The notes under the pieces: generated by a model | The model's input: only the letters and a program-made list of their open reading frames with translations | The model's database searches: none | What the model was told of the DNA's origin: nothing | Translations under genes and position numbers: made by a program | Origin: Smaragdicoccus niigatensis DSM 44881 = NBRC 103563 | Lineage (GTDB): Bacteria; Actinomycetota; Actinomycetes; Mycobacteriales; Mycobacteriaceae | DNA: 64,000 nt | Assembly (NCBI RefSeq): GCF_000380645.1 | Contig: NZ_AQXZ01000015.1 | Span: 1 to 64,000 of the forward strand | Direction of reading: 5' to 3' | Part shown: positions 1 to 64,000 of the stretch, piece by piece | Layout of the letters: every line of letters begins with the position of its first letter | Numbering within the stretch: the stretch's first letter is position 1

Positions 1-239
1 CTGAACACATGACGCCAGAACAGTGCGTGAACCTCGGGTGATGCCGTCCGTGCCCATGCGGACTGGTAGCCAGCCTCCTTGGCCCACTTCAACCCGGTCG
101 ATTCGCTGACGCCCGCCTCGACTGCGGCCTGCGAGGGCGTCTTGCCCGCACCGACCGCCCGCCAGAACGCTTCACGCACCTCGCTCGGCAAACTCCCGCC
201 ACGCGGACGTCCACGGCGACGCTTCAACTGCGCACACAC
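1..239 (-). CDS. IS30-like transposase, N-terminal part (truncated by window edge)
   Basis: Reading leftwards from a GTG at 239, the frame stays open to the window edge (79 codons). The protein opens with a basic GRPRGGSLPSEVREAFWRAV stretch followed by a helix-turn-helix segment (SQAAVEAGVSESTGLKWAKE). That layout is typical of the N-terminal DNA-binding region of actinobacterial IS30-type transposases, and the catalytic DDE part would lie beyond base 1. The start codon is the first in frame after a stop. It could instead be another helix-turn-helix transposase family; only the DNA-binding part is visible. Confidence 0.6.
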   Translation of the reverse strand, partial: MCAQLKRRRGRPRGGSLPSEVREAFWRAVGAGKTPSQAAVEAGVSESTGLKWAKEAGYQSAWARTASPEVHALFWRHVF

Positions 240-255
240 AGCTACAGCACCTCTC

Positions 256-290
256 AAAAGAGACAGGTGTTGCAGCGATCACTTGAGCCC
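256..290. repeat. Possible IS terminal region upstream of the transposase
   Basis: Just upstream of the transposase start lies CAGGTGTTGCAGCGATCACT, which resembles by memory the termini of actinobacterial IS30-like elements. The second terminus is outside the window, so neither the inverted repeat nor a target duplication can be checked here. The rest of 240-342 holds nothing recognisable. Confidence 0.3.
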
Positions 291-342
291 GCCCGCGTAT
301 ATCGGTTGCCTCGGCTGTGAGACGACAATTCGAGCACGCACC

Positions 343-1329
343 TCAGTCGGTCGCGCTCTGGTGCAGTCGATATCCCGCGAACGATGCGATCAACAGCGTC
401 ACTCCGGCGACGAGGACTCCGCCGACGGCACCGAGTGAATCCTCGGTCCAATCGCTCACCATCTCGGGGACGACGAGCGTCACCGCGATGACGGCGACCG
501 CCACGTACGGCCAGTCGATCTTCTTGAGGTACAGCCACACTGCGGCGCCTGCGACGAGGATTGTCAGCAGGTAACCGACCCACGAAGACGCATCGGTGAA
601 CGACGCGATCTGCGCTCCGATCAGCGTCGCCGTGACACCGAGCGCCCGGGCGATCGTGATGTCTTCGAAGAACCGGAACTCGGTCAGAATCAGCCACACG
701 AGCCCGACCCCGAAGAACGCGAGGCCGATCACGAGCGCTTCGTAGCGCGACGGCGCGAGTCCCCCGGCGAGGTCGACGGCCGCGACGAGCGCTCCACCCA
801 ACATGCCCAGGAGCCCGACCGCGGTCGAACTGAACCGGTACGCGAGCACGCAGATGACGACGTCGACGAGCGCGCCCCAGAACGCCGGCCAGTAGACGCC
901 TCCGGTGTGCACACCCCCGAAATCCTCGATCGCGACGCCGACCGTGACACCGATGGTCACCGCCGCGGCCGTCAGCAGGGTTCCCGACAACCGCCGGCGC
1001 GTCTGCTCCGCGAGCCGGCTGCGCAGCGCCCCGAAGCCGGCGAGTCCGAGCACGATCGCGATCGCACTCAGGAACGCGACGTGACCGACTTTGCCCAGGT
1101 CGTTCCAGGCTTCCATCGTGAAGAGAAACCCAGCCGCCAAGACGAGCGCCCCACCGAGATAAGCGACGACCTCGGTGAGCTTTGGTAGTCCTGATTCCGC
1201 CGTCGGGGCCTTGCTGGTCGCCATCGCCCGCTGCACGACAGCGATCGCGCGTTCTTCCCCACCGGGAATGAGCAAGCCCTCGCCCGCGAGTTCGGACACC
1301 AGACGCTCGGCCGCTGAGTTGTTACCCAT
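343..1329 (-). CDS. Polytopic membrane protein (DUF2157-like)
   Basis: The 328-aa product has a short soluble N-terminus (about 45 residues) and then about ten closely spaced hydrophobic segments to residue ~320, the first being AYLGGALVLAAGFLFTMEAW. This layout resembles actinobacterial DUF2157-like membrane proteins of unknown function. I placed the start at ATG 1329, because the longer upstream open frame reads through the LLM gene and has non-coding character. An in-frame GTG ten codons further in is an alternative. It follows the LLM gene by 34 bp on the same strand, and a perfect inverted repeat sits in the gap. No catalytic motif is visible. Confidence 0.75.
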   Translation of the reverse strand: MGNNSAAERLVSELAGEGLLIPGGEERAIAVVQRAMATSKAPTAESGLPKLTEVVAYLGGALVLAAGFLFTMEAWNDLGKVGHVAFLSAIAIVLGLAGFGALRSRLAEQTRRRLSGTLLTAAAVTIGVTVGVAIEDFGGVHTGGVYWPAFWGALVDVVICVLAYRFSSTAVGLLGMLGGALVAAVDLAGGLAPSRYEALVIGLAFFGVGLVWLILTEFRFFEDITIARALGVTATLIGAQIASFTDASSWVGYLLTILVAGAAVWLYLKKIDWPYVAVAVIAVTLVVPEMVSDWTEDSLGAVGGVLVAGVTLLIASFAGYRLHQSATD

Positions 1330-1336
1330 ACCTATA

Positions 1337-1361
1337 ACTTTGACACCAAATCGGTCAAAGT
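1337..1361. promoter_or_regulatory. Perfect 8-bp inverted repeat (ACTTTGAC-N9-GTCAAAGT)
   Basis: ACTTTGAC (1337-1344) and GTCAAAGT (1354-1361) are exact complements around a 9-bp spacer. It lies between the stop of the LLM gene and the start of the membrane protein. It is AT-rich and has no T-run, so an operator is more likely than a terminator. The binding protein is unknown. Confidence 0.5.
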
Positions 1362-1363
1362 GA

Positions 1364-2407
1364 TCACTCGTCGACGATCGACCGCAGCTTCGCGATATGT
1401 GCCACGCGCTCTTCCTTCGTGGCACCGATCGGGGTGACGAGGATCGTCGTGACGCCCGCTTCCCGGTAGGCCGCGATTCGCTCGCGGATGAACCCTTCCG
1501 GACCGACGAGGTTGGTGTCGCGAGCGAGTTCATCGGGTACGGCCGCGGCGGCTTCCATTTTCTTGCCGTCGAGGTAGAGATCCTGGATGAGCTTGGCTTC
1601 GTCCTCGTAGCCGTACCGGCAGGCCATCGTGTTGTAGAAGTTCTTGCCGCGCGCACCCATGCCGCCGACGTACAACGCGATGTAGTGCTTGATCGCCTCT
1701 CGCAGATGCTCAGTTCCGTCACCGATCGCGAGCGCCGCCGAGGTGAGAATCTGCAGTGGCCCCAACGCCGGATCACGCTTGGCCAGACCCGCTTCGAGCG
1801 ACTCCCCCCAGACTGCTTTGGCCTTCTCGGGATAGAAGTGGATCGGCTGCCAACCGTCGGCGATCTCGGCCGTGAGCTCGACGTTCTTGTGCCCGACTGC
1901 CGCCAGGACGATCGGAATGTTGTCGCGCACTGGCTGGTTTATGATCTTGAGCGGTTTGCCAAGGCCAGTTCCCTGGTCGGCCGGAAGCGGCAGCGTGTAG
2001 TACTTGCCCTCGTACTCCATACGCTCGCGCTTCCACACCTTGCGGCAGATCTCCACGACTTCGCGCGTCCGGCCGAGCGGAGCGTCGTACTTCACGCCGT
2101 GGAATCCCTCGATGACCTGCGGTCCGGAGGCACCGAGACCGAGGATGTACCGGCCATCGGACACATAGTCGAGGCCAGCCGCGGTCATCGCGGTCAGCGT
2201 GGGCGTCCGCGTGTAGAGCTGCAGGATTCCGGACATCAACTTGAGGCGCTCGGTTTTCGCGGCCAGGTAGCCGAGCTGGCTGACCGCGTCATACGAATAC
2301 GCCTCGGCCACGACCGCGAGGTCGAGCCCGGCGGCCTCCATGTCGACGACTTCAGCAGCGAGTTCTTTGAAGCCGCCGGCGTAGTTGATGAGGAGTCCGA
2401 TTTCCAT
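1364..2407 (-). CDS. LLM-class F420-dependent oxidoreductase
   Basis: The 347-aa protein has the luciferase-like monooxygenase pattern of F420-dependent family members: an MEIGLLINYAGGF N-terminal strand, then AGLDLAVVAEAYSYDAVS, LMSGILQLYTRTPTLTAM and GRYILGLGASGPQVIEGFHG. Length is normal for the family (about 330-350 aa). These enzymes usually transfer hydride between F420H2 and a small organic substrate; the substrate is not deducible. The start abuts the stop of the upstream SDR gene with no gap (the SDR ends ATG ATG TAA, then ATG), so the two are almost certainly translationally coupled. Confidence 0.88.
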   Translation of the reverse strand: MEIGLLINYAGGFKELAAEVVDMEAAGLDLAVVAEAYSYDAVSQLGYLAAKTERLKLMSGILQLYTRTPTLTAMTAAGLDYVSDGRYILGLGASGPQVIEGFHGVKYDAPLGRTREVVEICRKVWKRERMEYEGKYYTLPLPADQGTGLGKPLKIINQPVRDNIPIVLAAVGHKNVELTAEIADGWQPIHFYPEKAKAVWGESLEAGLAKRDPALGPLQILTSAALAIGDGTEHLREAIKHYIALYVGGMGARGKNFYNTMACRYGYEDEAKLIQDLYLDGKKMEAAAAVPDELARDTNLVGPEGFIRERIAAYREAGVTTILVTPIGATKEERVAHIAKLRSIVDE

Positions 2408-3169
2408 TTACATCATCTTCTTCAGCACCGAAATGGGGGCTACCGCCATGGCCTTGGTCATCGGAACCCACGGCCACGCCGGGACGATCGCCTCGTCGGG
2501 TTCCTTCTCGATCGCGTCGACGAGGGCCTTGCACCCCTCCTCGGCGGACACCATGAACTTCGTCGAGTCGGCTTTACCGGTCATCTCCGATTCGATGTAG
2601 CCGGGCATCAACGTCGTGACCGAGATCGGCTTGTTGTAGTTCTGCAGGCGGATGCCCTCGGCGAGCGATCGCGCGGCCGCCTTGGTCGCGGCGTACACCG
2701 TCATCGGACCCGCGAAACCGCGAACGGCGCTGATCGACGAAATGACCACGAGGTGCCCGTTCTTGCGTGCGAGGAAGATCTCCATCGCGGCCTCGCACTG
2801 AGCGAGCAGTCCCAGGAAGTTGGTCTGGGCGGTTTGAAGATTCGCTTTGAACTTGCCGGTGCCGAGGGGTGCGCCCTTACCCATTCCGGCGTTCGCGATG
2901 ACTCGGTCGATGCCACCGAGTTCTTCGTCGAACTCCTTGAAGACCCGGAAAACGGCGTCGTAGTCGTTGACGTCCAGGGCGCGAACCGCAACTTTAATGC
3001 CCGGGTACTTGGCCCGAAGTTCCTCGGCGAGCGTCTCGAGACGGTCGGTGCGGCGCGCGCAGATCGCGAGATTACGTCCCTTCGCCGCGAATAGCCTGGC
3101 CATTCCTTCGCCGAGACCGGAGCTCGCACCGGTGATCAGGATGTTCTTACGTTCAACCTTGGACGTCAC
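2408..3169 (-). CDS. SDR family NAD(P)-dependent oxidoreductase
   Basis: A classical short-chain dehydrogenase of 253 aa. The cofactor motif GASSGLGEG lies at residues ~14-22, NAG at ~93-95, the catalytic Ser in VVISSISA (~145) and YAATK at 159-163. It is the first gene of a leftward pair with the LLM oxidoreductase. The divergent TetR gene and the operator in the 90-bp gap suggest substrate-responsive control. The carbonyl/alcohol substrate is unknown; a lipid or xenobiotic is plausible from context only. Confidence 0.9.
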   Translation of the reverse strand: MTSKVERKNILITGASSGLGEGMARLFAAKGRNLAICARRTDRLETLAEELRAKYPGIKVAVRALDVNDYDAVFRVFKEFDEELGGIDRVIANAGMGKGAPLGTGKFKANLQTAQTNFLGLLAQCEAAMEIFLARKNGHLVVISSISAVRGFAGPMTVYAATKAAARSLAEGIRLQNYNKPISVTTLMPGYIESEMTGKADSTKFMVSAEEGCKALVDAIEKEPDEAIVPAWPWVPMTKAMAVAPISVLKKMM

Positions 3170-3214
3170 GGCTCGACTCTAGCTGCGGCGCTTGATCTCG
3201 AATAGGGGCCGTTG

Positions 3215-3233
3215 GCGTTACCCTCAGTAACGC
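3215..3233. promoter_or_regulatory. Candidate TetR operator GCGTTAC-N5-GTAACGC
   Basis: A perfect 7-bp inverted repeat with 5-bp spacer (19 bp in all) lies 27 bp before the TetR start and 46 bp before the divergent SDR start. Size, symmetry and position are those of an autoregulatory TetR operator controlling both directions. Confidence 0.7.
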
Positions 3234-3259
3234 ACGATGACCGGAAATGATCAGGACAA

Positions 3260-3886
3260 ATGACGACCCCAGACTCGCCTCGCTACCAAGACGCCGCGAA
3301 GACGTTGATGCGGAACACGATTCTGGACGCGCTCGGCCAACTCGTCGCCGAGCGGGAATGGACCCGCATCACGCTGACCGATGTCGCCAAGCTCGCCGGT
3401 GTCAGCCGGCAGACCGTCTATGCGCAATTCAAGTCGCGCAGCGGACTGGCGATGGCGTACGTCCTGCGCTTCATGAGCGAAGTGATTGCAGACGGCGTCG
3501 AGAAGGCGATCACCGATCACCCCGGCGATCCATTCAATGCCTTCGTCGACGGATTCCGGTCGTTCTTCCAGTCGTTCGACAGCGATCCGGTGGTCAAGGT
3601 GCTGCTGCACCCCGAGCGCAACCCCGACCTGATCCCGTCGATCACCGATTCGAGCACCGAATGGCTCGGCCAGGCGAAGGAACGGCTGAGCCTCTCGTAT
3701 CAGAACAGTTGGGCTGGCGCGACGGCTCAGCAGGCCGACGTCCTCGCCTCTGCGGTCGTGCGAGTGACCTTCAGTTACGTGCTTCTTCCGCCCGAGAACG
3801 ACCGCGATCATGCGGTGGACCTGGCCGCGATCTTCGCGCCGTGCGTCTATGCGCTCCTGGCGATGCAGCAGGCGAATAACTCCTAG
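3260..3886 (+). CDS. TetR family transcriptional regulator
   Basis: The 208-aa protein has the TetR helix-turn-helix at about residues 30-65 (ITLTDVAKLAGVSRQTVYAQF), followed by an all-helical ligand domain ending in CVYALLAMQQANN. It is divergent from the SDR-LLM pair, with a perfect palindrome between them, so it probably represses that pair and itself. The ligand is unknown. An overlapping open frame (3247-3879) in another phase is a shadow. Confidence 0.88.
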   Translation: MTTPDSPRYQDAAKTLMRNTILDALGQLVAEREWTRITLTDVAKLAGVSRQTVYAQFKSRSGLAMAYVLRFMSEVIADGVEKAITDHPGDPFNAFVDGFRSFFQSFDSDPVVKVLLHPERNPDLIPSITDSSTEWLGQAKERLSLSYQNSWAGATAQQADVLASAVVRVTFSYVLLPPENDRDHAVDLAAIFAPCVYALLAMQQANNS

Positions 3887-3960
3887 CTCGGATTGTTTCC
3901 GGTCGCCGGATCGCGGCCCCGGCGTTAGCCTGGCAGGGTTGTCACGGCTAAGGGGTATGT

Positions 3961-5457
3961 GTGGACCGGCGTCATTTTCTGGGTTTGAGTGCCGCTGCGG
4001 TGGTGACCGGGCTGCTCCCCGGCTGCTCGAAGGACACGCCGTCGGGCCCCCGGATCGGATCGAACTCGCAGATCGTTGCGGACTACGAAAGCAAGCGCCG
4101 TGCCGCCAACGCCGCCGTTGCGGAAGTAAAGCTGCGCGCTGCCGCGACCGACGTCGACCTCGGGGGCGGCGTCATCAACACCTGGACGTACAACGGCGGT
4201 CTGCCCGGACCATTGATCCGCGTCAAGAAGGGCGACGTCATCCGGGCGACAATCCAGAACGATCTCCCCGCGGACACCGCCATCCACTGGCACGGCATCG
4301 GGCTCCGCAACGACATGGACGGTGTGCCGGGTCTGACGCAGGACCCCATCAAGCCGGGTTCGAGCTTCACCTACGAGTTCGCCGTCCCCGACTCCGGCAC
4401 GCACTGGTTCCACCCGCACTTGGGAACCCAGCTCGAACGCGGGCTCTACGCGCCGCTCATCGTCGATGACCCCACCGAGAAGGCCGACTACGACATCGAC
4501 ACCATCGTCATCTTCGACGACTGGCTCAAGGGCGACCCCGACGCGACGCTCGCGGGCTTGAAGAAGAACGGCATGGGCGGCATGGACATGCCGGGAATGG
4601 ACCACGGCTCGATGGTCATGCCGCAGTCCGACGTTCTCGATGGCGACGCCGCGGATGTCACCAGCTACCAGGGCATGCTCGCGAACGGTCGGTTCCCGAC
4701 CGCACCTGTCGTGGTTACCTGTCGCGAAGGTCAGCGCGTTCGGCTTCGCATCATCAACGCAGCTGCCGATACCGCGTTCCGCGTTGGTGTCCCGGGCCAG
4801 AAGTTGAACGTCACCCACACCGATGGGTTCGCGGTCCAACCCGTCGAGGGCGACGCCGTGCTGCTCGGTCAGGGTGAGCGAATCGACGCAGTCGTCACTG
4901 TGCGAGGCCTGACCCGCGTGATCGGAGTCGGCGAGGGTCGAAGCCTGTATGCCCAGGTCATATTGCTCCCGGAAGGCGCTCAGGGTCCCCAAGAGGACCT
5001 GGCAATGGCGCAGGCGGTCGAGAAGTCAACGCCGTTGCGCCTGTCGGATTTCGTTGCCGCCGAATCAGTCCGTCTCGCTTCCAAGTCACCCGACGTGACC
5101 CACGACCTCGTCCTGGGCGGACCCGGTTCGAACTACGAGTGGACGATCAACGGGATCGCGTTCGACCACGCCAAGCCACTCGAAGGTGCCCTCGACTTCA
5201 AGCCGGGTCAGCGCGTGCGACTCAACTACAAGAACGACACCACGATGTTCCACCCGATGCACCTGCATGGGCACACCTTCCAGGTGGTCAACAACGGCAA
5301 GCCGGGCGCACGCAAGGACACCGCGATCGTGCTCCCGAAGCAGACCCTCACCGTCGATTTCGACGCGAACAACCCGGGTCAATGGGTGACGCACTGCCAC
5401 AACGTCTATCACGGCGAATCCGGAATGATGTCGGTGCTGTCGTACGTGGAGTCGTGA
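3961..5457 (+). CDS. Multicopper oxidase, Tat-exported lipoprotein
   Basis: The 498-aa protein starts at a GTG with AAGGGG 8 nt upstream. It has a twin-arginine signal (DRRHFLGLS) ending in a lipobox, LLPGC (Cys22), so it should be folded, exported and lipid-anchored. All four copper motifs are present: HWHG (109-112), HWFHPH (148-153), HPMHLHGH (431-438) and HCHNVYH (478-484). Cys479 is the type-1 ligand and Met489 the probable axial ligand. A Met/His-rich insert (about 203-222, GMGGMDMPGMDHGSM) is typical of copper-handling oxidases such as CueO-like enzymes. A cuprous oxidase or copper-tolerance role is inferred. It stands alone, just before the tRNA. Confidence 0.92.
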   Translation: MDRRHFLGLSAAAVVTGLLPGCSKDTPSGPRIGSNSQIVADYESKRRAANAAVAEVKLRAAATDVDLGGGVINTWTYNGGLPGPLIRVKKGDVIRATIQNDLPADTAIHWHGIGLRNDMDGVPGLTQDPIKPGSSFTYEFAVPDSGTHWFHPHLGTQLERGLYAPLIVDDPTEKADYDIDTIVIFDDWLKGDPDATLAGLKKNGMGGMDMPGMDHGSMVMPQSDVLDGDAADVTSYQGMLANGRFPTAPVVVTCREGQRVRLRIINAAADTAFRVGVPGQKLNVTHTDGFAVQPVEGDAVLLGQGERIDAVVTVRGLTRVIGVGEGRSLYAQVILLPEGAQGPQEDLAMAQAVEKSTPLRLSDFVAAESVRLASKSPDVTHDLVLGGPGSNYEWTINGIAFDHAKPLEGALDFKPGQRVRLNYKNDTTMFHPMHLHGHTFQVVNNGKPGARKDTAIVLPKQTLTVDFDANNPGQWVTHCHNVYHGESGMMSVLSYVES

Positions 5458-5508
5458 CGGAGCGGTAGACACAGGGTGTTCCCACGGGCGGCTAGACTTA
5501 CCCCGCCC

Positions 5509-5584
5509 GCCCCCGTAGCTCAGGGGATAGAGCAACCCTCTCCTAAAGGGTAGGTCGAACGTTCGAATCGTTTCGGGGGCACCA
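5509..5584 (+). tRNA. tRNA-Arg (anticodon CCU), CCA encoded
   Basis: The cloverleaf folds by eye. The acceptor stem GCCCCCG (5509-5515) pairs with CGGGGGC (5574-5580), then discriminator A and CCA. The D stem is GCTC/GAGC, the anticodon stem ACCCT/AGGGT with loop CTCCTAA (CCT at 34-36), and the T stem GAACG/CGTTT around TTCGAAT. It reads AGG codons. The gene is complete and is the insertion site of the element to its right: its 3' part (5538-5584) recurs at 41535-41581. Confidence 0.95.
5538..5584 (+). repeat. attL core: 3' part of tRNA-Arg (47 bp)
   Basis: The segment from the anticodon arm to CCA matches 41535-41581 at 43 of 47 positions. The four differences are two compensated base pairs in the T stem, so both copies are fold-competent. 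The tRNA remains complete at this end, as expected for the integrase-proximal junction. Confidence 0.85.
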
Positions 5585-5589
5585 GCAAA

Positions 5590-5622
5590 GAAGCAGGTCA
5601 GAGGTCATTTCTGGCCTGCTTC
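5590..5622 (-). terminator. Hairpin at the integrase stop
   Basis: GAAGCAGGTCAGA (5590-5602) pairs with TCTGGCCTGCTTC (5610-5622) at 12 of 13 positions around a 7-nt loop. It overlaps the integrase stop codon, so it can end leftward int transcription before the tRNA. Confidence 0.55.
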
Positions 5623-6751
5623 ACTGCACGAGACGAAGGGTCGTGGGCACATTTTGGGCACAACCGTCCGTCCATGTGCCCGACAGCTTTGCCGAAACTT
5701 CATCGAGCTCGTCCTCCATCAAGTGTCCGTAACGGTTCAGCGTGAGGCTCGCGTCCTGGTGTCCGAGCATCCGCTGGATGGTCTTGATGCGTGCGCCCGC
5801 GCTGATGGCCAACGATGCCGCCGTGTGCCTCAGCTCGTGCAACACGAGGTCTCCGGGCACACCGGCATCGGCTGCCTGCGCAACAGCCTTGACCCACCAG
5901 CGTTGGGCGACATTGCGACTCCGCAGCGGTCCTCCGTTGCGATCCGGGAAGACGAGATCCTTCGGCGCCTTGCCCTCGATGTGCTTCGCCAGCAGGGCCA
6001 TGAGATCGGGAACCAGCGGAACCTCTCGCCCCTTGCCGCTCTTAGTGTTGGACCAGACCAGGACACCCGCGGCCTCAGTCACGCTGGCGTGGACGTTCAG
6101 ACGCCCTCGCAGCACATTGACGTCCTCGACGCGGAGCGCGGCAGCCTCACCGAAGCGAAGCCCCGAATAGCCCAGCAGCAGGATCAGTAGTCGGCGCTCC
6201 CCCTCGGCGCCGTCGGCAAGCCGGTGCAGCTGCGGCGCGGTCAGGAAACGACGTGGCTTCTCCGTCACCTTCGGCAGGCTCGCCTTCTTGAGAACGGCCG
6301 GATTGCTCACCAGGAGCTTGTCCTCGACCGCCACGTCCAAGATTTGCCTCAGGATCGTCACCGCCTTGCGCACCGTGTGGCCGGCCACCTTGGAGTCCAG
6401 GTCGGCAACCCACAGCCGCACGGCCTCCGGGGTTATCTGCCCAATCTCCTTGTCCGCGAATGTTGGGAGCACATAGCAGTCCAAAGCCTGCCGATATCGG
6501 CTCCGAGTACTCGCGGCCAAGTTCACCTTGGTCTTGAACCACGCCTCCGCAAGCCCCCCGAAGTTTGTCCGGCCCGCGGACGGAGCGACGTACTCGCCGC
6601 GCCGCATGGCGACCTCGACCGTGCTGGCGAACTCCGTGGCGTCCCGTTTGGTGCGAAAGCCTCTTTTCTTCGACTGCGCACCCCCGGGCGTGCGAAACCG
6701 CACCATGTACCGCTTGCCCGCGCTCGTCTCGTACGCCTCAATCGTTGCCAC
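5621..6751 (-). CDS. int: Tyrosine recombinase (site-specific integrase)
   Basis: The 376-aa protein has an AP2-like arm-binding N-terminus (GKRYMVRFRTPGG), a SAM-like core-binding domain (about 62-160) and a phage-integrase catalytic domain. Catalytic residues are all present: Arg199 in SGLRFGEA, Lys in TKSGKGREVP (~239-241), His305 and Arg308 in HELRHT, His331 in MLGHQ and Tyr341 in LNRYGHL. It is transcribed towards tRNA-Arg and stops 37 bp from it. It should catalyse attP x attB recombination at that tRNA. Its last codons (CAQNVPT) lie over the 23-bp repeat that recurs near the other junction. Confidence 0.96.
   Translation of the reverse strand: MATIEAYETSAGKRYMVRFRTPGGAQSKKRGFRTKRDATEFASTVEVAMRRGEYVAPSAGRTNFGGLAEAWFKTKVNLAASTRSRYRQALDCYVLPTFADKEIGQITPEAVRLWVADLDSKVAGHTVRKAVTILRQILDVAVEDKLLVSNPAVLKKASLPKVTEKPRRFLTAPQLHRLADGAEGERRLLILLLGYSGLRFGEAAALRVEDVNVLRGRLNVHASVTEAAGVLVWSNTKSGKGREVPLVPDLMALLAKHIEGKAPKDLVFPDRNGGPLRSRNVAQRWWVKAVAQAADAGVPGDLVLHELRHTAASLAISAGARIKTIQRMLGHQDASLTLNRYGHLMEDELDEVSAKLSGTWTDGCAQNVPTTLRLVQ
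5641..5663 (+). repeat. Left copy of 23-bp direct repeat (candidate integrase arm site)
   Basis: The 23 bases here are identical to 41417-41439, in the same orientation. Inside is a tandem TGGGCACA-TTT-TGGGCACA. In the excised circle the two copies would flank the att core 57 and 95 bp away, which is where arm-type integrase sites lie. This copy also encodes the integrase C-terminus. Confidence 0.65.
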
Positions 6752-6787
6752 TGCTTGTCCTCTCGCTCGTTGTTCGCGTCGCCGGCC

Positions 6788-7060
6788 CTAACCAGTCCGT
6801 TGCCTCCGGCACGAAGCCAGGTAATCCAGAACAGCGGACTCCTCGTAGACGATCCGCCCGCTCCGAGAGTTCGACAGCTTCAAGAAAGCCGGTCCAATGC
6901 CTCGATGGCGCATCTGGGCAAGCGCTTGCTCTGACGGGGCGATGCCCATGTCGACCAGGGCGGCGGGAGTGTAGAGCCTTGGAATCCCGACTGGTTGGGT
7001 GTTGATCCCGGCGAACGCCGGCCGTTCCGTCTGTGCCCTAGCAGTTTCACTTCTCCGCAT
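6788..7060 (-). CDS. xis: Excisionase-like small DNA-binding protein
   Basis: The 90-aa product lies between the Rep gene and int, the usual xis position in actinomycete integrative elements. Its C-terminal half has the MerR/excisionase-type pattern LYTPAALVDMGIAPSEQALAQMRHRGIGPAF followed by IVYEESAVLDYLAS. I chose ATG 7060 because GGAG lies 6 nt upstream, overlapping the Rep stop codon; the longer upstream frame lies inside the Rep gene. It should bind near the att site and favour excision over integration. The assignment rests on position and fold pattern. Confidence 0.78.
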   Translation of the reverse strand: MRRSETARAQTERPAFAGINTQPVGIPRLYTPAALVDMGIAPSEQALAQMRHRGIGPAFLKLSNSRSGRIVYEESAVLDYLASCRRQRTG

Positions 7061-7068
7061 CCTGACTC

Positions 7069-8673
7069 CTACGCCGCAGTTGCCGAAACATTTGAGGGCG
7101 GTCCGCCCCAAGCGAGCAGCGCTCTGTCGTACTCGGCTCGCCACCGCGTGCGCTTGGCGATCTCTGCCATGAGAACCACCGACCGGCTTGGCACGCGAGG
7201 GTCGCTCGGTTTGGCGATACGCCACGTGAACTGGGACTGGTCGAGTTGTGGCTTCTCAATCCCGATCTCGGCGAGCGCCTGTCGGACGAATTCAACCCGA
7301 TCAATGTTGTGGTCCGTCAAGGTCTTTCCGGACCACTGACGGGAGACGAGGACGCGACGGCCCGGCAGCCCGAGCGTTGAGCGGCGGTGGGCTCGGCCGC
7401 GGCACTGGCCCGGGATCATGCTCGAGGTCGAACCGAGCGGCTGGATGCCGTAGAGCAGCCAGACGGCACAGCGTGGAGAGCACGGCGTCTTGGCGAGTTC
7501 GGCATGGAGCTTGTTGTGGTGGACACGTTGGCGCTCGCCATCGGTGTCGACGAGTTCGGACGTCGATTTCATCAAGTACTTCGTGAGATACCCGATGTGC
7601 CGATTGGACTCCTCAGTGCCCCCGAGGATGCCTTTCGAATGAACCTGACGACCGAACCGAACAACGTGCGCCGGCTGTGACAACCCGTCGACAGCGGTGT
7701 CCCACTCAGTCAGAGGCAGTCGAGACTCCGGGTCGACGAAGGCCAATGCTTCGTGGTCCCATCGCGGCGGGTTGGCCGAGCTGTAGACCTGTTCGTCGTG
7801 GGCTGGCCACCACACTTGGTGATACGTCGCCTCGGTGACCTGGCGGAGCACCTCATGCGGAACGGACCCGCGCACGGCGGCATGCAGGTGCGGTGCCGCG
7901 CGCCTTTGCGGTTCGACGGTGGCGAAGTACTGGGCGTTCCAACCGAGAACTCGCCGCAGGTTCTGCCACCAGCGATCGACCAGGGCCGCGAAGTGGACGG
8001 CATCGCGAGCCGCGCGGCGGTAGTCGTAGCTACTCGGATCGACCGGACTCCCGTCATCACGAACCCGGCCGTAGCTATCGCACGTAAGGGTGATGAACAT
8101 CGACGGCCGGAATCGGCCCGCGAACTCACGCCCAACCGTCGTTTTCGAGACTTTCTTGCGTGGCAGGTTCGGTGAGTCCTGACGTCGCTTTGTCGACCGG
8201 TACTTCGCTCGCTTGGCCGGACCGTCGGGATCGGGAAGCTTGCCGCGGACACCGAGGGCTCGCAGCCGGGTGTCGACCTCGGTGATCTGGTCACGGATCA
8301 CTGCTCGCGCTTCCTTGTCGAGCGCCTGGCGGTACTCCTCGACGAGATCGGCCCGTTTGGTTGCGAGGTCCTTCTCCTCGTCCGACGGCTTTCGCGATTC
8401 GACGAGCGGCTCCGTTTCGGCGTGCCATCCCTCGCGGCACTGCGTCATCCGCAGCGATTTCGACTTACGGGCGCAGGTCGGACAGACCGATTCGATCGTG
8501 TTTCCGCACGGGGTGCCGACGTAGGAGACGGCACCGCTGGCTGAGTCTTTGACGTGCATGATCACCGGACGCACGCACACCTTGTGCTGCTCAGCAGCCG
8601 CAACAGCGACGGCCTCGGCATTCGGGTGAGAAAGCCGCTCGGCGCGGCTGCCGATGCGGGGAGCGGTAATCAC
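7069..8673 (-). CDS. RepSA-like rolling-circle replication initiator
   Basis: The 534-aa protein has a zinc-finger-like CPTC element near residue 70. The HUH-endonuclease motifs follow in order: FITLTCDSYG (motif 1), PHLHAAVRG (HxH motif 2) and IGYLTKYLMKS (motif 3 with the candidate nicking Tyr). Size and order match the RepSA family of actinomycete integrative elements and plasmids. It should nick a double-strand origin and drive replication of the excised circle. It overlaps the upstream small gene (ATGA, 8670-8673) and is followed by xis, so the three form one leftward unit. An origin was not located. Confidence 0.9.
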   Translation of the reverse strand: MITAPRIGSRAERLSHPNAEAVAVAAAEQHKVCVRPVIMHVKDSASGAVSYVGTPCGNTIESVCPTCARKSKSLRMTQCREGWHAETEPLVESRKPSDEEKDLATKRADLVEEYRQALDKEARAVIRDQITEVDTRLRALGVRGKLPDPDGPAKRAKYRSTKRRQDSPNLPRKKVSKTTVGREFAGRFRPSMFITLTCDSYGRVRDDGSPVDPSSYDYRRAARDAVHFAALVDRWWQNLRRVLGWNAQYFATVEPQRRAAPHLHAAVRGSVPHEVLRQVTEATYHQVWWPAHDEQVYSSANPPRWDHEALAFVDPESRLPLTEWDTAVDGLSQPAHVVRFGRQVHSKGILGGTEESNRHIGYLTKYLMKSTSELVDTDGERQRVHHNKLHAELAKTPCSPRCAVWLLYGIQPLGSTSSMIPGQCRGRAHRRSTLGLPGRRVLVSRQWSGKTLTDHNIDRVEFVRQALAEIGIEKPQLDQSQFTWRIAKPSDPRVPSRSVVLMAEIAKRTRWRAEYDRALLAWGGPPSNVSATAA

Positions 8674-9089
8674 GCCGCCGCCTTCGCGGTGGCTGGCTTC
8701 GAGCTAGCGGTCTGCTTGACGCCAGAGGCGCGGAACACGAATCCCTGGTACTTGAACTCGCCCTGCCCCATTACCTTCGGCTGAGCGGTCAGACCTTCCA
8801 GTTCGATGGGACGGATACCTGGCATCAACTCTGCCGCGGCCGGAACCGGCTGGACCTCGGCGAGGAAGAACATCTCGAACGAGGCGCGCTTGGCTTTGGT
8901 TTCTGAGGGGTCCATAACGGCCGCCTTCCAGATGCGAAGGCCCGTGATCTCGTCAACGCGCTGATGTGCCGGCTTGGTGCGGTCCGGTTGGAATTCGGTG
9001 TCGGGTCCGATGTCGCCGACGAGAACGAGTCCCAGGGGGAAGGCTTCGCCGAAGGAGACGGGGAAGCGTTGATCGCGCGTGAGTGCCAC
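8670..9089 (-). CDS. Conserved small protein of the Rep operon, function unknown
   Basis: The 139-aa protein begins MALTRDQRFPVSFGEAFPLG and is largely beta-rich and soluble. It contains GDIGPDTEFQPDR and PIELEGLTAQPKVMGQGEFK, then an Ala/Lys-rich tail. Similar proteins, as I remember them, sit just upstream of Rep genes in actinobacterial integrative elements and plasmids. Its stop overlaps the Rep start by 4 nt (ATGA), so a replication accessory role is inferred. A single-strand-binding or OB-like fold is possible but not shown. Confidence 0.75.
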   Translation of the reverse strand: MALTRDQRFPVSFGEAFPLGLVLVGDIGPDTEFQPDRTKPAHQRVDEITGLRIWKAAVMDPSETKAKRASFEMFFLAEVQPVPAAAELMPGIRPIELEGLTAQPKVMGQGEFKYQGFVFRASGVKQTASSKPATAKAAA

Positions 9090-9134
9090 GGTGATGCCCT
9101 TTCAGTGAGTGGCTCTGAGCTTCTTGAGCCAAGA

Positions 9135-9401
9135 TCACTCTGCCGGGACACCGAGGGACGTTTTAACCACCTTTCGGGGACACTTTAGGACACTTAACTC
9201 GCCGATAACGTCCCTTCGGAAGCCTTCGGGGTTCTTCGAACGCCTGACCGGTATACCCCGCCAGTCGCTGAAGTGCGCTAGAGCGTCGCGGTCGCCGGTG
9301 AAGTTTCCCAAGTACGGCCGTTTAGTGTCACGATTGGCGGTCTGGTCTCGAACGTAAGCCTCAGCCTGTTTCCGTACCGGCTCGGAGTCAGAAAGTGCCA
9401 C
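9135..9401 (-). CDS. Hypothetical protein, 88 aa (uncertain)
   Basis: This open frame precedes the Rep operon on the same strand. The polar product (KRPYLGNFTGDRDALAHFSDW) shows no motif I recognise. It may be a genuine small element gene or the remnant of a larger one: the region 9090-9506 is otherwise empty and is where the rest of the element backbone would be expected. No strong ribosome-binding site is seen. Confidence 0.35.
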   Translation of the reverse strand: MALSDSEPVRKQAEAYVRDQTANRDTKRPYLGNFTGDRDALAHFSDWRGIPVRRSKNPEGFRRDVIGELSVLKCPRKVVKTSLGVPAE

Positions 9402-9506
9402 GTACCAATGGCCGATTACGACCGGATGGGAGGCGAAGGCAGCGCGCAGTTCAGTCGGATGAGTCGGTCGATCACCGACGGCTTTGCCACGCCATCGTCG
9501 TCCTGC

Positions 9507-9902
9507 TCAGGTAGTCGTCGGGGGCGATATTTCGATGGGGGTCCGGCTGCCTGGAGCCGCTGTTAACTTGCCGCCGAGTGCTGCGATGGGCCCGAGTATC
9601 CGATACTTGCGGTTGAGTATCTTCCGGACGCGGGGAGTCTCGGCTGGGTCCAGTGGCCTCGCGGTCGCCGGCACTATCGGCGCACCCTCGACGACCCGCC
9701 CACGAATGTCGCACGCCTGCAGGGTGACCTGCGCGTTCCGTCGCAGTCGCTTGACCTTGTAGGCGTCGGTCTCGGAGAGGAAATAGAGCTTGCCGTCCGA
9801 GGGCGCTATCCACACAGGCGTCGCCACGGGTGTTCCATCTTTTCGGTAACTGGTGAAAGCCACATAGGTGGCCTTCCCAACTGCTTCCCATTCCTTAGTC
9901 AT
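9507..9902 (-). CDS. PPOX-class F420-dependent oxidoreductase
   Basis: The 131-aa protein is of the split-barrel pyridoxamine-oxidase-like family. The N-terminus VAFTSYRKDGTPVATPVWIA and KLYFLSETDAYKVKRLRRN are the typical cofactor-contact strands, with ILNRKYRILGP near the end. Actinobacterial members of this size use F420, FMN or heme, so the cofactor is family-level inference. It lies 27 bp after the OYE gene on the same strand and is probably co-transcribed. It is the leftmost cargo gene. Confidence 0.85.
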   Translation of the reverse strand: MTKEWEAVGKATYVAFTSYRKDGTPVATPVWIAPSDGKLYFLSETDAYKVKRLRRNAQVTLQACDIRGRVVEGAPIVPATARPLDPAETPRVRKILNRKYRILGPIAALGGKLTAAPGSRTPIEISPPTTT

Positions 9903-9929
9903 GTCGAGCTACCTCCCGCGAAGCGTTGT

Positions 9930-11174
9930 TCAGGACCTGACATCGCGGCGTTCCAGCCATGTCCGATAGCGGCTCAGCGCTCGTCGCTGCAGCACGGTTT
10001 CCTTCGCGAGTGCGAACTTCGGGTTGATGCCTGGCCGTGGTGAGCGTCCCCGGCCGAGCCTGCGCAATTGTTGGCGAACGCGTGCCATGCCGGCGGCCGA
10101 CGCGAGGGCTTTGTCCTCGATCTTGACCGGGGCCAGTCGGACCACAGCCTCGTCGCTCTCTCGCCACCTGTTCGGCAGGTCTGGATCGACGGCCAGAGCT
10201 GTGCCCATGCCGACGAGGTCGACGCCGCTACCAAGAACGTCTTCAGCAACCGGCCGACGAACGATTCCACCGGTCAGCATCAGTGGGAGTGGGCTGTTGT
10301 CGGCGAGTTCAGATGCCAGCTCGAGGAAGTACGCTTCGCGAGCGAGCGTTCGACCGTCGGCGGATCGCCCGGACATCGCGGGGCTCTCGTAGCTGCCTCC
10401 CGACAGTTCGACCAGATCAACACCGAGCGGTGCGAGCATGGCGATCACGGTGCGCGCGTCGTTCGCGTCGAAACCTCCGCGCTGGAAGTCCGCCGAATTC
10501 AACTTCACCGCTACGGTGAATTCCGGACGTACCGTGGCCCGAACGGCACGCACGACGTCAAGCAGCAGCCGGGCACGGTTCTCGAGCGAACCTCCCCATT
10601 GGTCCGTGCGGTGGTTTGCCAGTGGAGACAGGAACTGCGACAGCAGGTATCCGTGAGCGGCGTGAATCTCGACGCCATCGAACCCGGCAGCCTCGGCTCG
10701 GCGTGCGGTTTCGGCGAACCTAGCAACCGTTGCCTCGATCTGCTCGGCGGTCATCGCGACCGGTTCGGCAATGCGCTTCGTCTGCTTGCCAATGTCGACC
10801 CGGATGGCTGAAGGTCCCCATGCGACGCCGGGCATCTCGGCCCGAATCTGGCGGCCGGGGTGGTTGATCTGCATCCAGATCTTCGCCCCGCCGCTGTGCG
10901 CTGCGTCCGCCCATTGCTGGAACGGTTCGAGCGGTGAGTGCGCGTCGAGCACGATTCCGGCGGGGCCGGTCAGAGCTTCGGCGTGGACCATGACGTTTCC
11001 GGTGATGATGAGACCGACTCCCCCGGCGCTCCAGCGTTGGTAGAGCCGCCGGATCTGGTCGTCGGGGAGTTGACCCGGCCCTGCCATGTTCTCCTCCATG
11101 GCCGCCTTGGCCAGCCGGTTCGGCAGGACGGCTCCGTTGCCGAGTACGAGTGAATTGAACAGTGCTGAGGACAT
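9930..11174 (-). CDS. NADH:flavin oxidoreductase (Old Yellow Enzyme family)
   Basis: The 414-aa protein has an FMN-binding TIM barrel. It starts LFNSLVLGNGAVLPNRLAKA and has the active-site signature IHAAHGYLLSQFLSP followed by NHRTDQWGGSLENRARL. LTGGIVRRP and VGMGTALAVDPDLP near the C-terminus are the FMN-phosphate loops. It lacks a C-terminal FAD/NAD domain, so it is the short OYE form. It should reduce an alkene or enone at NAD(P)H cost. A promoter region with TGTTTACATC-type boxes lies directly upstream and is shared with the monooxygenase promoter at 37.9 kb. Confidence 0.92.
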   Translation of the reverse strand: MSSALFNSLVLGNGAVLPNRLAKAAMEENMAGPGQLPDDQIRRLYQRWSAGGVGLIITGNVMVHAEALTGPAGIVLDAHSPLEPFQQWADAAHSGGAKIWMQINHPGRQIRAEMPGVAWGPSAIRVDIGKQTKRIAEPVAMTAEQIEATVARFAETARRAEAAGFDGVEIHAAHGYLLSQFLSPLANHRTDQWGGSLENRARLLLDVVRAVRATVRPEFTVAVKLNSADFQRGGFDANDARTVIAMLAPLGVDLVELSGGSYESPAMSGRSADGRTLAREAYFLELASELADNSPLPLMLTGGIVRRPVAEDVLGSGVDLVGMGTALAVDPDLPNRWRESDEAVVRLAPVKIEDKALASAAGMARVRQQLRRLGRGRSPRPGINPKFALAKETVLQRRALSRYRTWLERRDVRS

Positions 11175-11191
11175 CGGAAGCCTTCGGATCG

Positions 11192-11245
11192 ATGATGTTT
11201 ACGTTGCTTACATGAGCTTAGGGTTGGATGTAAACACCGTCAACA
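11192..11245. promoter_or_regulatory. Shared TGTTTACATC-type operator upstream of the OYE gene
   Basis: On the minus strand, 11245-11227 reads TGTTGACGGTGTTTACATC. It matches 18 of 19 bases of 37922-37940 in front of the monooxygenase, in the same orientation to the gene. Two related boxes follow (TTGCTTACATG at 11204-11214 and ATGTTTACG near 11195). The likely regulator is the TetR protein encoded behind the monooxygenase. Confidence 0.6.
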
Positions 11246-11265
11246 TGATGTGTTGAGGTTCACGC

Positions 11266-11823
11266 TCAGGGCAACAGCGGTAACCGCCATAACGGCATCC
11301 CCGGCTCGATAAGCCAGAGTTGGGTGGCCATTACGCGCATAATGCGCAGCGTTCGCACGATCATGAATGCGGCAAGCGGCAACTCGGCGAGCACGGCGCT
11401 GAGGATCGAGATCCATTGGTCGCCGGGTGACGCCGTCATGATGTCGAACCAGGCGTCACACACGAGCAGGATCGCCGTCGTGAATGCCGTCAGTAAGACG
11501 AGTTGCCGACGCAGCCACCCGAAGACCGCCGTCATGGCCATGAAGGCAATGAGCAGGAAGTCAAAGCCCACCCACGTGACTGGCCAGTTCTGGGCGACGT
11601 AATCCGACGGGAGCGTCAAAGCCAGATAGACAATCCAGGGAATCAATCCGACCGCGCCGGCAGCCATCACTCCGACGCGGGCCTGGCGTAAACCCTCGAT
11701 GAGGCGCGGATCGAAGTGAGTTGCGAAATCATCGCGGGGTCGCTTGAGGCGATTAATGAGTTCCCGCCGCTCGGCCGCCGTCATCTCGGCGATCTGCGCA
11801 TCCGTCACTACCTGGTTAGCCAT
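11266..11823 (-). CDS. Membrane protein, four predicted TM segments
   Basis: The 185-aa protein has a soluble, charged N-terminus (MTAAERRELINRLKRPRDDF) and four hydrophobic segments: VGVMAAGAVGLIPWIVYLAL, VGFDFLLIAFMAMTAVFGW, LVLLTAFTTAILLVCDAWF and ISILSAVLAELPLAAFMIV. I do not recognise a named family. It lies upstream of the OYE gene but is separated by 91 bp that contain another operator. Its own promoter carries an island AraC-type element with a well-placed -10, so it is probably a regulon member in its own right. Confidence 0.75.
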   Translation of the reverse strand: MANQVVTDAQIAEMTAAERRELINRLKRPRDDFATHFDPRLIEGLRQARVGVMAAGAVGLIPWIVYLALTLPSDYVAQNWPVTWVGFDFLLIAFMAMTAVFGWLRRQLVLLTAFTTAILLVCDAWFDIMTASPGDQWISILSAVLAELPLAAFMIVRTLRIMRVMATQLWLIEPGMPLWRLPLLP

Positions 11824-11909
11824 ACACAGTCACTTTCCTGGTTCGGCGCCATCGGGGAGTCGCAGCATGTTCATTCAAAGATGAGCCTCGACCGTCGTGC
11901 CGCCTTACG

Positions 11910-11974
11910 AACCTAAAAACCGGCAGTTCGAACTCCCAGATGTCAGTTGGCCAAAAACTTATGAAGAGCGGCCA
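11910..11974 (-). promoter_or_regulatory. AraC-type element A with -10 box
   Basis: On the minus strand two 21-bp repeats run from 11974 to 11933: TGGCCG-ctc-TTCAT, then TGGCCA-act-GACAT. A TAGGTT -10 hexamer follows 17 bp later (11915-11910). Spacing and orientation match the other sites and point at the membrane gene starting at 11823, with a leader of about 80 nt. Confidence 0.7.
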
Positions 11975-12072
11975 CGTGGGTTCCACGATGGAGTCCAGTG
12001 GGCAAACTCACTCCTGGGAGCCCGGTCCGGCAGCGCAGGCGGGTCGGGCGAACCACAAGCGGAAGGAACCCC

Positions 12073-13026
12073 ATGACCACAGTCAAGCCCGTGCTCGAAC
12101 CTCAGGCCGCAGAGTTCGCGAAGGCCACCGATACCCCGCCATTCCTGTATCAGCTGCCGCCGGACGAGGGCCGCAAGACAGTGGACGACGTGCAGTCGAG
12201 TGAAATCGACAAGCCCGCCATCGACGAAGAATGGATCACCATCGCGGGCGGGCCGACCGGCTCCGTGCCGGTTCGGATCGTCAAGCCTGCCGAAGCAGAC
12301 GGAACCCTGCCAGTCATTTTCTACATTCACGGCGCCGGGTGGGTATTCGGCAATGCCCACACCCACGACAACCTTGTGCGCGAGCTCGCCGTCGGCGCAA
12401 ACGCAGCAGTGGTGTTTCCCGAGTACGACCGCTCGCCAGAGGCGAAGTACCCCACCGCCATCGAACAGAACTACGCGGCAGCTCAGTGGGTTTTCGCGCA
12501 CGGAGCCGACAAAGGCCTCGACGCGTCTCGATTCGCGGTGTGCGGCGACTCGGTCGGCGGAAACATGAGCATTGCGCTGACGCTGATGGCAAAGGACCGC
12601 GGAGACGTCAAGATCGCCCAGCAGGTGCTCTTCTACCCGGTCACCGACGCCAACTTCGATACCGGCTCCTACCAGCAGTTCGCCGAACACTACTTCCTCG
12701 CTCGAGAGGGAATGAAGTGGTTCTGGGATCAGTACATTGACGGCGACGAGCAGCGCAACGACATCTACGCCTCGCCGTTGCGGGCCACCACCGAACAGCT
12801 CAGCGGGTTGCCGCCGGCGTTGGTGATCACGGCTGAGGCCGACGTTCTGCGCGACGAAGGCGAAGCCTACGCATCAAAGCTGCGCGAAGCCGGCGTCCCG
12901 GTCACGCAGGTGCGATTCGGCGGCATCATCCACGACTTCGTCATGCTGCACGCGCTGCGCCCAACGCACGCCGCCAACGCCGCGATCAAGCTGGCGCAGG
13001 ACACCTTGCGTACCGCGTTGCACTAA
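12073..13026 (+). CDS. Alpha/beta hydrolase, HSL (hormone-sensitive lipase) family
   Basis: The 317-aa protein has the HSL oxyanion motif HGAGW (86-90), the nucleophile in GDSVGG (Ser160), Asp in ITAEADVLRDEG (~262) and His in IIHDFVM (~292). It should hydrolyse a short-to-medium acyl ester. ATG 12073 was chosen for the GGAAGG upstream; the open frame extends 25 codons further without a ribosome site. LipR of the M. tuberculosis mymA operon is of this broad type. Element A lies about 100 bp upstream but in the opposite orientation, so whether it is in the regulon is open. Confidence 0.9.
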   Translation: MTTVKPVLEPQAAEFAKATDTPPFLYQLPPDEGRKTVDDVQSSEIDKPAIDEEWITIAGGPTGSVPVRIVKPAEADGTLPVIFYIHGAGWVFGNAHTHDNLVRELAVGANAAVVFPEYDRSPEAKYPTAIEQNYAAAQWVFAHGADKGLDASRFAVCGDSVGGNMSIALTLMAKDRGDVKIAQQVLFYPVTDANFDTGSYQQFAEHYFLAREGMKWFWDQYIDGDEQRNDIYASPLRATTEQLSGLPPALVITAEADVLRDEGEAYASKLREAGVPVTQVRFGGIIHDFVMLHALRPTHAANAAIKLAQDTLRTALH

Positions 13027-13098
13027 ACGCAAATCCCCGCTCGCCTGGGACTCTCGCGCGGTAGACCTGTAGGCGGGAGCCCAGCGAGCGAGGACGGC

Positions 13099-14097
13099 AT
13101 GGCTGATCTGAACGACCCGGTGATGGCCGATATTGATTTGGATGTGTTCGCCGAGGCTATCGAAACGATGCTGCTCGGAGGATCACGCACGCTCACTCCG
13201 CGCGACCTCGCCGAGGCGGCGGGTCTCGATCGAGACGACGGGCGACTGCTCTGGCAATCTATGGGTTTCGCGACGGTCGCCGACGATGAGGTTGCGCTGA
13301 CCACCGCAGATCTCGAGGCGGCCAAACGAGTGCGCCGAGCGATCGACCTCGGGATCGCCAGTTTCGACGAAGTCATTTCCCTGTCGCGGTTGACTGGCCA
13401 GATCTTCGCTCAGCTTGCCGACAGTGAAGGTGAGTCATTCCTGGCCATGGCCGCAAAACAGGCCGACGCCCGAGGCTTCACTGCGACGATTGAACAACTC
13501 GCGAAGGAGATCCTGCCGTTTATCGAGGAACTCCACACCTACGTTTGGCGACGTCAACTCTCAGCATTCGTTGCACGGAAAGTCGCGAACTTCGCCAGAA
13601 CTGCTGGATCTCAACCGGAAGCCACGGTCGGGTTCGCCGATATCTCGGGTTTCACCGCACTGTCACGACAAACCGCGGACTCCGATCTCGCTACCTTGCT
13701 CGAATTGTTTGAGTCCGTCGCGACAACAGCTGTCGGTGCGCACAACGGACGGGTCGTGAAGCTCATCGGAGACGCGGTTCTGTATACCGCAGACGATCCT
13801 GGCGACGGCGTGTATGTCGCTCTCGACATGTTGGACGCCTGGCCTGTGACGCAGCCACCGATCCGCGCCGGCGTTGCCTCGGGCCCGATCCTTCGGCGAT
13901 TGGGCGACGTCTTCGGATCCACTGTCAACATCGCTAGCCGCCTGACCTCACTGAGTCAACCGCGCGAGGTGCGCGTCGACGAGATGACGTCCTCCACTCT
14001 CTCTTCCGACTCGAGGTTCGAAATGCAGGAACAACCACCGCAAGACGTACGCGGGTACGACCAACTCCGTTCCTGGCTTGTGACTCCGAGGACTTAA
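13099..14097 (+). CDS. Class III adenylyl cyclase with N-terminal regulatory domain
   Basis: In this 332-aa protein, residues 1-165 are all-helical and resemble the regulatory domain of the pH-responsive cyclase Rv1264. Residues ~172-330 are a class III cyclase domain. Metal ligands Asp181 (VGFADISGF) and Asp225 (KLIGDAV), adenine-selecting Lys221 and Asp270 (GDVFG), and transition-state Asn277 and Arg281 (VNIASR) are all present, so the enzyme should make cAMP as a homodimer. It is soluble. It lies between the HSL hydrolase and the AraC genes, so a link between cAMP and the regulon is conceivable, but nothing in the sequence shows it. Confidence 0.92.
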   Translation: MADLNDPVMADIDLDVFAEAIETMLLGGSRTLTPRDLAEAAGLDRDDGRLLWQSMGFATVADDEVALTTADLEAAKRVRRAIDLGIASFDEVISLSRLTGQIFAQLADSEGESFLAMAAKQADARGFTATIEQLAKEILPFIEELHTYVWRRQLSAFVARKVANFARTAGSQPEATVGFADISGFTALSRQTADSDLATLLELFESVATTAVGAHNGRVVKLIGDAVLYTADDPGDGVYVALDMLDAWPVTQPPIRAGVASGPILRRLGDVFGSTVNIASRLTSLSQPREVRVDEMTSSTLSSDSRFEMQEQPPQDVRGYDQLRSWLVTPRT

Positions 14098-14111
14098 TGA
14101 CAGCGTCGAAA

Positions 14112-14177
14112 TGGCCAGTAGTCATAACTCATTGGCCACCGCTCATCTGCCGCACACCGTGGGTCACAGCCTACTGT
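14112..14177 (+). promoter_or_regulatory. AraC-type element B with -10 box
   Basis: Repeats at 14112 (TGGCCA-gta-GTCAT) and 14133 (TGGCCA-ccg-CTCAT) are 21 bp apart and end near 14153. A TACTGT -10 hexamer follows at 14172-14177. The site points at the first AraC gene (14232), which suggests autoregulation. Confidence 0.72.
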
Positions 14178-14231
14178 TCTCGGTACCGAGCGTCGCCCGA
14201 GTGTGAAGTACCGCTGAGTTGTGAGGTGTGA

Positions 14232-15263
14232 GTGAGCCTGCATGAAGTCCTGCGTTCTCCGGCGAGCGCAGCATTGCTGGTCGATATGGCCACCGATTAC
14301 GGAATGTCGGCCACGGATGCGCTCGCCGGAACAAAGCTGACGCGCCCAGCCCTCGACAACCTGGACTTAGAGGTCAGTTTTCGCGACGAACTCAAGATCA
14401 TCGCCAACATCCTCGATGCACTAGGCGACAACCCAGAGCTGGGCATCGAGGCCGGGCTGCGCTGCCATGCCTCGTCTCCCGGGATCTGGGGCTTGGCCCT
14501 CATGAGTGCCAAGACGATCCGCGACGCGATCGCCGTCGGTCTCCCGCTCGCCACACTGAGCTTCTGCCTCTGCCGCTTGGAGCTGGTCAAAGACGCCGCG
14601 GACGGATCGTTACGCATCGTCCTCGATCCGAGCGAGTTGCCGATCTCGGTACGGCGTTTCGCACTCGAGCGGGACAGCACTGGCATTCGGACCCTTCAAT
14701 GCGACCTGATGATGACGTCTGACGTGCCGTTGCAGGTCACTTACACAACCTCGTCACCAGACGATGCCGTCACCCAGCGACTCGTAGAGATCTTCGGGGT
14801 TGAGCCCAAATTCAACACCGGCGAAAACGGCCTCATCATCTCCGGCGACTGGTTGGACGTTCCGTTGCCGAAGGCGAATGAGAACGCCAAGTCGTTGGCT
14901 GAGCGACAAGCGATGGAAATACTGCGGCAACGCTCCGCGCGCGCAGGGGTGTCCGGCCTGCTGCGGGACCTGATGTTCGCCAATCCATCAACGGCATTGA
15001 CGCTCGAGGATGCGGCGCGTGCCCTGACCGTCAGTTCTCGCACACTGCGCCGCAACCTCGCGCTCGAAGGGGTGTCGCTTCGCACTTTGCAGGAAGAAGT
15101 GCGTGAAGCGCTGGCCGAGGAACTGCTCATCACTGATGGCCTGGCGGTCGCGGAAATTGCCGAGCGACTCGGCTATTCACAGGTATCGAACTTCACCCAG
15201 GCGTTCCGGCGCTGGAAGGGCGTCGGACCCCGCGAATACCGGCAGAAGATGTTGCGAACGTGA
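14232..15263 (+). CDS. AraC family regulator with VirS/OruR-type N-domain (1)
   Basis: In this 343-aa protein, residues 1-~215 form an Arabinose_bd-type sensory domain (ASAALLVDMATDYGMSATDAL, then the LGIEAGLRCHASSPGIWGLALM region). The C-terminal ~100 residues are a double helix-turn-helix AraC domain (LTLEDAARALTVSSRTLRRNLALEG and VAEIAERLGYSQVSNFTQAFRRWKG with GPREYR). VirS of M. tuberculosis shares this architecture. It starts at GTG 14232, and its stop overlaps the next regulator by 4 nt. It is the best candidate to bind the 21-bp direct repeats found across the island. Confidence 0.93.
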   Translation: MSLHEVLRSPASAALLVDMATDYGMSATDALAGTKLTRPALDNLDLEVSFRDELKIIANILDALGDNPELGIEAGLRCHASSPGIWGLALMSAKTIRDAIAVGLPLATLSFCLCRLELVKDAADGSLRIVLDPSELPISVRRFALERDSTGIRTLQCDLMMTSDVPLQVTYTTSSPDDAVTQRLVEIFGVEPKFNTGENGLIISGDWLDVPLPKANENAKSLAERQAMEILRQRSARAGVSGLLRDLMFANPSTALTLEDAARALTVSSRTLRRNLALEGVSLRTLQEEVREALAEELLITDGLAVAEIAERLGYSQVSNFTQAFRRWKGVGPREYRQKMLRT

Positions 15264-16297
15264 CCACCTCCGTCCTGCATTCGCCACGCTCAGCGACCGG
15301 TCTCGCAGTGATGGTCGACTGGGCATCTCAGTTCGGGGTCACGCCCGAACAGTGCCTGATCGGCACTCGGATCAACCCCCGAACACTTCGGATCCCCGAC
15401 GCCGAAGTCAGTGGCCAGCAAGAACTCCGCGCGATTGCTAACATCGTCGCCGCGGTCGGGGACCGGCCCGGGCTAGGGCTGGACATGGCGGCGAACTACC
15501 CGCTGACCGCCTACGGAGTCTGGGGTTTCGCCCTACTCACCAGTCAAACGCTGCGCGAGGCACTGGAGGTCGGCATCCGATTCATCCGCCTCACCTACGC
15601 GCTCTGCACATTCGAGGCACGTCAACACGATGGCTCGGTATCCATCGTCGCCGACGCACGGACGATCCCGGGCCCGCTACGACGCTTCATCCTCGAGCGC
15701 GACACCGCAGCCATCGCCGTCCTGCCGCGCGAGATATTCGGCACGAGCGTTCCGCCGGCTCGATTGTCGTTCGCCGTGCCGGACCCGGGCCCGGCTGTCG
15801 ACCGCTACACGGAAATGTTCGATGTGGTCCCGGAATTCGACGCGGCCGAGACCATCATCACCTTCGATCCCGAGCAGTTGGACGTCCCTCTCCCCCAAGC
15901 CAGCGCGCACAGCGCACGGTTTGCCGAGCAGCAATGCCGAGTACTGCTCGAACGGCGTGAGGCTCGCACGGGCCGCGCAGGTCAGGTCCGAGATCTGCTT
16001 CTGGCCAATCCGGCCGAGCCGCCGACACTCAACACCATCGCCGATCACCTGGCGATCAGCACCCGAACCCTGCGGCGCCAACTTGAGCAGGAGGGGACGT
16101 CACTGCGAAAGCTGCTCGATGAAGTGCGCAGGCACCTCGCGACGGAATTGCTGCACGGCGGCATGAGCGTTGAACAGGTCTCCAAGCGCTTGGGCTACGG
16201 CCATGTCAGCAATTTCTCCAACGCGTTCCGACGATGGAACGGTGAGGCGCCCCGCGCCCACCTGGCTCGACGGAACGCGACGAACAAGCTCGGATGA
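15260..16297 (+). CDS. AraC family regulator with VirS/OruR-type N-domain (2)
   Basis: This 345-aa paralogue of the preceding gene has the same architecture: sensory domain (GLAVMVDWASQFGVTPEQCL) and C-terminal AraC domain (LNTIADHLAISTRTLRRQLEQEG, VSKRLGYGHVSNFSNAFRRWNG). It starts at GTG inside the stop of the first regulator, so the two are translated as a coupled pair. They may have split signal recognition or may bind as a mixed dimer; neither is shown. The pair probably arose by tandem duplication. Confidence 0.93.
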   Translation: MTTSVLHSPRSATGLAVMVDWASQFGVTPEQCLIGTRINPRTLRIPDAEVSGQQELRAIANIVAAVGDRPGLGLDMAANYPLTAYGVWGFALLTSQTLREALEVGIRFIRLTYALCTFEARQHDGSVSIVADARTIPGPLRRFILERDTAAIAVLPREIFGTSVPPARLSFAVPDPGPAVDRYTEMFDVVPEFDAAETIITFDPEQLDVPLPQASAHSARFAEQQCRVLLERREARTGRAGQVRDLLLANPAEPPTLNTIADHLAISTRTLRRQLEQEGTSLRKLLDEVRRHLATELLHGGMSVEQVSKRLGYGHVSNFSNAFRRWNGEAPRAHLARRNATNKLG

Positions 16298-16313
16298 CGG
16301 TGGGGAATGTCCT

Positions 16314-17579
16314 ATGCGCAGATCACGTCTAGACCGTCTTGACGAGGGATGTCTGACGGTCGGCTCGGTCGATGAGCCCTGGACGATCCAACTCGAGGTC
16401 AGATTGCTGACGCGCCTCGATGAGCAACGTCTGACGGAAGCGATCCGGCGGGCGATGACGACTCACCCCATCGCTCGCGCGCGACTGCAGCCTCCCCGGC
16501 CCAACGACTTCCGGTTCTGGTGGCTTATCCCGGACGCACCGGGCAAGGTACCGCTGACGGTTGCCGATGGCGATGTGACCGAACTCCGCGATCAGCTGGT
16601 CAGCCGCGCGCCCGATCTGAAAGTCCGCACGTTCGATGCATTGCTCGTTCATGCTGATGACGGCGACCACTTGATCCTCAACATCCACCACGCCGCCGGC
16701 GACGGCATGGCCGCTTACCGGTTGATGACATCGATCCTTCGCAACTACTCCGGCACGCCCGACCCGGTCCCCGACTTCGATCCGGTTGACGCCCGCAATG
16801 TTCGCACGCTCATCGGCGCGCATGGGTGGAAGGACCGATGGGACCGGGGCCGACAGTTCGGCAAGCATCTGTTCTTCACGATGTGGCGGCCCGTTCGAAT
16901 CGCCCCGCAGAATGGTCATAATGCCGGCGGATACGGCTGTGAGCTGATCCGATTTACCGCCGCGGAGACCAAGCAGGTCGTGGCCCGTCGACCACCCGGC
17001 GTGACCGTCAACGATCTGCTGCTCGGCGGCCTGGCGCGCACTGTTCGACGCTGGAATGACGCTCGTGGCGTCCGGCCCAGGCGGGTCACCATCACGATGC
17101 CAATGAACGTTCGACCGGACGAGTGGCAGCACGAAGTGTTTGGAAACTTCGCTTCCTACGTGACGGTTCGAGTGATGAAGAAAGAGCAACGGGACCTGCA
17201 ATCCGCAACGCTCGGTGCGCAGGCCCGCACCAAGCTCATCAAACAGCGTCGGGCTCAGGGAATCCTCGTCGATATCTCCACGATGAGCAGCCTCGTTCCG
17301 GTGCGCTGGAAGCAGCTCATCGCGGACAAGCCGTTGGTTGGCGACCGCGCCGTCGACACCACCTGGCTCACCAATCTCGGCCGGCTGGGTGTACCCGACC
17401 TCGAGGTCGCGGACGTGTGGTTCTCACCGCCCGCGACGATGCCCATGGGGGCCAACATCGGCGTGGTGACGATTAATGGCGAAATGTTTGTCGCTTTGCG
17501 CTATCGGCACCCGCAGTTCGACCGCGAGGCCGCCAACCAGTTCTCACAGCTGTTCCGTGAGACGCTGCTTAACGGATAG
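16314..17579 (+). CDS. Condensation/acyltransferase-like protein (HHxxxDG family)
   Basis: The 421-aa protein belongs to the CoA-dependent acyltransferase superfamily. The catalytic HHAAGDG lies at about residues 126-132 and a DFGW-equivalent region near VADVWFSP. Relatives include Pap acyltransferases, WS/DGAT enzymes and free-standing condensation domains; it looks closer to Pap/condensation types. It follows the AraC pair by 16 bp and is likely co-transcribed from element B. ATG 16314 is chosen because the longer frame lies inside the AraC gene. It should esterify or transfer an acyl chain; donor and acceptor are unknown. Confidence 0.82.
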   Translation: MRRSRLDRLDEGCLTVGSVDEPWTIQLEVRLLTRLDEQRLTEAIRRAMTTHPIARARLQPPRPNDFRFWWLIPDAPGKVPLTVADGDVTELRDQLVSRAPDLKVRTFDALLVHADDGDHLILNIHHAAGDGMAAYRLMTSILRNYSGTPDPVPDFDPVDARNVRTLIGAHGWKDRWDRGRQFGKHLFFTMWRPVRIAPQNGHNAGGYGCELIRFTAAETKQVVARRPPGVTVNDLLLGGLARTVRRWNDARGVRPRRVTITMPMNVRPDEWQHEVFGNFASYVTVRVMKKEQRDLQSATLGAQARTKLIKQRRAQGILVDISTMSSLVPVRWKQLIADKPLVGDRAVDTTWLTNLGRLGVPDLEVADVWFSPPATMPMGANIGVVTINGEMFVALRYRHPQFDREAANQFSQLFRETLLNG

Positions 17580-17589
17580 CTGCGGAGAG

Positions 17590-18429
17590 TCATTCGCCCT
17601 TCGGGACCGGGAATTGAGCGCGCATGGCCAAGTCCCAGACCCGGTCCGGAGTGAGCTGACGCTGCAGGATTCCGAGCGTTGCGCTGGGAGTCACGGTGTA
17701 GCGGGCCTTGGGTCGCTTGCTCTGGACGGCTTTGCGAATGACCTTCGCGACCGCATCCGGGCCACCGCCAACAAGTGCGGCCATCGGACCCGCGTAGATA
17801 TCTGCGGTCACCTTGCCGACCTTGGCGTTGAACTCGGCGTAGGGGCCGTCGTTGAGGCCGTCTACCGAACCGACTGCCGTGCCCGCGAACTCAGTCGTGA
17901 TCAAACCGGGCTCGATGAGCACTACCTGTATCCCGAAACCCTGGACCTCGAAGCGCATCGCGTCCGAGATCGCCTCGACCGCGTACTTCGTCGAGTGATA
18001 GATGCCGCCGCCGGGGAACGTGAGCCGGCCGCCCATCGAGCCGAGGTTGATGATGCGTCCGCGGCCTGCCTTGCGCATGCCGGGTAGGACGAGCTGGCTC
18101 ATCCGGATCAGGCCAAAGACGTTGGTTTCGAACTGCTTGCGGATGTTGTCGAGCGGAATCGACTCCACGGCGCCGGATTGCGAATAGCCGGCGTTATTGA
18201 TGAGAACGTCGATCGAGCCCGCTTCACGCTCGACGGTTGCGACCGCCGCCGCCATCGACTCCTCGCTCGTGACGTCCAAGGCGAGCGTGTGACAGCCCTG
18301 GTCGGCCAGGTCTTTGAGGGTTTCCGGTCGCCGCGCAGTCGCGTAGACGGTGTGCCCGTGGGCGACGAGGTCGGCCGCGGTCGCCGCGCCGATCCCGCTC
18401 GAACAGCCAGTAATGAGGACAGTGGACAT
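17590..18429 (-). CDS. SDR family oxidoreductase
   Basis: The 279-aa protein has classical SDR motifs: GCSSGIGAA (8-16), NNAGYSQSG (~78-86), catalytic Ser131 (NLGSMGG) and YHSTK at 144-148. The C-terminal extension (RPKARYTVTPSATLGILQRQLTP) is typical of SadH-like SDRs that accept hydrophobic alcohols. It is the second gene of a leftward unit with the PhaC/lipase-like hydrolase (36-bp gap), driven by element C. It converges with the condensation gene with only 10 bp between stops. Confidence 0.9.
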   Translation of the reverse strand: MSTVLITGCSSGIGAATAADLVAHGHTVYATARRPETLKDLADQGCHTLALDVTSEESMAAAVATVEREAGSIDVLINNAGYSQSGAVESIPLDNIRKQFETNVFGLIRMSQLVLPGMRKAGRGRIINLGSMGGRLTFPGGGIYHSTKYAVEAISDAMRFEVQGFGIQVVLIEPGLITTEFAGTAVGSVDGLNDGPYAEFNAKVGKVTADIYAGPMAALVGGGPDAVAKVIRKAVQSKRPKARYTVTPSATLGILQRQLTPDRVWDLAMRAQFPVPKGE

Positions 18430-18464
18430 GGATCTTTTCCTTCTTGGTTGGTTTCCCGGAGAGG

Positions 18465-19517
18465 TCAGTGGGCAGACGAAGCTAAGTGCTCGTCCAGATA
18501 ACGCCAGGTAGTGGCCGCGGCCTTGGGGCCGGTCAAAACGCCAAGGTGTCCGCCAGGTGCGGTTTCGAACCGAACTGAAGCCGCACGCGAGAGAACGTCG
18601 GTAATGGGCCGTGCAACAGGTACCGGAGCGATCGCATCCGCGAGCCCAGCCACTGCCAAGACAGGAACGGTGATCGCATCCAGTCGAACTGTGCGGTCAC
18701 GAAGGCCGAAACCACCAGACGCCAATTCGTTGCCGAGCATGAGGCGGTGCCACATCTGGTTGAACAGGCGACCCGGGTAAGCCGGCATTGCCGCGGTGAA
18801 GCCGTCGATCGACTTCATCTGGTCAAGCTTTTCGACGTCGTCGGTGTTCTGCAGGACGAACCAGGGCTTCTTCAGCTCACGCTCGATCGACGTCAGTCGG
18901 TAGCCGTTTCTCACCAACCACGGCGGGATGCCGCCGATCACTCGGTTCATCGTTCCGAGGACTTGACCGCCCGTGAGTGCGGAGGCCTGCCGCAGCGGAG
19001 CGATCGTCGCCAACTTGGAGTAGTCGATCGGCGTCGCGATCGCTGCGATCGAGCGGATCGGAAGGTCCGGGTGCGCCGCCGATGTCAGCAGCGAGAGGGT
19101 TCCGCCAAGGGACCAGCCAATGACTGCAACATTCTCGCCAGCATCGGCAGCAGCTGCCTTGGCCGCGTTGGGCACGATTCGGTCAATCCAGTCCTCGAAA
19201 CCCATCTTTCGGTCCGCGAAGGAGATGTCGCCATAGTCTGCGAGGTAAACGGTGTGTCCGTCGGTGATGAGCTGCTCGAGCAGGCTCTGGCCGCGACGGA
19301 GATCGAATGCCGCCGCGGGTGCCGCCGGAGGCGGGATCAGAAGGACAGCGCGATCGCCGTTCCCATATCGAGTCAGAGTCAGCTTGTGTTCGGACAAAAT
19401 GACCGAACCCAGCTGTGCGGTGCCGGGGCGAGGCGGTGTGGTGGCAAGGACCGACAGGGCCGTACGGATTCTCGACAGCTCGCGCGAGAGGCGAGCCGGT
19501 GAGCTGTTGCTGTTCAT
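18465..19517 (-). CDS. Alpha/beta hydrolase (PhaC-like fold)
   Basis: The 350-aa protein has the nucleophile motif GWSLGG (Ser136) preceded by VYLADYGDISFADRKMGFEDW, a pattern shared with PHA-synthase-like and long-chain lipase-like hydrolases. The acidic residue is probably in AVAGLADAIAP and the His in PGGHLGVLTG. The nucleophile is Ser, not the Cys of true PHA synthases, so a hydrolase is more likely. The start codon lies 7 nt after the TAGATT -10 of element C, so the mRNA is probably leaderless. Confidence 0.85.
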   Translation of the reverse strand: MNSNSSPARLSRELSRIRTALSVLATTPPRPGTAQLGSVILSEHKLTLTRYGNGDRAVLLIPPPAAPAAAFDLRRGQSLLEQLITDGHTVYLADYGDISFADRKMGFEDWIDRIVPNAAKAAAADAGENVAVIGWSLGGTLSLLTSAAHPDLPIRSIAAIATPIDYSKLATIAPLRQASALTGGQVLGTMNRVIGGIPPWLVRNGYRLTSIERELKKPWFVLQNTDDVEKLDQMKSIDGFTAAMPAYPGRLFNQMWHRLMLGNELASGGFGLRDRTVRLDAITVPVLAVAGLADAIAPVPVARPITDVLSRAASVRFETAPGGHLGVLTGPKAAATTWRYLDEHLASSAH

Positions 19518-19523
19518 GCGATG

Positions 19524-19588
19524 AATCTATGAAACTTTCAACGCCGCCCACAGATGACGACCGGCCAATGAGTTATGCCCAAAGGCCA
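19524..19588 (-). promoter_or_regulatory. AraC-type element C with -10 box
   Basis: Minus-strand repeats run 19588-19547: TGGCCT-ttg-GGCAT, then TGGCCG-gtc-GTCAT. The -10 hexamer TAGATT is at 19529-19524, 17 bp downstream. The predicted transcription start coincides with the ATG at 19517. The downstream half-site occupies the -35 region and there is no TTGACA there, as expected for an activator-dependent promoter. Confidence 0.78.
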
Positions 19589-19592
19589 GTCA

Positions 19593-20195
19593 CTATCCGA
19601 TGGCCCGAGTGATCAACGCCAACACATCCTCGGGGGGCAGTGTCGAGGGAAGGACTCGGCCTTCAACCCGCTCTAGTGTCGCCAACCCATGCGCACTCGA
19701 CCAACACGCGATAGCTAGAACCAGCGGCTCGGCGCCCGATCCCCATCCCCGATCGCATTCGGCAGATACCGCTGACAGAACCAACCGCCACAAGCGGCGC
19801 CGGGCATCGACAAGCGCGCGTGCGTTTGAATCAACCAGGCCGGAGCCATACATCAAGCTAAACCGCGCAGGCTCCGCCCTGGCGAATCGCACATACGCCT
19901 CACCTAACCGCGCGACGGATGTTCCCGCTGGCACGTCCGGACCTGCCGAATCGACGGCCGATTTCGACAGCTCGTGGAGCTTTTCCAGGCCGTCAACTGC
20001 TGACTGAGTGAACAGAGCCGTCCGATCGGGAAAGTAGTGCGCAATCCCCTGATGGGTGATGCCGACTCGACGGGCGATTGATCGCAAGCTCGCCCGCTCG
20101 GGTCCGACTTCTGTCAATTCATCGATTGCTGCTGCGAGCACCCGCTCGCGGACGGTGCCCTGGGCAGCGGCGACGTTCTCCACGGCGTCTGACAT
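19593..20195 (-). CDS. TetR family transcriptional regulator
   Basis: The 200-aa protein has a TetR helix-turn-helix (ASLRSIARRVGITHQGIAHYF) at about residues 33-53 and a helical ligand domain typical of ~200-aa TetR proteins (ARFSLMYGSGLV). ATG 20195 (MSDAVEN) is chosen over an ATG six codons upstream because it gives the usual short N-terminus. It follows the acyl-CoA dehydrogenase by 39 bp on the same strand, so it is probably expressed with it. The palindromic pair at 21.46-21.52 kb is the obvious candidate operator. Confidence 0.88.
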   Translation of the reverse strand: MSDAVENVAAAQGTVRERVLAAAIDELTEVGPERASLRSIARRVGITHQGIAHYFPDRTALFTQSAVDGLEKLHELSKSAVDSAGPDVPAGTSVARLGEAYVRFARAEPARFSLMYGSGLVDSNARALVDARRRLWRLVLSAVSAECDRGWGSGAEPLVLAIACWSSAHGLATLERVEGRVLPSTLPPEDVLALITRAIG

Positions 20196-20234
20196 ACAGG
20201 GAGTATGACCCACGCCGCCGAGATCACCCGAAGG

Positions 20235-21446
20235 TCAACGGATTGGCATTCCCGATATCGCGCGAGAGATGACCAGGCGCTGAATCTCGGAGGTGCCCTC
20301 AAAGATCGTGTAGATCTTGGCGTCGCGGAACATTCGTTCAACCGGGTGCTCGCGGCTATAGCCCGCCCCGCCCAGGATCTGGACCGCACGCTCGGTTACC
20401 CACACCGCGACTTCACTCGCCTTGAGCTTGGACATCGAGCCCTCGCCGGAGGTGAACGCCTTGCCGCTTCGGCCCATCCATGCGGCGCGCCACACGAGCA
20501 TGCGAGCTGCGTCGATTTCGGTGCACATGTCGGCAAGCGCGAACGCAATCGCCTGGTTCTCGATGATCGGCCGCCCAAACGCGACGCGCCCCTTCGCGTA
20601 GTCGAGGGCGTACTCATAGGCCGCACGGGCAATTCCCAAGGCTTGCGCACCGACGATCGGTCGGGTCAGTTCGAAAGTCTTCATCGCGGTCTGCGTGCTC
20701 GTGCGCGTACCTTCCCGAGCCCGCGCGAGACGCTCATCGAGCTTGTCCTTTCCACCGAGAAGGCACCGACCCGGGATACGGACGTCATCGAAGAACACGT
20801 CCGCGGTGTGCGATGCCTTCAGACCCAGCTTCTTGATCTTGCGAGTGCTCTCAACGCCGGGAGTGCCCTCCGGCACGATGAAGGACGCTTGGCCGCGGGC
20901 CTTCAGTTCGGGGTCAACGCTGGCGACGACGACATGCGTTGATGCGATTCCACCGTTGGTAATCCACGCCTTCTGCCCGTTGATTACCCACTCGTCGGTC
21001 GCTTCGTCATACCGCGCGCGGGTGCGCAGGTTCGACACGTCTGAGCCCGCGTCAGGTTCCGTGGCGCAGAAGGCAGCGAGGCGCGGTTCACTGACATCGC
21101 CGTAGAACTGCGGCGCCCACTCGCCGATCTGCTCCGGCGTCCCCGCGGCGAGAAGACCACCGACGGCAAGGTTGGTGCCGAACATGACCATCGCCGTACC
21201 CGCATCACCCCAGAACAGTTCTTCGGCCAGCAACGCCATGGAGAGACCTGCGGGGTCACCCCAGGTCGTCGCGGTCGCTTCCCAGCCGTAGAGCCCGATC
21301 TTGGCGGCCTCTTGGATGACGTGCCACGGCACCTGCTCGTTTTCGTCAGCCTCAATCGCCGCTGGTCGCATGACGTCGACAGCGAACCTGTGGGACCAGT
21401 CCACCAACTCCTGGTGGTCGCTCGACAGTTCCATAGAGAAAGTCAT
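20235..21446 (-). CDS. Acyl-CoA dehydrogenase
   Basis: The 403-aa protein is a full-length FAD-dependent acyl-CoA dehydrogenase. It has AFCATEPDAGSDVSN and EWVINGQKAWITNGG (flavin/substrate loops), AFGRPIIENQAIAFALADM, and the C-terminal YTIFEGTSEIQRLVISR with the catalytic Glu in the usual place. ATG 21446 has AAGGAG 8 nt upstream, so the 11 extra upstream codons are rejected. It is divergent from the flavoprotein-reductase fusion, and both promoters lie between paired palindromes, so the two products probably act on one pathway. The acyl group is unknown. Confidence 0.93.
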   Translation of the reverse strand: MTFSMELSSDHQELVDWSHRFAVDVMRPAAIEADENEQVPWHVIQEAAKIGLYGWEATATTWGDPAGLSMALLAEELFWGDAGTAMVMFGTNLAVGGLLAAGTPEQIGEWAPQFYGDVSEPRLAAFCATEPDAGSDVSNLRTRARYDEATDEWVINGQKAWITNGGIASTHVVVASVDPELKARGQASFIVPEGTPGVESTRKIKKLGLKASHTADVFFDDVRIPGRCLLGGKDKLDERLARAREGTRTSTQTAMKTFELTRPIVGAQALGIARAAYEYALDYAKGRVAFGRPIIENQAIAFALADMCTEIDAARMLVWRAAWMGRSGKAFTSGEGSMSKLKASEVAVWVTERAVQILGGAGYSREHPVERMFRDAKIYTIFEGTSEIQRLVISRAISGMPIR

Positions 21447-21458
21447 TACAAAGCTCCT

Positions 21459-21516
21459 TACCTGCCAGTGGCAGAACATGTCGCATGCAGCGTAAGCTCG
21501 CTACCTGCCAGTGGCA
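21459..21516. promoter_or_regulatory. Paired palindromic operators TACCTGCCAGTGGCA
   Basis: TACCTGCCAGTGGCA occurs at 21459-21473 and again at 21502-21516, same orientation, 43 bp apart (about four helical turns). Each contains the odd palindrome TGCCA-G-TGGCA. They fill the divergent promoter region between the dehydrogenase and the fusion gene. The TetR protein encoded behind the dehydrogenase is the likely ligand-responsive repressor. Confidence 0.75.
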
Positions 21517-21534
21517 AGCAGCGAGGAGACCGTG

Positions 21535-24222
21535 ATGATTGTTGGCACCAAGTACGTGTCGAGCGATGTGGACACCAACTACGACGCCATCGTGATCGGA
21601 TCGGGCCTCGGCGGCATGACGACCGCGGCACTGATGGCAAAAGCTGGACGCAAGGTCCTTGTACTCGAGCAGCACTACACCGCCGGAGGATTCAGCCATT
21701 CATGGGGCCGCCGCGGCTTCACCTGGGATGCCGGCGTCCACTACATCGGTCGCGTCCACAATCCTCGCTCCTTCGAGCGCCAACTCTTCGACCTGATCAC
21801 GGACGGTCAGCTGAAGTGGGCCAAGATGGACCCGGTCTACGACAGGATCGTCATCGGTGACCAGACCTACGACTATGTCGCGGGCGCGAAGAACTTCCGC
21901 GAAAAAATGCTGGAATACTTCCCAAACCGCCAGCGGGAAATCGATACCTACCTGCGCCTTGTCCGCGAATCAACGAGCGAGTTGATGAACCACTTCGGAC
22001 CGCGCCTGTTCCCCGGAATCATCCAGGCAGGACTCAAGGGTGTCACGCACCGCACCGGCTCAAAGTACTTCGAGCGAACCACGCAAGAGGTTCTCGAAAG
22101 CTTCATTGACGACCCCAAGCTCATCAGCGTTCTGTGTGGACAGTGGGGCGACTATGGGACGACGCCGCGGCGATCCGCCTTCGGTGCGCACGCCGCGACC
22201 GTGCAGCACTACCTCGACGGTGCCAGCTTTCCCATCGGCGGGGCGTCCGCGATCGCGGGGAACATCGTGCCCATCATCGAACGCGCCGGCGGAATGGTCT
22301 GTACCCAAGCCGAGGTCGACGAGATCCTGATCCGCAGGAACCGCGCGGTTGGCGTTCGCATGGCAAACGGCGATGAAATCCAGGCCGACCAGGTCATCAG
22401 CGCGACGGGACTGTTCAACACCTGGAACCGATTGCTCCCGCCACAGGTCCGTGAGCAGCACGGCATGGGTGACAAGCTCGCTCGTCTGAAGCCAGCGATT
22501 GCGCATGTCGGTCTGTACCTGGGGATCGACGGAACCACCGAGGAACTCGGGCTGGAGCAAGCCAACCTCTGGATCTACCGCGGCTACGACCACGACGCCG
22601 AGTTCAACCGATTCGCCCAGCAGCCGAACACCGACTTCTACGTCAACTACATAACCTTTCCGTCCACGAAGGACCCCGACTGGCCGCGCGAGCACCCCGG
22701 CAAGTCCGCCATCGACGCTATTGCCGCAGTCCCGTACGACTGGTTCAAGAAGTGGGAACGCAAGCCGTGGGGCGACCGCGGCGCGGACTACGAGGCCTTC
22801 AAGCAGCAGTTTGCCGACGCCATGCTCGCCGACGTGTACAAGTACGCGCCGGGCGTCCGCGGCAAGGTCGAGGTACAGGAAGTCTCTACACCGCTATCGA
22901 CCGCCCACTTCAGCAACTACGCGAACGGCCCGCTCTACGGCCTCGAGCACACTGTGGAGCGGTTCAGCCAGTCGTGGATCAAGCCGACCACCCCAATCAA
23001 GGGTCTGTATCTGACTGGTCAGGACACCCTCCTCGTCGGCATCGTCTCGGCGATGGCCTCAGGACTGCTGACCGCAACACAGACTCTCGGACCAGCCTTC
23101 GCACGGCTTCTGCCTGAACTCGGGCTCGTCCGAGGCCTCCCGGCTAGCGTGCTCGGCAAGGTTCCCGGCATTGCGGTGCCGGCACCAAAACCAGCCGTCA
23201 AGCTCACCGAACCGGACCCGCTGCCCCGCACATTCACTGCGCGCTGCGTGGAAGTCATCGACGTGACCGCCGATACCCGGGCGCTGAGGTTCATGGACGG
23301 GTCCGGCGCGGACCTCATCTACAAGCCGGGCCAATTCTTGACCTTTCACCTCGACATCGACGGCACGACGTGTCAGCGCTCGTATTCAATGTCGTCGGAC
23401 CCGACCAACCCGAAGATCTTTGAAGTCACCGTCAAGCGCATCGACGGCGGCCTTGTCTCCAACTGGCTCTGCGATTCAGTTCGAGTCGGCGACGAACTGA
23501 CTGTCAGCGGTGCCCACGGACACTTCACCTGCGCTCCGAATCCTCGACGCAAGCTGCTGATGCTGTCGGCGGGCAGCGGCATCACTCCCATGCTGTCGAT
23601 GAGTCGATGGATCGTGTCGCAGAAGCTCGACGTCGATGTCGTGTTCTTCCACAACGCACGCAGTCGCGACGATTTCATTTTCGGAGCAGAGCTCACCCAG
23701 CTCGCCCAGGACCATCCCAATTTCACGCTGCACTTGTCGCTCACCCGCGAGGGCCCCAAACAGGGTTGGGATGGGCCGACGGGATACCTCGATAGCGAGA
23801 CCTTGGAGCACATCGCCCCCGATCTTGCCGAGCGCCACGCCTACTCCTGTGGCCCAGAAGGCTTCATGGAAAGCGTTCGCGGCATCGTCGAGGACACCGG
23901 CTTCCGCATGAGCCGCTTCTTCGAGGAGAGCTACGCCAGCCCGGAGGCGATCGTCACGCCAGGAGGCAACCTCGTCTTCACTCGCTCGAACAAGACAGTT
24001 CCGTGTGCGAGCCTCCAAACAGTCTTGGAGGCGGCGGAAGCGGGCGGACTCAAGGTCGACAATGCCTGTCGCACCGGCGACTGCGGTGAATGCACGCTGA
24101 AGACTCTGTCCGGCACTGTCGAGATGAGCAGCACCGCCGGCCTCGACCCAGCAGACGCCGAAGAGGGCGCCATCTTGAGCTGCGTGGCCTACATCGACGG
24201 CGACGTATTGATTGACGCGTAG
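21535..24222 (+). CDS. Retinol-saturase/CrtI-like flavoprotein fused to ferredoxin reductase and [2Fe-2S] ferredoxin
   Basis: In this 895-aa protein, residues ~15-520 are a CrtI/CrtISO/RetSat-type flavoprotein: dinucleotide motif GSGLGG (22-27), EQHYTAGGFSHSWGRRGFTW, GVHYIG, and the C-terminal LYLTGQDTLLVGIVSAMASG. Residues ~563-800 are a ferredoxin-NADP reductase module (RSYSMSSDP for FAD, GSGITPML for the nucleotide, YSCGPEGFMESV). Residues ~810-895 are a plant-type ferredoxin with CRTGDCGEC (from ~845) and the last Cys in LSC (~883). Electrons could thus run NAD(P)H-FAD-[2Fe-2S]-FAD within one chain. ATG 21535 follows GAGGAG; earlier in-frame starts would place the operator inside the gene. 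A saturase or isomerase of a polyene or prenyl chain is family inference. Confidence 0.9.
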   Translation: MIVGTKYVSSDVDTNYDAIVIGSGLGGMTTAALMAKAGRKVLVLEQHYTAGGFSHSWGRRGFTWDAGVHYIGRVHNPRSFERQLFDLITDGQLKWAKMDPVYDRIVIGDQTYDYVAGAKNFREKMLEYFPNRQREIDTYLRLVRESTSELMNHFGPRLFPGIIQAGLKGVTHRTGSKYFERTTQEVLESFIDDPKLISVLCGQWGDYGTTPRRSAFGAHAATVQHYLDGASFPIGGASAIAGNIVPIIERAGGMVCTQAEVDEILIRRNRAVGVRMANGDEIQADQVISATGLFNTWNRLLPPQVREQHGMGDKLARLKPAIAHVGLYLGIDGTTEELGLEQANLWIYRGYDHDAEFNRFAQQPNTDFYVNYITFPSTKDPDWPREHPGKSAIDAIAAVPYDWFKKWERKPWGDRGADYEAFKQQFADAMLADVYKYAPGVRGKVEVQEVSTPLSTAHFSNYANGPLYGLEHTVERFSQSWIKPTTPIKGLYLTGQDTLLVGIVSAMASGLLTATQTLGPAFARLLPELGLVRGLPASVLGKVPGIAVPAPKPAVKLTEPDPLPRTFTARCVEVIDVTADTRALRFMDGSGADLIYKPGQFLTFHLDIDGTTCQRSYSMSSDPTNPKIFEVTVKRIDGGLVSNWLCDSVRVGDELTVSGAHGHFTCAPNPRRKLLMLSAGSGITPMLSMSRWIVSQKLDVDVVFFHNARSRDDFIFGAELTQLAQDHPNFTLHLSLTREGPKQGWDGPTGYLDSETLEHIAPDLAERHAYSCGPEGFMESVRGIVEDTGFRMSRFFEESYASPEAIVTPGGNLVFTRSNKTVPCASLQTVLEAAEAGGLKVDNACRTGDCGECTLKTLSGTVEMSSTAGLDPADAEEGAILSCVAYIDGDVLIDA

Positions 24223-24231
24223 TTAAAGAGT

Positions 24232-24264
24232 TCGACCCCCGATCAAGGTGCGATCGGGGGTCGA
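24232..24264. terminator. Bidirectional hairpin terminator
   Basis: TCGACCCCCGATC (24232-24244) and GATCGGGGGTCGA (24252-24264) form a perfect 13-bp stem with a 7-nt loop, between the convergent fusion gene and DJ-1 gene. Confidence 0.85.
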
Positions 24265-24284
24265 GTCAGGACTGAGCAAACGAA

Positions 24285-24977
24285 TCAGCCTTCGAGAACC
24301 TTCACGACCTGCTTGGCCGTGACCTTTGCTGACGGCGGGTTCTGTCCGGTCACGAGACGACCATCGACGACAGCCTTGGGGACGAACGGAACGACCGGGA
24401 CCTTCTCGTAGAGCGCGCCCCGCTTCTTCATCTCTTCCTCGACGTTGTACGGAACGAGCTTGTCGACTCCGGCGGCCTTCTCTTCGGCCCACGCGAAGCC
24501 GGTGAGCTTACGCCCCTTGACCAGCAGAGAGCCGTCCGAAAGCGTCACGTTGAGCAGGCCGCAGTAGCCGTGACAGACCGACGAGACGACTCCGCCATTC
24601 TCGAAGATCTCACGGGTGATCTTCTGCAGACCCGGGCTGTCCGGGAAGTCGTACATGACGGCGTGACCACCGGTGTAGTAGATCGCGTCGTAGTCCGACG
24701 AGTTGATGTCGTCCGGCGAAGCCGTGTTCGCCAGCAGTGCCATCTTGGCTTCGTCGGCGTGCCACGCCTTCGCGGTCTTGTCGTAGTTCGGGAACTTCAG
24801 CGAGCGCGGCTCCAGCGGGGACAGGCCGCCCTTGGGGCTGACGAGGTGCTGTTCGTATCCGTGCTTCTCGAACACGTGCCACGCGTGGGTGAGTTCGGAC
24901 AGCCACAGGCCCGTCGGGTGGGAGGGGTCGTCGTAGTGTGCAACGTTGGAGACGACGTGGAGAATGCGTTTTGTCAT
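24285..24977 (-). CDS. DJ-1/PfpI family protein (Hsp31-like)
   Basis: The 230-aa protein has the type 1 glutamine-amidotransferase-like fold. It starts RILHVVSNVAHYDDPSHPTGLWLSE, then IYYTGGHAVMYDFPD, and the nucleophile elbow VSSVCHGYCGLLN with the reactive Cys near residue 117. Family members act as glyoxalase III, deglycase-like or isonitrile/small-carbonyl hydratases, so aldehyde detoxification fits the redox cargo. An AraC-like element (D) lies about 40 bp upstream but its match is weak. It is the last leftward gene before the terminator. Confidence 0.88.
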   Translation of the reverse strand: MTKRILHVVSNVAHYDDPSHPTGLWLSELTHAWHVFEKHGYEQHLVSPKGGLSPLEPRSLKFPNYDKTAKAWHADEAKMALLANTASPDDINSSDYDAIYYTGGHAVMYDFPDSPGLQKITREIFENGGVVSSVCHGYCGLLNVTLSDGSLLVKGRKLTGFAWAEEKAAGVDKLVPYNVEEEMKKRGALYEKVPVVPFVPKAVVDGRLVTGQNPPSAKVTAKQVVKVLEG

Positions 24978-25017
24978 GAGGTAAGAATCCTTGTCTTGAG
25001 TCGAGGGCGATATCTAT

Positions 25018-25059
25018 TGGCCACTACGAATAACTAATTGGCCATTGGTCAGCGATTAG
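25018..25059. promoter_or_regulatory. AraC-type element D (degenerate)
   Basis: TGGCCA occurs at 25018-25023 and 25039-25044, exactly 21 bp apart, and GTCAG follows the second. On the plus strand the inner GTCAT box of the first repeat is poor and no gene follows in that direction. On the minus strand the DJ-1 gene follows, but no -10 sits at the usual spacing. It overlaps the MFS stop region. Confidence 0.45.
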
Positions 25060-26260
25060 GTCTCAGTTCCTCCAGTGGGGTGACACCTACGTGCATGCCA
25101 AACTCACGACGCCGTTCACGACTGGTCGTGATGATCCCAACGATCGATATGGCGGTGGTCAACGCCGTGTAGGTCAGCAGGACGGTGTCCAGCCCGAAGG
25201 TGTGAACCAAGGAGCCGGCGATCATCGCGGGGACGCTGAAGGCGATATAGCTGACGACGTAAATGAAGGCGAACGTGGCCGCACGCTCGTGGCCGCCAAC
25301 AAATTCCATGACCTGTCTCGCGCTAGCCGAGAATGCGAGTCCGAATCCGCTTCCCGCGACGACCGTGCTCACAAAGAAGAGTGGTACTGATCCGAGCGCG
25401 ACGGACGCCGCGACGCCCACGGACCCGATCGCCATCGCGCAGCTCGCCGTGACCGTGATGGTCGCGGGCGCACACTTTCTGAGCAGCAGCGGCGCCACCG
25501 CTCCCGAGGCATTGAACAGGCCGATGGCCAGTCCTCCCGCGAGGCCGAGATGCAGGTCGAAGACGGTGATCATCGCCGGTGAGACCAGAGACAGATAGAG
25601 TCCGCTGATCGACCACAGCGCGATGATCGCGGGCAGAACTGCGAGGAACGTTCCGCGCGCGGCAGGGGGCATGGACAGGCGAGGAACCAGTGACTTCAAC
25701 GCGCCTGGTCGACCGTGTGTGGTCCGCGTAACCGGGATTGCCGCGAGGGCAGCGAGCGCGAAGAACACCGCCAGCGAGATGAACGTGATGTGCACCGGGT
25801 TGTGGAATTGCTGGATGATCCACCCGGTTACGAGACCTCCTGCCGCGAGGCCGCCAAGCGGCGCGAATCCGTTGGCGAGCGCACCGACACGCGAACCCGC
25901 CGGTGAGTTCTCCAGGATCGCGGCGTTGAAGGCACCCAAGGCAATTCCGGTCGCGATTCCCTGAACTGCTCGGCCGGCGAGCAACCAGCCGACGTCCTTT
26001 GCGTACAGGAAGATGAGCATGCTGAGGGCTTCCACGACCAATGCGCCGATGATGACGGGTTTACGTCCAACATGGTCCGAGAGTCCCCCCGCGACCAGCA
26101 GCGTTGCCATCAGGGCAATCGCGTAAGTCGCGAAGATGATGGTCAGCATTGCCGGGCTGAAACCGAGCTCATGCTGAAAGGGAACAAGCAGCGGTGACGG
26201 CGCCGCGGCTGCGACGAAGAAGCCGAACAGTCCGATAACCAGGAGCGGAAGCGCGGGCAT
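25049..26260 (-). CDS. Major facilitator superfamily transporter
   Basis: The 403-aa protein has about twelve TM segments and the MFS motif-A-like loop GGLSDHVGRKPVI between TM2 and TM3. The second half repeats the layout (MEFVGGHERAATFAFIYVVSY). It ends with a basic cytoplasmic tail (TTSRERRREFGMHVGV). It is fourth in a leftward operon: its ATG overlaps the stop of the hydrolase (TAATG). It probably imports the pathway substrate or exports a product; direction and substrate cannot be told. Confidence 0.88.
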   Translation of the reverse strand: MPALPLLVIGLFGFFVAAAAPSPLLVPFQHELGFSPAMLTIIFATYAIALMATLLVAGGLSDHVGRKPVIIGALVVEALSMLIFLYAKDVGWLLAGRAVQGIATGIALGAFNAAILENSPAGSRVGALANGFAPLGGLAAGGLVTGWIIQQFHNPVHITFISLAVFFALAALAAIPVTRTTHGRPGALKSLVPRLSMPPAARGTFLAVLPAIIALWSISGLYLSLVSPAMITVFDLHLGLAGGLAIGLFNASGAVAPLLLRKCAPATITVTASCAMAIGSVGVAASVALGSVPLFFVSTVVAGSGFGLAFSASARQVMEFVGGHERAATFAFIYVVSYIAFSVPAMIAGSLVHTFGLDTVLLTYTALTTAISIVGIITTSRERRREFGMHVGVTPLEELRPNR

Positions 26261-27042
26261 TATCGACCTCGGCTCGCGCCGTGAATGATCACGGAACTGA
26301 CGGCTTGTGGATCGTCATACATGGGCACGTGGCCGCATCCCTTGAGGTTGTGCCATTCGGTGTCCAGAGGAAGCTGGTCCGTCTCGCGGCAACCGCGGTT
26401 GAGAAGCACGTCGCGGCTCCCGATCGCGATTGTCACCGGAACGTCCAGGTGTTGGCCTCCGTGGAATCGTGCGTGCGGAAAGGCAGCGAGAGTTCGGTCG
26501 AAGCCCGACGACCGGCCAAGCGCGCGGCTTTCGGCGATGAGTGCGGATTTCGGCAGTTTCCACGGCTTTCCGTACACTCCCGCGGCCGCGATGGAGCTGC
26601 CCGGAAGGCGGCTCAGTTGTTCGATCCTGCTGTCGAGACGCCGATTGACCCTGCGGTTGAACCGCAGCTCGCGCATGGTGTACTTCGGGACCTGCTTCCA
26701 GAGGCCCGCAGGACAAATACCCGTCGCGGAGCGTACTACGCCCATACGCGCGAGTTCGAGCGTGATCCATCCACCCAGGGAGTTGCCGGCGGCGTGCGGG
26801 CGGACCACACCTAACGTCGTAACGAAGTCGTGGACCGCATGCGCCAGGCCCGCCGGGCTGACGTCGGCCGCGTCGTCCATCAGTGGCGATTCACCGAAGC
26901 CGGGAAGGTCGAGGGTGATCACGTCGAACCGGTCGACGAGGAACGGCAGGACCGGAGCCCACGACTGTCGGCGCCCGCCAATGCCATGGATGAGCACCAG
27001 CGGCTCCCCAGTTCCGGCACGCTCGTAAGCGAGTTCGGTCAT
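26260..27042 (-). CDS. Alpha/beta hydrolase
   Basis: The 260-aa protein has the oxyanion HGIGGRRQSW near residue 20, GFGES, the nucleophile in AGNSLGGWITLELA (Ser ~105), Asp in AIGSRDVLLN and His near GCGHVPM. ATG 27042 overlaps the GMC oxidoreductase stop (ATGA), and its own stop overlaps the MFS start, so the three are translationally coupled. It might open a lactone or ester produced by the flanking oxidoreductases; this is inferred from context. Confidence 0.9.
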   Translation of the reverse strand: MTELAYERAGTGEPLVLIHGIGGRRQSWAPVLPFLVDRFDVITLDLPGFGESPLMDDAADVSPAGLAHAVHDFVTTLGVVRPHAAGNSLGGWITLELARMGVVRSATGICPAGLWKQVPKYTMRELRFNRRVNRRLDSRIEQLSRLPGSSIAAAGVYGKPWKLPKSALIAESRALGRSSGFDRTLAAFPHARFHGGQHLDVPVTIAIGSRDVLLNRGCRETDQLPLDTEWHNLKGCGHVPMYDDPQAVSSVIIHGASRGR

Positions 27043-28760
27043 CGATCGTCCCACTCACGTTCGGGATCGAATCCCGGCAGACCCAGGTCTGCCCGCAGGA
27101 TGTCCGCGGCCCGTTCGGCGAACATCGAGATGGTGAGAAACGGGTTCACCCCGAGCGCGCGTGGGATGACGGACCCGTCGATAACCAGAAGTCCCTCATG
27201 CAGATCTCCGTCAGCACGGAAGACGCGTCCGGCATCGTCGACCACGCCGCCTTCCACGTTGTCCGCGGTCGCGCACCCGCCGATCGGGTGGCCGGTCATT
27301 CGGTGCTTGCCCATGAGTACGTTCTTGGAGACGTACGTGCCGCCGACGGACTCCACGACACGCTCGAGCGTGTCGTCGATGTCGCGCAGCATCCGTTCCT
27401 CGGGAGCACCTGGCCAGTCGATGGCGACCGAACCGTTCTTCTTGAGGACGAACTCCCCGTCGGAGTTGTCGTGCGCCATGATGAGGAAGCCCAGTGAGTG
27501 GTTCATCGCGCCGTCGGTGTTCCAGCGCACGTCTTTGCGGATTCGTTTGCGTTTGATGCGATCCTTGGGCCGCTTTCGAACGGTTCCGAGCGTCATGAGG
27601 GCGACCCGGAGGACGTCCACGACCGCCCGCGGAACCGACATGTCTTCGACAGTGAAGCGTTTGCGGAGGTCAGACTGGTTGGCGCCGAACCGCATTGCGG
27701 AGTTGATGCTCGGGCCGCACTGGACGTCGGAACGTGGCGAACCGTCGGTTGTCGCCCATGGCAACGTGTCGGTGCGGAAGTCAGTGTTGTAGGCGAAGGC
27801 GTAGTTGTCGCCGTTACCACTGAAGTTCTTGCCGAGCCACTCCGAGGTGCTGAGGCCGCTGGCTCTGGATCGCAGCAGAATCCCGTTCGTCCCGAGGGTT
27901 CCCGCGCTGAGGATGACCCGTTTGGCGGTGATTTCCACCGGCGTCGTATCCCGGCCTCGTGAGCCGTCCCGTCGCACTCCGACGACCTGCCAGCTGTCGT
28001 CCGCGGACTTGGTCACCCGATCGACCTCGATGCAGGTGTGTAGTTCGACGCCGTAGTGGTGGGCCATCGGCAGGTAGTTCGTCATCAGCGTGTTCTTGGA
28101 GAACGAGTTGTCGCCGGTTCCGTCCCCACCATGCAGGGGGCATTTCTTGCGCTGCACGCCATACTTGGTGACGCGATCTTCGGTGCTGACGGTGATCTCG
28201 AGGTTCGTTGCCGGTACTCCCGCTTGATCTGCAATCTTGTTGAATGCGTCCACCCGTGCCAACGGCTGGTCGTCGGCGAACCGAACGGCACCGAGCATGG
28301 CTTCGGCGCGGCCGAAGTACTTGGCGAGGTGTCCGATCCCGTCGGAGTCCTCCTCGACCGCATCGCGGAACGCACGTGGCCACGACTGCAGAAAGACCTC
28401 GCGGTCGGGTCGCATGGCGACGTTGAAGTTGACCAGCGAGGTACCGCCAAGTCCGACCGCCTGGAGGACGTCGATGTCGTCGTTGCGGTTGATCTCGATG
28501 AGGCCGAGCGGGTTCCGCGTCGAGTACATCTGCTTCATCGCCGATCGACTCGTTTCCGGGAACGTGCCGGTCGGATGTTCTTTACCTCGCTCGAGCACAG
28601 CGATGCGGAGTTTGCCGCCGGAGGCCGCATTGGCGACCCCCAGTCGCGCCGCCATGATGGACCCGCCGTAGCCCGAGCCGACGATGACGATGTCGTACTC
28701 GCCGGCCAGCGCCTCGGGTGCGCTGGCCAGCGACTGTGCGATCTCAGACACCGGTCGCAT
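27039..28760 (-). CDS. GMC-family (cholesterol-oxidase-like) oxidoreductase
   Basis: The 573-aa protein has FAD motif GSGYGG (~28-33), VLERGKEHPTG, the GMC signature VGLGGTSLVNFNV and the C-terminal active-site region HPIGGCATADN, followed by GVNPFLTISMFAERAA. It most resembles mycobacterial ChoD-type GMC proteins rather than choline dehydrogenases. It should oxidise an alcohol of a lipid, sterol or terpenoid with O2 or another acceptor. ATG 28760 overlaps the end of the upstream gene; GTG 28751 is an alternative. It lies in the operon 30278-25049 headed by the acetoacetate-decarboxylase-like gene. Confidence 0.92.
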   Translation of the reverse strand: MRPVSEIAQSLASAPEALAGEYDIVIVGSGYGGSIMAARLGVANAASGGKLRIAVLERGKEHPTGTFPETSRSAMKQMYSTRNPLGLIEINRNDDIDVLQAVGLGGTSLVNFNVAMRPDREVFLQSWPRAFRDAVEEDSDGIGHLAKYFGRAEAMLGAVRFADDQPLARVDAFNKIADQAGVPATNLEITVSTEDRVTKYGVQRKKCPLHGGDGTGDNSFSKNTLMTNYLPMAHHYGVELHTCIEVDRVTKSADDSWQVVGVRRDGSRGRDTTPVEITAKRVILSAGTLGTNGILLRSRASGLSTSEWLGKNFSGNGDNYAFAYNTDFRTDTLPWATTDGSPRSDVQCGPSINSAMRFGANQSDLRKRFTVEDMSVPRAVVDVLRVALMTLGTVRKRPKDRIKRKRIRKDVRWNTDGAMNHSLGFLIMAHDNSDGEFVLKKNGSVAIDWPGAPEERMLRDIDDTLERVVESVGGTYVSKNVLMGKHRMTGHPIGGCATADNVEGGVVDDAGRVFRADGDLHEGLLVIDGSVIPRALGVNPFLTISMFAERAADILRADLGLPGFDPEREWDDR

Positions 28761-29247
28761 CCAGCGCGAACCACAAGACATTCGCCGCGTCGTTCTCGCC
28801 CTGCTTCCACATCGCCGGGCCGAGGAACATTCCGGGCGAGACCTCGCGCAATTCGTCGTGGATCTTTCGAATGAACCACGGGTTGCCCGGCTGCTCGTAG
28901 TCGAGCACGATGCAGTCGTTGCCGTCGATGAGCGACTTCTGGATTCGGGTCTTGAACTCGAACCAGTCCATCGAGACGCCGAGCTGGATACGGTTGATGC
29001 CCTTGCCGCTGGTCGCGTCCTCGGACGTCAGCGTCTTGCCGTCCCAGGGAAAGACCGGCAGCTTCGACCACAGCCGCAGGAGTCCCGCGACAGGCGTGAT
29101 GCGATGCGTGCCGCGCACCGCGAGCATGCGCCCCTTGGGCTTGTTGTCGAGAACTTCCAGGTGGTCCGGAACCGAACCCGACTTATAGAGCGCTTCGAGA
29201 TCGTCGAAGCTCATCGATGACAGATCGTCCAGGGTGTAGGTGGTCAT
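28744..29247 (-). CDS. Conserved hypothetical protein next to GMC oxidoreductase
   Basis: The 167-aa soluble protein begins MTTYTLDDLSSMSFDDLEAL. The middle and C-terminal parts look like a beta-barrel of lipocalin or DUF4334 type (GRMLAVRGTHRITPVAG, WDGKTLTSED, IVLDYEQPGNPWFIRKIHDEL, GPAMWK). No catalytic motif is visible. Its stop overlaps the GMC gene start by 17 nt, so a role tied to that enzyme, such as ligand carriage, is inferred. The family is not securely recognised. Confidence 0.7.
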   Translation of the reverse strand: MTTYTLDDLSSMSFDDLEALYKSGSVPDHLEVLDNKPKGRMLAVRGTHRITPVAGLLRLWSKLPVFPWDGKTLTSEDATSGKGINRIQLGVSMDWFEFKTRIQKSLIDGNDCIVLDYEQPGNPWFIRKIHDELREVSPGMFLGPAMWKQGENDAANVLWFALDATGV

Positions 29248-29327
29248 GTGATTTCCGTTTCTAGATGTTTATCGAATGAGACGCGCAAATTGGTGCTGAC
29301 GCTCCGCGCCTTGAATTTGGGCGTGCT

Positions 29328-29363
29328 GAATACAGTGCCGCGATTGATCGCGGCACTGTATTC
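29328..29363. terminator. Perfect 17-bp hairpin after the ADC-like gene
   Basis: 29328-29344 and 29347-29363 are exact complements with only TG between them (effective loop about 6 nt). It lies in the 131-bp gap between the ADC-like gene and the hypothetical gene, within what otherwise looks like one operon, so it may attenuate rather than end transcription. Confidence 0.7.
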
Positions 29364-29378
29364 CAATGAATTGGCTTG

Positions 29379-30278
29379 CTACTTGTCGTACGCGGTGGTC
29401 GGCCGCGGCAGGTGCAGCATGAGCTGGGCGTCTTCGATGACGTCGAGGCGCAGGATCGTCGATGCGCCGAGACCGTCGAGCAATTGTGTCAGCGGGCCGT
29501 CGTGGCGGGTGAGCTTCACATCGCGGGGGAAACTGCGCTGTGCGTACGACAACGTGTTGGTCTGGACAGTGGTCGTGTGCCATTTGCCGTCTACGAGGCC
29601 AACGGTCGTGCTGGTGCTGATGCGGGACTGCGGCTTGACCTTCTCGAACTTGGGAAGGGGTGCCTGGAACGTCAGATCCGGGGCCCCGCCGGGACCATTG
29701 GAGATCTCCGCCCGCACGTCCTGGTCGATGTTGACGCTGATGTCGGTGCGCCATTTCGGCAGCTGGTAGCCGTTGACGCCGCGCACCCGGGCAATCTCGG
29801 TAGTGACCGGGAGGGCCAGCACGTGGGCGTGGAAGCTCTGGCGACGCATGGAGTCGAGCAGTTCCAGTTCGGGGAGTCCGGTCGCACCTGGCCGGCGGGC
29901 AACCACAGCCACAGACACTTCGTCATACGGGTCGTTGTCGCACACCGTGTACGAGAAGAACGTCAGCGCCACCAGGCCCTGGGTCGGAACTGCGCGCAGC
30001 GGCTCGATCGGCTGGGGAACGGCCGCGCGCAGCTTGTCGAGCGGAGCGAGCATCAGGACCTGAATGATGCGGGCGCTGTAGTAGAAGTTCGGTGCGTAGA
30101 TGGGCCCGACTCGGGACTGCACCAACTGCTTGGGCACTCGGCGGAACCAGTCGATGTTGGCCACCGCCGGATCCTGTGCGACCTCGTCGAGGTTCGGATT
30201 CGACCGATAGCGGTCGTAATAGCCGCCCTTCGGGACCTGGACCGTCTCGCCCGCGAATTCGACGTCGATAAATTCCAT
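29379..30278 (-). CDS. Acetoacetate-decarboxylase-like (ADC superfamily) protein
   Basis: The 299-aa protein matches the ADC fold pattern: FYYSARIIQVLMLAPLDKLRAAVP, VALTFFSYTVCDNDPYDEV and VRGVNGYQLPKWRTDISVN. The Lys in LPKW stands where ADC uses its Schiff-base Lys. Many ADC-like proteins are not decarboxylases but hydratases or aldolases, so the reaction is open. I chose ATG 30278; ATG 30341 is in frame, but the added 21 codons are rich in rare codons (TTA, ACA, AGG). It heads a leftward operon under element E, which contributes a clear -10 box. Confidence 0.8.
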   Translation of the reverse strand: MEFIDVEFAGETVQVPKGGYYDRYRSNPNLDEVAQDPAVANIDWFRRVPKQLVQSRVGPIYAPNFYYSARIIQVLMLAPLDKLRAAVPQPIEPLRAVPTQGLVALTFFSYTVCDNDPYDEVSVAVVARRPGATGLPELELLDSMRRQSFHAHVLALPVTTEIARVRGVNGYQLPKWRTDISVNIDQDVRAEISNGPGGAPDLTFQAPLPKFEKVKPQSRISTSTTVGLVDGKWHTTTVQTNTLSYAQRSFPRDVKLTRHDGPLTQLLDGLGASTILRLDVIEDAQLMLHLPRPTTAYDK

Positions 30279-30388
30279 TGTGCGATGCCTCGCTCGTTCA
30301 TGTGGTAAGCCGCCGAATTCGGCGACTGTTGTGGACTTCATTGGGCGGTGCCCCTATCCGGCGTGTGAATCCACATCGGATTAATTCG

Positions 30389-30453
30389 AAACTAATCGGT
30401 TTTCGACACTCGCTACAGACGACAAGTGGCCAATAACTTATGACGAGTGGCCA
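30389..30453 (-). promoter_or_regulatory. AraC-type element E with -10 box
   Basis: Minus-strand repeats run 30453-30412: TGGCCA-ctc-GTCAT and TGGCCA-ctt-GTCGT, the best-conserved pair in the island. The -10 box TAGTTT (30394-30389) follows 17 bp later. It points at the ADC-like/GMC/hydrolase/MFS operon. Confidence 0.82.
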
Positions 30454-30540
30454 AGGCGATTGCCGTAGGAACGCAGTGCGTCAGGATCGATGTAGCGCAA
30501 CATTCTGCGCACCTGTTGCCGTAAACGAAAGACGTACGCA

Positions 30541-30948
30541 ATGAGTAAGAACGACACCATCGTCGCGGAGTTTCGCGCGAACAACGGAACCGTCACCACC
30601 GGTGGATTCGGGCGGCACCTGATCCTTGTCCACCACATCGGCAACAAGACCGGAACGGAACGCGTCACGCCGCTCTTCGCGATGCGAAAGGACCAGGACA
30701 CCTGGGTGATGGTCGCAACCAAGGCCGGCGCACCCACCGACCCCGACTGGCTGCACAACTTGCGCGCCTTCCCCGAGGTGACCATCGAGACGCCAGACGA
30801 CGGAACAGTACCCGTTCGCGCGGAGGAGATCACCGGTCCCGAACGCGACGCAATCTGGGCTCACCTCACGCAACTGGTCCCGCTGCTGGGCGAGTACCAA
30901 GCCAAGACAACTCGCGTCATACCGGTCATCGCGCTCCACCGGAGGTGA
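30541..30948 (+). CDS. Ddn-like deazaflavin (F420)-dependent nitroreductase family protein
   Basis: The 135-aa protein has the Ddn family layout: an N-terminal helix, a split barrel with GFGRHLILVHHIGNKTGTERVTPLF, then GAPTDPDWLHNLRAFPEVTIE and a C-terminal TTRVIPVIAL strand. Family members use F420H2 to reduce quinones or nitro compounds. It is the only rightward gene in this stretch, between element E and the converging WS/DGAT gene. No strong ribosome site is seen. Confidence 0.88.
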   Translation: MSKNDTIVAEFRANNGTVTTGGFGRHLILVHHIGNKTGTERVTPLFAMRKDQDTWVMVATKAGAPTDPDWLHNLRAFPEVTIETPDDGTVPVRAEEITGPERDAIWAHLTQLVPLLGEYQAKTTRVIPVIALHRR

Positions 30949-30965
30949 CGGGCCTGCCGGGCTCG

Positions 30966-32318
30966 TCACTCCAACTCAGCAAGACTCCACTCGAGGTGCT
31001 CGAGCATGCGCTGAAGTCCGGGAACCGCGGTCCGGCAGCCGACGATTCCGATGTCCAGGTTGCCTGCGTAACTTACAGCGGTGATGTTCAAGGCGTTGTG
31101 GTCTGCGGGTATGGACACCGGATAATTTGCCGCCATCCGCGCACCGTTCAAATACAGCGGCTCCTTCGGGCCCGGAACATTGGAGATGACCAGATTCGCG
31201 ACCGGAGGCGCGATCGATCCGATGCCCGGCAACGCTCCGGTCAGCAACTGCGCGGCCTGCATCGTCGCACCCATAAGCTGGATTTGGGACTTGGACTGCC
31301 TGGCCATCGTTGCTTTGGCGCTGTTCATGGAGCCGACGATCGTCGCGAGCCGATCCTCCGGATTCGGCAGATGTGTGCCGAGATTACAGAGCGCAAATCC
31401 AATCGCGTTGCCCCCGTCGGAATCTTCGGATCTCACCGATACCGGAACGGCGGCGACCAATGGCCGCGCCGGCAAGGCATCATGAGAGAGAAGATACCGA
31501 CGTAGGGCACCCGAACACATTGCGAGGAATACGTCATTGAGCGTCGCCCCCGCACCGGCTTTGCGCCCGGCTTCGCGGATACGCTCAATCGGCCACGACT
31601 GGGCGGCGAACCTACGGCTGCCCGTGATGGGAACGTTGAACATCGTGCGCGGGGCAGGCAACGGAAGAGCCGAGTTATTTCTACCCACGCTCCCGGCTGC
31701 GATCTTGCCGAAACTCAGCGCCGCGGGCCCCGCCGCGCGGACATAGTTCGCTAAAGCACTTGCCGTTGCCGGTGACGCTGTTTTCGGTTGACGAACCGGG
31801 ACCGACGGAGGCTTAGCCCACAGCGGCGCGGACGTACCGTCGACCGTGTCCGAAAGAGACGACGCCACGAGGCGCATGGCGGCCACACCATCGGCGAGCG
31901 AGTGGTGCAGCTTCGCGTAGACGGCGAATCGATTGTGGTCGACACCCTCGATGAGGTGGTACTCCCAGAGCGGTCGATGCCGATCCAACAGAGCGCTGTG
32001 CGCACGCGAGACGTACTCGAGCAGCTCGCGAACCCGGCCCGGTTGAGGCAGGCCCGACAGCGTCACGTGATGCGAAAGATCGACGTCGTCGTCTTCGGTC
32101 CACCAGATCTGGCCGAGCGAATCGACCGGATCTGCAGGCCGTTTCCGGAAGGTCGACTTGAGATCCGTGTACGTCGTCACGTCGTTGTAAAGGTTGCGCA
32201 CAAACTGTTGGTCCGCGTGCGGCGGGAGCTCGAAGAGTTGCATAGCCCCCACATGCGTCGGATGTTCGCGTGATTCGGCCAGCAGGAAAATTGAGTCTGT
32301 TGGTGAAATGAGCCCCAT
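30966..32318 (-). CDS. WS/DGAT-family acyltransferase (wax ester/triacylglycerol synthase-like)
   Basis: The 450-aa protein begins MGLISPTDSIFLLAESREHP and has the catalytic HHSLADG at about 137-143. The C-terminal family motif NLVISNVPGPKEPLYLNGA and IPADHNALNITAVSYAG are present. It should acylate an alcohol or diacylglycerol with acyl-CoA. ATG 32318 lies just after the stop of the DJ-1/SRPBCC gene and gives the canonical family N-terminus. It is third in the leftward operon under element F. A WS/DGAT member (Tgs4) also belongs to the mymA operon. Confidence 0.92.
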   Translation of the reverse strand: MGLISPTDSIFLLAESREHPTHVGAMQLFELPPHADQQFVRNLYNDVTTYTDLKSTFRKRPADPVDSLGQIWWTEDDDVDLSHHVTLSGLPQPGRVRELLEYVSRAHSALLDRHRPLWEYHLIEGVDHNRFAVYAKLHHSLADGVAAMRLVASSLSDTVDGTSAPLWAKPPSVPVRQPKTASPATASALANYVRAAGPAALSFGKIAAGSVGRNNSALPLPAPRTMFNVPITGSRRFAAQSWPIERIREAGRKAGAGATLNDVFLAMCSGALRRYLLSHDALPARPLVAAVPVSVRSEDSDGGNAIGFALCNLGTHLPNPEDRLATIVGSMNSAKATMARQSKSQIQLMGATMQAAQLLTGALPGIGSIAPPVANLVISNVPGPKEPLYLNGARMAANYPVSIPADHNALNITAVSYAGNLDIGIVGCRTAVPGLQRMLEHLEWSLAELE

Positions 32319-32325
32319 GTCCGTG

Positions 32326-33495
32326 TCAGGCCTTCTGGTCCGCGAGGCGTGTCGATGGTTCGAATTTCGCCGCAAGCCGTTCCAGCGTCGTCCGCATTCC
32401 GTCCCGGAGATGATCACTTCGGTCGGTTGCCCCGGCCATGTCCTGCAGGAGCACCACTGGACGAATCTGCTTGGTGTGCTTGCGGATCGACTCGGTCACC
32501 CGGGTTCCTCCGCCCTCGGCGTCGGCAAAGGTATACCGCCAGTGCGACTCTGAGGGCGAGTCGGTAAGGAATGCGAATACCTTCCCCGGGACGTTCTCAG
32601 TGACGGTGCCGGTCATCGACCAGCGGTAGAGGGGTCCGATGTGATTACGGCCGACGAATCTTCTCCCCGGTTCTATCCACGCCGTTTTCCTGTTTTCCGG
32701 ACTGATTTCGCCCATGTGCGTCATGTCGCTGATGAACGCCCACAGTTGCTCGCGGGGCGCATCGATGACTCGCGACACGACCACCTCGAGCACCGGTCCA
32801 CTCAGTTCGGCGACCAAACGTTTGGCCAACTTTTCTGAAGAAGCCGGATTCTGGCCCGTGTAGAGGTTCCGGTCGATGACCACGTAAGGGCGCAACGGAA
32901 TCTTTCGCTTCGAATAGTCGACGCCCGCTTGTTTGAGTCGATCCTCCAGCAGCCAGGGCGCCTTCTTGGCGAACCGGTTGAGAAGTTCTTCTCGGTTGGA
33001 TAGTCCGGTCATCCGATAGCCCGCGAAGGGCGATGTCCCGTCCGGGTTTCTCGCGGCCAGGATTGCCGCCGGTGCATGGCACAACAACGCCAGGGGCTTA
33101 CCTGATTGCAGCCGCTTGGTCAGCAATTGCCCTGAGGTCTCGTTGTAGGCGAGGTCCTCCATCGGTCCGTGCCCACCCGGATAGAAGACGAGGTCGAACT
33201 CGTCCGCGTCGATCTCGTCGAGCGGCACAGTATTTTCGAGTTCGGCGGCGATGCTGTGCAGGTAGTCCCTGACGTGCGCGGTCTTGCGCGGCAGGCCGCC
33301 GGCGAGCCCCACACTGAGCTGGTCGAGCGTGGGTGGTTTCCCGCCGGGGGTCGCGATCGCCACCCGCCATCCGGCTTCGGTGAAGATGCGGTGCGGGACC
33401 GCAACCTCTTCACCCCAGTACCCCGACGGGTGCACCGTCCCATCGTTGAGGGTCCAGCGATCAGCCGCTGAGACCACAAACAAAACGGTCTTCAT
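32326..33495 (-). CDS. DJ-1/PfpI domain fused to an SRPBCC (polyketide cyclase-like) domain
   Basis: In this 389-aa protein, residues 1-~232 are a DJ-1/PfpI domain (TVLFVVSAADRWTLNDG, LVFYPGGHGPMEDL, nucleophile in LALLCHAPAAIL, Cys ~138). Residues ~235-380 are a START/SRPBCC domain (VVVSRVIDAPREQLWAFISDM through LERLAAKF). SRPBCC domains bind hydrophobic ligands, so the fusion may present a lipophilic carbonyl to the DJ-1 site. The fusion is continuous with no frameshift. It lies between the aldehyde dehydrogenase (6-bp gap) and the WS/DGAT gene (7-bp gap). Confidence 0.88.
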   Translation of the reverse strand: MKTVLFVVSAADRWTLNDGTVHPSGYWGEEVAVPHRIFTEAGWRVAIATPGGKPPTLDQLSVGLAGGLPRKTAHVRDYLHSIAAELENTVPLDEIDADEFDLVFYPGGHGPMEDLAYNETSGQLLTKRLQSGKPLALLCHAPAAILAARNPDGTSPFAGYRMTGLSNREELLNRFAKKAPWLLEDRLKQAGVDYSKRKIPLRPYVVIDRNLYTGQNPASSEKLAKRLVAELSGPVLEVVVSRVIDAPREQLWAFISDMTHMGEISPENRKTAWIEPGRRFVGRNHIGPLYRWSMTGTVTENVPGKVFAFLTDSPSESHWRYTFADAEGGGTRVTESIRKHTKQIRPVVLLQDMAGATDRSDHLRDGMRTTLERLAAKFEPSTRLADQKA

Positions 33496-33501
33496 GGTTA
33501 G

Positions 33502-35115
33502 CTACTTCACCCCGGCGCGTTTGAACATCTTCAACGCCACCGTGGTGGCCTTCGCCCAGGCCTGCCACGGGATCGACTTCGGCGGGTTGATGTTGTGCAG
33601 TCGCTGGTAGGCGATCGTCTGACCTTCGGTGTACTTGAGAATGCCTTCCGAGCCGTGACGGCGGCCGAGCCCAGAGTCCCCCATGCCACCCATCGGCGAG
33701 TCGACGCTCCCCCATGCTGCGGCATAAGCTTCGTTGACGTTGACCGTGCCGGCGTGAATCCGCGATGCGATCGCTCGCCCGCGCGCGCCGTTGCTGGTCC
33801 ACACACTCGCGTTGAGTCCGTACTCCGTGTCGTTCGCCAACCGCACTGCAGTGTCGTCGGCCGAGAACGGGTAAATGGACACCACGGGACCGAAGGTCTC
33901 CGACCGGTAGAGAGTCATGTCCGGGGTGACGTCCTCCAGGATCGTGGGCTCGAAGAACAGTGGTCCGAGATCTGGGCGCGGGTTGCCGCCGGCGAGGACT
34001 TTCGCGCCTTTGGCGACGGCGTCCTCGACATGCGAACTGACGGTCTCGAGCTGGCTCGCGTTCGTCAGTGAGCCCATATCCATGTCGAACTTGTAGCTGG
34101 CACCGAGCCGCATCTCGCCGACGCGTTTGACGAACCTGGGGACGAACTCGTCGTAAATGTCCTCATGGACGTACATGCGCTCGACGGACACACAGAGTTG
34201 GCCCGCCGAGGGGAAGGACGCCGCGACAGCTCCTTCGACTGCTCGGTCGAGGTCCGCGTCGTCGAGAACCACCATGGGATTCTTGCCGCCCAGTTCCAGG
34301 GACGCACCGATCAGTCGACGACTTGCCGCGCTGGCGATCTCGCGGCCACTCGCCGTCGACCCGGTGAACATCATGTAGTCGGCGTTGTTCATCAACGAGT
34401 CGCCGATCGAACTGCCGCGGCCGATGACGATCTGCCACACGTCACGCGGAAGGCCCGCTTCGCGCATCAGCTCCAGCGCCCACAACGCCGTCAAAGCGGT
34501 CTGCGTGTCGGGCTTCTGCACAACAGCGTTACCTGCCATCAGTGCCGCGATCGTGTCGGTGGCGGCCATGCTCAGCGGGTAGTTCCACGGGGAGATCACG
34601 GCCACGACACCCTTGGGATGACGAAGTTCGGTGGTCGCCGTCATTCCCGGAATCAGCCCGCGGCGACGCTTGGGAGACAGCACCGACTCCGCCGTTCGCG
34701 CGTAATAGCGCGAGACGATCGCCGCGTCCATCACCTCCATGAAGGCATCGCGACGGGTCTTGCCGCTTTCGGCCTGCATGATGTCGAGAACTTCGTTCTG
34801 GCGCTCGAGCACCAGGTCATGGAAGCGCAGCAAGATCTTCTTGCGCTGCTTGAACGAAGTGTTCTTCCAGTCCTGCTGCGCCCTGCGGGCACGAGCGAAG
34901 GCGTCTTCGACGTCGTCCGGGGTCGACACCCGGAACGAAGCCAGAGCATCCAGTGTGTAGGGAGCTCGCGTGGTCGTCTTCGCGGCGTCTGGCTTCGCAA
35001 CGACCAGGTTGGCCAGACGATTTGCCACCTCGGGCGTCAGCGAGGCGGGCATTTCGCCCGGGTGCTCGAACGCGGCCCGAACCGATTCCGGCGTTGCTAC
35101 TTCACTTCTCGTCAT
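33502..35115 (-). CDS. NAD(P)-dependent aldehyde dehydrogenase (succinic-semialdehyde type)
   Basis: The 537-aa protein has the ALDH fold: VISPWNYPLSMAATDTIAAL, cofactor loop FTGSTASGREIA, LELGGKNPMVVLDDADLD with the general-base Glu, and the catalytic Cys in SAGQLCVS (~308). It is closest to GabD2-type succinic semialdehyde dehydrogenases, but that subclass is broad and the substrate may be a longer aldehyde. ATG 35115 has GGAG 8 nt upstream. It is first in the three-gene leftward operon under element F. Confidence 0.92.
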   Translation of the reverse strand: MTRSEVATPESVRAAFEHPGEMPASLTPEVANRLANLVVAKPDAAKTTTRAPYTLDALASFRVSTPDDVEDAFARARRAQQDWKNTSFKQRKKILLRFHDLVLERQNEVLDIMQAESGKTRRDAFMEVMDAAIVSRYYARTAESVLSPKRRRGLIPGMTATTELRHPKGVVAVISPWNYPLSMAATDTIAALMAGNAVVQKPDTQTALTALWALELMREAGLPRDVWQIVIGRGSSIGDSLMNNADYMMFTGSTASGREIASAASRRLIGASLELGGKNPMVVLDDADLDRAVEGAVAASFPSAGQLCVSVERMYVHEDIYDEFVPRFVKRVGEMRLGASYKFDMDMGSLTNASQLETVSSHVEDAVAKGAKVLAGGNPRPDLGPLFFEPTILEDVTPDMTLYRSETFGPVVSIYPFSADDTAVRLANDTEYGLNASVWTSNGARGRAIASRIHAGTVNVNEAYAAAWGSVDSPMGGMGDSGLGRRHGSEGILKYTEGQTIAYQRLHNINPPKSIPWQAWAKATTVALKMFKRAGVK

Positions 35116-35199
35116 GTCATTACTCCGTTCAATGTGGGCGCTACCCACCGAGTGATTCGGTTGCTCGCCGCGAGTGGCGAGCAACCGCTAATGACTTCC

Positions 35200-35264
35200 A
35201 AGCTAGGGAAATCGCGCACCCGCCCACAGATGACAACGGGCCAATGACTTTTGCCGACTGGCCA
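35200..35264 (-). promoter_or_regulatory. AraC-type element F with -10 box
   Basis: Minus-strand repeats run 35264-35223: TGGCCA-gtc-GGCAA and TGGCCC-gtt-GTCAT. The -10 TAGCTT (35205-35200) is 17 bp downstream. It drives the aldehyde dehydrogenase, DJ-1/SRPBCC and WS/DGAT operon. Confidence 0.78.
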
Positions 35265-35332
35265 ATTCGTATCTCTGCATTCCGAATGGAATGCCCGTTG
35301 ACCAGCGCTTTCGCGCCCTAATGTAAGTGGCT

Positions 35333-36103
35333 ATGTTCGCGCGGACGTTTCAGGAGATCGCCAACGGTGGCCGACTCCCCACGTTGTTCATGCTGTTGGC
35401 GATCATCGCGGCCTTCACGTTCATCCGCTTCAGCACCCGCATGATCCGCGCTGAGGTGAAGTGGTGGCCCGGCAACATCACGCCGGGAGGCCTCCACCTT
35501 CATCACGTGGTGTTCGGGGTCGGCTTCATGCTTGTGGGCGGACTCGGACTGGTGGTGCTCGCACCGGCGTTCAACCTCACCGCCTCATGCGTCCTCGCCG
35601 CGGTATTCGGCGTCGGCGTCGCGCTGGTGCTCGACGAGTTCGCGCTGATTCTGCACCTGAGTGATGTCTATTGGGCGAACGAAGGGCGCAGCTCGATCGC
35701 CGCAGTGTTCGCCGCAATCGCCATCACCGGCCTCTTCCTCCTCGGCTTCCATCCACTGGGGATCGCCGGCAACTTCGATCTGTTGCGCGAGGACCAAAGT
35801 GTGGTGGTACGGGTCGCGACGCTCGGATACTTCACCGCACAATGTGTGCTCGCCGTGATCGTGCTCCTGAAAGGCAAGTTCTGGACTGGGTTCCTCGGCA
35901 TGATCTTCGTGCCGTTCCTGGCGGTCGGCGCGTTCCGCCTCAGCCGGCCCCGAGCGCCGTGGGCGAAGCACTTCTACGCGAACAGCCCCGAGAAGCTCGC
36001 ACGGTCCAAAGCTCGGGAACAGCATTACCGAGCACCCTTCATGCGGCGCTTCCAGGACGCGGTTGGGGGCCCGTTCGGAGTTCAACCGCCTGAAACTCCG
36101 TGA
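35333..36103 (+). CDS. Integral membrane protein, about six TM segments
   Basis: The 256-aa protein has hydrophobic segments at about residues 18-35, 60-80, 85-105, 125-145, 160-182 and 185-205. Its conserved-looking polar loop PGGLHLHHVVFGVG holds three His, and LDEFALILHLSDVYW lies between TM3 and TM4. Similar proteins occur widely in Mycobacteriales without known function. The C-terminus is basic and cytoplasmic. The His-rich loop and acidic DEF could bind a metal. ATG 35333 is preferred to GTG 35327. TAATGT at 35319 could serve as a -10. Confidence 0.78.
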   Translation: MFARTFQEIANGGRLPTLFMLLAIIAAFTFIRFSTRMIRAEVKWWPGNITPGGLHLHHVVFGVGFMLVGGLGLVVLAPAFNLTASCVLAAVFGVGVALVLDEFALILHLSDVYWANEGRSSIAAVFAAIAITGLFLLGFHPLGIAGNFDLLREDQSVVVRVATLGYFTAQCVLAVIVLLKGKFWTGFLGMIFVPFLAVGAFRLSRPRAPWAKHFYANSPEKLARSKAREQHYRAPFMRRFQDAVGGPFGVQPPETP

Positions 36104-36108
36104 GCGCA

Positions 36109-36173
36109 TGGCCAGTCGACATAACTCCTTGGCCTTCCGTCATCTGTCAGCGCGAACGAAAACCCAGTTGACT
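36109..36173 (+). promoter_or_regulatory. AraC-type element G
   Basis: Repeats at 36109 (TGGCCA-gtc-GACAT) and 36130 (TGGCCT-tcc-GTCAT) end at 36150. TTGACT at 36168-36173 occupies the -10 position, with only partial match to TAnnnT. The expected transcription start coincides with the ATG at 36181, as at element C. Confidence 0.7.
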
Positions 36174-36180
36174 TGGATCT

Positions 36181-37425
36181 ATGAATTCCCCGGAATACGA
36201 CCTCATCGTCTTTGGTGCGACCAGCTTCGTCGGCCAAATCATGACCAAACATCTTGCTGAGCACTTCGCCACTCACGATGCAGAGGCTCGGTGGGCCATC
36301 GCCGGTCGATCCAAGTCGAAACTCGAGGAGCTGAAGCGGTCGCTCGGAAGTGCCGGCCGATCTGTCCCGATCGTGGTCGCCGACGCCGCAAGTGAAGAGG
36401 AACTACGTGCTCTGTGCGCGCAAACCCGCGTGGTCGTGTCGACGGTTGGCCCCTACGCCCTGTACGGCGAACCGCTGATCAAGGTATGCGCCGAAACTGG
36501 CACCGACTATTGCGACCTCACTGGAGAGACGCAATGGATCAAGAAGATGGTCGACAAGTACGAGGCCACAGCGAAGCGCTCCGGTGCACGGATCGTGCAT
36601 TGCTGCGGTTTCGATTCCGTTCCCTCTGACCTGGGCGTGTACTTCCTCCAGCAGCAGGCGCTGCGACAGTGGGGCGCGCCCGCCACCAAAGTCACGATGC
36701 GAGTCAAGACGCTCAAGGGTGGAGCGTCCGGTGGGACGATCGCCAGCATGCTCAACGCCGTGGAGGAGGCTGTAGCCGATCCGGCGCTGCGCAAGCAATT
36801 GACCAACGCGTACTACCTCTGCCCTGACGACCACGGGTTCTCCGCCCGACAGCATTACGTGAAGTCAGCCGAGCACGATCCCGATTTCGATGCGTGGACT
36901 GCCCCGTTCGTCATGGCGGCAGTCAACGAGCGTGTCGTGCACCGCTCCAACTTCCTGTCCCACAATTCGTACGGAGACGGCTTCACGTACAACGAGGCGA
37001 TGCTGACTGGATCAGGCCTGCGCGGACGGTTGAACGCGACCGCTATCGTGGCCGGTCTTGGAGCTTTTATCGCGGGTGCAGCCGTGAAGCCCACACGCAG
37101 CTTGATGGAACGCTTCCTACTTCCGAAGCCGGGCGAAGGCCCCAGTCCGGAAGCGCAGGCGGCTGGTCGCTACGACATCCGCTTCGTGGGCAAGTCCGAG
37201 AGTGGTCAAACGATCCGGACCAAGGTCACTGGACAAGGTGACCCCGGTTATGGCTCCAGCAGCAAGATTCTGGGGCAGGCGGCGATCAGCCTTGCCTTCG
37301 ATTTCTCCGATGCGGGCGTCAAGACCGGGCCCGAGGGTGGATTCTGGACGCCCGCGACCATGTTCGACCAGCGCCTCATTGGCCGTTTGACGCGCTATGC
37401 AGGTATGCGATTCGAACTCGCCTAG
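36181..37425 (+). CDS. Saccharopine-dehydrogenase-like / trans-acting enoyl reductase family protein
   Basis: The 414-aa protein has an N-terminal Rossmann motif FGATSFVGQIM, RWAIAGRSKSKLEEL, VVSTVGPYALYGEPLIKVCAETGTDYCDLTGE and HCCGFDSVPSDLGV. This pattern is shared by mycobacterial trans-acting enoyl reductases (Rv2953 type) and other saccharopine-dehydrogenase-like proteins. Family members reduce a C=C in a lipid intermediate with NADPH. It is a single-gene unit under element G and is probably leaderless. It converges with the Ddn-like gene, 12 bp between stops. Confidence 0.88.
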   Translation: MNSPEYDLIVFGATSFVGQIMTKHLAEHFATHDAEARWAIAGRSKSKLEELKRSLGSAGRSVPIVVADAASEEELRALCAQTRVVVSTVGPYALYGEPLIKVCAETGTDYCDLTGETQWIKKMVDKYEATAKRSGARIVHCCGFDSVPSDLGVYFLQQQALRQWGAPATKVTMRVKTLKGGASGGTIASMLNAVEEAVADPALRKQLTNAYYLCPDDHGFSARQHYVKSAEHDPDFDAWTAPFVMAAVNERVVHRSNFLSHNSYGDGFTYNEAMLTGSGLRGRLNATAIVAGLGAFIAGAAVKPTRSLMERFLLPKPGEGPSPEAQAAGRYDIRFVGKSESGQTIRTKVTGQGDPGYGSSSKILGQAAISLAFDFSDAGVKTGPEGGFWTPATMFDQRLIGRLTRYAGMRFELA

Positions 37426-37437
37426 AAACGTGTTCAG

Positions 37438-37878
37438 TCAGGACACGAATTCACAGATCACGACCGGAATCTCCCGTGTCGTCCGCTGTTGATACTGGGC
37501 GTATCCGCGGTAGGCGGCGGTGATCTGCGGCCATAGCTGTGCCCGCTCGGCCGCACTCGCGGTACGAGTGCGAACCTTCCGCCGGCGGCCGTAAATGACC
37601 AGCTCGGCGTCTGGATTCGCACGCAGGTTCTGGTACCAGTCGGGGTTGCGATCGTCGCCGCCCTTCGACGCGACGAGGACGACCCGGTCGGCGTCATGAA
37701 CAGGTGAGGTCAAGTAGCACGAACGAGGTTGTCCGGACTTGCGGCCGACCGCATGGAGCTCAACCACCGGCATTCCGAAAGCGCTTGCTAGTAAACGATT
37801 TCCGGTAACGGTGAGGACAGCCTTGTGCACGAGGTTCATCAGCCTGGCGCTCCGGTCTGCGCGGGCGTTGCTGTTCAT
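37438..37878 (-). CDS. Ddn-like deazaflavin (F420)-dependent nitroreductase family protein
   Basis: The 146-aa protein is a second Ddn-type protein in the island, with VELHAVGRKSGQPRSCYLTSPV, GGDDRNPDWYQNLRANPDAELVI and QQRTTREIPVVICEF. Its N-terminal helix is longer than that of the protein at 30541. It is divergent from the Baeyer-Villiger-type monooxygenase, with the TGTTTACATC operator between them, so the two are probably induced together. The ribosome site GGAGG lies a few bases before the ATG. Confidence 0.88.
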   Translation of the reverse strand: MNSNARADRSARLMNLVHKAVLTVTGNRLLASAFGMPVVELHAVGRKSGQPRSCYLTSPVHDADRVVLVASKGGDDRNPDWYQNLRANPDAELVIYGRRRKVRTRTASAAERAQLWPQITAAYRGYAQYQQRTTREIPVVICEFVS

Positions 37879-37921
37879 TACTGGAGGACCTTCCGAGTTG
37901 CGAGCGTCACACCATCGTGGG

Positions 37922-37983
37922 TGTTAACGGTGTTTACATCACCTAAGTTAGCACCGCATACTAGATGCTAGCAATGCTTACAT
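37922..37983. promoter_or_regulatory. Shared TGTTTACATC-type operator of the monooxygenase/Ddn divergent promoters
   Basis: TGTTAACGGTGTTTACATC (37922-37940) is nearly identical to the minus-strand box before the OYE gene (11245-11227). A second box, TGCTTACAT, is at 37975-37983, just before the monooxygenase ribosome site. Within box 1, GGTG-N7-CACC (37929-37943) is symmetric. Confidence 0.62.
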
Positions 37984-38004
37984 CGGTCGGGAGGATCAAT
38001 ACTG

Positions 38005-39483
38005 ATGACAAACACCAACGCGCAGACACCGCGAATCGCCATCGTCGGGTCCGGCTTCGCCGGACTCGGCGCAGCGGTCTCACTCAAGCGTCAAGGGTTC
38101 GACAACATCGTCATTTTCGAGAAGGCGTCAGATGTCGGCGGCGTATGGCGAGACAATGACTACCCCGGCGCGGCCTGCGACGTGCAGAGCTACCTGTACT
38201 CGTTCTCGTTTGCACCAAACAGTCAGTGGGGCAACACGTTCGCCCGACAGAGTGAGATCTATGCCTACCTCCGCAAGGTCGCCGTAGATTTCGACCTGCT
38301 CCCCCACATTCGGTTCAACACCTCGGTCGATGCGGCGCGCTGGGACGCTGGCCGATCCATCTGGCGACTCGACACCGCGGGCGGCGTCACTGAAGTCGAG
38401 CACCTCATCGTCGCGACAGGTGCGCTGTCCGAGCCTGCGATTCCGAACCTCAAGGGCATTGAGCAGTTCAATGGAGAGGTATTCCATTCGGCCCGATGGA
38501 ATCATTCGTTCGACCTCGAGGGCAAGCGCGTCGTTGTCGTCGGAACCGGCGCATCAGCAATCCAGTTCGTCCCGGCCATCCAGCCCAAGGTCGACCACCT
38601 GACCCTGTTCCAGCGCACCGCGCCATGGGTTCTCCCGCGCCACGACCGCCCGATCGGAAGCGTCGAGCGCACCCTCATGGGTACGGTCCCACTCCTTCAA
38701 CAAGCCGAGCGTGCGCGCATTTATGTCCAGCGGGAAATGGCGGTTCTCGGCTTCCGCAATCCACTCCTGATGCGAATCGGCGAATTCCAAGCCAAGCGGC
38801 ACCTGCGCGACCAGGTCGCCGACCCTGAGTTGCGCGCCAAGCTCACGCCCGACTACCGACTCGGCTGCAAACGGATCCTCATCTCCAACGAGTACCTCCG
38901 GTCGCTCGATCGGCCGAACGCCGACGTCGTCACCAGTGGAATCCGTGAAGTGACTGCTGACGGTGTCATCGACAACGACGGCGTTCTGCATCCAGCAGAC
39001 GCCATCATCCTCGGAACGGGCTTCAAGACTGCTCGACTGCCGCTGACGGACGCGATCGAGGTTGATGGCAGGACAATGGGCGAGACCTTCGGGAAGAGCC
39101 CGCGGGCCTACCTTGGGACATCGGTGGCCGGTTATCCGAACGTCTACCTCATGCACGGCCCGAATATCGGACTGGGCCACACGTCGGTGATCCAGATGTT
39201 CGAATCGCAGGTCAACTACATCGTCGACGCGATTTCGCACGCGGCCAGCCAGAACGCCGGCGCGATCGAACCGACTGCCGAAGCGCAGGAACAGTTCGGC
39301 CAGCTTGTCGACCGCCTCACCGAAGGATCGGTCTGGACGTCGGGTGGATGCGACAGTTGGTACCTCGATCAGACGGGGCGCAACAGCAACCTCTGGCCGG
39401 GAACGACATTCGACTTCAGCGCCAGATCGAAACGCTTCCGAGCCGACGATCACGTCCTGACTCCCGCGAAGGTTGCGTCATGA
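38005..39483 (+). CDS. Flavin-containing (Baeyer-Villiger-type) monooxygenase
   Basis: The 492-aa protein has two Rossmann motifs, GSGFAG (15-20) for FAD and VVVVGTGASAIQ (~180) for NADPH. Between them is FNGEVFHSARW, which matches the BVMO fingerprint FxGxxxHxxxW. VGGVWRDNDYPGAACDVQSYLY is the usual FAD loop. MymA of M. tuberculosis is a related FMO. It should insert oxygen next to a ketone or oxygenate a soft nucleophile. Its stop overlaps the hydrolase start (ATGA), which suggests lactone or ester formation followed by hydrolysis. GGGAGG lies upstream of the ATG. Confidence 0.93.
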   Translation: MTNTNAQTPRIAIVGSGFAGLGAAVSLKRQGFDNIVIFEKASDVGGVWRDNDYPGAACDVQSYLYSFSFAPNSQWGNTFARQSEIYAYLRKVAVDFDLLPHIRFNTSVDAARWDAGRSIWRLDTAGGVTEVEHLIVATGALSEPAIPNLKGIEQFNGEVFHSARWNHSFDLEGKRVVVVGTGASAIQFVPAIQPKVDHLTLFQRTAPWVLPRHDRPIGSVERTLMGTVPLLQQAERARIYVQREMAVLGFRNPLLMRIGEFQAKRHLRDQVADPELRAKLTPDYRLGCKRILISNEYLRSLDRPNADVVTSGIREVTADGVIDNDGVLHPADAIILGTGFKTARLPLTDAIEVDGRTMGETFGKSPRAYLGTSVAGYPNVYLMHGPNIGLGHTSVIQMFESQVNYIVDAISHAASQNAGAIEPTAEAQEQFGQLVDRLTEGSVWTSGGCDSWYLDQTGRNSNLWPGTTFDFSARSKRFRADDHVLTPAKVAS

Positions 39484-40169
39484 CGACTCCGATCGTTTTG
39501 CTGCACGGTCTCGGCGGCTCACCGGCCGCGTGGGGCCGGGTGCGTCCACTCTTGGACGGCGACGTAATCGCACCCAAACTGGCTGGCGACTCGATCGAGG
39601 CTGACGCCGACAGGGTCGCGGAGGTCGTCTCCGCGCCTGCCATCGTGGTCGGCCACTCGAGGGGTGGCCTCGTTGCGACCGCGTTGGCCGAGCGTCATCC
39701 AGAACTCGTCAAACGGCTCGTCCTAGTCAACGCAACGCCGACACGGGACAGCCGGATCAGCGCCACCGGCTTGTCCGAACGCATCCTTGAGATCCCGCTG
39801 GTCGGCGAGGTGATCTGGCGCAACCTCCCCACGGCTGTGGTTGCGAAGGGATTGGCCTCGGCCTTCGCGCCTGGAACACCGGTCCCAGGCCAGTTCGTCC
39901 GGGATCTCCAGGCAACGAGACTCACCACCTTCCTGTCCGCCACCCGCGCAATCGATGCCTATCTGGAAACCAGCCCGCTCGGTGCACGCCTCACGGCACT
40001 ATCCCAACCAACACAGATCATTTACGGCACCGCTGACCAACGAGTCGATCCAGCGGCTTTTGGCGCGCTTGCCGGCATCGACGGAGTGACAGTCACTTCG
40101 TTGCCGTCGGTTGGCCACACCCCAATCTGGGAGCGTCCGGAAGCGGTCGCTGCCGCGATCATGGCGTGA
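39480..40169 (+). CDS. Alpha/beta hydrolase coupled to the monooxygenase
   Basis: The 229-aa protein has the oxyanion HGLGGSPAAW near residue 8, the nucleophile in VGHSRGGLVATALAERH (Ser ~62), Asp in IYGTADQRVDP and His in VGHTPIWE. It lacks a large cap domain. The start overlaps the monooxygenase stop, so the open frame before 39480 is not used. The natural role is to open the ester or lactone made by the monooxygenase; this is inferred from coupling. Confidence 0.92.
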   Translation: MTTPIVLLHGLGGSPAAWGRVRPLLDGDVIAPKLAGDSIEADADRVAEVVSAPAIVVGHSRGGLVATALAERHPELVKRLVLVNATPTRDSRISATGLSERILEIPLVGEVIWRNLPTAVVAKGLASAFAPGTPVPGQFVRDLQATRLTTFLSATRAIDAYLETSPLGARLTALSQPTQIIYGTADQRVDPAAFGALAGIDGVTVTSLPSVGHTPIWERPEAVAAAIMA

Positions 40170-40243
40170 CGAACGCATCGCACCAAATGTGTGCAGTGCT
40201 AACTATCATGACGGAGACGATTCACGCGAAGGAGTATGAGGCT

Positions 40244-40831
40244 GTGACAGCACCATCGACCCCGTATCACCACGGCGATTTGCCGAGCGCTCTCGTTCGT
40301 GCGGCGGTCGAACTCCTCGAGGAGGGCGGCGCCGGCGAACTGTCGCTTCGTGCTGCGGCGCGACGTGCGGGAGTGTCGACAGCCGCCCCATACCGGCACT
40401 TCGCTGACCGCGAAGCCCTGCTGTCGGAGGTTGCGGCAGTGGGCTACCGCGAACTCGCACAACAACTGATCGCGATCCACCCGGAACCATCCAACGCGAA
40501 TGAACTCGCGGATGTCGCCATCGCCTACGTCCAGTTCGCGCTCACCCGGACCGGCATGTTCCGCGCTATGTTCGCCGAACCATGCGATCCGACGAGTGCG
40601 GAACGCGTGGCCGCCACCACAGCGATCAGCGACTACGTCAAATCCATTGTGCTGCGGGTCTTCCCAGATGTAGAACCGCAGCCGATGGCCGACGCCGTCT
40701 GGGCATTGGTACACGGGATGGCATTCCTATACCTCGACGGAAAGTTCGACGCCTCGTCCAACGGCGAAGTCTCCGAGCGGATTCGCTCGGCCGTTTTGGC
40801 TGTATTGAGCGTGCCAAGCCAGCCGAAGTGA
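40244..40831 (+). CDS. TetR family transcriptional regulator
   Basis: From GTG 40244 the 195-aa protein begins with the TetR-subfamily pattern YHHGDLPSALVRAAVELL and a helix-turn-helix (LSLRAAARRAGVSTAAPYRHF). The C-terminal part is of the WHG/TetR_C type (LTRTGMFRAMFAEPC). GTG 40244 is chosen for AAGGAG 9 nt upstream; ATG 40208 and GTG 40166 (overlapping the hydrolase stop) are in frame. It is third in the monooxygenase-hydrolase-TetR operon and probably binds the TGTTTACATC-type boxes at 37.9 and 11.2 kb. Confidence 0.85.
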   Translation: MTAPSTPYHHGDLPSALVRAAVELLEEGGAGELSLRAAARRAGVSTAAPYRHFADREALLSEVAAVGYRELAQQLIAIHPEPSNANELADVAIAYVQFALTRTGMFRAMFAEPCDPTSAERVAATTAISDYVKSIVLRVFPDVEPQPMADAVWALVHGMAFLYLDGKFDASSNGEVSERIRSAVLAVLSVPSQPK

Positions 40832-41534
40832 TCAACGGGTTTGATCGCCCAACAGGAGGACGCGCGCGTCATGAGTGCGTCCATCCGTCGGCAAAAGACC
40901 GTTTATCTACACTCGTTCAACGATCTCCCGCGCAGGCCGGATGAGTGTCGGAAACTAGGGCGTCGAATGTCGGCAAACCATTCGCCACGGCGGCGCCGTG
41001 CTCGGACGCGACCTTTCACCACCGAAAGCGACATCTGTCGCGATGGTGTCGTTCAACCGCGAGCCCGTCAGTGATCACTCAATTTTCGACACGCACGCCA
41101 TACGCACACCAGCCGCGTCATGCTGGCAAACCTGGCGCCTGCTGTCGACGGCACCTACGCAGAAACTCTGCCGAAATCGGCCATTAAGCATCAAGCGGCG
41201 CGCTCCGCGCGCCGATCCCGGCTCGAGGCTGCGCTCCGCTCCGCCTCGGCCGGCCCGGTGTTCGAGTGGTCGCGTTGGGTCACGCGCCGGCGGCGCTGCT
41301 GGCACTATGCTCGACGCGCGATCGGCTGTCGCTCGCGGCGACCGTCATCCGGCGTCTCCGAGTTGCCAAACATCGGTAGGCCTCAGACAGCAAAACGAGC
41401 CCACAGTTCGACAGAATCGTGGGCACATTTTGGGCACAAACCAGGTCAAAACAGGGCAAATCGTGGTCACACCCAGAAAGACGAAACCCCAGCTCAGCGC
41501 CCATTTCTGGCTACCGATCTGGGGTCCCTGGACG
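40832..41534. other. Non-coding right end of the element
   Basis: About 700 bp without a convincing gene; the open frames here have no ribosome site and have the skewed composition of shadows. It holds a GC-rich symmetric stretch (GCGCGCTCCGCGCGCC near 41199), the 23-bp direct repeat, and an ACCCCAG/CTGGGGT hairpin (41486-41492 with 41519-41525) just before attR. CATTTCTGG at 41502-41510 also occurs at 5606-5614 beside attL. Confidence 0.6.
41417..41439 (+). repeat. Right copy of 23-bp direct repeat (candidate integrase arm site)
   Basis: Identical to 5641-5663 and in the same orientation, 95 bp inside attR. Read on the minus strand, it could encode CAQNVPT as at the end of the integrase, so a decayed integrase tail is the alternative. 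The sequence around it does not otherwise match the integrase. Confidence 0.65.
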
Positions 41535-41581
41535 CTCTCCTAAAGGGTAGGTCGGATGTTCGAATCATCTCGGGGGCACCA
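41535..41581 (+). repeat. attR: displaced 3' part of tRNA-Arg(CCU)
   Basis: 47 bp matching 5538-5584 except for four bases. The T stem here is GGATG/CATCT instead of GAACG/CGTTT, both still paired. There is no acceptor 5' strand or D arm upstream, so this is a fragment and not a functional tRNA. It marks the right junction with the chromosome. Confidence 0.88.
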
Positions 41582-41641
41582 AGCGACAAGATCCGGTCCC
41601 GTCGACCGGATCTTGATTCGTTCCAGAGATAAAATCGAGCC

Positions 41642-42235
41642 GTGCGAAAAATAATCGTCATCTCGATGATTTCGCTCGATGGCGTCTTACAAGCACCGGG
41701 CGGACGTGACGAGGACACCTCCGGCGCTTTCCAATACGGCGGGTGGACCGCATCCTATTTCGACGAGGTTTTCGAAGCGGCGATGGCCGAGGACCTGAAG
41801 CCCGCGAATTACCTGCTGGGCAGAAAGACCTTCGATATCTGGGAGCAGTACTGGCCCAAGCATGCCGACTTCTGGCCCGGCATCAATGACGGCATGAAGT
41901 ACGTCGTGTCGACGACGATAACTCGGTCGGACTGGGCCAACACAACGTTCCTGACGTGCGTGGATGACATCGAAGAACTCAAGAAGTCGGACGGCACGGA
42001 CATCCACGTCTGGGGCAGCGGTCAGCTCATCCAACTGCTGCTCGAACATGACTGGGTCGATGAACTCCGGCTCAAGATCTACCCAATGACGCTCGGTTCG
42101 GGAAAGAAATTGTTTGCCGAGGGCACAATTCCGGCGGCGATGAAACTCACCGACAGTACGGCAACACCGAGCGGCGTTATTCTCGCCAACTATCAGCGCG
42201 CCGGCGACGTTGAAACCGGAAATGTCGGACCTTAG
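41642..42235 (+). CDS. Dihydrofolate-reductase-like (RibD C-terminal domain) protein
   Basis: The 197-aa protein starts at a GTG with RKIIVISMISLDGVLQAPGG, the usual N-terminal strand of the RibD_C/DHFR-like family. NYLLGRKTFDIWEQYWP, IHVWGSGQLIQLLL and LRLKIYPMTLGSGKKLF follow. These are small NADPH-dependent reductases of unknown substrate. It is the first chromosomal gene right of the element. It lies 60 bp from attR. Confidence 0.9.
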   Translation: MRKIIVISMISLDGVLQAPGGRDEDTSGAFQYGGWTASYFDEVFEAAMAEDLKPANYLLGRKTFDIWEQYWPKHADFWPGINDGMKYVVSTTITRSDWANTTFLTCVDDIEELKKSDGTDIHVWGSGQLIQLLLEHDWVDELRLKIYPMTLGSGKKLFAEGTIPAAMKLTDSTATPSGVILANYQRAGDVETGNVGP

Positions 42236-42253
42236 GGTGCGTATGGTGGCCGC

Positions 42254-42427
42254 ATGAGCAGCACTGACGGCGAAGATCCGCGGGCCAGGTTCCGGATCCT
42301 CCCGACCCCGGACCCGGTCGAGACCGACGACCTGGCGACCGAGGAGGCCGTCGAGCCGGTCCCTGCAGAGATTGCGCACAGCCAGCAGCGGGCGCATCTG
42401 CGGTTGGTGACCGAAGCCGGAGGCTAA
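42254..42427 (+). CDS. Small acidic protein, 57 aa, unknown function
   Basis: A complete short frame (MSSTDGEDPRARFRILPTPD to QRAHLRLVTEAGG) begins 18 bp after the DHFR-like gene. TATGGT 7-12 bases before the ATG suggests a leaderless transcript. The product is acidic and disordered-looking, with a Gln/His/Arg helix near the end. It overlaps the converging gene by 4 nt. No family was recognised. Confidence 0.6.
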   Translation: MSSTDGEDPRARFRILPTPDPVETDDLATEEAVEPVPAEIAHSQQRAHLRLVTEAGG

Positions 42428-42702
42428 ACGCCGAACCGGTCGCTCAGTCGGTGCCGGTAGACCAGAAGTGCGGCCAGCTCGTGACGGGCCGAGCTGAGGT
42501 GATTCCGGACCACGACGGTGCGCCGCCGCGCTTCGAGCGTGGCAAGAATGATGCGGAGACTTCCGATCTCGACGTCCAGTTCGTCGGCGAGCTGTCGGGC
42601 TTGCGCGCTGTCGGCGCTATCCGGTTGGGCTCGTCTCACGACGTTGAAAGCTAGGTCGAGAAGGTTAACGCGATCGAAGTCGATCTCTGACGGTTTGGTC
42701 AC
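42424..42702 (-). CDS. Small helical protein (local family member 1)
   Basis: The 92-aa protein starts at GTG 42702. It is all-helical with heptad-like spacing: ARQLADELDVEIGSLRIILATL, then ARHELAALLVYRHRLSDRFGV. Two nearby genes encode similar proteins (44197-44412 shares the DRFGV end and an EIADLRILLSVL helix; 44563-44823 has LRHLISLLHDRF). A dimeric helical bundle is likely. No function is known to me. Confidence 0.68.
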   Translation of the reverse strand: MTKPSEIDFDRVNLLDLAFNVVRRAQPDSADSAQARQLADELDVEIGSLRIILATLEARRRTVVVRNHLSSARHELAALLVYRHRLSDRFGV

Positions 42703-42760
42703 ATACGCCGATCGGCGGCCGGTCCGAAGACCAGCCGCCGATCCGGCAATTCTACTTCGC

Positions 42761-42823
42761 TCAGCTACCAGACCCGGTGAAGAGCCCCAGCAGCGTCGTA
42801 ATCAGTGAGATGAGGGCTTCCAT
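42761..42823 (-). CDS. 20-residue hydrophobic peptide
   Basis: MEALISLITTLLGLFTGSGS is preceded by a strong GGAGG with optimal 7-nt spacing to ATG 42823; a second ATG two codons upstream is too close to it. The peptide is a single amphipathic or membrane-active helix with a Gly/Ser tail. No signal peptide or cleavage site is seen. Small channel peptides and type I toxins look similar in size and character, but no relation is shown. It lies 577 bp from the MspA porin gene, transcribed divergently. Confidence 0.5.
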   Translation of the reverse strand: MEALISLITTLLGLFTGSGS

Positions 42824-42839
42824 TGCCATTCCTCCAGTT

Positions 42840-43399
42840 TTGTTTTGAACTACCGAATATTTCGAAATTCGGGCCGCGCATTTGATTGCCGGCGACATCC
42901 GAAGTTGTACAGTGTCGACGGGAGCACTGGAAAGAGGCCCGACCGAAAGTTCGGCGAGTCGATACACGAGTGCAATGCGGTCAGGAACCCGACTGCCATT
43001 CCGAGACCTTGAGGGACCTAAGCGCCCGCGCCCTACCGCAGCCACAGCACGGTAGCTCGCCACGCCGGACCTGCGGCTTCTATGACGAAGACCACACTCA
43101 CAGGTGTCGGAAATTTACCGAATTACACGCGTGTCGTTCACTCATCGTTCACGTTCCGACCAGGTCAGTCGCAGCCTTGTCACGACTATGGATCAGGTAC
43201 GAATCGCGCCTTTTCAGGCGGCTTAGCGGACTTTAAGAATTACACCGCGACGAACCACTGGTCACATACCCACAGCAGAAATCGCCGAAACGCCACTTCC
43301 GGAAATCCCGCGACAATTCGGGAAATGGCGGAGACACGAAAGATAACGGATTCAGCACACTGGTTCGCCCCCCGGCGACCAGTAACCGAAAGGCTTGAC
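42840..43399. other. 560-bp intergenic region upstream of the porin
   Basis: No convincing gene lies here; an open frame that runs into the porin gene from 43082 lacks coding character and a ribosome site. It must hold the porin promoter and, at the left, that of the 20-residue peptide (an AT-rich stretch CGAATATTTCGAAATTCG at 42852-42869). The long leader resembles the long untranslated regions known for mycobacterial porin genes, but no structure was identified. Confidence 0.5.
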
Positions 43400-44143
43400 A
43401 TGAAGATCCGCAAGGCGACTGGGCTCGCAGCCTTCGCCGGCGCAATGTCCGTCATGATGACCATCGGCACCGGAACCTCGGGCGCCGTCCCTGTTACGTC
43501 CCCCGACCGCGCCATCGACGTTCCGATCTCCGGTGGTTGTATCGCACACATCGCCACGGTGGGCCAGGTATTCACCAGCGTGATTCCGCTGTCCGGCAGC
43601 CCGTTCACCCGCGAGGTGTTCCTCAAGGACACCGGAATCGTGAAGTTCACGGGCTGCGACACCAAGAAGCTCCCGGTCAACTACGTTCTCGAGGTCGGCT
43701 ACCAGATTGCTCCGAACGCTGACGTCTCCGACGGTCTGTCGCTCGGTGTGAGCCCGCAGTTCGCGACTGCGAACCAGTTCATCTGCAGCACTGATGGTAC
43801 TGCCGCTACAACGAAGAGGGAGCCTTGCCCGGCGGATCAGCAGCCTAGACTCATCAACTCGACGACCCGAACGACCACGATCGCCCTCCCCGTGAGCCAG
43901 AAGTTCAAGCCCGGACCGATCGTCGAGACCGCCGTTCAGAAGCGTGAGTGGAAGAAGGACGACACCAAGACCCCGACCAAGTACCCGCCGGGGGCCGCTG
44001 CCATCAAGGTCAACAACTGGCACCTGGTGCTGAACAACGCGGTGGGCATCATCCAGATGCGCTCGTACGTGAAGCTGATCTCCTCGTCCAGCGCCGGCGA
44101 CGACATCAACGTCGTTTACGGCCAGGCGACCGTCCTGCGCTAA
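43400..44143 (+). CDS. MspA-family outer membrane porin
   Basis: The 247-aa protein has a Sec signal peptide (MKIRKATGLAAFAGAMSV, cleaved near TSGAVP). A mature beta-rich domain matches MspA family features: GGCIAHIATVGQVFTS, YVLEVGYQIAPNADVSDGLSLG, and a final NNAVGIIQMRSYVKL strand with DDINVVYGQATVLR. It contains four or more Cys, unlike Cys-free MspA. It probably forms the outer-membrane pore for small hydrophilic solutes. ATG 43400 follows AAAGG; the longer frame upstream is rejected. A strong terminator follows. Confidence 0.88.
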   Translation: MKIRKATGLAAFAGAMSVMMTIGTGTSGAVPVTSPDRAIDVPISGGCIAHIATVGQVFTSVIPLSGSPFTREVFLKDTGIVKFTGCDTKKLPVNYVLEVGYQIAPNADVSDGLSLGVSPQFATANQFICSTDGTAATTKREPCPADQQPRLINSTTRTTTIALPVSQKFKPGPIVETAVQKREWKKDDTKTPTKYPPGAAAIKVNNWHLVLNNAVGIIQMRSYVKLISSSSAGDDINVVYGQATVLR

Positions 44144-44152
44144 ACCTGAATG

Positions 44153-44190
44153 AAGTGCCGGGTGGGGCATTGTTGCCCCACCCGGCACTT
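44153..44190. terminator. Bidirectional hairpin terminator after the porin gene
   Basis: A perfect 17-bp stem (44153-44169 with 44174-44190) and TTGT loop lie between the porin stop and the converging small gene. Confidence 0.88.
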
Positions 44191-44196
44191 TCACGT

Positions 44197-44412
44197 TCAG
44201 ACCCCGAACCGATCCTGCAGCCGGAACCGCAACATTTGCGTTGTCGCCAGGTCATGACGAACGGCATTTATTCGGCGCTTCAACCTCGGCGTCAGTTCAT
44301 TCGCGGAAAGCACGCTGAGCAGAATGCGAAGGTCGGCGATTTCGCCATCGAGTTCGGCCGCGAGTTCGACTGCCTGCTCCAGGTCAGTCGTGTCCCCCGC
44401 GTCCTCGCCCAT
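44197..44412 (-). CDS. Small helical protein (local family member 2)
   Basis: The 71-aa protein contains LEQAVELAAELDGEIADLRILLSVL and INAVRHDLATTQMLRFRLQDRFGV. It parallels the 92-aa protein at 42424 in the helix pair and the DRFGV C-terminus. TAGCTT lies 6 nt before the ATG, so the mRNA is probably leaderless. Function unknown. Confidence 0.65.
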   Translation of the reverse strand: MGEDAGDTTDLEQAVELAAELDGEIADLRILLSVLSANELTPRLKRRINAVRHDLATTQMLRFRLQDRFGV

Positions 44413-44562
44413 GGATGCAAGCTAAATGCGCGCCGTTGAACCCGCTTGCCAGCAGAGCGAGCCGTCATCTGATGTTCAACTAGCGGCCAGGAATTCGGGC
44501 AAATCCGTCGAGATATCGCCTGGTGAAACGAATTTCCGTGAACCAGGGATATAGCTCTCGCA

Positions 44563-44823
44563 ATGACGCACACACAGCCTGGCACCGGCGCCGAAGACAC
44601 TCGCGAGCAGGAACAGGCTCGACAGTTCCACGGAACACTCGTCGAACAACTGCGCATCACCGGTCATCAATTGAAATCCGCCCGCAGCGCGGCCCGGCGT
44701 GGAGCGGCAGCCGCTCACTTTCGGGTCGGAAAACTGAATCGCGATGTCAACGAGCTTCGCCACTTGATCTCGCTGCTGCACGATCGGTTCCCGACCCTCG
44801 CATCGCCGGACGACAAGATCTGA
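44563..44823 (+). CDS. Small helical protein (local family member 3)
   Basis: The 86-aa polar helical protein contains FHGTLVEQLRITGHQLKSAR and LNRDVNELRHLISLLHDRF, which resembles the core helix of the two neighbouring small proteins. TATAGCT directly before the start again suggests leaderless expression. It converges with the three-helix-bundle gene (7 bp between stops). Function unknown. Confidence 0.62.
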   Translation: MTHTQPGTGAEDTREQEQARQFHGTLVEQLRITGHQLKSARSAARRGAAAAHFRVGKLNRDVNELRHLISLLHDRFPTLASPDDKI

Positions 44824-44830
44824 ACGAGTC

Positions 44831-45052
44831 TCAGCCCGTGGCTGCGGCGCGCTGCCAGTTGTGCTCATGGAGCAGAACTTCAACGCGGCGCTCAACAAAC
44901 AACGGCACGAAGTCACGCACCTTCGCGTTTGCGAAGCCGTCGTGCGCCTGCGATACGAGAGCCACGATCTGATCGCGTCCGATCGCCGAGTACTTGGCGG
45001 TGAGCCGTTCGACGAGGTGGTCGAGAGAACGGCGTTCTTCGTTGGACACCAT
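44831..45052 (-). CDS. Three-helix bundle dimerization domain protein
   Basis: From ATG 45052 the 73-aa protein reads ERRSLDHLVERLTAKYSAIG, then VALVSQAHDGFANAKVRDFVP and LFVERRVEVLL. That is the pattern of the DUF3562/three-helix-bundle dimerization domain found alone in many actinobacteria. An in-frame ATG at 45115 would add 21 residues that lie over a strong terminator hairpin, so it is rejected. Function unknown; dimerization is family-level knowledge. Confidence 0.75.
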   Translation of the reverse strand: MVSNEERRSLDHLVERLTAKYSAIGRDQIVALVSQAHDGFANAKVRDFVPLFVERRVEVLLHEHNWQRAAATG

Positions 45053-45062
45053 GAGGCAAAAA

Positions 45063-45094
45063 TTACCCCCGGGCGGCGTACCGCGCGGGGGTAA
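45063..45094 (-). terminator. Strong hairpin with T-run in front of the three-helix-bundle gene
   Basis: TTACCCCCG (45063-45071) pairs with CGGGGGTAA (45086-45094) and GCGG with CCGC inside, with one G/G mismatch and a CGTA loop. On the minus strand the stem is followed by ATTTTT, so it is a textbook intrinsic terminator just 10 bp before the start at 45052. It may terminate the upstream zinc-ribbon gene or attenuate. Confidence 0.75.
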
Positions 45095-45162
45095 CGGTGA
45101 GTCGGTCGTTGCCATTCAACGCCCAAGCGGCGCGTCGTGCGAAACGCCCGAGGCGCTCTTAT

Positions 45163-45354
45163 TTATGAAGCCCGACCCAGCTGCCGGGTGGCGCCCAACG
45201 CTTCCATCACCACGAGATCGGTGACATCGCACGGCCGGTTCACATGCTTGAATCGGGCGAGCTCGTGCGGCTGTCCCGCTCGAGCCGCCCACGTGGCGGT
45301 GCCTCCACCGCCACACTGCGGGCACTCCTCCCGCGTCACACGGTCGCTGCTCAT
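45163..45354 (-). CDS. Small zinc-ribbon-like protein
   Basis: The 63-aa protein begins MSSDRVTREECPQCGGGGTA. The CPQC pair plus a later Cys and His (HVNRPC) suggest a zinc ribbon. AAGGAG precedes the start with 5-nt spacing; an ATG one codon earlier is too close to it. It is leftward and ends 110 bp before the three-helix-bundle gene, with the hairpin between. No specific role recognised. Confidence 0.65.
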   Translation of the reverse strand: MSSDRVTREECPQCGGGGTATWAARAGQPHELARFKHVNRPCDVTDLVVMEALGATRQLGRAS

Positions 45355-45571
45355 CATGACTCCTTGATACCCGTCGGCCGTATAGGCCAACCTCTTCTAC
45401 CGGGTTATCGCTCAGCGAACCGGCTGTCATTACTGGTCAGGGCGATTTGTCACACAAACGAAGCACGCCGTAACGGTAAATTCACTGGCCACCGTCCTCC
45501 GGCTTCGCCACACTTGCTGTCGCCATCACGGACAGAATCCGCGTGGCAAGTAACCCAAGAGGAGCCAGCAA

Positions 45572-46768
45572 ATGAATGGGCCACGAATTCCGTACCCCGG
45601 AGTGGCATGTTTTGCGTCACTGATCGACGACATCACGCTTGACCAGGTCGCGAACCTCGCCCGCCTGCCGTTCATCCATCCGCACATCGCACTCATGCCG
45701 GACGCGCACACCGGTAAGGGCAGCGCCGTCGGAACCGTCATCCCCACTATCGGGGCGGTCATTCCGGCGGCGGTCGGGGTGGACATCGGCTGCGGCATGG
45801 TCGCTGCTCGGACCGTTTTCACCAAGGACGACCTCGCCGGCCGCGACCTGACCCAACTGCGAGCATCGATCGAATCGTCGATTCCGCTGTCACCCGGAAA
45901 CTACAACAAGCGGTTCGATCGCTTTCCGTTCACCGCGGCGCGTATCGACGAACTGCAGGCGCAGGCGGATCGCGACGGGGTTGATCTGTCGCACTCACCG
46001 AAGTGGCGCGAGCAGTTGGGGTCGCTCGGCGGCGGAAACCACTTCATCGAGCTGTGCATCGACCAGACGGATCAGGTCTGGATGTTCCTGCACTCGGGGT
46101 CGCGTGGCGTGGGAAACAAGATCGCGCAGAAGCACATCGGCATCGCCCAGCGGCTGTGCAAGATGTGGCACATCGATCTCCCCGACCGTGACCTCGCGTA
46201 CCTCCCGGAAGGGACGCCCGAGTTCAGCCGCTACCTGACGGAACTCGGCTGGGCGCAGAAGTTCGCATTGCTCAACCGTGCCGAGATGATGGACCGGTTT
46301 GCGCGCAGCCTTGCGCACTTCATGGGTGGCGACCCGGAGGACATCGCGAGCATCGAGACCGAGCGGATCAACTGTCACCACAACTACACGGTGAAGGAGC
46401 GTCATGCCGGACGTGACGTCTGGTTGACGCGAAAGGGTGCGATCGATGCGAGCCTGGGCACGCGTGGACTCATCCCCGGATCGATGGGTACGCACAGCTA
46501 CATCGTGACGGGTAAGGGAAACGCGGCTGGACTGAACTCCGCTCCGCACGGTGCAGGACGTCAGTACTCCCGGACAAAGGCCCGCCAGCTGTTCACCGTC
46601 GACGACCTCGCGGCAGCAATGACCGGTATCACCTACCGGCATGGCGAACAGTGGGTCGATGAGATCCCAGCGGCCTACAAGCCGATCGATCAGGTGATGG
46701 CTGACGCGGCTGACCTGGTCGAGATCACGCACGAGCTGCGCCAGGTTCTGAACGTGAAGGGCCTCTAG
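45572..46768 (+). CDS. rtcB: RtcB family RNA ligase
   Basis: The 398-aa protein carries all RtcB signatures: PDAHTGKGSAVGTVIP, VGVDIGCGMVA, LGGGNHFIEL, HSGSRGVGN, NCHHNYTVKE, SMGTHSYIV, and APHGAGR with the guanylated His. RtcB joins RNA 3'-phosphate or 2',3'-cyclic phosphate ends to 5'-OH using GTP and Mn2+. The shorter ~400-aa form seen here is common in actinobacteria. GAGGAG precedes the ATG. No archease or RtcR gene is adjacent, so its RNA substrate (tRNA or rRNA repair) is not evident. Confidence 0.95.
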   Translation: MNGPRIPYPGVACFASLIDDITLDQVANLARLPFIHPHIALMPDAHTGKGSAVGTVIPTIGAVIPAAVGVDIGCGMVAARTVFTKDDLAGRDLTQLRASIESSIPLSPGNYNKRFDRFPFTAARIDELQAQADRDGVDLSHSPKWREQLGSLGGGNHFIELCIDQTDQVWMFLHSGSRGVGNKIAQKHIGIAQRLCKMWHIDLPDRDLAYLPEGTPEFSRYLTELGWAQKFALLNRAEMMDRFARSLAHFMGGDPEDIASIETERINCHHNYTVKERHAGRDVWLTRKGAIDASLGTRGLIPGSMGTHSYIVTGKGNAAGLNSAPHGAGRQYSRTKARQLFTVDDLAAAMTGITYRHGEQWVDEIPAAYKPIDQVMADAADLVEITHELRQVLNVKGL

Positions 46769-47055
46769 CCCCTCGAGTGAAGGTGTGACTGGCTGGCAAA
46801 ACGCGCGCGGTCACGGTGGTCCCTCTTGCGCGTCCGCCGTCGGGCAATCCGGCGGTGGACGCGCCCCTGGGTCAGTACCACAAGTTCGCACACGAGTCCG
46901 ATGAGGATCGGGATCGCGAGCACGATCAAAATGTCGATGGTCGGACTGACCCACACCCCATCGACGGCCGGGGCGGCGACCGTCGGACTGGTGGCGGACA
47001 AGATCACGTAAGTAAAGTTACCTAAAAGCTCTCCTGTTAAACGTGGGAAATTCAC
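46765..47055 (-). CDS. Small single-pass membrane protein
   Basis: The frame of 96 aa contains one TM helix (IDILIVLAIPILIGLVCELVV) and a very basic C-terminal tail (RVHRRIARRRTRKRDHRDRARF), so N-out/C-in is likely. The start is uncertain: ATG 47055 has no ribosome site, AGGAG lies inside the frame, and GTG 47007 is an alternative. It overlaps the rtcB end by 4 nt. Function unknown. Confidence 0.5.
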   Translation of the reverse strand: MNFPRLTGELLGNFTYVILSATSPTVAAPAVDGVWVSPTIDILIVLAIPILIGLVCELVVLTQGRVHRRIARRRTRKRDHRDRARFASQSHLHSRG

Positions 47056-47084
47056 ATTAAACCCGCACCCCGAGTACGACCTCC

Positions 47085-47098
47085 CTGTTGATCAACAG
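47085..47098. promoter_or_regulatory. Perfect 14-bp palindrome CTGTTGATCAACAG
   Basis: It lies between the divergent small membrane gene and the SHOCT gene (16 bp before ATG 47114). This is a possible operator; no regulator is nearby. Confidence 0.4.
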
Positions 47099-47113
47099 TG
47101 CAAAACTTTGGAT

Positions 47114-47332
47114 ATGCAAGCACTTCGTGCCGGTCACGGCTTCTTTCTGCTCGGCGGGATCCTGCACGTCATCGTGCTCATAGCGGTCGCGGCAGCCATC
47201 TACTTCATCGTTCGCCGCTGGCCGTCGCGGTCGGGCGTCAAGCAACTTCGGGAGTCGTTCGCCCGCGGTGAGATCGACGAAGACACCTACCGTGCGCGAC
47301 TGGCCGTTCTACGCGAGACCGCCCGGTACTGA
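47114..47332 (+). CDS. Small SHOCT-domain membrane protein
   Basis: The 72-aa protein has one TM helix (FFLLGGILHVIVLIAVAAAIYFIV) followed by a SHOCT-type helix hairpin (VKQLRESFARGEIDEDTYRARLAVL). SHOCT tails are common on small membrane proteins and are thought to mediate oligomerization. It is 3 bp upstream of crcB and could be in the same transcript. No enzymatic role. Confidence 0.75.
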   Translation: MQALRAGHGFFLLGGILHVIVLIAVAAAIYFIVRRWPSRSGVKQLRESFARGEIDEDTYRARLAVLRETARY

Positions 47333-47335
47333 CGG

Positions 47336-47728
47336 GTGCGCAACCAAGCTCCGATCGTCGCCGTCGTGAGTCTCGGCGGCGTGATCGGCGCCCTGCTCAG
47401 ATATGGCGTCGGCACCGTCTGGATGAGCGAATTTCCCTGGGCCACAATGACGATCAACGCTGTCGGCTGCGGCGCGATGGGGGCTCTGATCGTTCTGGTG
47501 ACCGAGGTCTGGCCCTCCCAGAAACTCCTCCGGCCCTTCCTCGGAACCGGCGTTCTCGGCGGATTCACGACGTTCTCCACCTACGCCAGCGACGGCATCA
47601 CGATTCTTGATCGCGGGCAGTTCGTTCCCGGCGTGCTGTATCTGATGGCGACGCCCTTGCTCGCGCTCACGGCGGTCTTCGCCGCGTTCGCATTCACCAC
47701 ACGTCTCGTCGAGAGGAGAGTCCGATGA
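47336..47728 (+). CDS. crcB: Fluoride channel subunit CrcB/Fluc (1)
   Basis: The 130-aa protein has four TM helices, with the Fluc motifs GALLRYGVG in TM1, [11 protein letters not shown] in TM2 and [12 protein letters not shown] in TM3 (Phe and Thr line the pore). It starts at GTG 47336. With the second crcB it probably forms a heterodimeric, dual-topology fluoride exporter. Its stop overlaps the DUF190 start (ATGA). Confidence 0.93.
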
Positions 47729-48066
47729 CCCGGCTCAGCGGCCAGGCAGTTCGGCTCACGGTCTACATCGGTGAAAGCGACACCTATCACCACAAGCCGC
47801 TGTACACGGAGATCGTGCATCGAGCACACGCCGCCGGCATTGCGGGTGCGAGTGTGTTCCGCGGAATCGAAGGATTCGGAGCATCCTCCCTCGTCCATAC
47901 GACCCGCATCCTGTCGCTCAGCGAGGACCTACCGGTCGCGATCGTCATCATCGACAGCGACGAACGCATTCGCGCCTTCCTCCCCCAGCTCGACGAGCTC
48001 GTCACTGAGGGGCTGGTCACGCTCGACAACGTCGAAGTGTTCCGATACTCCGGCCGAACGAAGTGA
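47725..48066 (+). CDS. DUF190 domain protein
   Basis: The 113-aa soluble protein has a ferredoxin-like, PII-reminiscent pattern ([43 protein letters not shown]) and [22 protein letters not shown]190 proteins sit between paired crcB genes in many actinobacteria. A regulatory or nucleotide-sensing role in fluoride export is inferred from that linkage. It overlaps both neighbours by 4 nt. Confidence 0.9.
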
Positions 48067-48422
48067 ATTGGCTGCTCGTCGCGATGGGCGCCGCCGTCGG
48101 CGCGCCGCTTCGCTATCTCACTGACCGGGCCATTCAGTCCCGCCACGACTCGGTCTTCCCGTGGGGCACGTTCACGGTCAACGTCGTCGGGTCGGCGATC
48201 CTCGGCGTCATCACCGGCGCCGCGAGCACCGTCCATCTCCTCCTCGGTGTCGGATTCTGCGGGGCGCTCACCACGTATTCGACGTTCTCGTACGAATCCC
48301 TCCGCCTCGCCCAGACCGGCGCGCGCATGTATGCAGCCGCGAATGTCGTCGCGAGCATCCTCGCGGGCCTGACAGCGGTGCTCATCGGTCGAGCCATCGG
48401 AAGCCATTTCTTCGGGTTCTGA
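48063..48422 (+). CDS. crcB: Fluoride channel subunit CrcB/Fluc (2)
   Basis: The 119-aa protein has [10 protein letters not shown] (TM1), [13 protein letters not shown] (TM2) and [14 protein letters not shown] (TM3). It starts at GTG 48063 inside the DUF190 stop. The charge bias differs from that of the first CrcB, as expected for a pair inserted in opposite orientations. No fluoride riboswitch was recognised upstream of the operon. Confidence 0.92.
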
Positions 48423-48480
48423 ACCTGCTCCGACCCGGAAGGTTGGTCACCGGTCGTGCCACGCTTGTAACCTCATCGCT

Positions 48481-50718
48481 GTGACCAAGCCCCCGTCGCT
48501 TCGCTCGCCCCGGATGTCTGCGCAATCACTTCGGGATAAAGCAGATTCGACGTTCCACGCGTTCCGGGAGTCGCGCCGCAGCCTGCAGGTGACCATCGCT
48601 GTCCTGATGATCATCAGCATCATCGCGGTGGTGTCCGCAATCTCGCTCGCCGCCGCCCGGACGACCGAATCGAAGCGGCGGGAACTCGCCGTGGAAGCCC
48701 GCAACGAGGCCTGGTCTCGAATGGCGGCGGCGGAAGCGGCCCGACTCCGCTACACCGACCCCGCCTTGGCCGCACAGTTCGCGCTCGCCGCATACCGCCT
48801 CGCCGACACCGTCGAGGGCACCTCGGCACTCCTCGACTCGACGACCCTGGTGACGCCGAGCCGTCTCATCGGACCGCCCGGCGCGACGATCGTTTCCGCG
48901 TCGGCGGGAAGCCGCACGGCGATCAGCATGGCCGACGGCACCGTCGGCCTGTTCACGATCGGCGCGGACGGGTCGCTGCGGGAACTCGAGACCATCAAGT
49001 CGGGCGGCACTTCCGGTGCTGCCCTTGTCTCCATCAACCGCAACTACCTCGTGCGTTCGGTGGGCTCGGCGATCGAACTGTGGCGTCTCGGCGATTCTGC
49101 GACCCTGGCGGGCCGCATCGAGACTCCCGGCACCGTGACGGCACTCTCGCTGTCGGGCGACGGCATCGCGGCCGCGGTCGGCAACGACGTACTGCGTTGG
49201 GACATCACCAACCCGAAGGCTCCCGCACCACTCCCCCCGCTGTCGTTCGGACACCCGATCAACGGCATCGCCGTCAATGATTCGGCGCACCGCATCGCCG
49301 CCGTGTCCGGAGACGGCACGCTCACCGTCTGGACCGGCGACCAGCCCACGTTCAACACACAGGGCGATGGGTTCACCGCGGCCGCGTTCAACGGTGACGG
49401 CACTCTTCTCGCGGCTGGAAGCCAGAGCGGAATCGTGTCGCGGTGGCGCTTCGACGGTGATGCGGCACAGGGCCTTCCGGTCCTGACCGGACTGGCCGGC
49501 AACGTGCACTCGGTCGCCTACAGCGGCAACCGACTCGCCGCGGCCGCCGGAACCATCACGCAGGTGTGGCGGGACGATCTGCCGGAGTCGACGATGCCGT
49601 CGGCGACCGCGATCACGTCCGTCGCCATCACTGCCGACGGCGCGACGCTCGTCACCGGAGGGGAAAACGGAACGACGCAGGTGTGGCCGATCCCGGCACC
49701 CCTCATCTCCAATCCGAACCTGGCGAACGCCAGCCTGGCCGTCGGCACCAAGGGCACGAAGATCACAGTGGGTGACACGGCCGCGACGGTCATCGACGCC
49801 GACCACCCGCGCAATCTCACCGCCCAGCCACTGCCGGCCATGCCGGAGGGCCAGGTCCCGAGCGGCGCCACCGCGACGTCGGCCGACGGGCTGACGACTG
49901 CGGTCGGCACCACCAGCGGCAACGTCGTGGTGTGGCAACGCAGCGCCGGTGGCGATTTCAAGCTGGCCGGTGTCGCAGCGATGACGCACGACCCCATTGC
50001 ACACCTCGAGCTGAGCCGCTCAGGCAAGATTCTCATCGCCACGACCCAGACATCCAACAAGGCGTTCCTGTGGGACGTGGCAGCCGACAAGGCGCTCCCC
50101 AGCATCGATGTCTCGACCGGTACGCCGACCGCGCTCGGCTACGACGCCCGCAGCAACCGCATCGCGATCGGATCGAACCGAGACGTCGCGATCTACAGCC
50201 TCGAGCCGGCGAACAACCCGTCCAAGCAGTCGTCGATCGTCGTGCCGTCGACGCCCACGGCAGTGGCGTTCAACCCGGAGGGAAGCCTTCTCGCCGTCGG
50301 TAGCGCCGAGAACGAGGTCCTGCTGTACGACGCCGGAAACGGTGAGCTCACCGGCCGCATGAGCGCTCCCGCAAAGGGCGTGCAGTCCGTCACGTTCAGC
50401 CCGGATGGCGCCTTCGTCGCCGCGGGCGGGCGCGACGAGTTCGTCTGGATCTGGGACGTCACCGAAACGGACAAGCCGGTTCGCTATGCGACACTGCGCG
50501 CTTACCCGGGACCGGTCTCGGACGCGGTCTTCGTCGGCGACGGTTATCTTGCCGGCGCCATCGACCACGTCGGAGTTGCCCTGTGGCACTTCAGCGCCGA
50601 GGACGTTGCCGCCGAGCTGTGCTCACGCGGCAGCACTCCCGTCAGCGAAGAAGAGTGGCGCACGCACCTTCCGGGTGTGCCACTCATCGAAACGTGCCTG
50701 ACGTCGATCCGGAACTGA
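48481..50718 (+). CDS. Membrane-anchored WD40 beta-propeller protein
   Basis: The 745-aa protein has a ~35-residue cytoplasmic basic N-terminus, one TM helix (VTIAVLMIISIIAVVSAISLA, ~37-57) and a helical stalk (ESKRRELAVEARNEAWSRMAAAEAARL). WD40-type repeats then run to the end (examples SLSGDGIAAAVGNDVLRWDI, FSPDGAFVAAGGRDEFVWIWDV). The stalk with an AAQFALAAYRL repeat is exactly what precedes the propeller in actinobacterial nSTAND1 NTPases, but the NTPase and HTH parts are missing. It starts at GTG 48481. It may be a scaffold or a truncated signalling protein. Confidence 0.85.
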   Translation: MTKPPSLRSPRMSAQSLRDKADSTFHAFRESRRSLQVTIAVLMIISIIAVVSAISLAAARTTESKRRELAVEARNEAWSRMAAAEAARLRYTDPALAAQFALAAYRLADTVEGTSALLDSTTLVTPSRLIGPPGATIVSASAGSRTAISMADGTVGLFTIGADGSLRELETIKSGGTSGAALVSINRNYLVRSVGSAIELWRLGDSATLAGRIETPGTVTALSLSGDGIAAAVGNDVLRWDITNPKAPAPLPPLSFGHPINGIAVNDSAHRIAAVSGDGTLTVWTGDQPTFNTQGDGFTAAAFNGDGTLLAAGSQSGIVSRWRFDGDAAQGLPVLTGLAGNVHSVAYSGNRLAAAAGTITQVWRDDLPESTMPSATAITSVAITADGATLVTGGENGTTQVWPIPAPLISNPNLANASLAVGTKGTKITVGDTAATVIDADHPRNLTAQPLPAMPEGQVPSGATATSADGLTTAVGTTSGNVVVWQRSAGGDFKLAGVAAMTHDPIAHLELSRSGKILIATTQTSNKAFLWDVAADKALPSIDVSTGTPTALGYDARSNRIAIGSNRDVAIYSLEPANNPSKQSSIVVPSTPTAVAFNPEGSLLAVGSAENEVLLYDAGNGELTGRMSAPAKGVQSVTFSPDGAFVAAGGRDEFVWIWDVTETDKPVRYATLRAYPGPVSDAVFVGDGYLAGAIDHVGVALWHFSAEDVAAELCSRGSTPVSEEEWRTHLPGVPLIETCLTSIRN

Positions 50719-50726
50719 GCCGCTGC

Positions 50727-50773
50727 GAGATAGTCGACTGGCCTGCACATCGTGCAGGCCAATCGACTATCTC
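50727..50773. terminator. Long bidirectional hairpin
   Basis: GAGATAGTCGA pairs with TCGACTATCTC, and inside it GGCCTGCAC with GTGCAGGCC (one CT/AA bulge), with loop ATC. It lies between the convergent WD40 gene and carboxylase gene. Confidence 0.88.
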
Positions 50774-50790
50774 CGGCAGACAAGGCTCGA

Positions 50791-56301
<5,511 letters not shown>

Positions 56302-56357
56302 CGTTCAACATCATGCATAACTACTGGCGGGTAGCACAGTCGGCACACATACGTTGT

Positions 56358-57242
56358 CTAAAGGCGGAAGAAATCCGTGACTTTTTTGGCCGCGCCTACA
56401 GGCCACACATGCCGCCCTCCGTTGATACGGAACAGCTCGACGGGCTGGTCGCAACTCGGGTAAGTGACAAGGTCAGTCTGCTTATCCGTCTTCGTCACCG
56501 GAGCGCCGGTGCAGCCGTTGCGCTTGCCCCAATCCGCGAATTCCGTCATGACTGGGATCGTCGTCACATCGGTGAGCGTCTTACTCGCTCCCCCCGCGTA
56601 CGGGACCGTCGTGTCGGCGGTTCCGTGGATGAGGAGAACGGAATCCTTCGCCGACGGCGTGCACGTCGACACCTGGATGGTCCCCGCCACCGCGGCGATT
56701 CCCTTGAACACCTCCGACGCTTCACACGCCAGACGGTTGGCCATCATGCCGCCGTTCGACATCCCGGCGGCGTACACCCGGTTCTTGTCGACGCGGTAGA
56801 CCTTCGACACCCGGGCAATGACTTCCTTCGAGTAGCCGACGTCGTCGATGTTCTGCAATGGCTGGGCCGCGTCGCCACAGCACATACCGGCGTTCCACAC
56901 CGCGATGTCGCGCTGGCCCCACTCGGTGCCCTGGCCGTAGACGGCGATGAAACCCTTTTCGTCGGCCAGATCGTCGAATCCGGTGAGACGTTCGAACTCC
57001 GGCGCGCTGCCGAACGCGCCGTGCAGCAACAACACCACCGGGTACTCGCGGTTCTCGTCGAACTTAGCGGGGATGTGGACCTTGTACGTGCGTTCCTTGC
57101 CGGCCCACGTGAACGTCTGGATCGGATTGCGGTCAAGACTCGGTGTCGCCGCGGCCGTCGGGAAGGACGTCGGACCACCGCCCGTCGTGGACGAGCAGGC
57201 GGCGAGAAGAAGGAGGACGAACGAAAACCAGATGCGCCGCAT
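56358..57242 (-). CDS. LpqC-like lipoprotein esterase (PHB-depolymerase/feruloyl esterase family)
   Basis: The 294-aa protein has a lipoprotein signal ending in LLLLAACSS. The esterase domain has VVLLLHGAFGSAPEFER, the nucleophile in AAGMSNGGMMANRL (Ser ~155), LLIHGTADTTVPYAGG (Asp) and a His near NGGRHVWPVG. Pairs of Cys suggest disulfides outside the membrane. ATG 57242 lies 3 nt after the methyltransferase stop and gives a proper signal peptide. It should hydrolyse polyester or aromatic esters at the cell surface. Confidence 0.9.
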   Translation of the reverse strand: MRRIWFSFVLLLLAACSSTTGGGPTSFPTAAATPSLDRNPIQTFTWAGKERTYKVHIPAKFDENREYPVVLLLHGAFGSAPEFERLTGFDDLADEKGFIAVYGQGTEWGQRDIAVWNAGMCCGDAAQPLQNIDDVGYSKEVIARVSKVYRVDKNRVYAAGMSNGGMMANRLACEASEVFKGIAAVAGTIQVSTCTPSAKDSVLLIHGTADTTVPYAGGASKTLTDVTTIPVMTEFADWGKRNGCTGAPVTKTDKQTDLVTYPSCDQPVELFRINGGRHVWPVGAAKKVTDFFRL

Positions 57243-57244
57243 GA

Positions 57245-58003
57245 TCACCACGGTAACCGGCATTCGATCGTGGTCGCCTCGAGCTCGTCGTCGGTGACGA
57301 CCGTCGCGGACCATCCCGCGGCTACGGCAGCAGCGACTGCCGCCTCGGATTGACCCCGACTGGTTTCGAACAGGAATCGTCCCTTGGGGGTAATCCAGCC
57401 GGCCGCGTCGGCAAGTGCCTGACGTGCGATTTCGAGTCCGTCGACGCCTCCGTCGAGAGCACGCAGCGGCTCGTGCTCGCGCGCCTCGACCGGCATGGTG
57501 ACAATCCGTGCGGTCGGAACGTAGGGCGGACTCATCGTGATCAGGTCAACCCTTCCCCGCAGGTCAGCAGGAATGCCGTCGAACAGATCAGCGCAATAAA
57601 CCCGATTCGGATCAAGGTTCCGGCGCGCACATTCGACTGCAATCGGATCAATATCCGCACTGTGCGCGTCAACCGTTGGGAGTTCGCGCTGCAGGACAGC
57701 GGCCACCGCCCCCGAGCCGCAGCAGAGATCGAGGGCGACTCCCGGCTGCGCAGCTATCGCACGACGAACGAGCAATTCGGTCCGAGCGCGCGGCACGAAC
57801 ACCCCCGGAGTGACGACGACCCGAAGTCCACAGAATTCGGCCCATCCGAGGATCGTCTCGAGCGGCTCGCCTGCGACTCGACGCCGCAGCAACTCGTCGA
57901 GATGGGCGGACGAGGTCGCGGCAGCAACGATCAGCTCAGCTTCTTCCGCGGCAAAGACACAACCAGCCGCTCGGAGCTTTTCGACAACGTCTGGATCAGG
58001 CAA
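57245..58003 (-). CDS. PrmC/HemK-like methyltransferase
   Basis: About 252 aa. It has an N-terminal helical domain (LDELLRRRVAGEPLETILGWAEFCG), SAM-binding ALDLCCGSGAVAA, SADIDPIAVECARRN, and SPPYVP in place of the family NPPY. It is typical of the actinobacterial 'putative protein N(5)-glutamine methyltransferase' branch rather than PrmC itself, and substitution of the Asn makes the substrate uncertain. The start is unclear: TTG 58003 overlaps the cupredoxin stop, and the longer ATG frame lies inside the cupredoxin gene. Confidence 0.82.
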   Translation of the reverse strand: MPDPDVVEKLRAAGCVFAAEEAELIVAAATSSAHLDELLRRRVAGEPLETILGWAEFCGLRVVVTPGVFVPRARTELLVRRAIAAQPGVALDLCCGSGAVAAVLQRELPTVDAHSADIDPIAVECARRNLDPNRVYCADLFDGIPADLRGRVDLITMSPPYVPTARIVTMPVEAREHEPLRALDGGVDGLEIARQALADAAGWITPKGRFLFETSRGQSEAAVAAAVAAGWSATVVTDDELEATTIECRLPW

Positions 58004-58403
58004 CCGTGATCTTGACGTCCATGCCCAGGTCTTTGTGATCACCGACTGTGCACCACAACTCGTAGTCGCCCTTTTCGAGGTCAACGGTCAGCTCGGTCGT
58101 CTCACCGTTGTTGACCGTGCTCGACTTCACCTCGTCGACTCCGGGGCCTTTGATGGCGAGGTCGTGCGGACGCTGACCGTGGTTCATGACGACAAAGGTG
58201 TACCTGCCGGGCTTGAAATCCTGCTGCGACAGTTCGATCGAGTACTCCGACTCCATCACGTCGATCTTGGTGCCCGCCATGGTCGACATGCTGCTCGTCG
58301 CAGCAGATGTGGTGGCGGTGGATGATTCCTGGGAGTTGGAGCAGCCCGTCAGAGCGAGGGCGGCAATGGTCACGCAGGCAATCGCAAATCCCCGAATACG
58401 CAT
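57996..58403 (-). CDS. Cupredoxin-domain lipoprotein
   Basis: The 135-aa protein has a lipoprotein signal (IAALALTGCSNS), a Ser/Thr-rich linker with several Met, and a plastocyanin-like domain. Type-1 copper ligands are visible: His in RPHDLA, and Cys, His and Met in LWCTVGDHKDLGM. It is probably an extracellular electron carrier or copper chaperone. ATG 58403 is chosen for the signal peptide. It overlaps the methyltransferase gene downstream. Confidence 0.88.
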   Translation of the reverse strand: MRIRGFAIACVTIAALALTGCSNSQESSTATTSAATSSMSTMAGTKIDVMESEYSIELSQQDFKPGRYTFVVMNHGQRPHDLAIKGPGVDEVKSSTVNNGETTELTVDLEKGDYELWCTVGDHKDLGMDVKITVA

Positions 58404-58463
58404 GCGCGCCACGATAACCGGAGCCCCTGCGAGCGGGGCCATTCTGCGGGAATCCGCAGGCGA

Positions 58464-59375
58464 TCACCAGGTGAGTTCAGCACACCGGCGAGCGGCGTCC
58501 GCGCCTTCGACCTGGAGCGTTGCGTGCGGAATGTGGTGGTCGTGCGTGAGCAGGTCCTGGGCGAGCGCGAGGACGACATCGGCGTCGGCCCCGGCAGCGA
58601 GGATGAGGTGAACCGACGCCACCTCCATGCCCGAGGTCAGTGTCCAGATGTGCAGATCGTGCAGATCCGCGACACCGGGAAGCGCCTTGAGCGCGGCTGC
58701 GATCCCCTCGACATCGACGCCTTCAGGACTGTGCTGGAACAGGATTCGCAAAGTGCGGCGGGCAATCGTGAAGGTTCGTGGCAGCACCCACACACCCACC
58801 GCGACACCGATGATGATGTCGGCGTAGCGCCAGCCGGTGAACAGCGTGATCGTTGCTGAAACCAGAACCCCGACGGTTCCGACGAGGTCAGCGATCACCT
58901 CGAGGTACGCGGCCTTCATGTTGAGGCTTTCCTGCGAGCCGCTGCGCAGCAACATCGCCGACGCCATGTTCGCGACCAGGCCGATGCAACCGACGACGAG
59001 CACGGGTTTGGCATCCACCTGCGGCGGATCGCCGATACGCGTCAATGCCTCAAAAACGACATATATCGCGACGGCGAACAAAAGGACCGCATTGACCAGC
59101 GCCGCAAGGACTTCCGCTCGGTAATAGCCGAATGTCCGCGCGTAGGTTGGTTCTTTTCGGCGGGCGAGCAAAACCGCACTCAATGCCATGCTGAGCCCGA
59201 GGACATCGGTCAACATGTGGGTCGCATCGGAGATCAACACCAGCGAATTGGTGAGCACCGCGAACGCGAATTCGATGAACATGAACGCAGCACTGATGGT
59301 CAACGCCATCGCCAACCGGGAGAGATGTCTCCCGGATGCGCTCTGCGGTGGCAGATGCGAATGATCGTGGCCCAT
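58464..59375 (-). CDS. Cation diffusion facilitator (Zn/Co/Cd exporter)
   Basis: The 303-aa protein has a His-rich N-terminus (MGHDHSHLPP), six TM segments and a cytoplasmic CDF domain (ALPGVADLHDLHIWTLTSGMEVASVHL). The membrane metal site is His53/Asp57 (DATHMLTD) and Glu159/Asp163 (YLEVIAD). Glu rather than His at the third position is seen in part of the family. It should export Zn2+ or similar ions for protons. It is leftward, 60 bp before the cupredoxin gene. Confidence 0.93.
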   Translation of the reverse strand: MGHDHSHLPPQSASGRHLSRLAMALTISAAFMFIEFAFAVLTNSLVLISDATHMLTDVLGLSMALSAVLLARRKEPTYARTFGYYRAEVLAALVNAVLLFAVAIYVVFEALTRIGDPPQVDAKPVLVVGCIGLVANMASAMLLRSGSQESLNMKAAYLEVIADLVGTVGVLVSATITLFTGWRYADIIIGVAVGVWVLPRTFTIARRTLRILFQHSPEGVDVEGIAAALKALPGVADLHDLHIWTLTSGMEVASVHLILAAGADADVVLALAQDLLTHDHHIPHATLQVEGADAARRCAELTW

Positions 59376-59523
59376 TAGGCAAACCTATGCTGACGTGTTG
59401 GTAGCGACAAAGCGAACGAGTCGTGGCAAGCCTCACTCGCCGCGCGTTCACCCTCAGCCACAATTACAGTTTGCGCTTGAAACGTACAAACTCGAACGAC
59501 CCCACGCGAACCGAAGAGGAAAA

Positions 59524-60852
59524 ATGTCGAAGCGAGTCACGGTATTCGGCACGGGCTATCTAGGGGCGACGCACGCCGCTTGTATGGCCGAAATCGGTCA
59601 TGAGGTTCTCGGTGTCGATATCGACGCCGCCAAGATCGCCAAGCTCGAAGCAGGAGAGGTCCCTTTCTACGAACCAGGCCTTGACGAGGTTCTCAAACGG
59701 AACATCGAGGCCGGTCGCCTGCGATTCACCACGTCCTACGAAGAGGCCGCCGCCTGGGGGGATATTCACTTCCTCGGTGTCGGCACGCCGCAGCGCCGCG
59801 GCGAATACGCCGCCGACCTGCGGTTCGTCAACTCTGTCGTCGAGAAGCTGGCGCCGCTGGTCACCAAGCCGGCCGTCATCTTCGGAAAGTCGACCGTCCC
59901 GGTCGGCACGGCCGCCAACCTGGGCGAACTCGCTCGCGAGCTCTCCCCCGCCGGCGAAGGCCTCGAGGTCGCCTGGAACCCCGAGTTCCTGCGTGAAGGT
60001 TTTGCCGTCGAAGACACCCTGCGCCCCGACCGGCTGGTTCTCGGCGTCGACCGCGATCGTCCGGGTCGTGCCGAAGAAGTGCTTCGCGAGATCTACGCCC
60101 CGATCCTCGAACTCGGAATGCCGTTCATCGTCACCGACCTCGCAACCGCGGAGCTGGTCAAGGTCGCCGCGAACTCGTTCCTGGCAACCAAGATCTCGTT
60201 CATCAACGCGATGGCGGAGTTGTGCGAGGCCGCCGGAGCGGACGTCACCGTTCTGGCCGACGCGATCGGTCACGACAAGCGCATCGGTCGTAAATTTCTC
60301 AACGCCGGCGTCGGTTTCGGCGGTGGCTGTCTCCCGAAGGACATCCGCGCCTTCATGGCCCGCGCCGGTGAGCTTGGCGCTGAGCACGCGCTGACGTTCC
60401 TCCGCGAGGTCGACAACATCAACATGCGTCGTCGCACGCGCATGGTCGAGATTTCGCGCGAACTCGTCGGCGGCTCGCTCCTCGGCTCGCGCGTCGCCGT
60501 CCTCGGTGCTGCCTTCAAGCCCGACTCGGACGACGTCCGCGACTCTCCCGCCCTCAACGTTGCTGGCCAGCTCCAGCTGCAGGGTGCAACGGTCAACGTC
60601 TTCGACCCGAAGGCGATGGAGAACGCCCGCCGTGAGTTCCCAACCCTCGGCTATAGCGCGAGCACCGAAGAGGCGTGCCAGGGCGCGGATCTGGTTCTGG
60701 TCGTCACCGAGTGGAAGCAGTTCCGCGAGCTCGTACCCGCCGACCTGAACAAGATCGTCCGCCGCAAGCGGATTTTCGACGGTCGTAACTGCATCGACCC
60801 GCAGGTATGGCGCGCGGCTGGTTGGACGTACCGCGGGCTCGGTCGGCCTTAG
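59524..60852 (+). CDS. ugd: UDP-glucose 6-dehydrogenase
   Basis: The 442-aa protein has NAD motif GTGYLGATHAA, VDIDAAKIAKLEAGEVPFYEPGLDEV and GKSTVPVGTA. The active site is GVGFGGGCLPKDIRAF with the catalytic Cys, and SRVAVLGAAFKPDSDDVRDSPAL follows in the C-terminal domain. It oxidises UDP-glucose to UDP-glucuronate with 2 NAD+, for cell-surface polysaccharide. ATG 59524 has GAGG upstream; the longer frame is rejected. It is monocistronic and followed by a hairpin. Confidence 0.95.
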   Translation: MSKRVTVFGTGYLGATHAACMAEIGHEVLGVDIDAAKIAKLEAGEVPFYEPGLDEVLKRNIEAGRLRFTTSYEEAAAWGDIHFLGVGTPQRRGEYAADLRFVNSVVEKLAPLVTKPAVIFGKSTVPVGTAANLGELARELSPAGEGLEVAWNPEFLREGFAVEDTLRPDRLVLGVDRDRPGRAEEVLREIYAPILELGMPFIVTDLATAELVKVAANSFLATKISFINAMAELCEAAGADVTVLADAIGHDKRIGRKFLNAGVGFGGGCLPKDIRAFMARAGELGAEHALTFLREVDNINMRRRTRMVEISRELVGGSLLGSRVAVLGAAFKPDSDDVRDSPALNVAGQLQLQGATVNVFDPKAMENARREFPTLGYSASTEEACQGADLVLVVTEWKQFRELVPADLNKIVRRKRIFDGRNCIDPQVWRAAGWTYRGLGRP

Positions 60853-60872
60853 GCGCCAATATCCACACCTCA

Positions 60873-60909
60873 CGCGAGAGCCGCGGCCAATATCGGCGCG
60901 GCTCTCGCG
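60873..60909 (+). terminator. Hairpin terminator after ugd
   Basis: CGCGAGAGCCGCG (60873-60885) and CGCGGCTCTCGCG (60897-60909) form a perfect 13-bp stem with an 11-nt loop. Confidence 0.82.
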
Positions 60910-61039
60910 GCACGGGCAAGCCCCTGCCACGGCCGATCTGCATAACCGCCGGAATCAGGACAAATCGCAGTAGCATTCGCGGCATCGGCCAAATTAGCGC
61001 GAACTCGCGCGCGTCGGCACGCCGATTCTCAGGAGCGTC

Positions 61040-61834
61040 ATGGCTACCCCTGTTCTTCGCCGCTGTGTCGTCGCCTCCGCAGTCGCCGCTGCCGGGCTCC
61101 TGGGTCCCGCGTTTGCCGGCGCTCAGGCTTCGGCCGCCCCGAACCTCTGTGTGTCGGTCAACGGTCACGCCGGACCGCAGTACGGCACCGCCCAATGCTC
61201 GAGCAACGGCCGTGGTTCGGTGGCAATCGCACGAGGTGACAACACGAGCGCGAACGCGGACGGCGACTTCAACCGCTCCGTCGCAACCGGCACCAATTCC
61301 AATGCGACCACCACTGGGGGCACGAGAAACACCGCCACCGCCCGAAACGGAAGTTCCGCGTTCGCCGGCGATGGCAACGGCAACACGTCGGTCGCAGACA
61401 ACGGAAGCAGCGCTACAGCCCGGTTCGGCAACAACAACAAGGTCACCGCAAACAACGGAAGCACGGCCCAGGCGTTCGACGGCAGTGGCAACAAGGTCAC
61501 CGCAAGCGATGGAGGCTTCGCCTCTACGCAAGCGGGGAACAACAACAAGGTCACCGCAAGCGGCACGGGCAGCGTGGCAAATATCGATGACGGTGACCGC
61601 AACACGGTGACGGCGGACAACGGCAGCCACGCATCTCTCACCGCTGATGACAGCACGGCAACCGCGGACCACAACAGCTCGGCATCGATCGGCGGTGGTG
61701 ATCACAACACCGCCATTGCAGACAACAACAGCACGGCGGGTGTCTTGGACGGCTCCAACAACACTGCCATCGCGACCAACAACTGCACTGCGCAGACCCC
61801 GAGCGGGAGCAATCAGACCGTCGCCTGCCCCTGA
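61040..61834 (+). CDS. Secreted Asn/Gly/Thr-rich repeat protein
   Basis: The 264-aa protein has a Sec signal (RRCVVASAVAAAGLLGPAFA, cleaved near ASAAP). A ~220-residue array of degenerate short repeats follows, built on D/N-G-x-x-N-x-x-x-A (examples GNNNKVTANNGSTAQAF and GGDHNTAIADNNSTAGVL, the core GNNNKVTA occurring twice). The alternation of N/D-G turns and S/T/A/V strands suggests a parallel beta-roll or solenoid, as in YadA-head-like or other secreted solenoids. Four Cys cap the ends (two near the start, two near the C-terminus). AGGAG precedes the ATG. Function unknown; a surface or envelope role is inferred. Confidence 0.78.
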   Translation: MATPVLRRCVVASAVAAAGLLGPAFAGAQASAAPNLCVSVNGHAGPQYGTAQCSSNGRGSVAIARGDNTSANADGDFNRSVATGTNSNATTTGGTRNTATARNGSSAFAGDGNGNTSVADNGSSATARFGNNNKVTANNGSTAQAFDGSGNKVTASDGGFASTQAGNNNKVTASGTGSVANIDDGDRNTVTADNGSHASLTADDSTATADHNSSASIGGGDHNTAIADNNSTAGVLDGSNNTAIATNNCTAQTPSGSNQTVACP

Positions 61835-61848
61835 CGGTGGATCTGGTG

Positions 61849-64000
61849 TCACTTGTCTTCGCGCAGGCCCCGCCACGCCGGGTGCCGCAGCCGGCCGTCG
61901 GACGTCCACTCGGTGAACCGCACTTCGCCGACCAGCATGGGATCGACCCACGTCGCATCCTTCGCGTCCAGCGGCGGTAGCGGTTCTTCGAATGGACTGG
62001 TCTCGCGGCGCAGGGGTTCGAGCCGCTGCAGCAGATCCGCCATCGCTCGGTCGGTGAAACCGGTGCCCACCCGACCCGCGAACCGCAGTCCGTTCATCGA
62101 TGGCGTGCCGACGAGGAGTGCGCCGATCGACCGTCCGCCCGCGCCTGGGCGCCAACCGCCGATGACAAACTCCTCGCTCTGCCAGTTCTTGGCTTTTATC
62201 CAGGTGTTCGCCCGCTTGCCCGGCAGGTAGGTCGAGTCTCGCCGCTTGGCGATGATGCCCTCCCAGCCCTGCTCCTCGCTGAACTTGTGGGCACTGGCTC
62301 CGTTGCCGTCGACCAGCGGGGGAACCTGAAGTGTCTCGGACAGCGACTTGACCGCTTCGAGAATCTTGCGCCGGTCCCGCCACGGCTTGTTGATCAGCGA
62401 GACCCCGTCGAGGAACAGGACGTCGAAGGCAATGAACTCGGCGGTCTTGCCCCCTTGTTGCAGGAGCCCGAAGTTAGTGGTCCCGTCCTGGCCACGCACG
62501 ACGATCTCCCCGTCGAGAACCACATTGTGGCCTTCGAGCTCGCGCGCGATGACGCTGACCACGGGATAGCGATCGGTCAGGTCATTGCCGTTTCGGCTGC
62601 GTGCCACCGCACGCCCACCCGTGATCTCGACGACGAGCCGATACCCGTCCCACTTACCCTCGAACGCCCACTCGTCGGCGCTGAGCCGGTCGATCTCACC
62701 CGGACTCGCGAGCATCGGCGCAATCGGTGACGGCATCTCCGGGATGCGCTGGTCCCGCATGAAATGCATGAGCCATTGATCCCCCTGCGTGCGGATGAGC
62801 GCATAGCGGCCGGCCACCTTCTCACCACGAAGACGCACGATGACCTCGTCATCCCGCCACTTCTCGGTCTCGTACGTGCCGGTGTCCCAGATGGTCATCA
62901 CGCCGGCGCCGTATTCGCCCTTCGGAATCGTGCCGGCGAAGGTCAGGTACTCGATGGGGTGGTCCTCGGTACGCACCGCGAGATGGTTCTCCTTGGCGGT
63001 TGTCGGCGGTCCTTTGGGCACCGCCCAGGAAGCGAGCACCCCGTCGCGCTCGAGCCGAACGTCGTAGTGCAGTCGCCGCGCGTGATGCTCCTGGATGACA
63101 AAGGAGTTGCCGCCCGCCTTACCGGTGACGCGGATCGGCATCGGCTCCGGCGTCTTCCGGGCGTCCCGCATGCTGCGGTATTTGTCGAGAGAATCCGACA
63201 CCGGATCGAGACCGCGCAATAGGTCCCCATCGCGCCGATAGCGTTCGAGAACCTCATCGAACATCAAGTGGCGCAATGTGTCCGGGTTCTCGATCTCGGC
63301 CCACGTGCGTGGCGCGGCCGCGGTCGGCAGTGTGCGCCCGCGCATCGAATACGGCGCGATGGTGGTCTTGGACTCGTTGTTCTGGCTCCAGTCGAGAAAC
63401 ACCTTGCCGACCCGGACCGCCTTCGACATGTTGGACGTGACCAGGCGGGGATGCAGAGTCTCGAGGTTCCGTGCCACCTGCTTGGCGACCGTCGACGAAC
63501 CGCCGGGGCTCAGCGCGCGATCGAGCGGAACGTAGATATGAATTCCTTTGCTCCCGCTCGTGACCGGAAATGCGGAGAACCCGATCTGCGCAACCATGTC
63601 CCGGACGGCCACCGCAACCTCGGCGCATTCGGTCAATCCGACACCGTCGCCAGGGTCGAGGTCGAATACGAGTCGTGTCGCCGGACCCATCCCCTCATCG
63701 GTGAATGTCCATTGCGGAACGTGAATTTCCAGAGACGCCTGTTGGCCCAGCCAGGCCAGTCCCGCCACATTTTCGATGATCGGATAGACCACTTCCCGAT
63801 CCGAATGCGCGATCCCGCGGCGAGAAATCCACGACGGTGCATGCGCCACCAAATTCTTCTCGAAGAACGGCGGCTCATCCACGCCGTTCGGCCACCGGTT
63901 ACGGGTGACTGGCCGACCGATGATATGCGGCAACATGGCCGGGGCGATCTCGACGTAATAGTCGATGACCTGGCCTTTTGTGGTTCCGGTTTCGGGATAC
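61849..64000 (-). CDS. ligD: ATP-dependent DNA ligase LigD (Pol-PE-Lig), 5' end outside window
   Basis: The frame is open to the window edge (717 codons visible). In order it has a primase-polymerase domain (VFDLDPGDGVGLTECAEV, SGSKGIHIYVPL), a 3'-phosphoesterase domain (SFVIQEHHARRLHYDVRLE, FAGTIPKGEYGAG) and an ATP-dependent ligase domain with adenylation motif FEGKWDGYRLV and DGEIVVRG. This is the domain order of mycobacterial LigD, the end-processing ligase of Ku-dependent end joining. The missing N-terminus is short, since the polymerase domain normally begins about 30-40 residues before the visible start. Ku is not in the window. Confidence 0.95.
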   Translation of the reverse strand, partial: YPETGTTKGQVIDYYVEIAPAMLPHIIGRPVTRNRWPNGVDEPPFFEKNLVAHAPSWISRRGIAHSDREVVYPIIENVAGLAWLGQQASLEIHVPQWTFTDEGMGPATRLVFDLDPGDGVGLTECAEVAVAVRDMVAQIGFSAFPVTSGSKGIHIYVPLDRALSPGGSSTVAKQVARNLETLHPRLVTSNMSKAVRVGKVFLDWSQNNESKTTIAPYSMRGRTLPTAAAPRTWAEIENPDTLRHLMFDEVLERYRRDGDLLRGLDPVSDSLDKYRSMRDARKTPEPMPIRVTGKAGGNSFVIQEHHARRLHYDVRLERDGVLASWAVPKGPPTTAKENHLAVRTEDHPIEYLTFAGTIPKGEYGAGVMTIWDTGTYETEKWRDDEVIVRLRGEKVAGRYALIRTQGDQWLMHFMRDQRIPEMPSPIAPMLASPGEIDRLSADEWAFEGKWDGYRLVVEITGGRAVARSRNGNDLTDRYPVVSVIARELEGHNVVLDGEIVVRGQDGTTNFGLLQQGGKTAEFIAFDVLFLDGVSLINKPWRDRRKILEAVKSLSETLQVPPLVDGNGASAHKFSEEQGWEGIIAKRRDSTYLPGKRANTWIKAKNWQSEEFVIGGWRPGAGGRSIGALLVGTPSMNGLRFAGRVGTGFTDRAMADLLQRLEPLRRETSPFEEPLPPLDAKDATWVDPMLVGEVRFTEWTSDGRLRHPAWRGLREDK

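Follow-up and report, generated by a model that had tools for sequence, protein, structure and literature searches.

A putative self-sufficient CrtI/CRTISO-like flavoenzyme with a fused NAD(P)H-to-ferredoxin path in Smaragdicoccus niigatensis

The locus described here raises the question why a flavoprotein of the CrtI/CRTISO superfamily should carry a ferredoxin reductase and a ferredoxin in its own polypeptide chain, and which reaction such an electron path would serve. To our knowledge, the physiological electron donor of retinol saturase is poorly known. The same holds for the superfamily members that work with reduced flavin, among which CRTISO has been shown to depend on reduced FAD (PMC3382138). 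The fusion gene lies at 21535..24222 on the plus strand of the window, the whole 64,000-nucleotide stretch of the S. niigatensis genome that was analysed. Its open reading frame, Pfam matches and an alignment of seven fusions define a chain of 895 amino acids. An alternative GTG start upstream at 21511 would give 903 residues; the ATG at 21535 is favoured because the Met, Gly-4 and Tyr-7 are common to all seven fusions. The chain consists of a CrtI/CRTISO-superfamily FAD domain (residues 15-523, 21577..23103), a linker (524-561, 23104..23217), an FNR-type FAD and NAD(P)H module (562-800, 23218..23934) and a plant-type [2Fe-2S] domain (810-895, 23962..24219), all encoded on the plus strand. Pfam domains above the gathering scores were NAD_binding_8 (20-78) and Amino_oxidase (25-293) in the N-terminal part and FAD_binding_6 (572-664), NAD_binding_1 (676-782) and Fer2 (817-887) in the C-terminal half. 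Invariant in all seven fusions were the N-domain GSGLGG (22-27), the FNR motifs RSYxxSS (615-621), GSGxTPM (680-686) and CGPxGFM (772-778), the FNR residues K634, R635, G639, S642 and W644, and the Fe-S cysteines 845, 850, 853 and 883. The preliminary description of this DNA had proposed a three-domain chain with intact cofactor-binding motifs; Pfam, the structural model and six further full-length homologues confirm both.

An AlphaFold2 model based on a 46-sequence alignment had a mean pLDDT of 85.3 and a pTM of 0.64, a value at which the mutual docking of the domains is undefined, and pLDDT fell below 50 at residues 532-560 of the linker. Model residues 15-523 aligned with the gamma-carotenoid desaturase 4rep (VIA-align Z 34.6, 3.2 Å, 470 residues aligned); by this fold and by its N-terminal dinucleotide-binding motif the N domain belongs to the CrtI/CRTISO superfamily. 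In the VIA-align comparison, which covers essentially the model residues up to 800, the FNR module matched 4eh1 (Z 27.5, 2.1 Å, 226 aligned) and the middle part resembled flavohaemoglobin-type and cytochrome b5 reductases (Z about 25 to 27.5). Foldseek also ranked the full-length self-sufficient P450 structures 6kbh and 6laa, which have the reductase-ferredoxin tail in common with the fusion, and the tail of CYP116B P450s matches that of the fusion in sequence as well as in fold. The CYP116B reductase is of the FMN type, and the catalytic part there, a P450, has no relation to the flavoprotein of the fusion. Nevertheless, catalytic domain, reductase and Fer2 follow one another within one chain as in CYP116B (PMC7260179), and the fusion thus has the domain order of a self-sufficient enzyme of the CYP116B kind.

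A scan of genome contigs with one peptide pattern, for which the number of fusions is a lower bound, found at least 584 relatives among at least 591 candidate stretches, and 80 of them were kept. At least six of these are full-length three-domain proteins with 47-56% identity to the window copy, the remaining 74 consisting of the catalytic domain only (43-50% identity). The six belong to Burkholderiales PBB3, Rhodoferax, Arenimonas, a Lysobacterales MAG, a Burkholderiaceae MAG and Pseudomarimonas arenosa; their hosts are Burkholderiales and Lysobacterales, five represented by MAGs and one (P. arenosa) by a strain. The six homologues rule out an assembly or annotation artefact. All were found again in their own genomes, the Pseudomarimonas match being split in two within a single open frame. 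Given the actinobacterial host of the window, the predicted three-domain protein occurs across two phyla. In keeping with this host, the genome holds six WhiB genes above the cut-off, a family that gave hits in just one of 14 control genomes, that of Corynebacterium glutamicum. Searches of a sample of the family, a sample of the phylum and the order of Rhodoferax, with the best two or three candidates per genome scored, gave few matches. Only the window's own genome out of 251 in the family matched at 1e-100, and the fusion was absent from the sole other genome of the genus examined. Five of the 396 phylum genomes matched at 1e-90, the window's own with the fusion and the other four with the catalytic domain alone. 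In the Rhodoferax order (349 genomes) there were two matches at 1e-120, and as a fusion only that of Rhodoferax itself. None of 72,556 plasmid records held the fusion over 80% of the query, while 424 held parts of it. The rarity expected in the preliminary description is therefore real: a search for further proteins with this domain order led to at least six in Burkholderiales and Lysobacterales, and the window copy stands alone among 251 family and 396 phylum genomes. A split version, in which the catalytic and FNR-Fer2 parts are encoded by separate genes close together, was found by blastp on ORFs and tblastn on whole loci at none of the 74 lone loci (flanks up to 7 kb; 49 loci at least 15 kb and 12 less than 10 kb long), so that having a reductase next door is no general feature of the family. 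The lone relatives form a large and apparently uncharacterised family.

In L017 and L018, the closest pair, purifying selection acts on all three parts of the fusion, with dN/dS of 0.048 for the catalytic domain, 0.112 for FNR and 0.078 for Fer2. The respective values for L017 and L019 were 0.042, 0.068 and 0.036 at a dS of 1.4-2.4, and constraint was weaker between L020 and L022 (0.221, 0.200 and 0.374). A tree of 89 catalytic domains, built by a quick maximum-likelihood method, placed the seven fused ones in one clade (SH-aLRT 100) with four Spirochaetota lone domains as its sister group (support 97 for the joint set), and the window branch was long (0.62). A single fusion event and subsequent spread is the simplest reading. 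The patchy occurrence, with the fusion missing from the congener and present in one of 251 family genomes, suggests an old horizontal gain. Recent acquisition of foreign DNA is unsupported by composition, as the GC content of the gene is 0.622 against 0.633 for the window and its GC3 is 0.797 against 0.65-0.84 in 11 other window genes.

The best NCBIfam models for the C-terminal half were GbcB (295.4 bits) and then HCR (213.2 bits), both below their cut-offs of 500 and 383; these NAD(P)H reductases are separate proteins, whereas the module is fused here. FAD_binding_6, NAD_binding_1 and a C-terminal Fer2 with four cysteines place it in the FNR/[2Fe-2S] reductases of the GbcB/HCR class. Three plasmid homologues were inspected; in two an FNR-Fer2 gene lies beside an aromatic ring-hydroxylating dioxygenase alpha gene, and the third has genes for a Rieske protein and a glycine betaine transporter nearby. 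The C-terminal module is thus predicted to be a reductase of the kind that supplies Rieske oxygenases with electrons. In reductases of the GbcB/HCR kind, electrons run from NAD(P)H outward, to the oxygenase. An electron path from NAD(P)H through the FNR FAD and the [2Fe-2S] cluster to the catalytic FAD is strongly implied, and we infer its direction from the reductase class and redox logic.

Our preferred reading, held tentatively and with a probability of about 0.45, is that the fusion is a self-sufficient, inducible, NAD(P)H-driven flavoenzyme that reduces a hydrophobic unsaturated lipid or isoprenoid. The FAD of the FNR module would take up hydride from NAD(P)H, electrons would then pass one at a time over the [2Fe-2S] domain to the catalytic FAD in the CrtI/CRTISO-like domain, and this flavin, once reduced, would saturate a C=C bond in a polyunsaturated hydrophobic substrate, either a lipid or an isoprenoid. 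The fusion gene and the divergent acyl-CoA dehydrogenase gene would be turned on together when the substrate, or a compound related to it, releases a TetR_C_33 repressor, and the dehydrogenase would feed the product into acyl-CoA catabolism. This reading is favoured by the intact motifs, the occurrence in seven genomes, the grouping in a single clade, the purifying selection and the regulator genes that recur beside members of the family. The host genome holds a separate CrtI above the cut-off on another contig (417.9 bits, with one TAA within the matched stretch). The fusion is thus probably not the pigment desaturase of this organism, and it is unlikely to be its biosynthetic phytoene desaturase. 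The Methanosarcina geranylgeranyl reductase belongs to a flavoprotein family other than CrtI/CRTISO. It is a flavin C=C reductase that needs a ferredoxin, reported to be encoded at the same locus as a separate protein (PMC10821996), and in the related CRTISO the active form is reported to contain reduced FAD (PMC3382138). Against a reductive reaction it counts that the characterised members of the superfamily mostly oxidise their substrates, as do CrtI, CtmAB and the delta-24 desaturase (PMC3382138, PMC4109377, PMC11061730). Further points against the preferred reading are the 25-33% identity of the window TetR to its counterparts, the 43 of 72 lone loci with neither TetR_C_33 nor PadR upstream, and the lack of FNR or Fer2 in the flanks of lone relatives.

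The strongest competitor, though an unlikely one, is a non-redox enzyme dependent on reduced FAD, such as a CRTISO-like cis-trans isomerase or a hydratase, in which the module would merely keep the flavin reduced in an aerobic cell. The CRTISO reaction is reported to be non-redox and to need reduced FAD (PMC3382138), which keeps isomerase or hydratase chemistry in play, and a CrtI homologue of Methanosarcina is reported to be responsible for hydroxyarchaeol biosynthesis (PMC10821996). The N domain of the fusion shares its fold, FAD motif and full-length similarity with the COG1233-like CRTISO/CrtI superfamily, but CrtI, which uses O2 or quinones, is an FAD protein that stands alone, and the CRTISO assays were done with reduced FAD (PMC3382138). 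Moreover, the window copy scored 146.8 bits against crtI_fam (TIGR02734, cut-off 238.1) and 104 bits against carot_isom (TIGR02730, cut-off 586.9), in a comparison that covered CrtI and CRTISO; six relatives and one paralogue (L002) were likewise under both cut-offs. The carot_isom model was the top catalytic-domain model for the lone homologues L024, L041 and L033 and the fusion L017, a point in favour of an isomerase, whereas crtI_fam scored higher for three proteins, namely the copy in the window, fusion L020 and L012, which is more distant, and carot_isom reached at most 151.1 bits among the copies scored. Of the CRTISO/RetSat-type affinity put forward in the preliminary description, the CRTISO side is therefore supported in part, by the former four proteins and not by the latter three, and everywhere below the cut-offs. 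In addition, a dedicated NAD(P)H chain would be costly for mere priming of the flavin.

Somewhat less probable still is a self-sufficient flavin mono-oxygenase, a CrtO- or CrtP-like ketolase or oxidase whose module would reduce a flavin that activates O2, much as in CYP116B. The domain order is that of CYP116B, the hosts are probably aerobic and the CrtO model does match the window copy, but with 81.5 bits this match is far under the cut-off of 1000 and weaker than those to crtI_fam and carot_isom.

We give lower credence to an oxidative enzyme, by which the substrate would be desaturated, or hydroxylated from water, with electrons leaving through the Fe-S cluster and FNR to NAD(P)+. Reduction of NAD(P)+ by an allylic C-H donor is energetically uphill. 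The best published precedent, limonene dehydrogenase of Castellaniella, is nevertheless of this kind: its COG1233-like flavoproteins CtmA and CtmB are encoded together with the [2Fe-2S] ferredoxin CtmE and the NADH:ferredoxin oxidoreductase CtmF, and growth on limonene was reported lost in ctmA, ctmB and ctmE mutants (PMC4109377). Contrary to the preliminary description, a ferredoxin and reductase path is therefore not alien to CrtI-like enzymes, although the Ctm components are separate gene products with two catalytic subunits and an oxidative reaction. Acyl-CoA dehydrogenase, acetyl-CoA acetyltransferase and MarR genes are reported near the ctm genes (PMC4109377), and L017 has a MarR gene upstream and thiolase and acyl-CoA dehydrogenase genes downstream. 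A CtmAB relative, the Sterolibacterium sterol delta-24 desaturase, is a flavin desaturase acting next to an isoprenoid-chain double bond, and differs from the fusion in being heteromeric, with covalent FMN and a proposed radical mechanism; its description mentions no fused reductase (PMC11061730). However, the covalent-flavin consensus G-F-[LR]-x-[NS]-[TL]-H-A reported for CtmAB and the delta-24 desaturase (PMC11061730), with its histidine, was present in none of 89 family members, and a looser pattern was likewise found in the first 150 residues of none of the 89. Furthermore, no second CrtI-type gene adjoins the fusion among the window genes scanned, but paralogues lie on other contigs.

It is improbable that the reductase module serves another partner and is joined to the CrtI-like domain incidentally: FNR-Fer2 proteins of the same type do occur beside oxygenase genes and the window holds a gene for an FMO-like flavin mono-oxygenase at a distance of 14 kb (38005-39483), but such mono-oxygenases normally need no ferredoxin, no P450 or Rieske oxygenase was found among the 20 window neighbours scanned, and the fusion is kept in seven genomes with intact motifs and with all parts under selection in L017 and L018.

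The inducibility assumed in the preferred reading, a reductive enzyme, draws on the neighbouring genes. Two near-identical copies of an operator-like palindrome, CTGCCAGTGGCAG at 21462..21474 and CTGCCAGTGGCAA at 21505..21517, lie between the fusion and the divergent acyl-CoA dehydrogenase gene as candidate regulatory sites. A search of the whole genome with an extended 16-mer at up to two mismatches gave five matches, three at these two sites and two others with two mismatches each, hence no further convincing operator site; a reversed-pattern control gave 30 matches. The core 11-mer with one mismatch occurred twice in the window, not rarer than chance (shuffle mean 1.45; 42 of 100 shuffles reached two), so that the case for an operator rests on paired near-identical copies within one divergent promoter and not on the frequency of the core. 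An operator shared by both genes is plausible on this ground. Palindromes upstream of the fusions L017-L019 are of the GTTCAAxxTTGAAC type, unlike those of the window, and no clear one was seen upstream of L020-L022.

The candidate local repressor is a TetR_C_33 family regulator (19593..20213, minus strand; identified by Pfam) whose gene comes after that of the acyl-CoA dehydrogenase. By blastp against the ORFs of the 80 loci it matched 18 proteins, all of them TetR upstream neighbours of lone or fused genes, and of 61 genomes none but its own gave a match at 1e-25. Upstream neighbours were mechanical ORF picks, obtained for 72 lone genes and six fusions (L029 and L036 were without one). TetR_C_33 regulators were present in 19 of these 78 (16 lone, three fusions), PadR in 13, all lone, and MarR in three, the fusions L017, L018 and L019, each confirmed; 13 more had a DUF6231 gene, mostly a synteny effect of Marinobacter. 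Because MarR_2 (six matches) can also match PadR proteins, only the three PF01047 members were counted as MarR. A regulator of these families was thus next door to 29 of 72 lone genes and to all six fusions scanned. That the enzyme gene is repeatedly paired with three unrelated regulator families suggests a small and probably hydrophobic compound as the inducer.

No published description of the three-domain chain was found in the open-access literature, the search having left subscription journals largely aside. Together with the intact FNR and FeS motifs in all seven fusions, this agrees with the earlier view that the chain is not an already characterised class. Self-sufficient redox enzymes and CrtI-type enzymes with ferredoxin partners are already known, and it is their combination that appears new. 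More speculatively, and with less confidence than in the reading of the fusion itself, the fusion may act as a Rosetta stone: at least a part of the CRTISO/RetSat branch would draw its reducing power from NAD(P)H by way of a [2Fe-2S] ferredoxin, and the lone relatives, widespread and flanked by regulators, would be ferredoxin-fed reductases of environmental polyenes or isoprenoids, an undescribed class of C=C saturases. The fusion draws attention to this family, many members of which adjoin a regulator gene, and hints at a possible electron supply for lipid enzymes of a family that is poorly understood. With the NAD(P)H-to-ferredoxin path contained in one chain, electron route and reaction would be directly testable with one purified protein, which could also find use as a biocatalyst to reduce C=C bonds in lipids or terpenes.

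The dehydrogenase step proposed above concerns the divergent acyl-CoA dehydrogenase gene (20235..21446, minus strand; assigned by Pfam), for which the start at 21446 (MTFSMEL) is preferred over the ORF start at 21479; its relative in L130 begins MTFSLEL. Relatives with 64-67% identity were present in four of 20 other genomes of the family and order, the one in L129 found by tblastn, and none of the four surrounding regions had a match to the fusion or the window TetR. As this subfamily occurs in other genomes without the fusion nearby, the dehydrogenase may belong to a unit of its own, which weakens its tie to the substrate of the fusion and leaves the common promoter region as the support for it. 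In two of these loci an alpha/beta hydrolase gene lies next to the dehydrogenase gene, and in a third the neighbour is a TetR regulator of another C-terminal family.

Judged by its gene content, the region surrounding the fusion is a lipid-metabolism neighbourhood, as it holds genes for wax ester synthase/DGAT-like proteins, a PhaC-like hydrolase (18465-19517) and a cholesterol-oxidase-like GMC enzyme (27039-28781). The two wax ester synthase/DGAT-like genes, at 16170-17579 (+), which is a weak match, and at 30966-32417 (-), bracket the region. The window also encodes a lone DJ-1 protein (24285-24977), an FMO-like flavin-binding mono-oxygenase (38005-39483, +) and, at 32326-33495 (-), a two-domain protein in which a DJ-1/PfpI domain (residues 30-229) is followed in a single chain by a polyketide-cyclase/START-like domain (residues 237-379). 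Further along, an open frame of 1836 codons at 50791-56301 (-) runs antisense to plus-strand ORFs of 583 and 1050 codons and is possibly a high-GC shadow frame.

CRTISO-like enzymes without the fused module form a large family, with 74 lone-domain loci (L023-L096) among the matches listed, spread over Pseudomonadota, Spirochaetota, Myxococcota, Acidobacteriota and other groups. Many of these loci have TetR or PadR neighbours. At one of them, L028, a tandem pair of lone catalytic-domain genes (7001-10080), the second copy of which runs up to the locus end, adjoins a TetR gene. As for the fusions in other genomes, the first ORF downstream is an AbiEii-type toxin gene (6072-6941, -) in the Arenimonas MAG (L019) and a Hen1-type RNA-repair gene (10126-11556, +) in Pseudomarimonas (L022).
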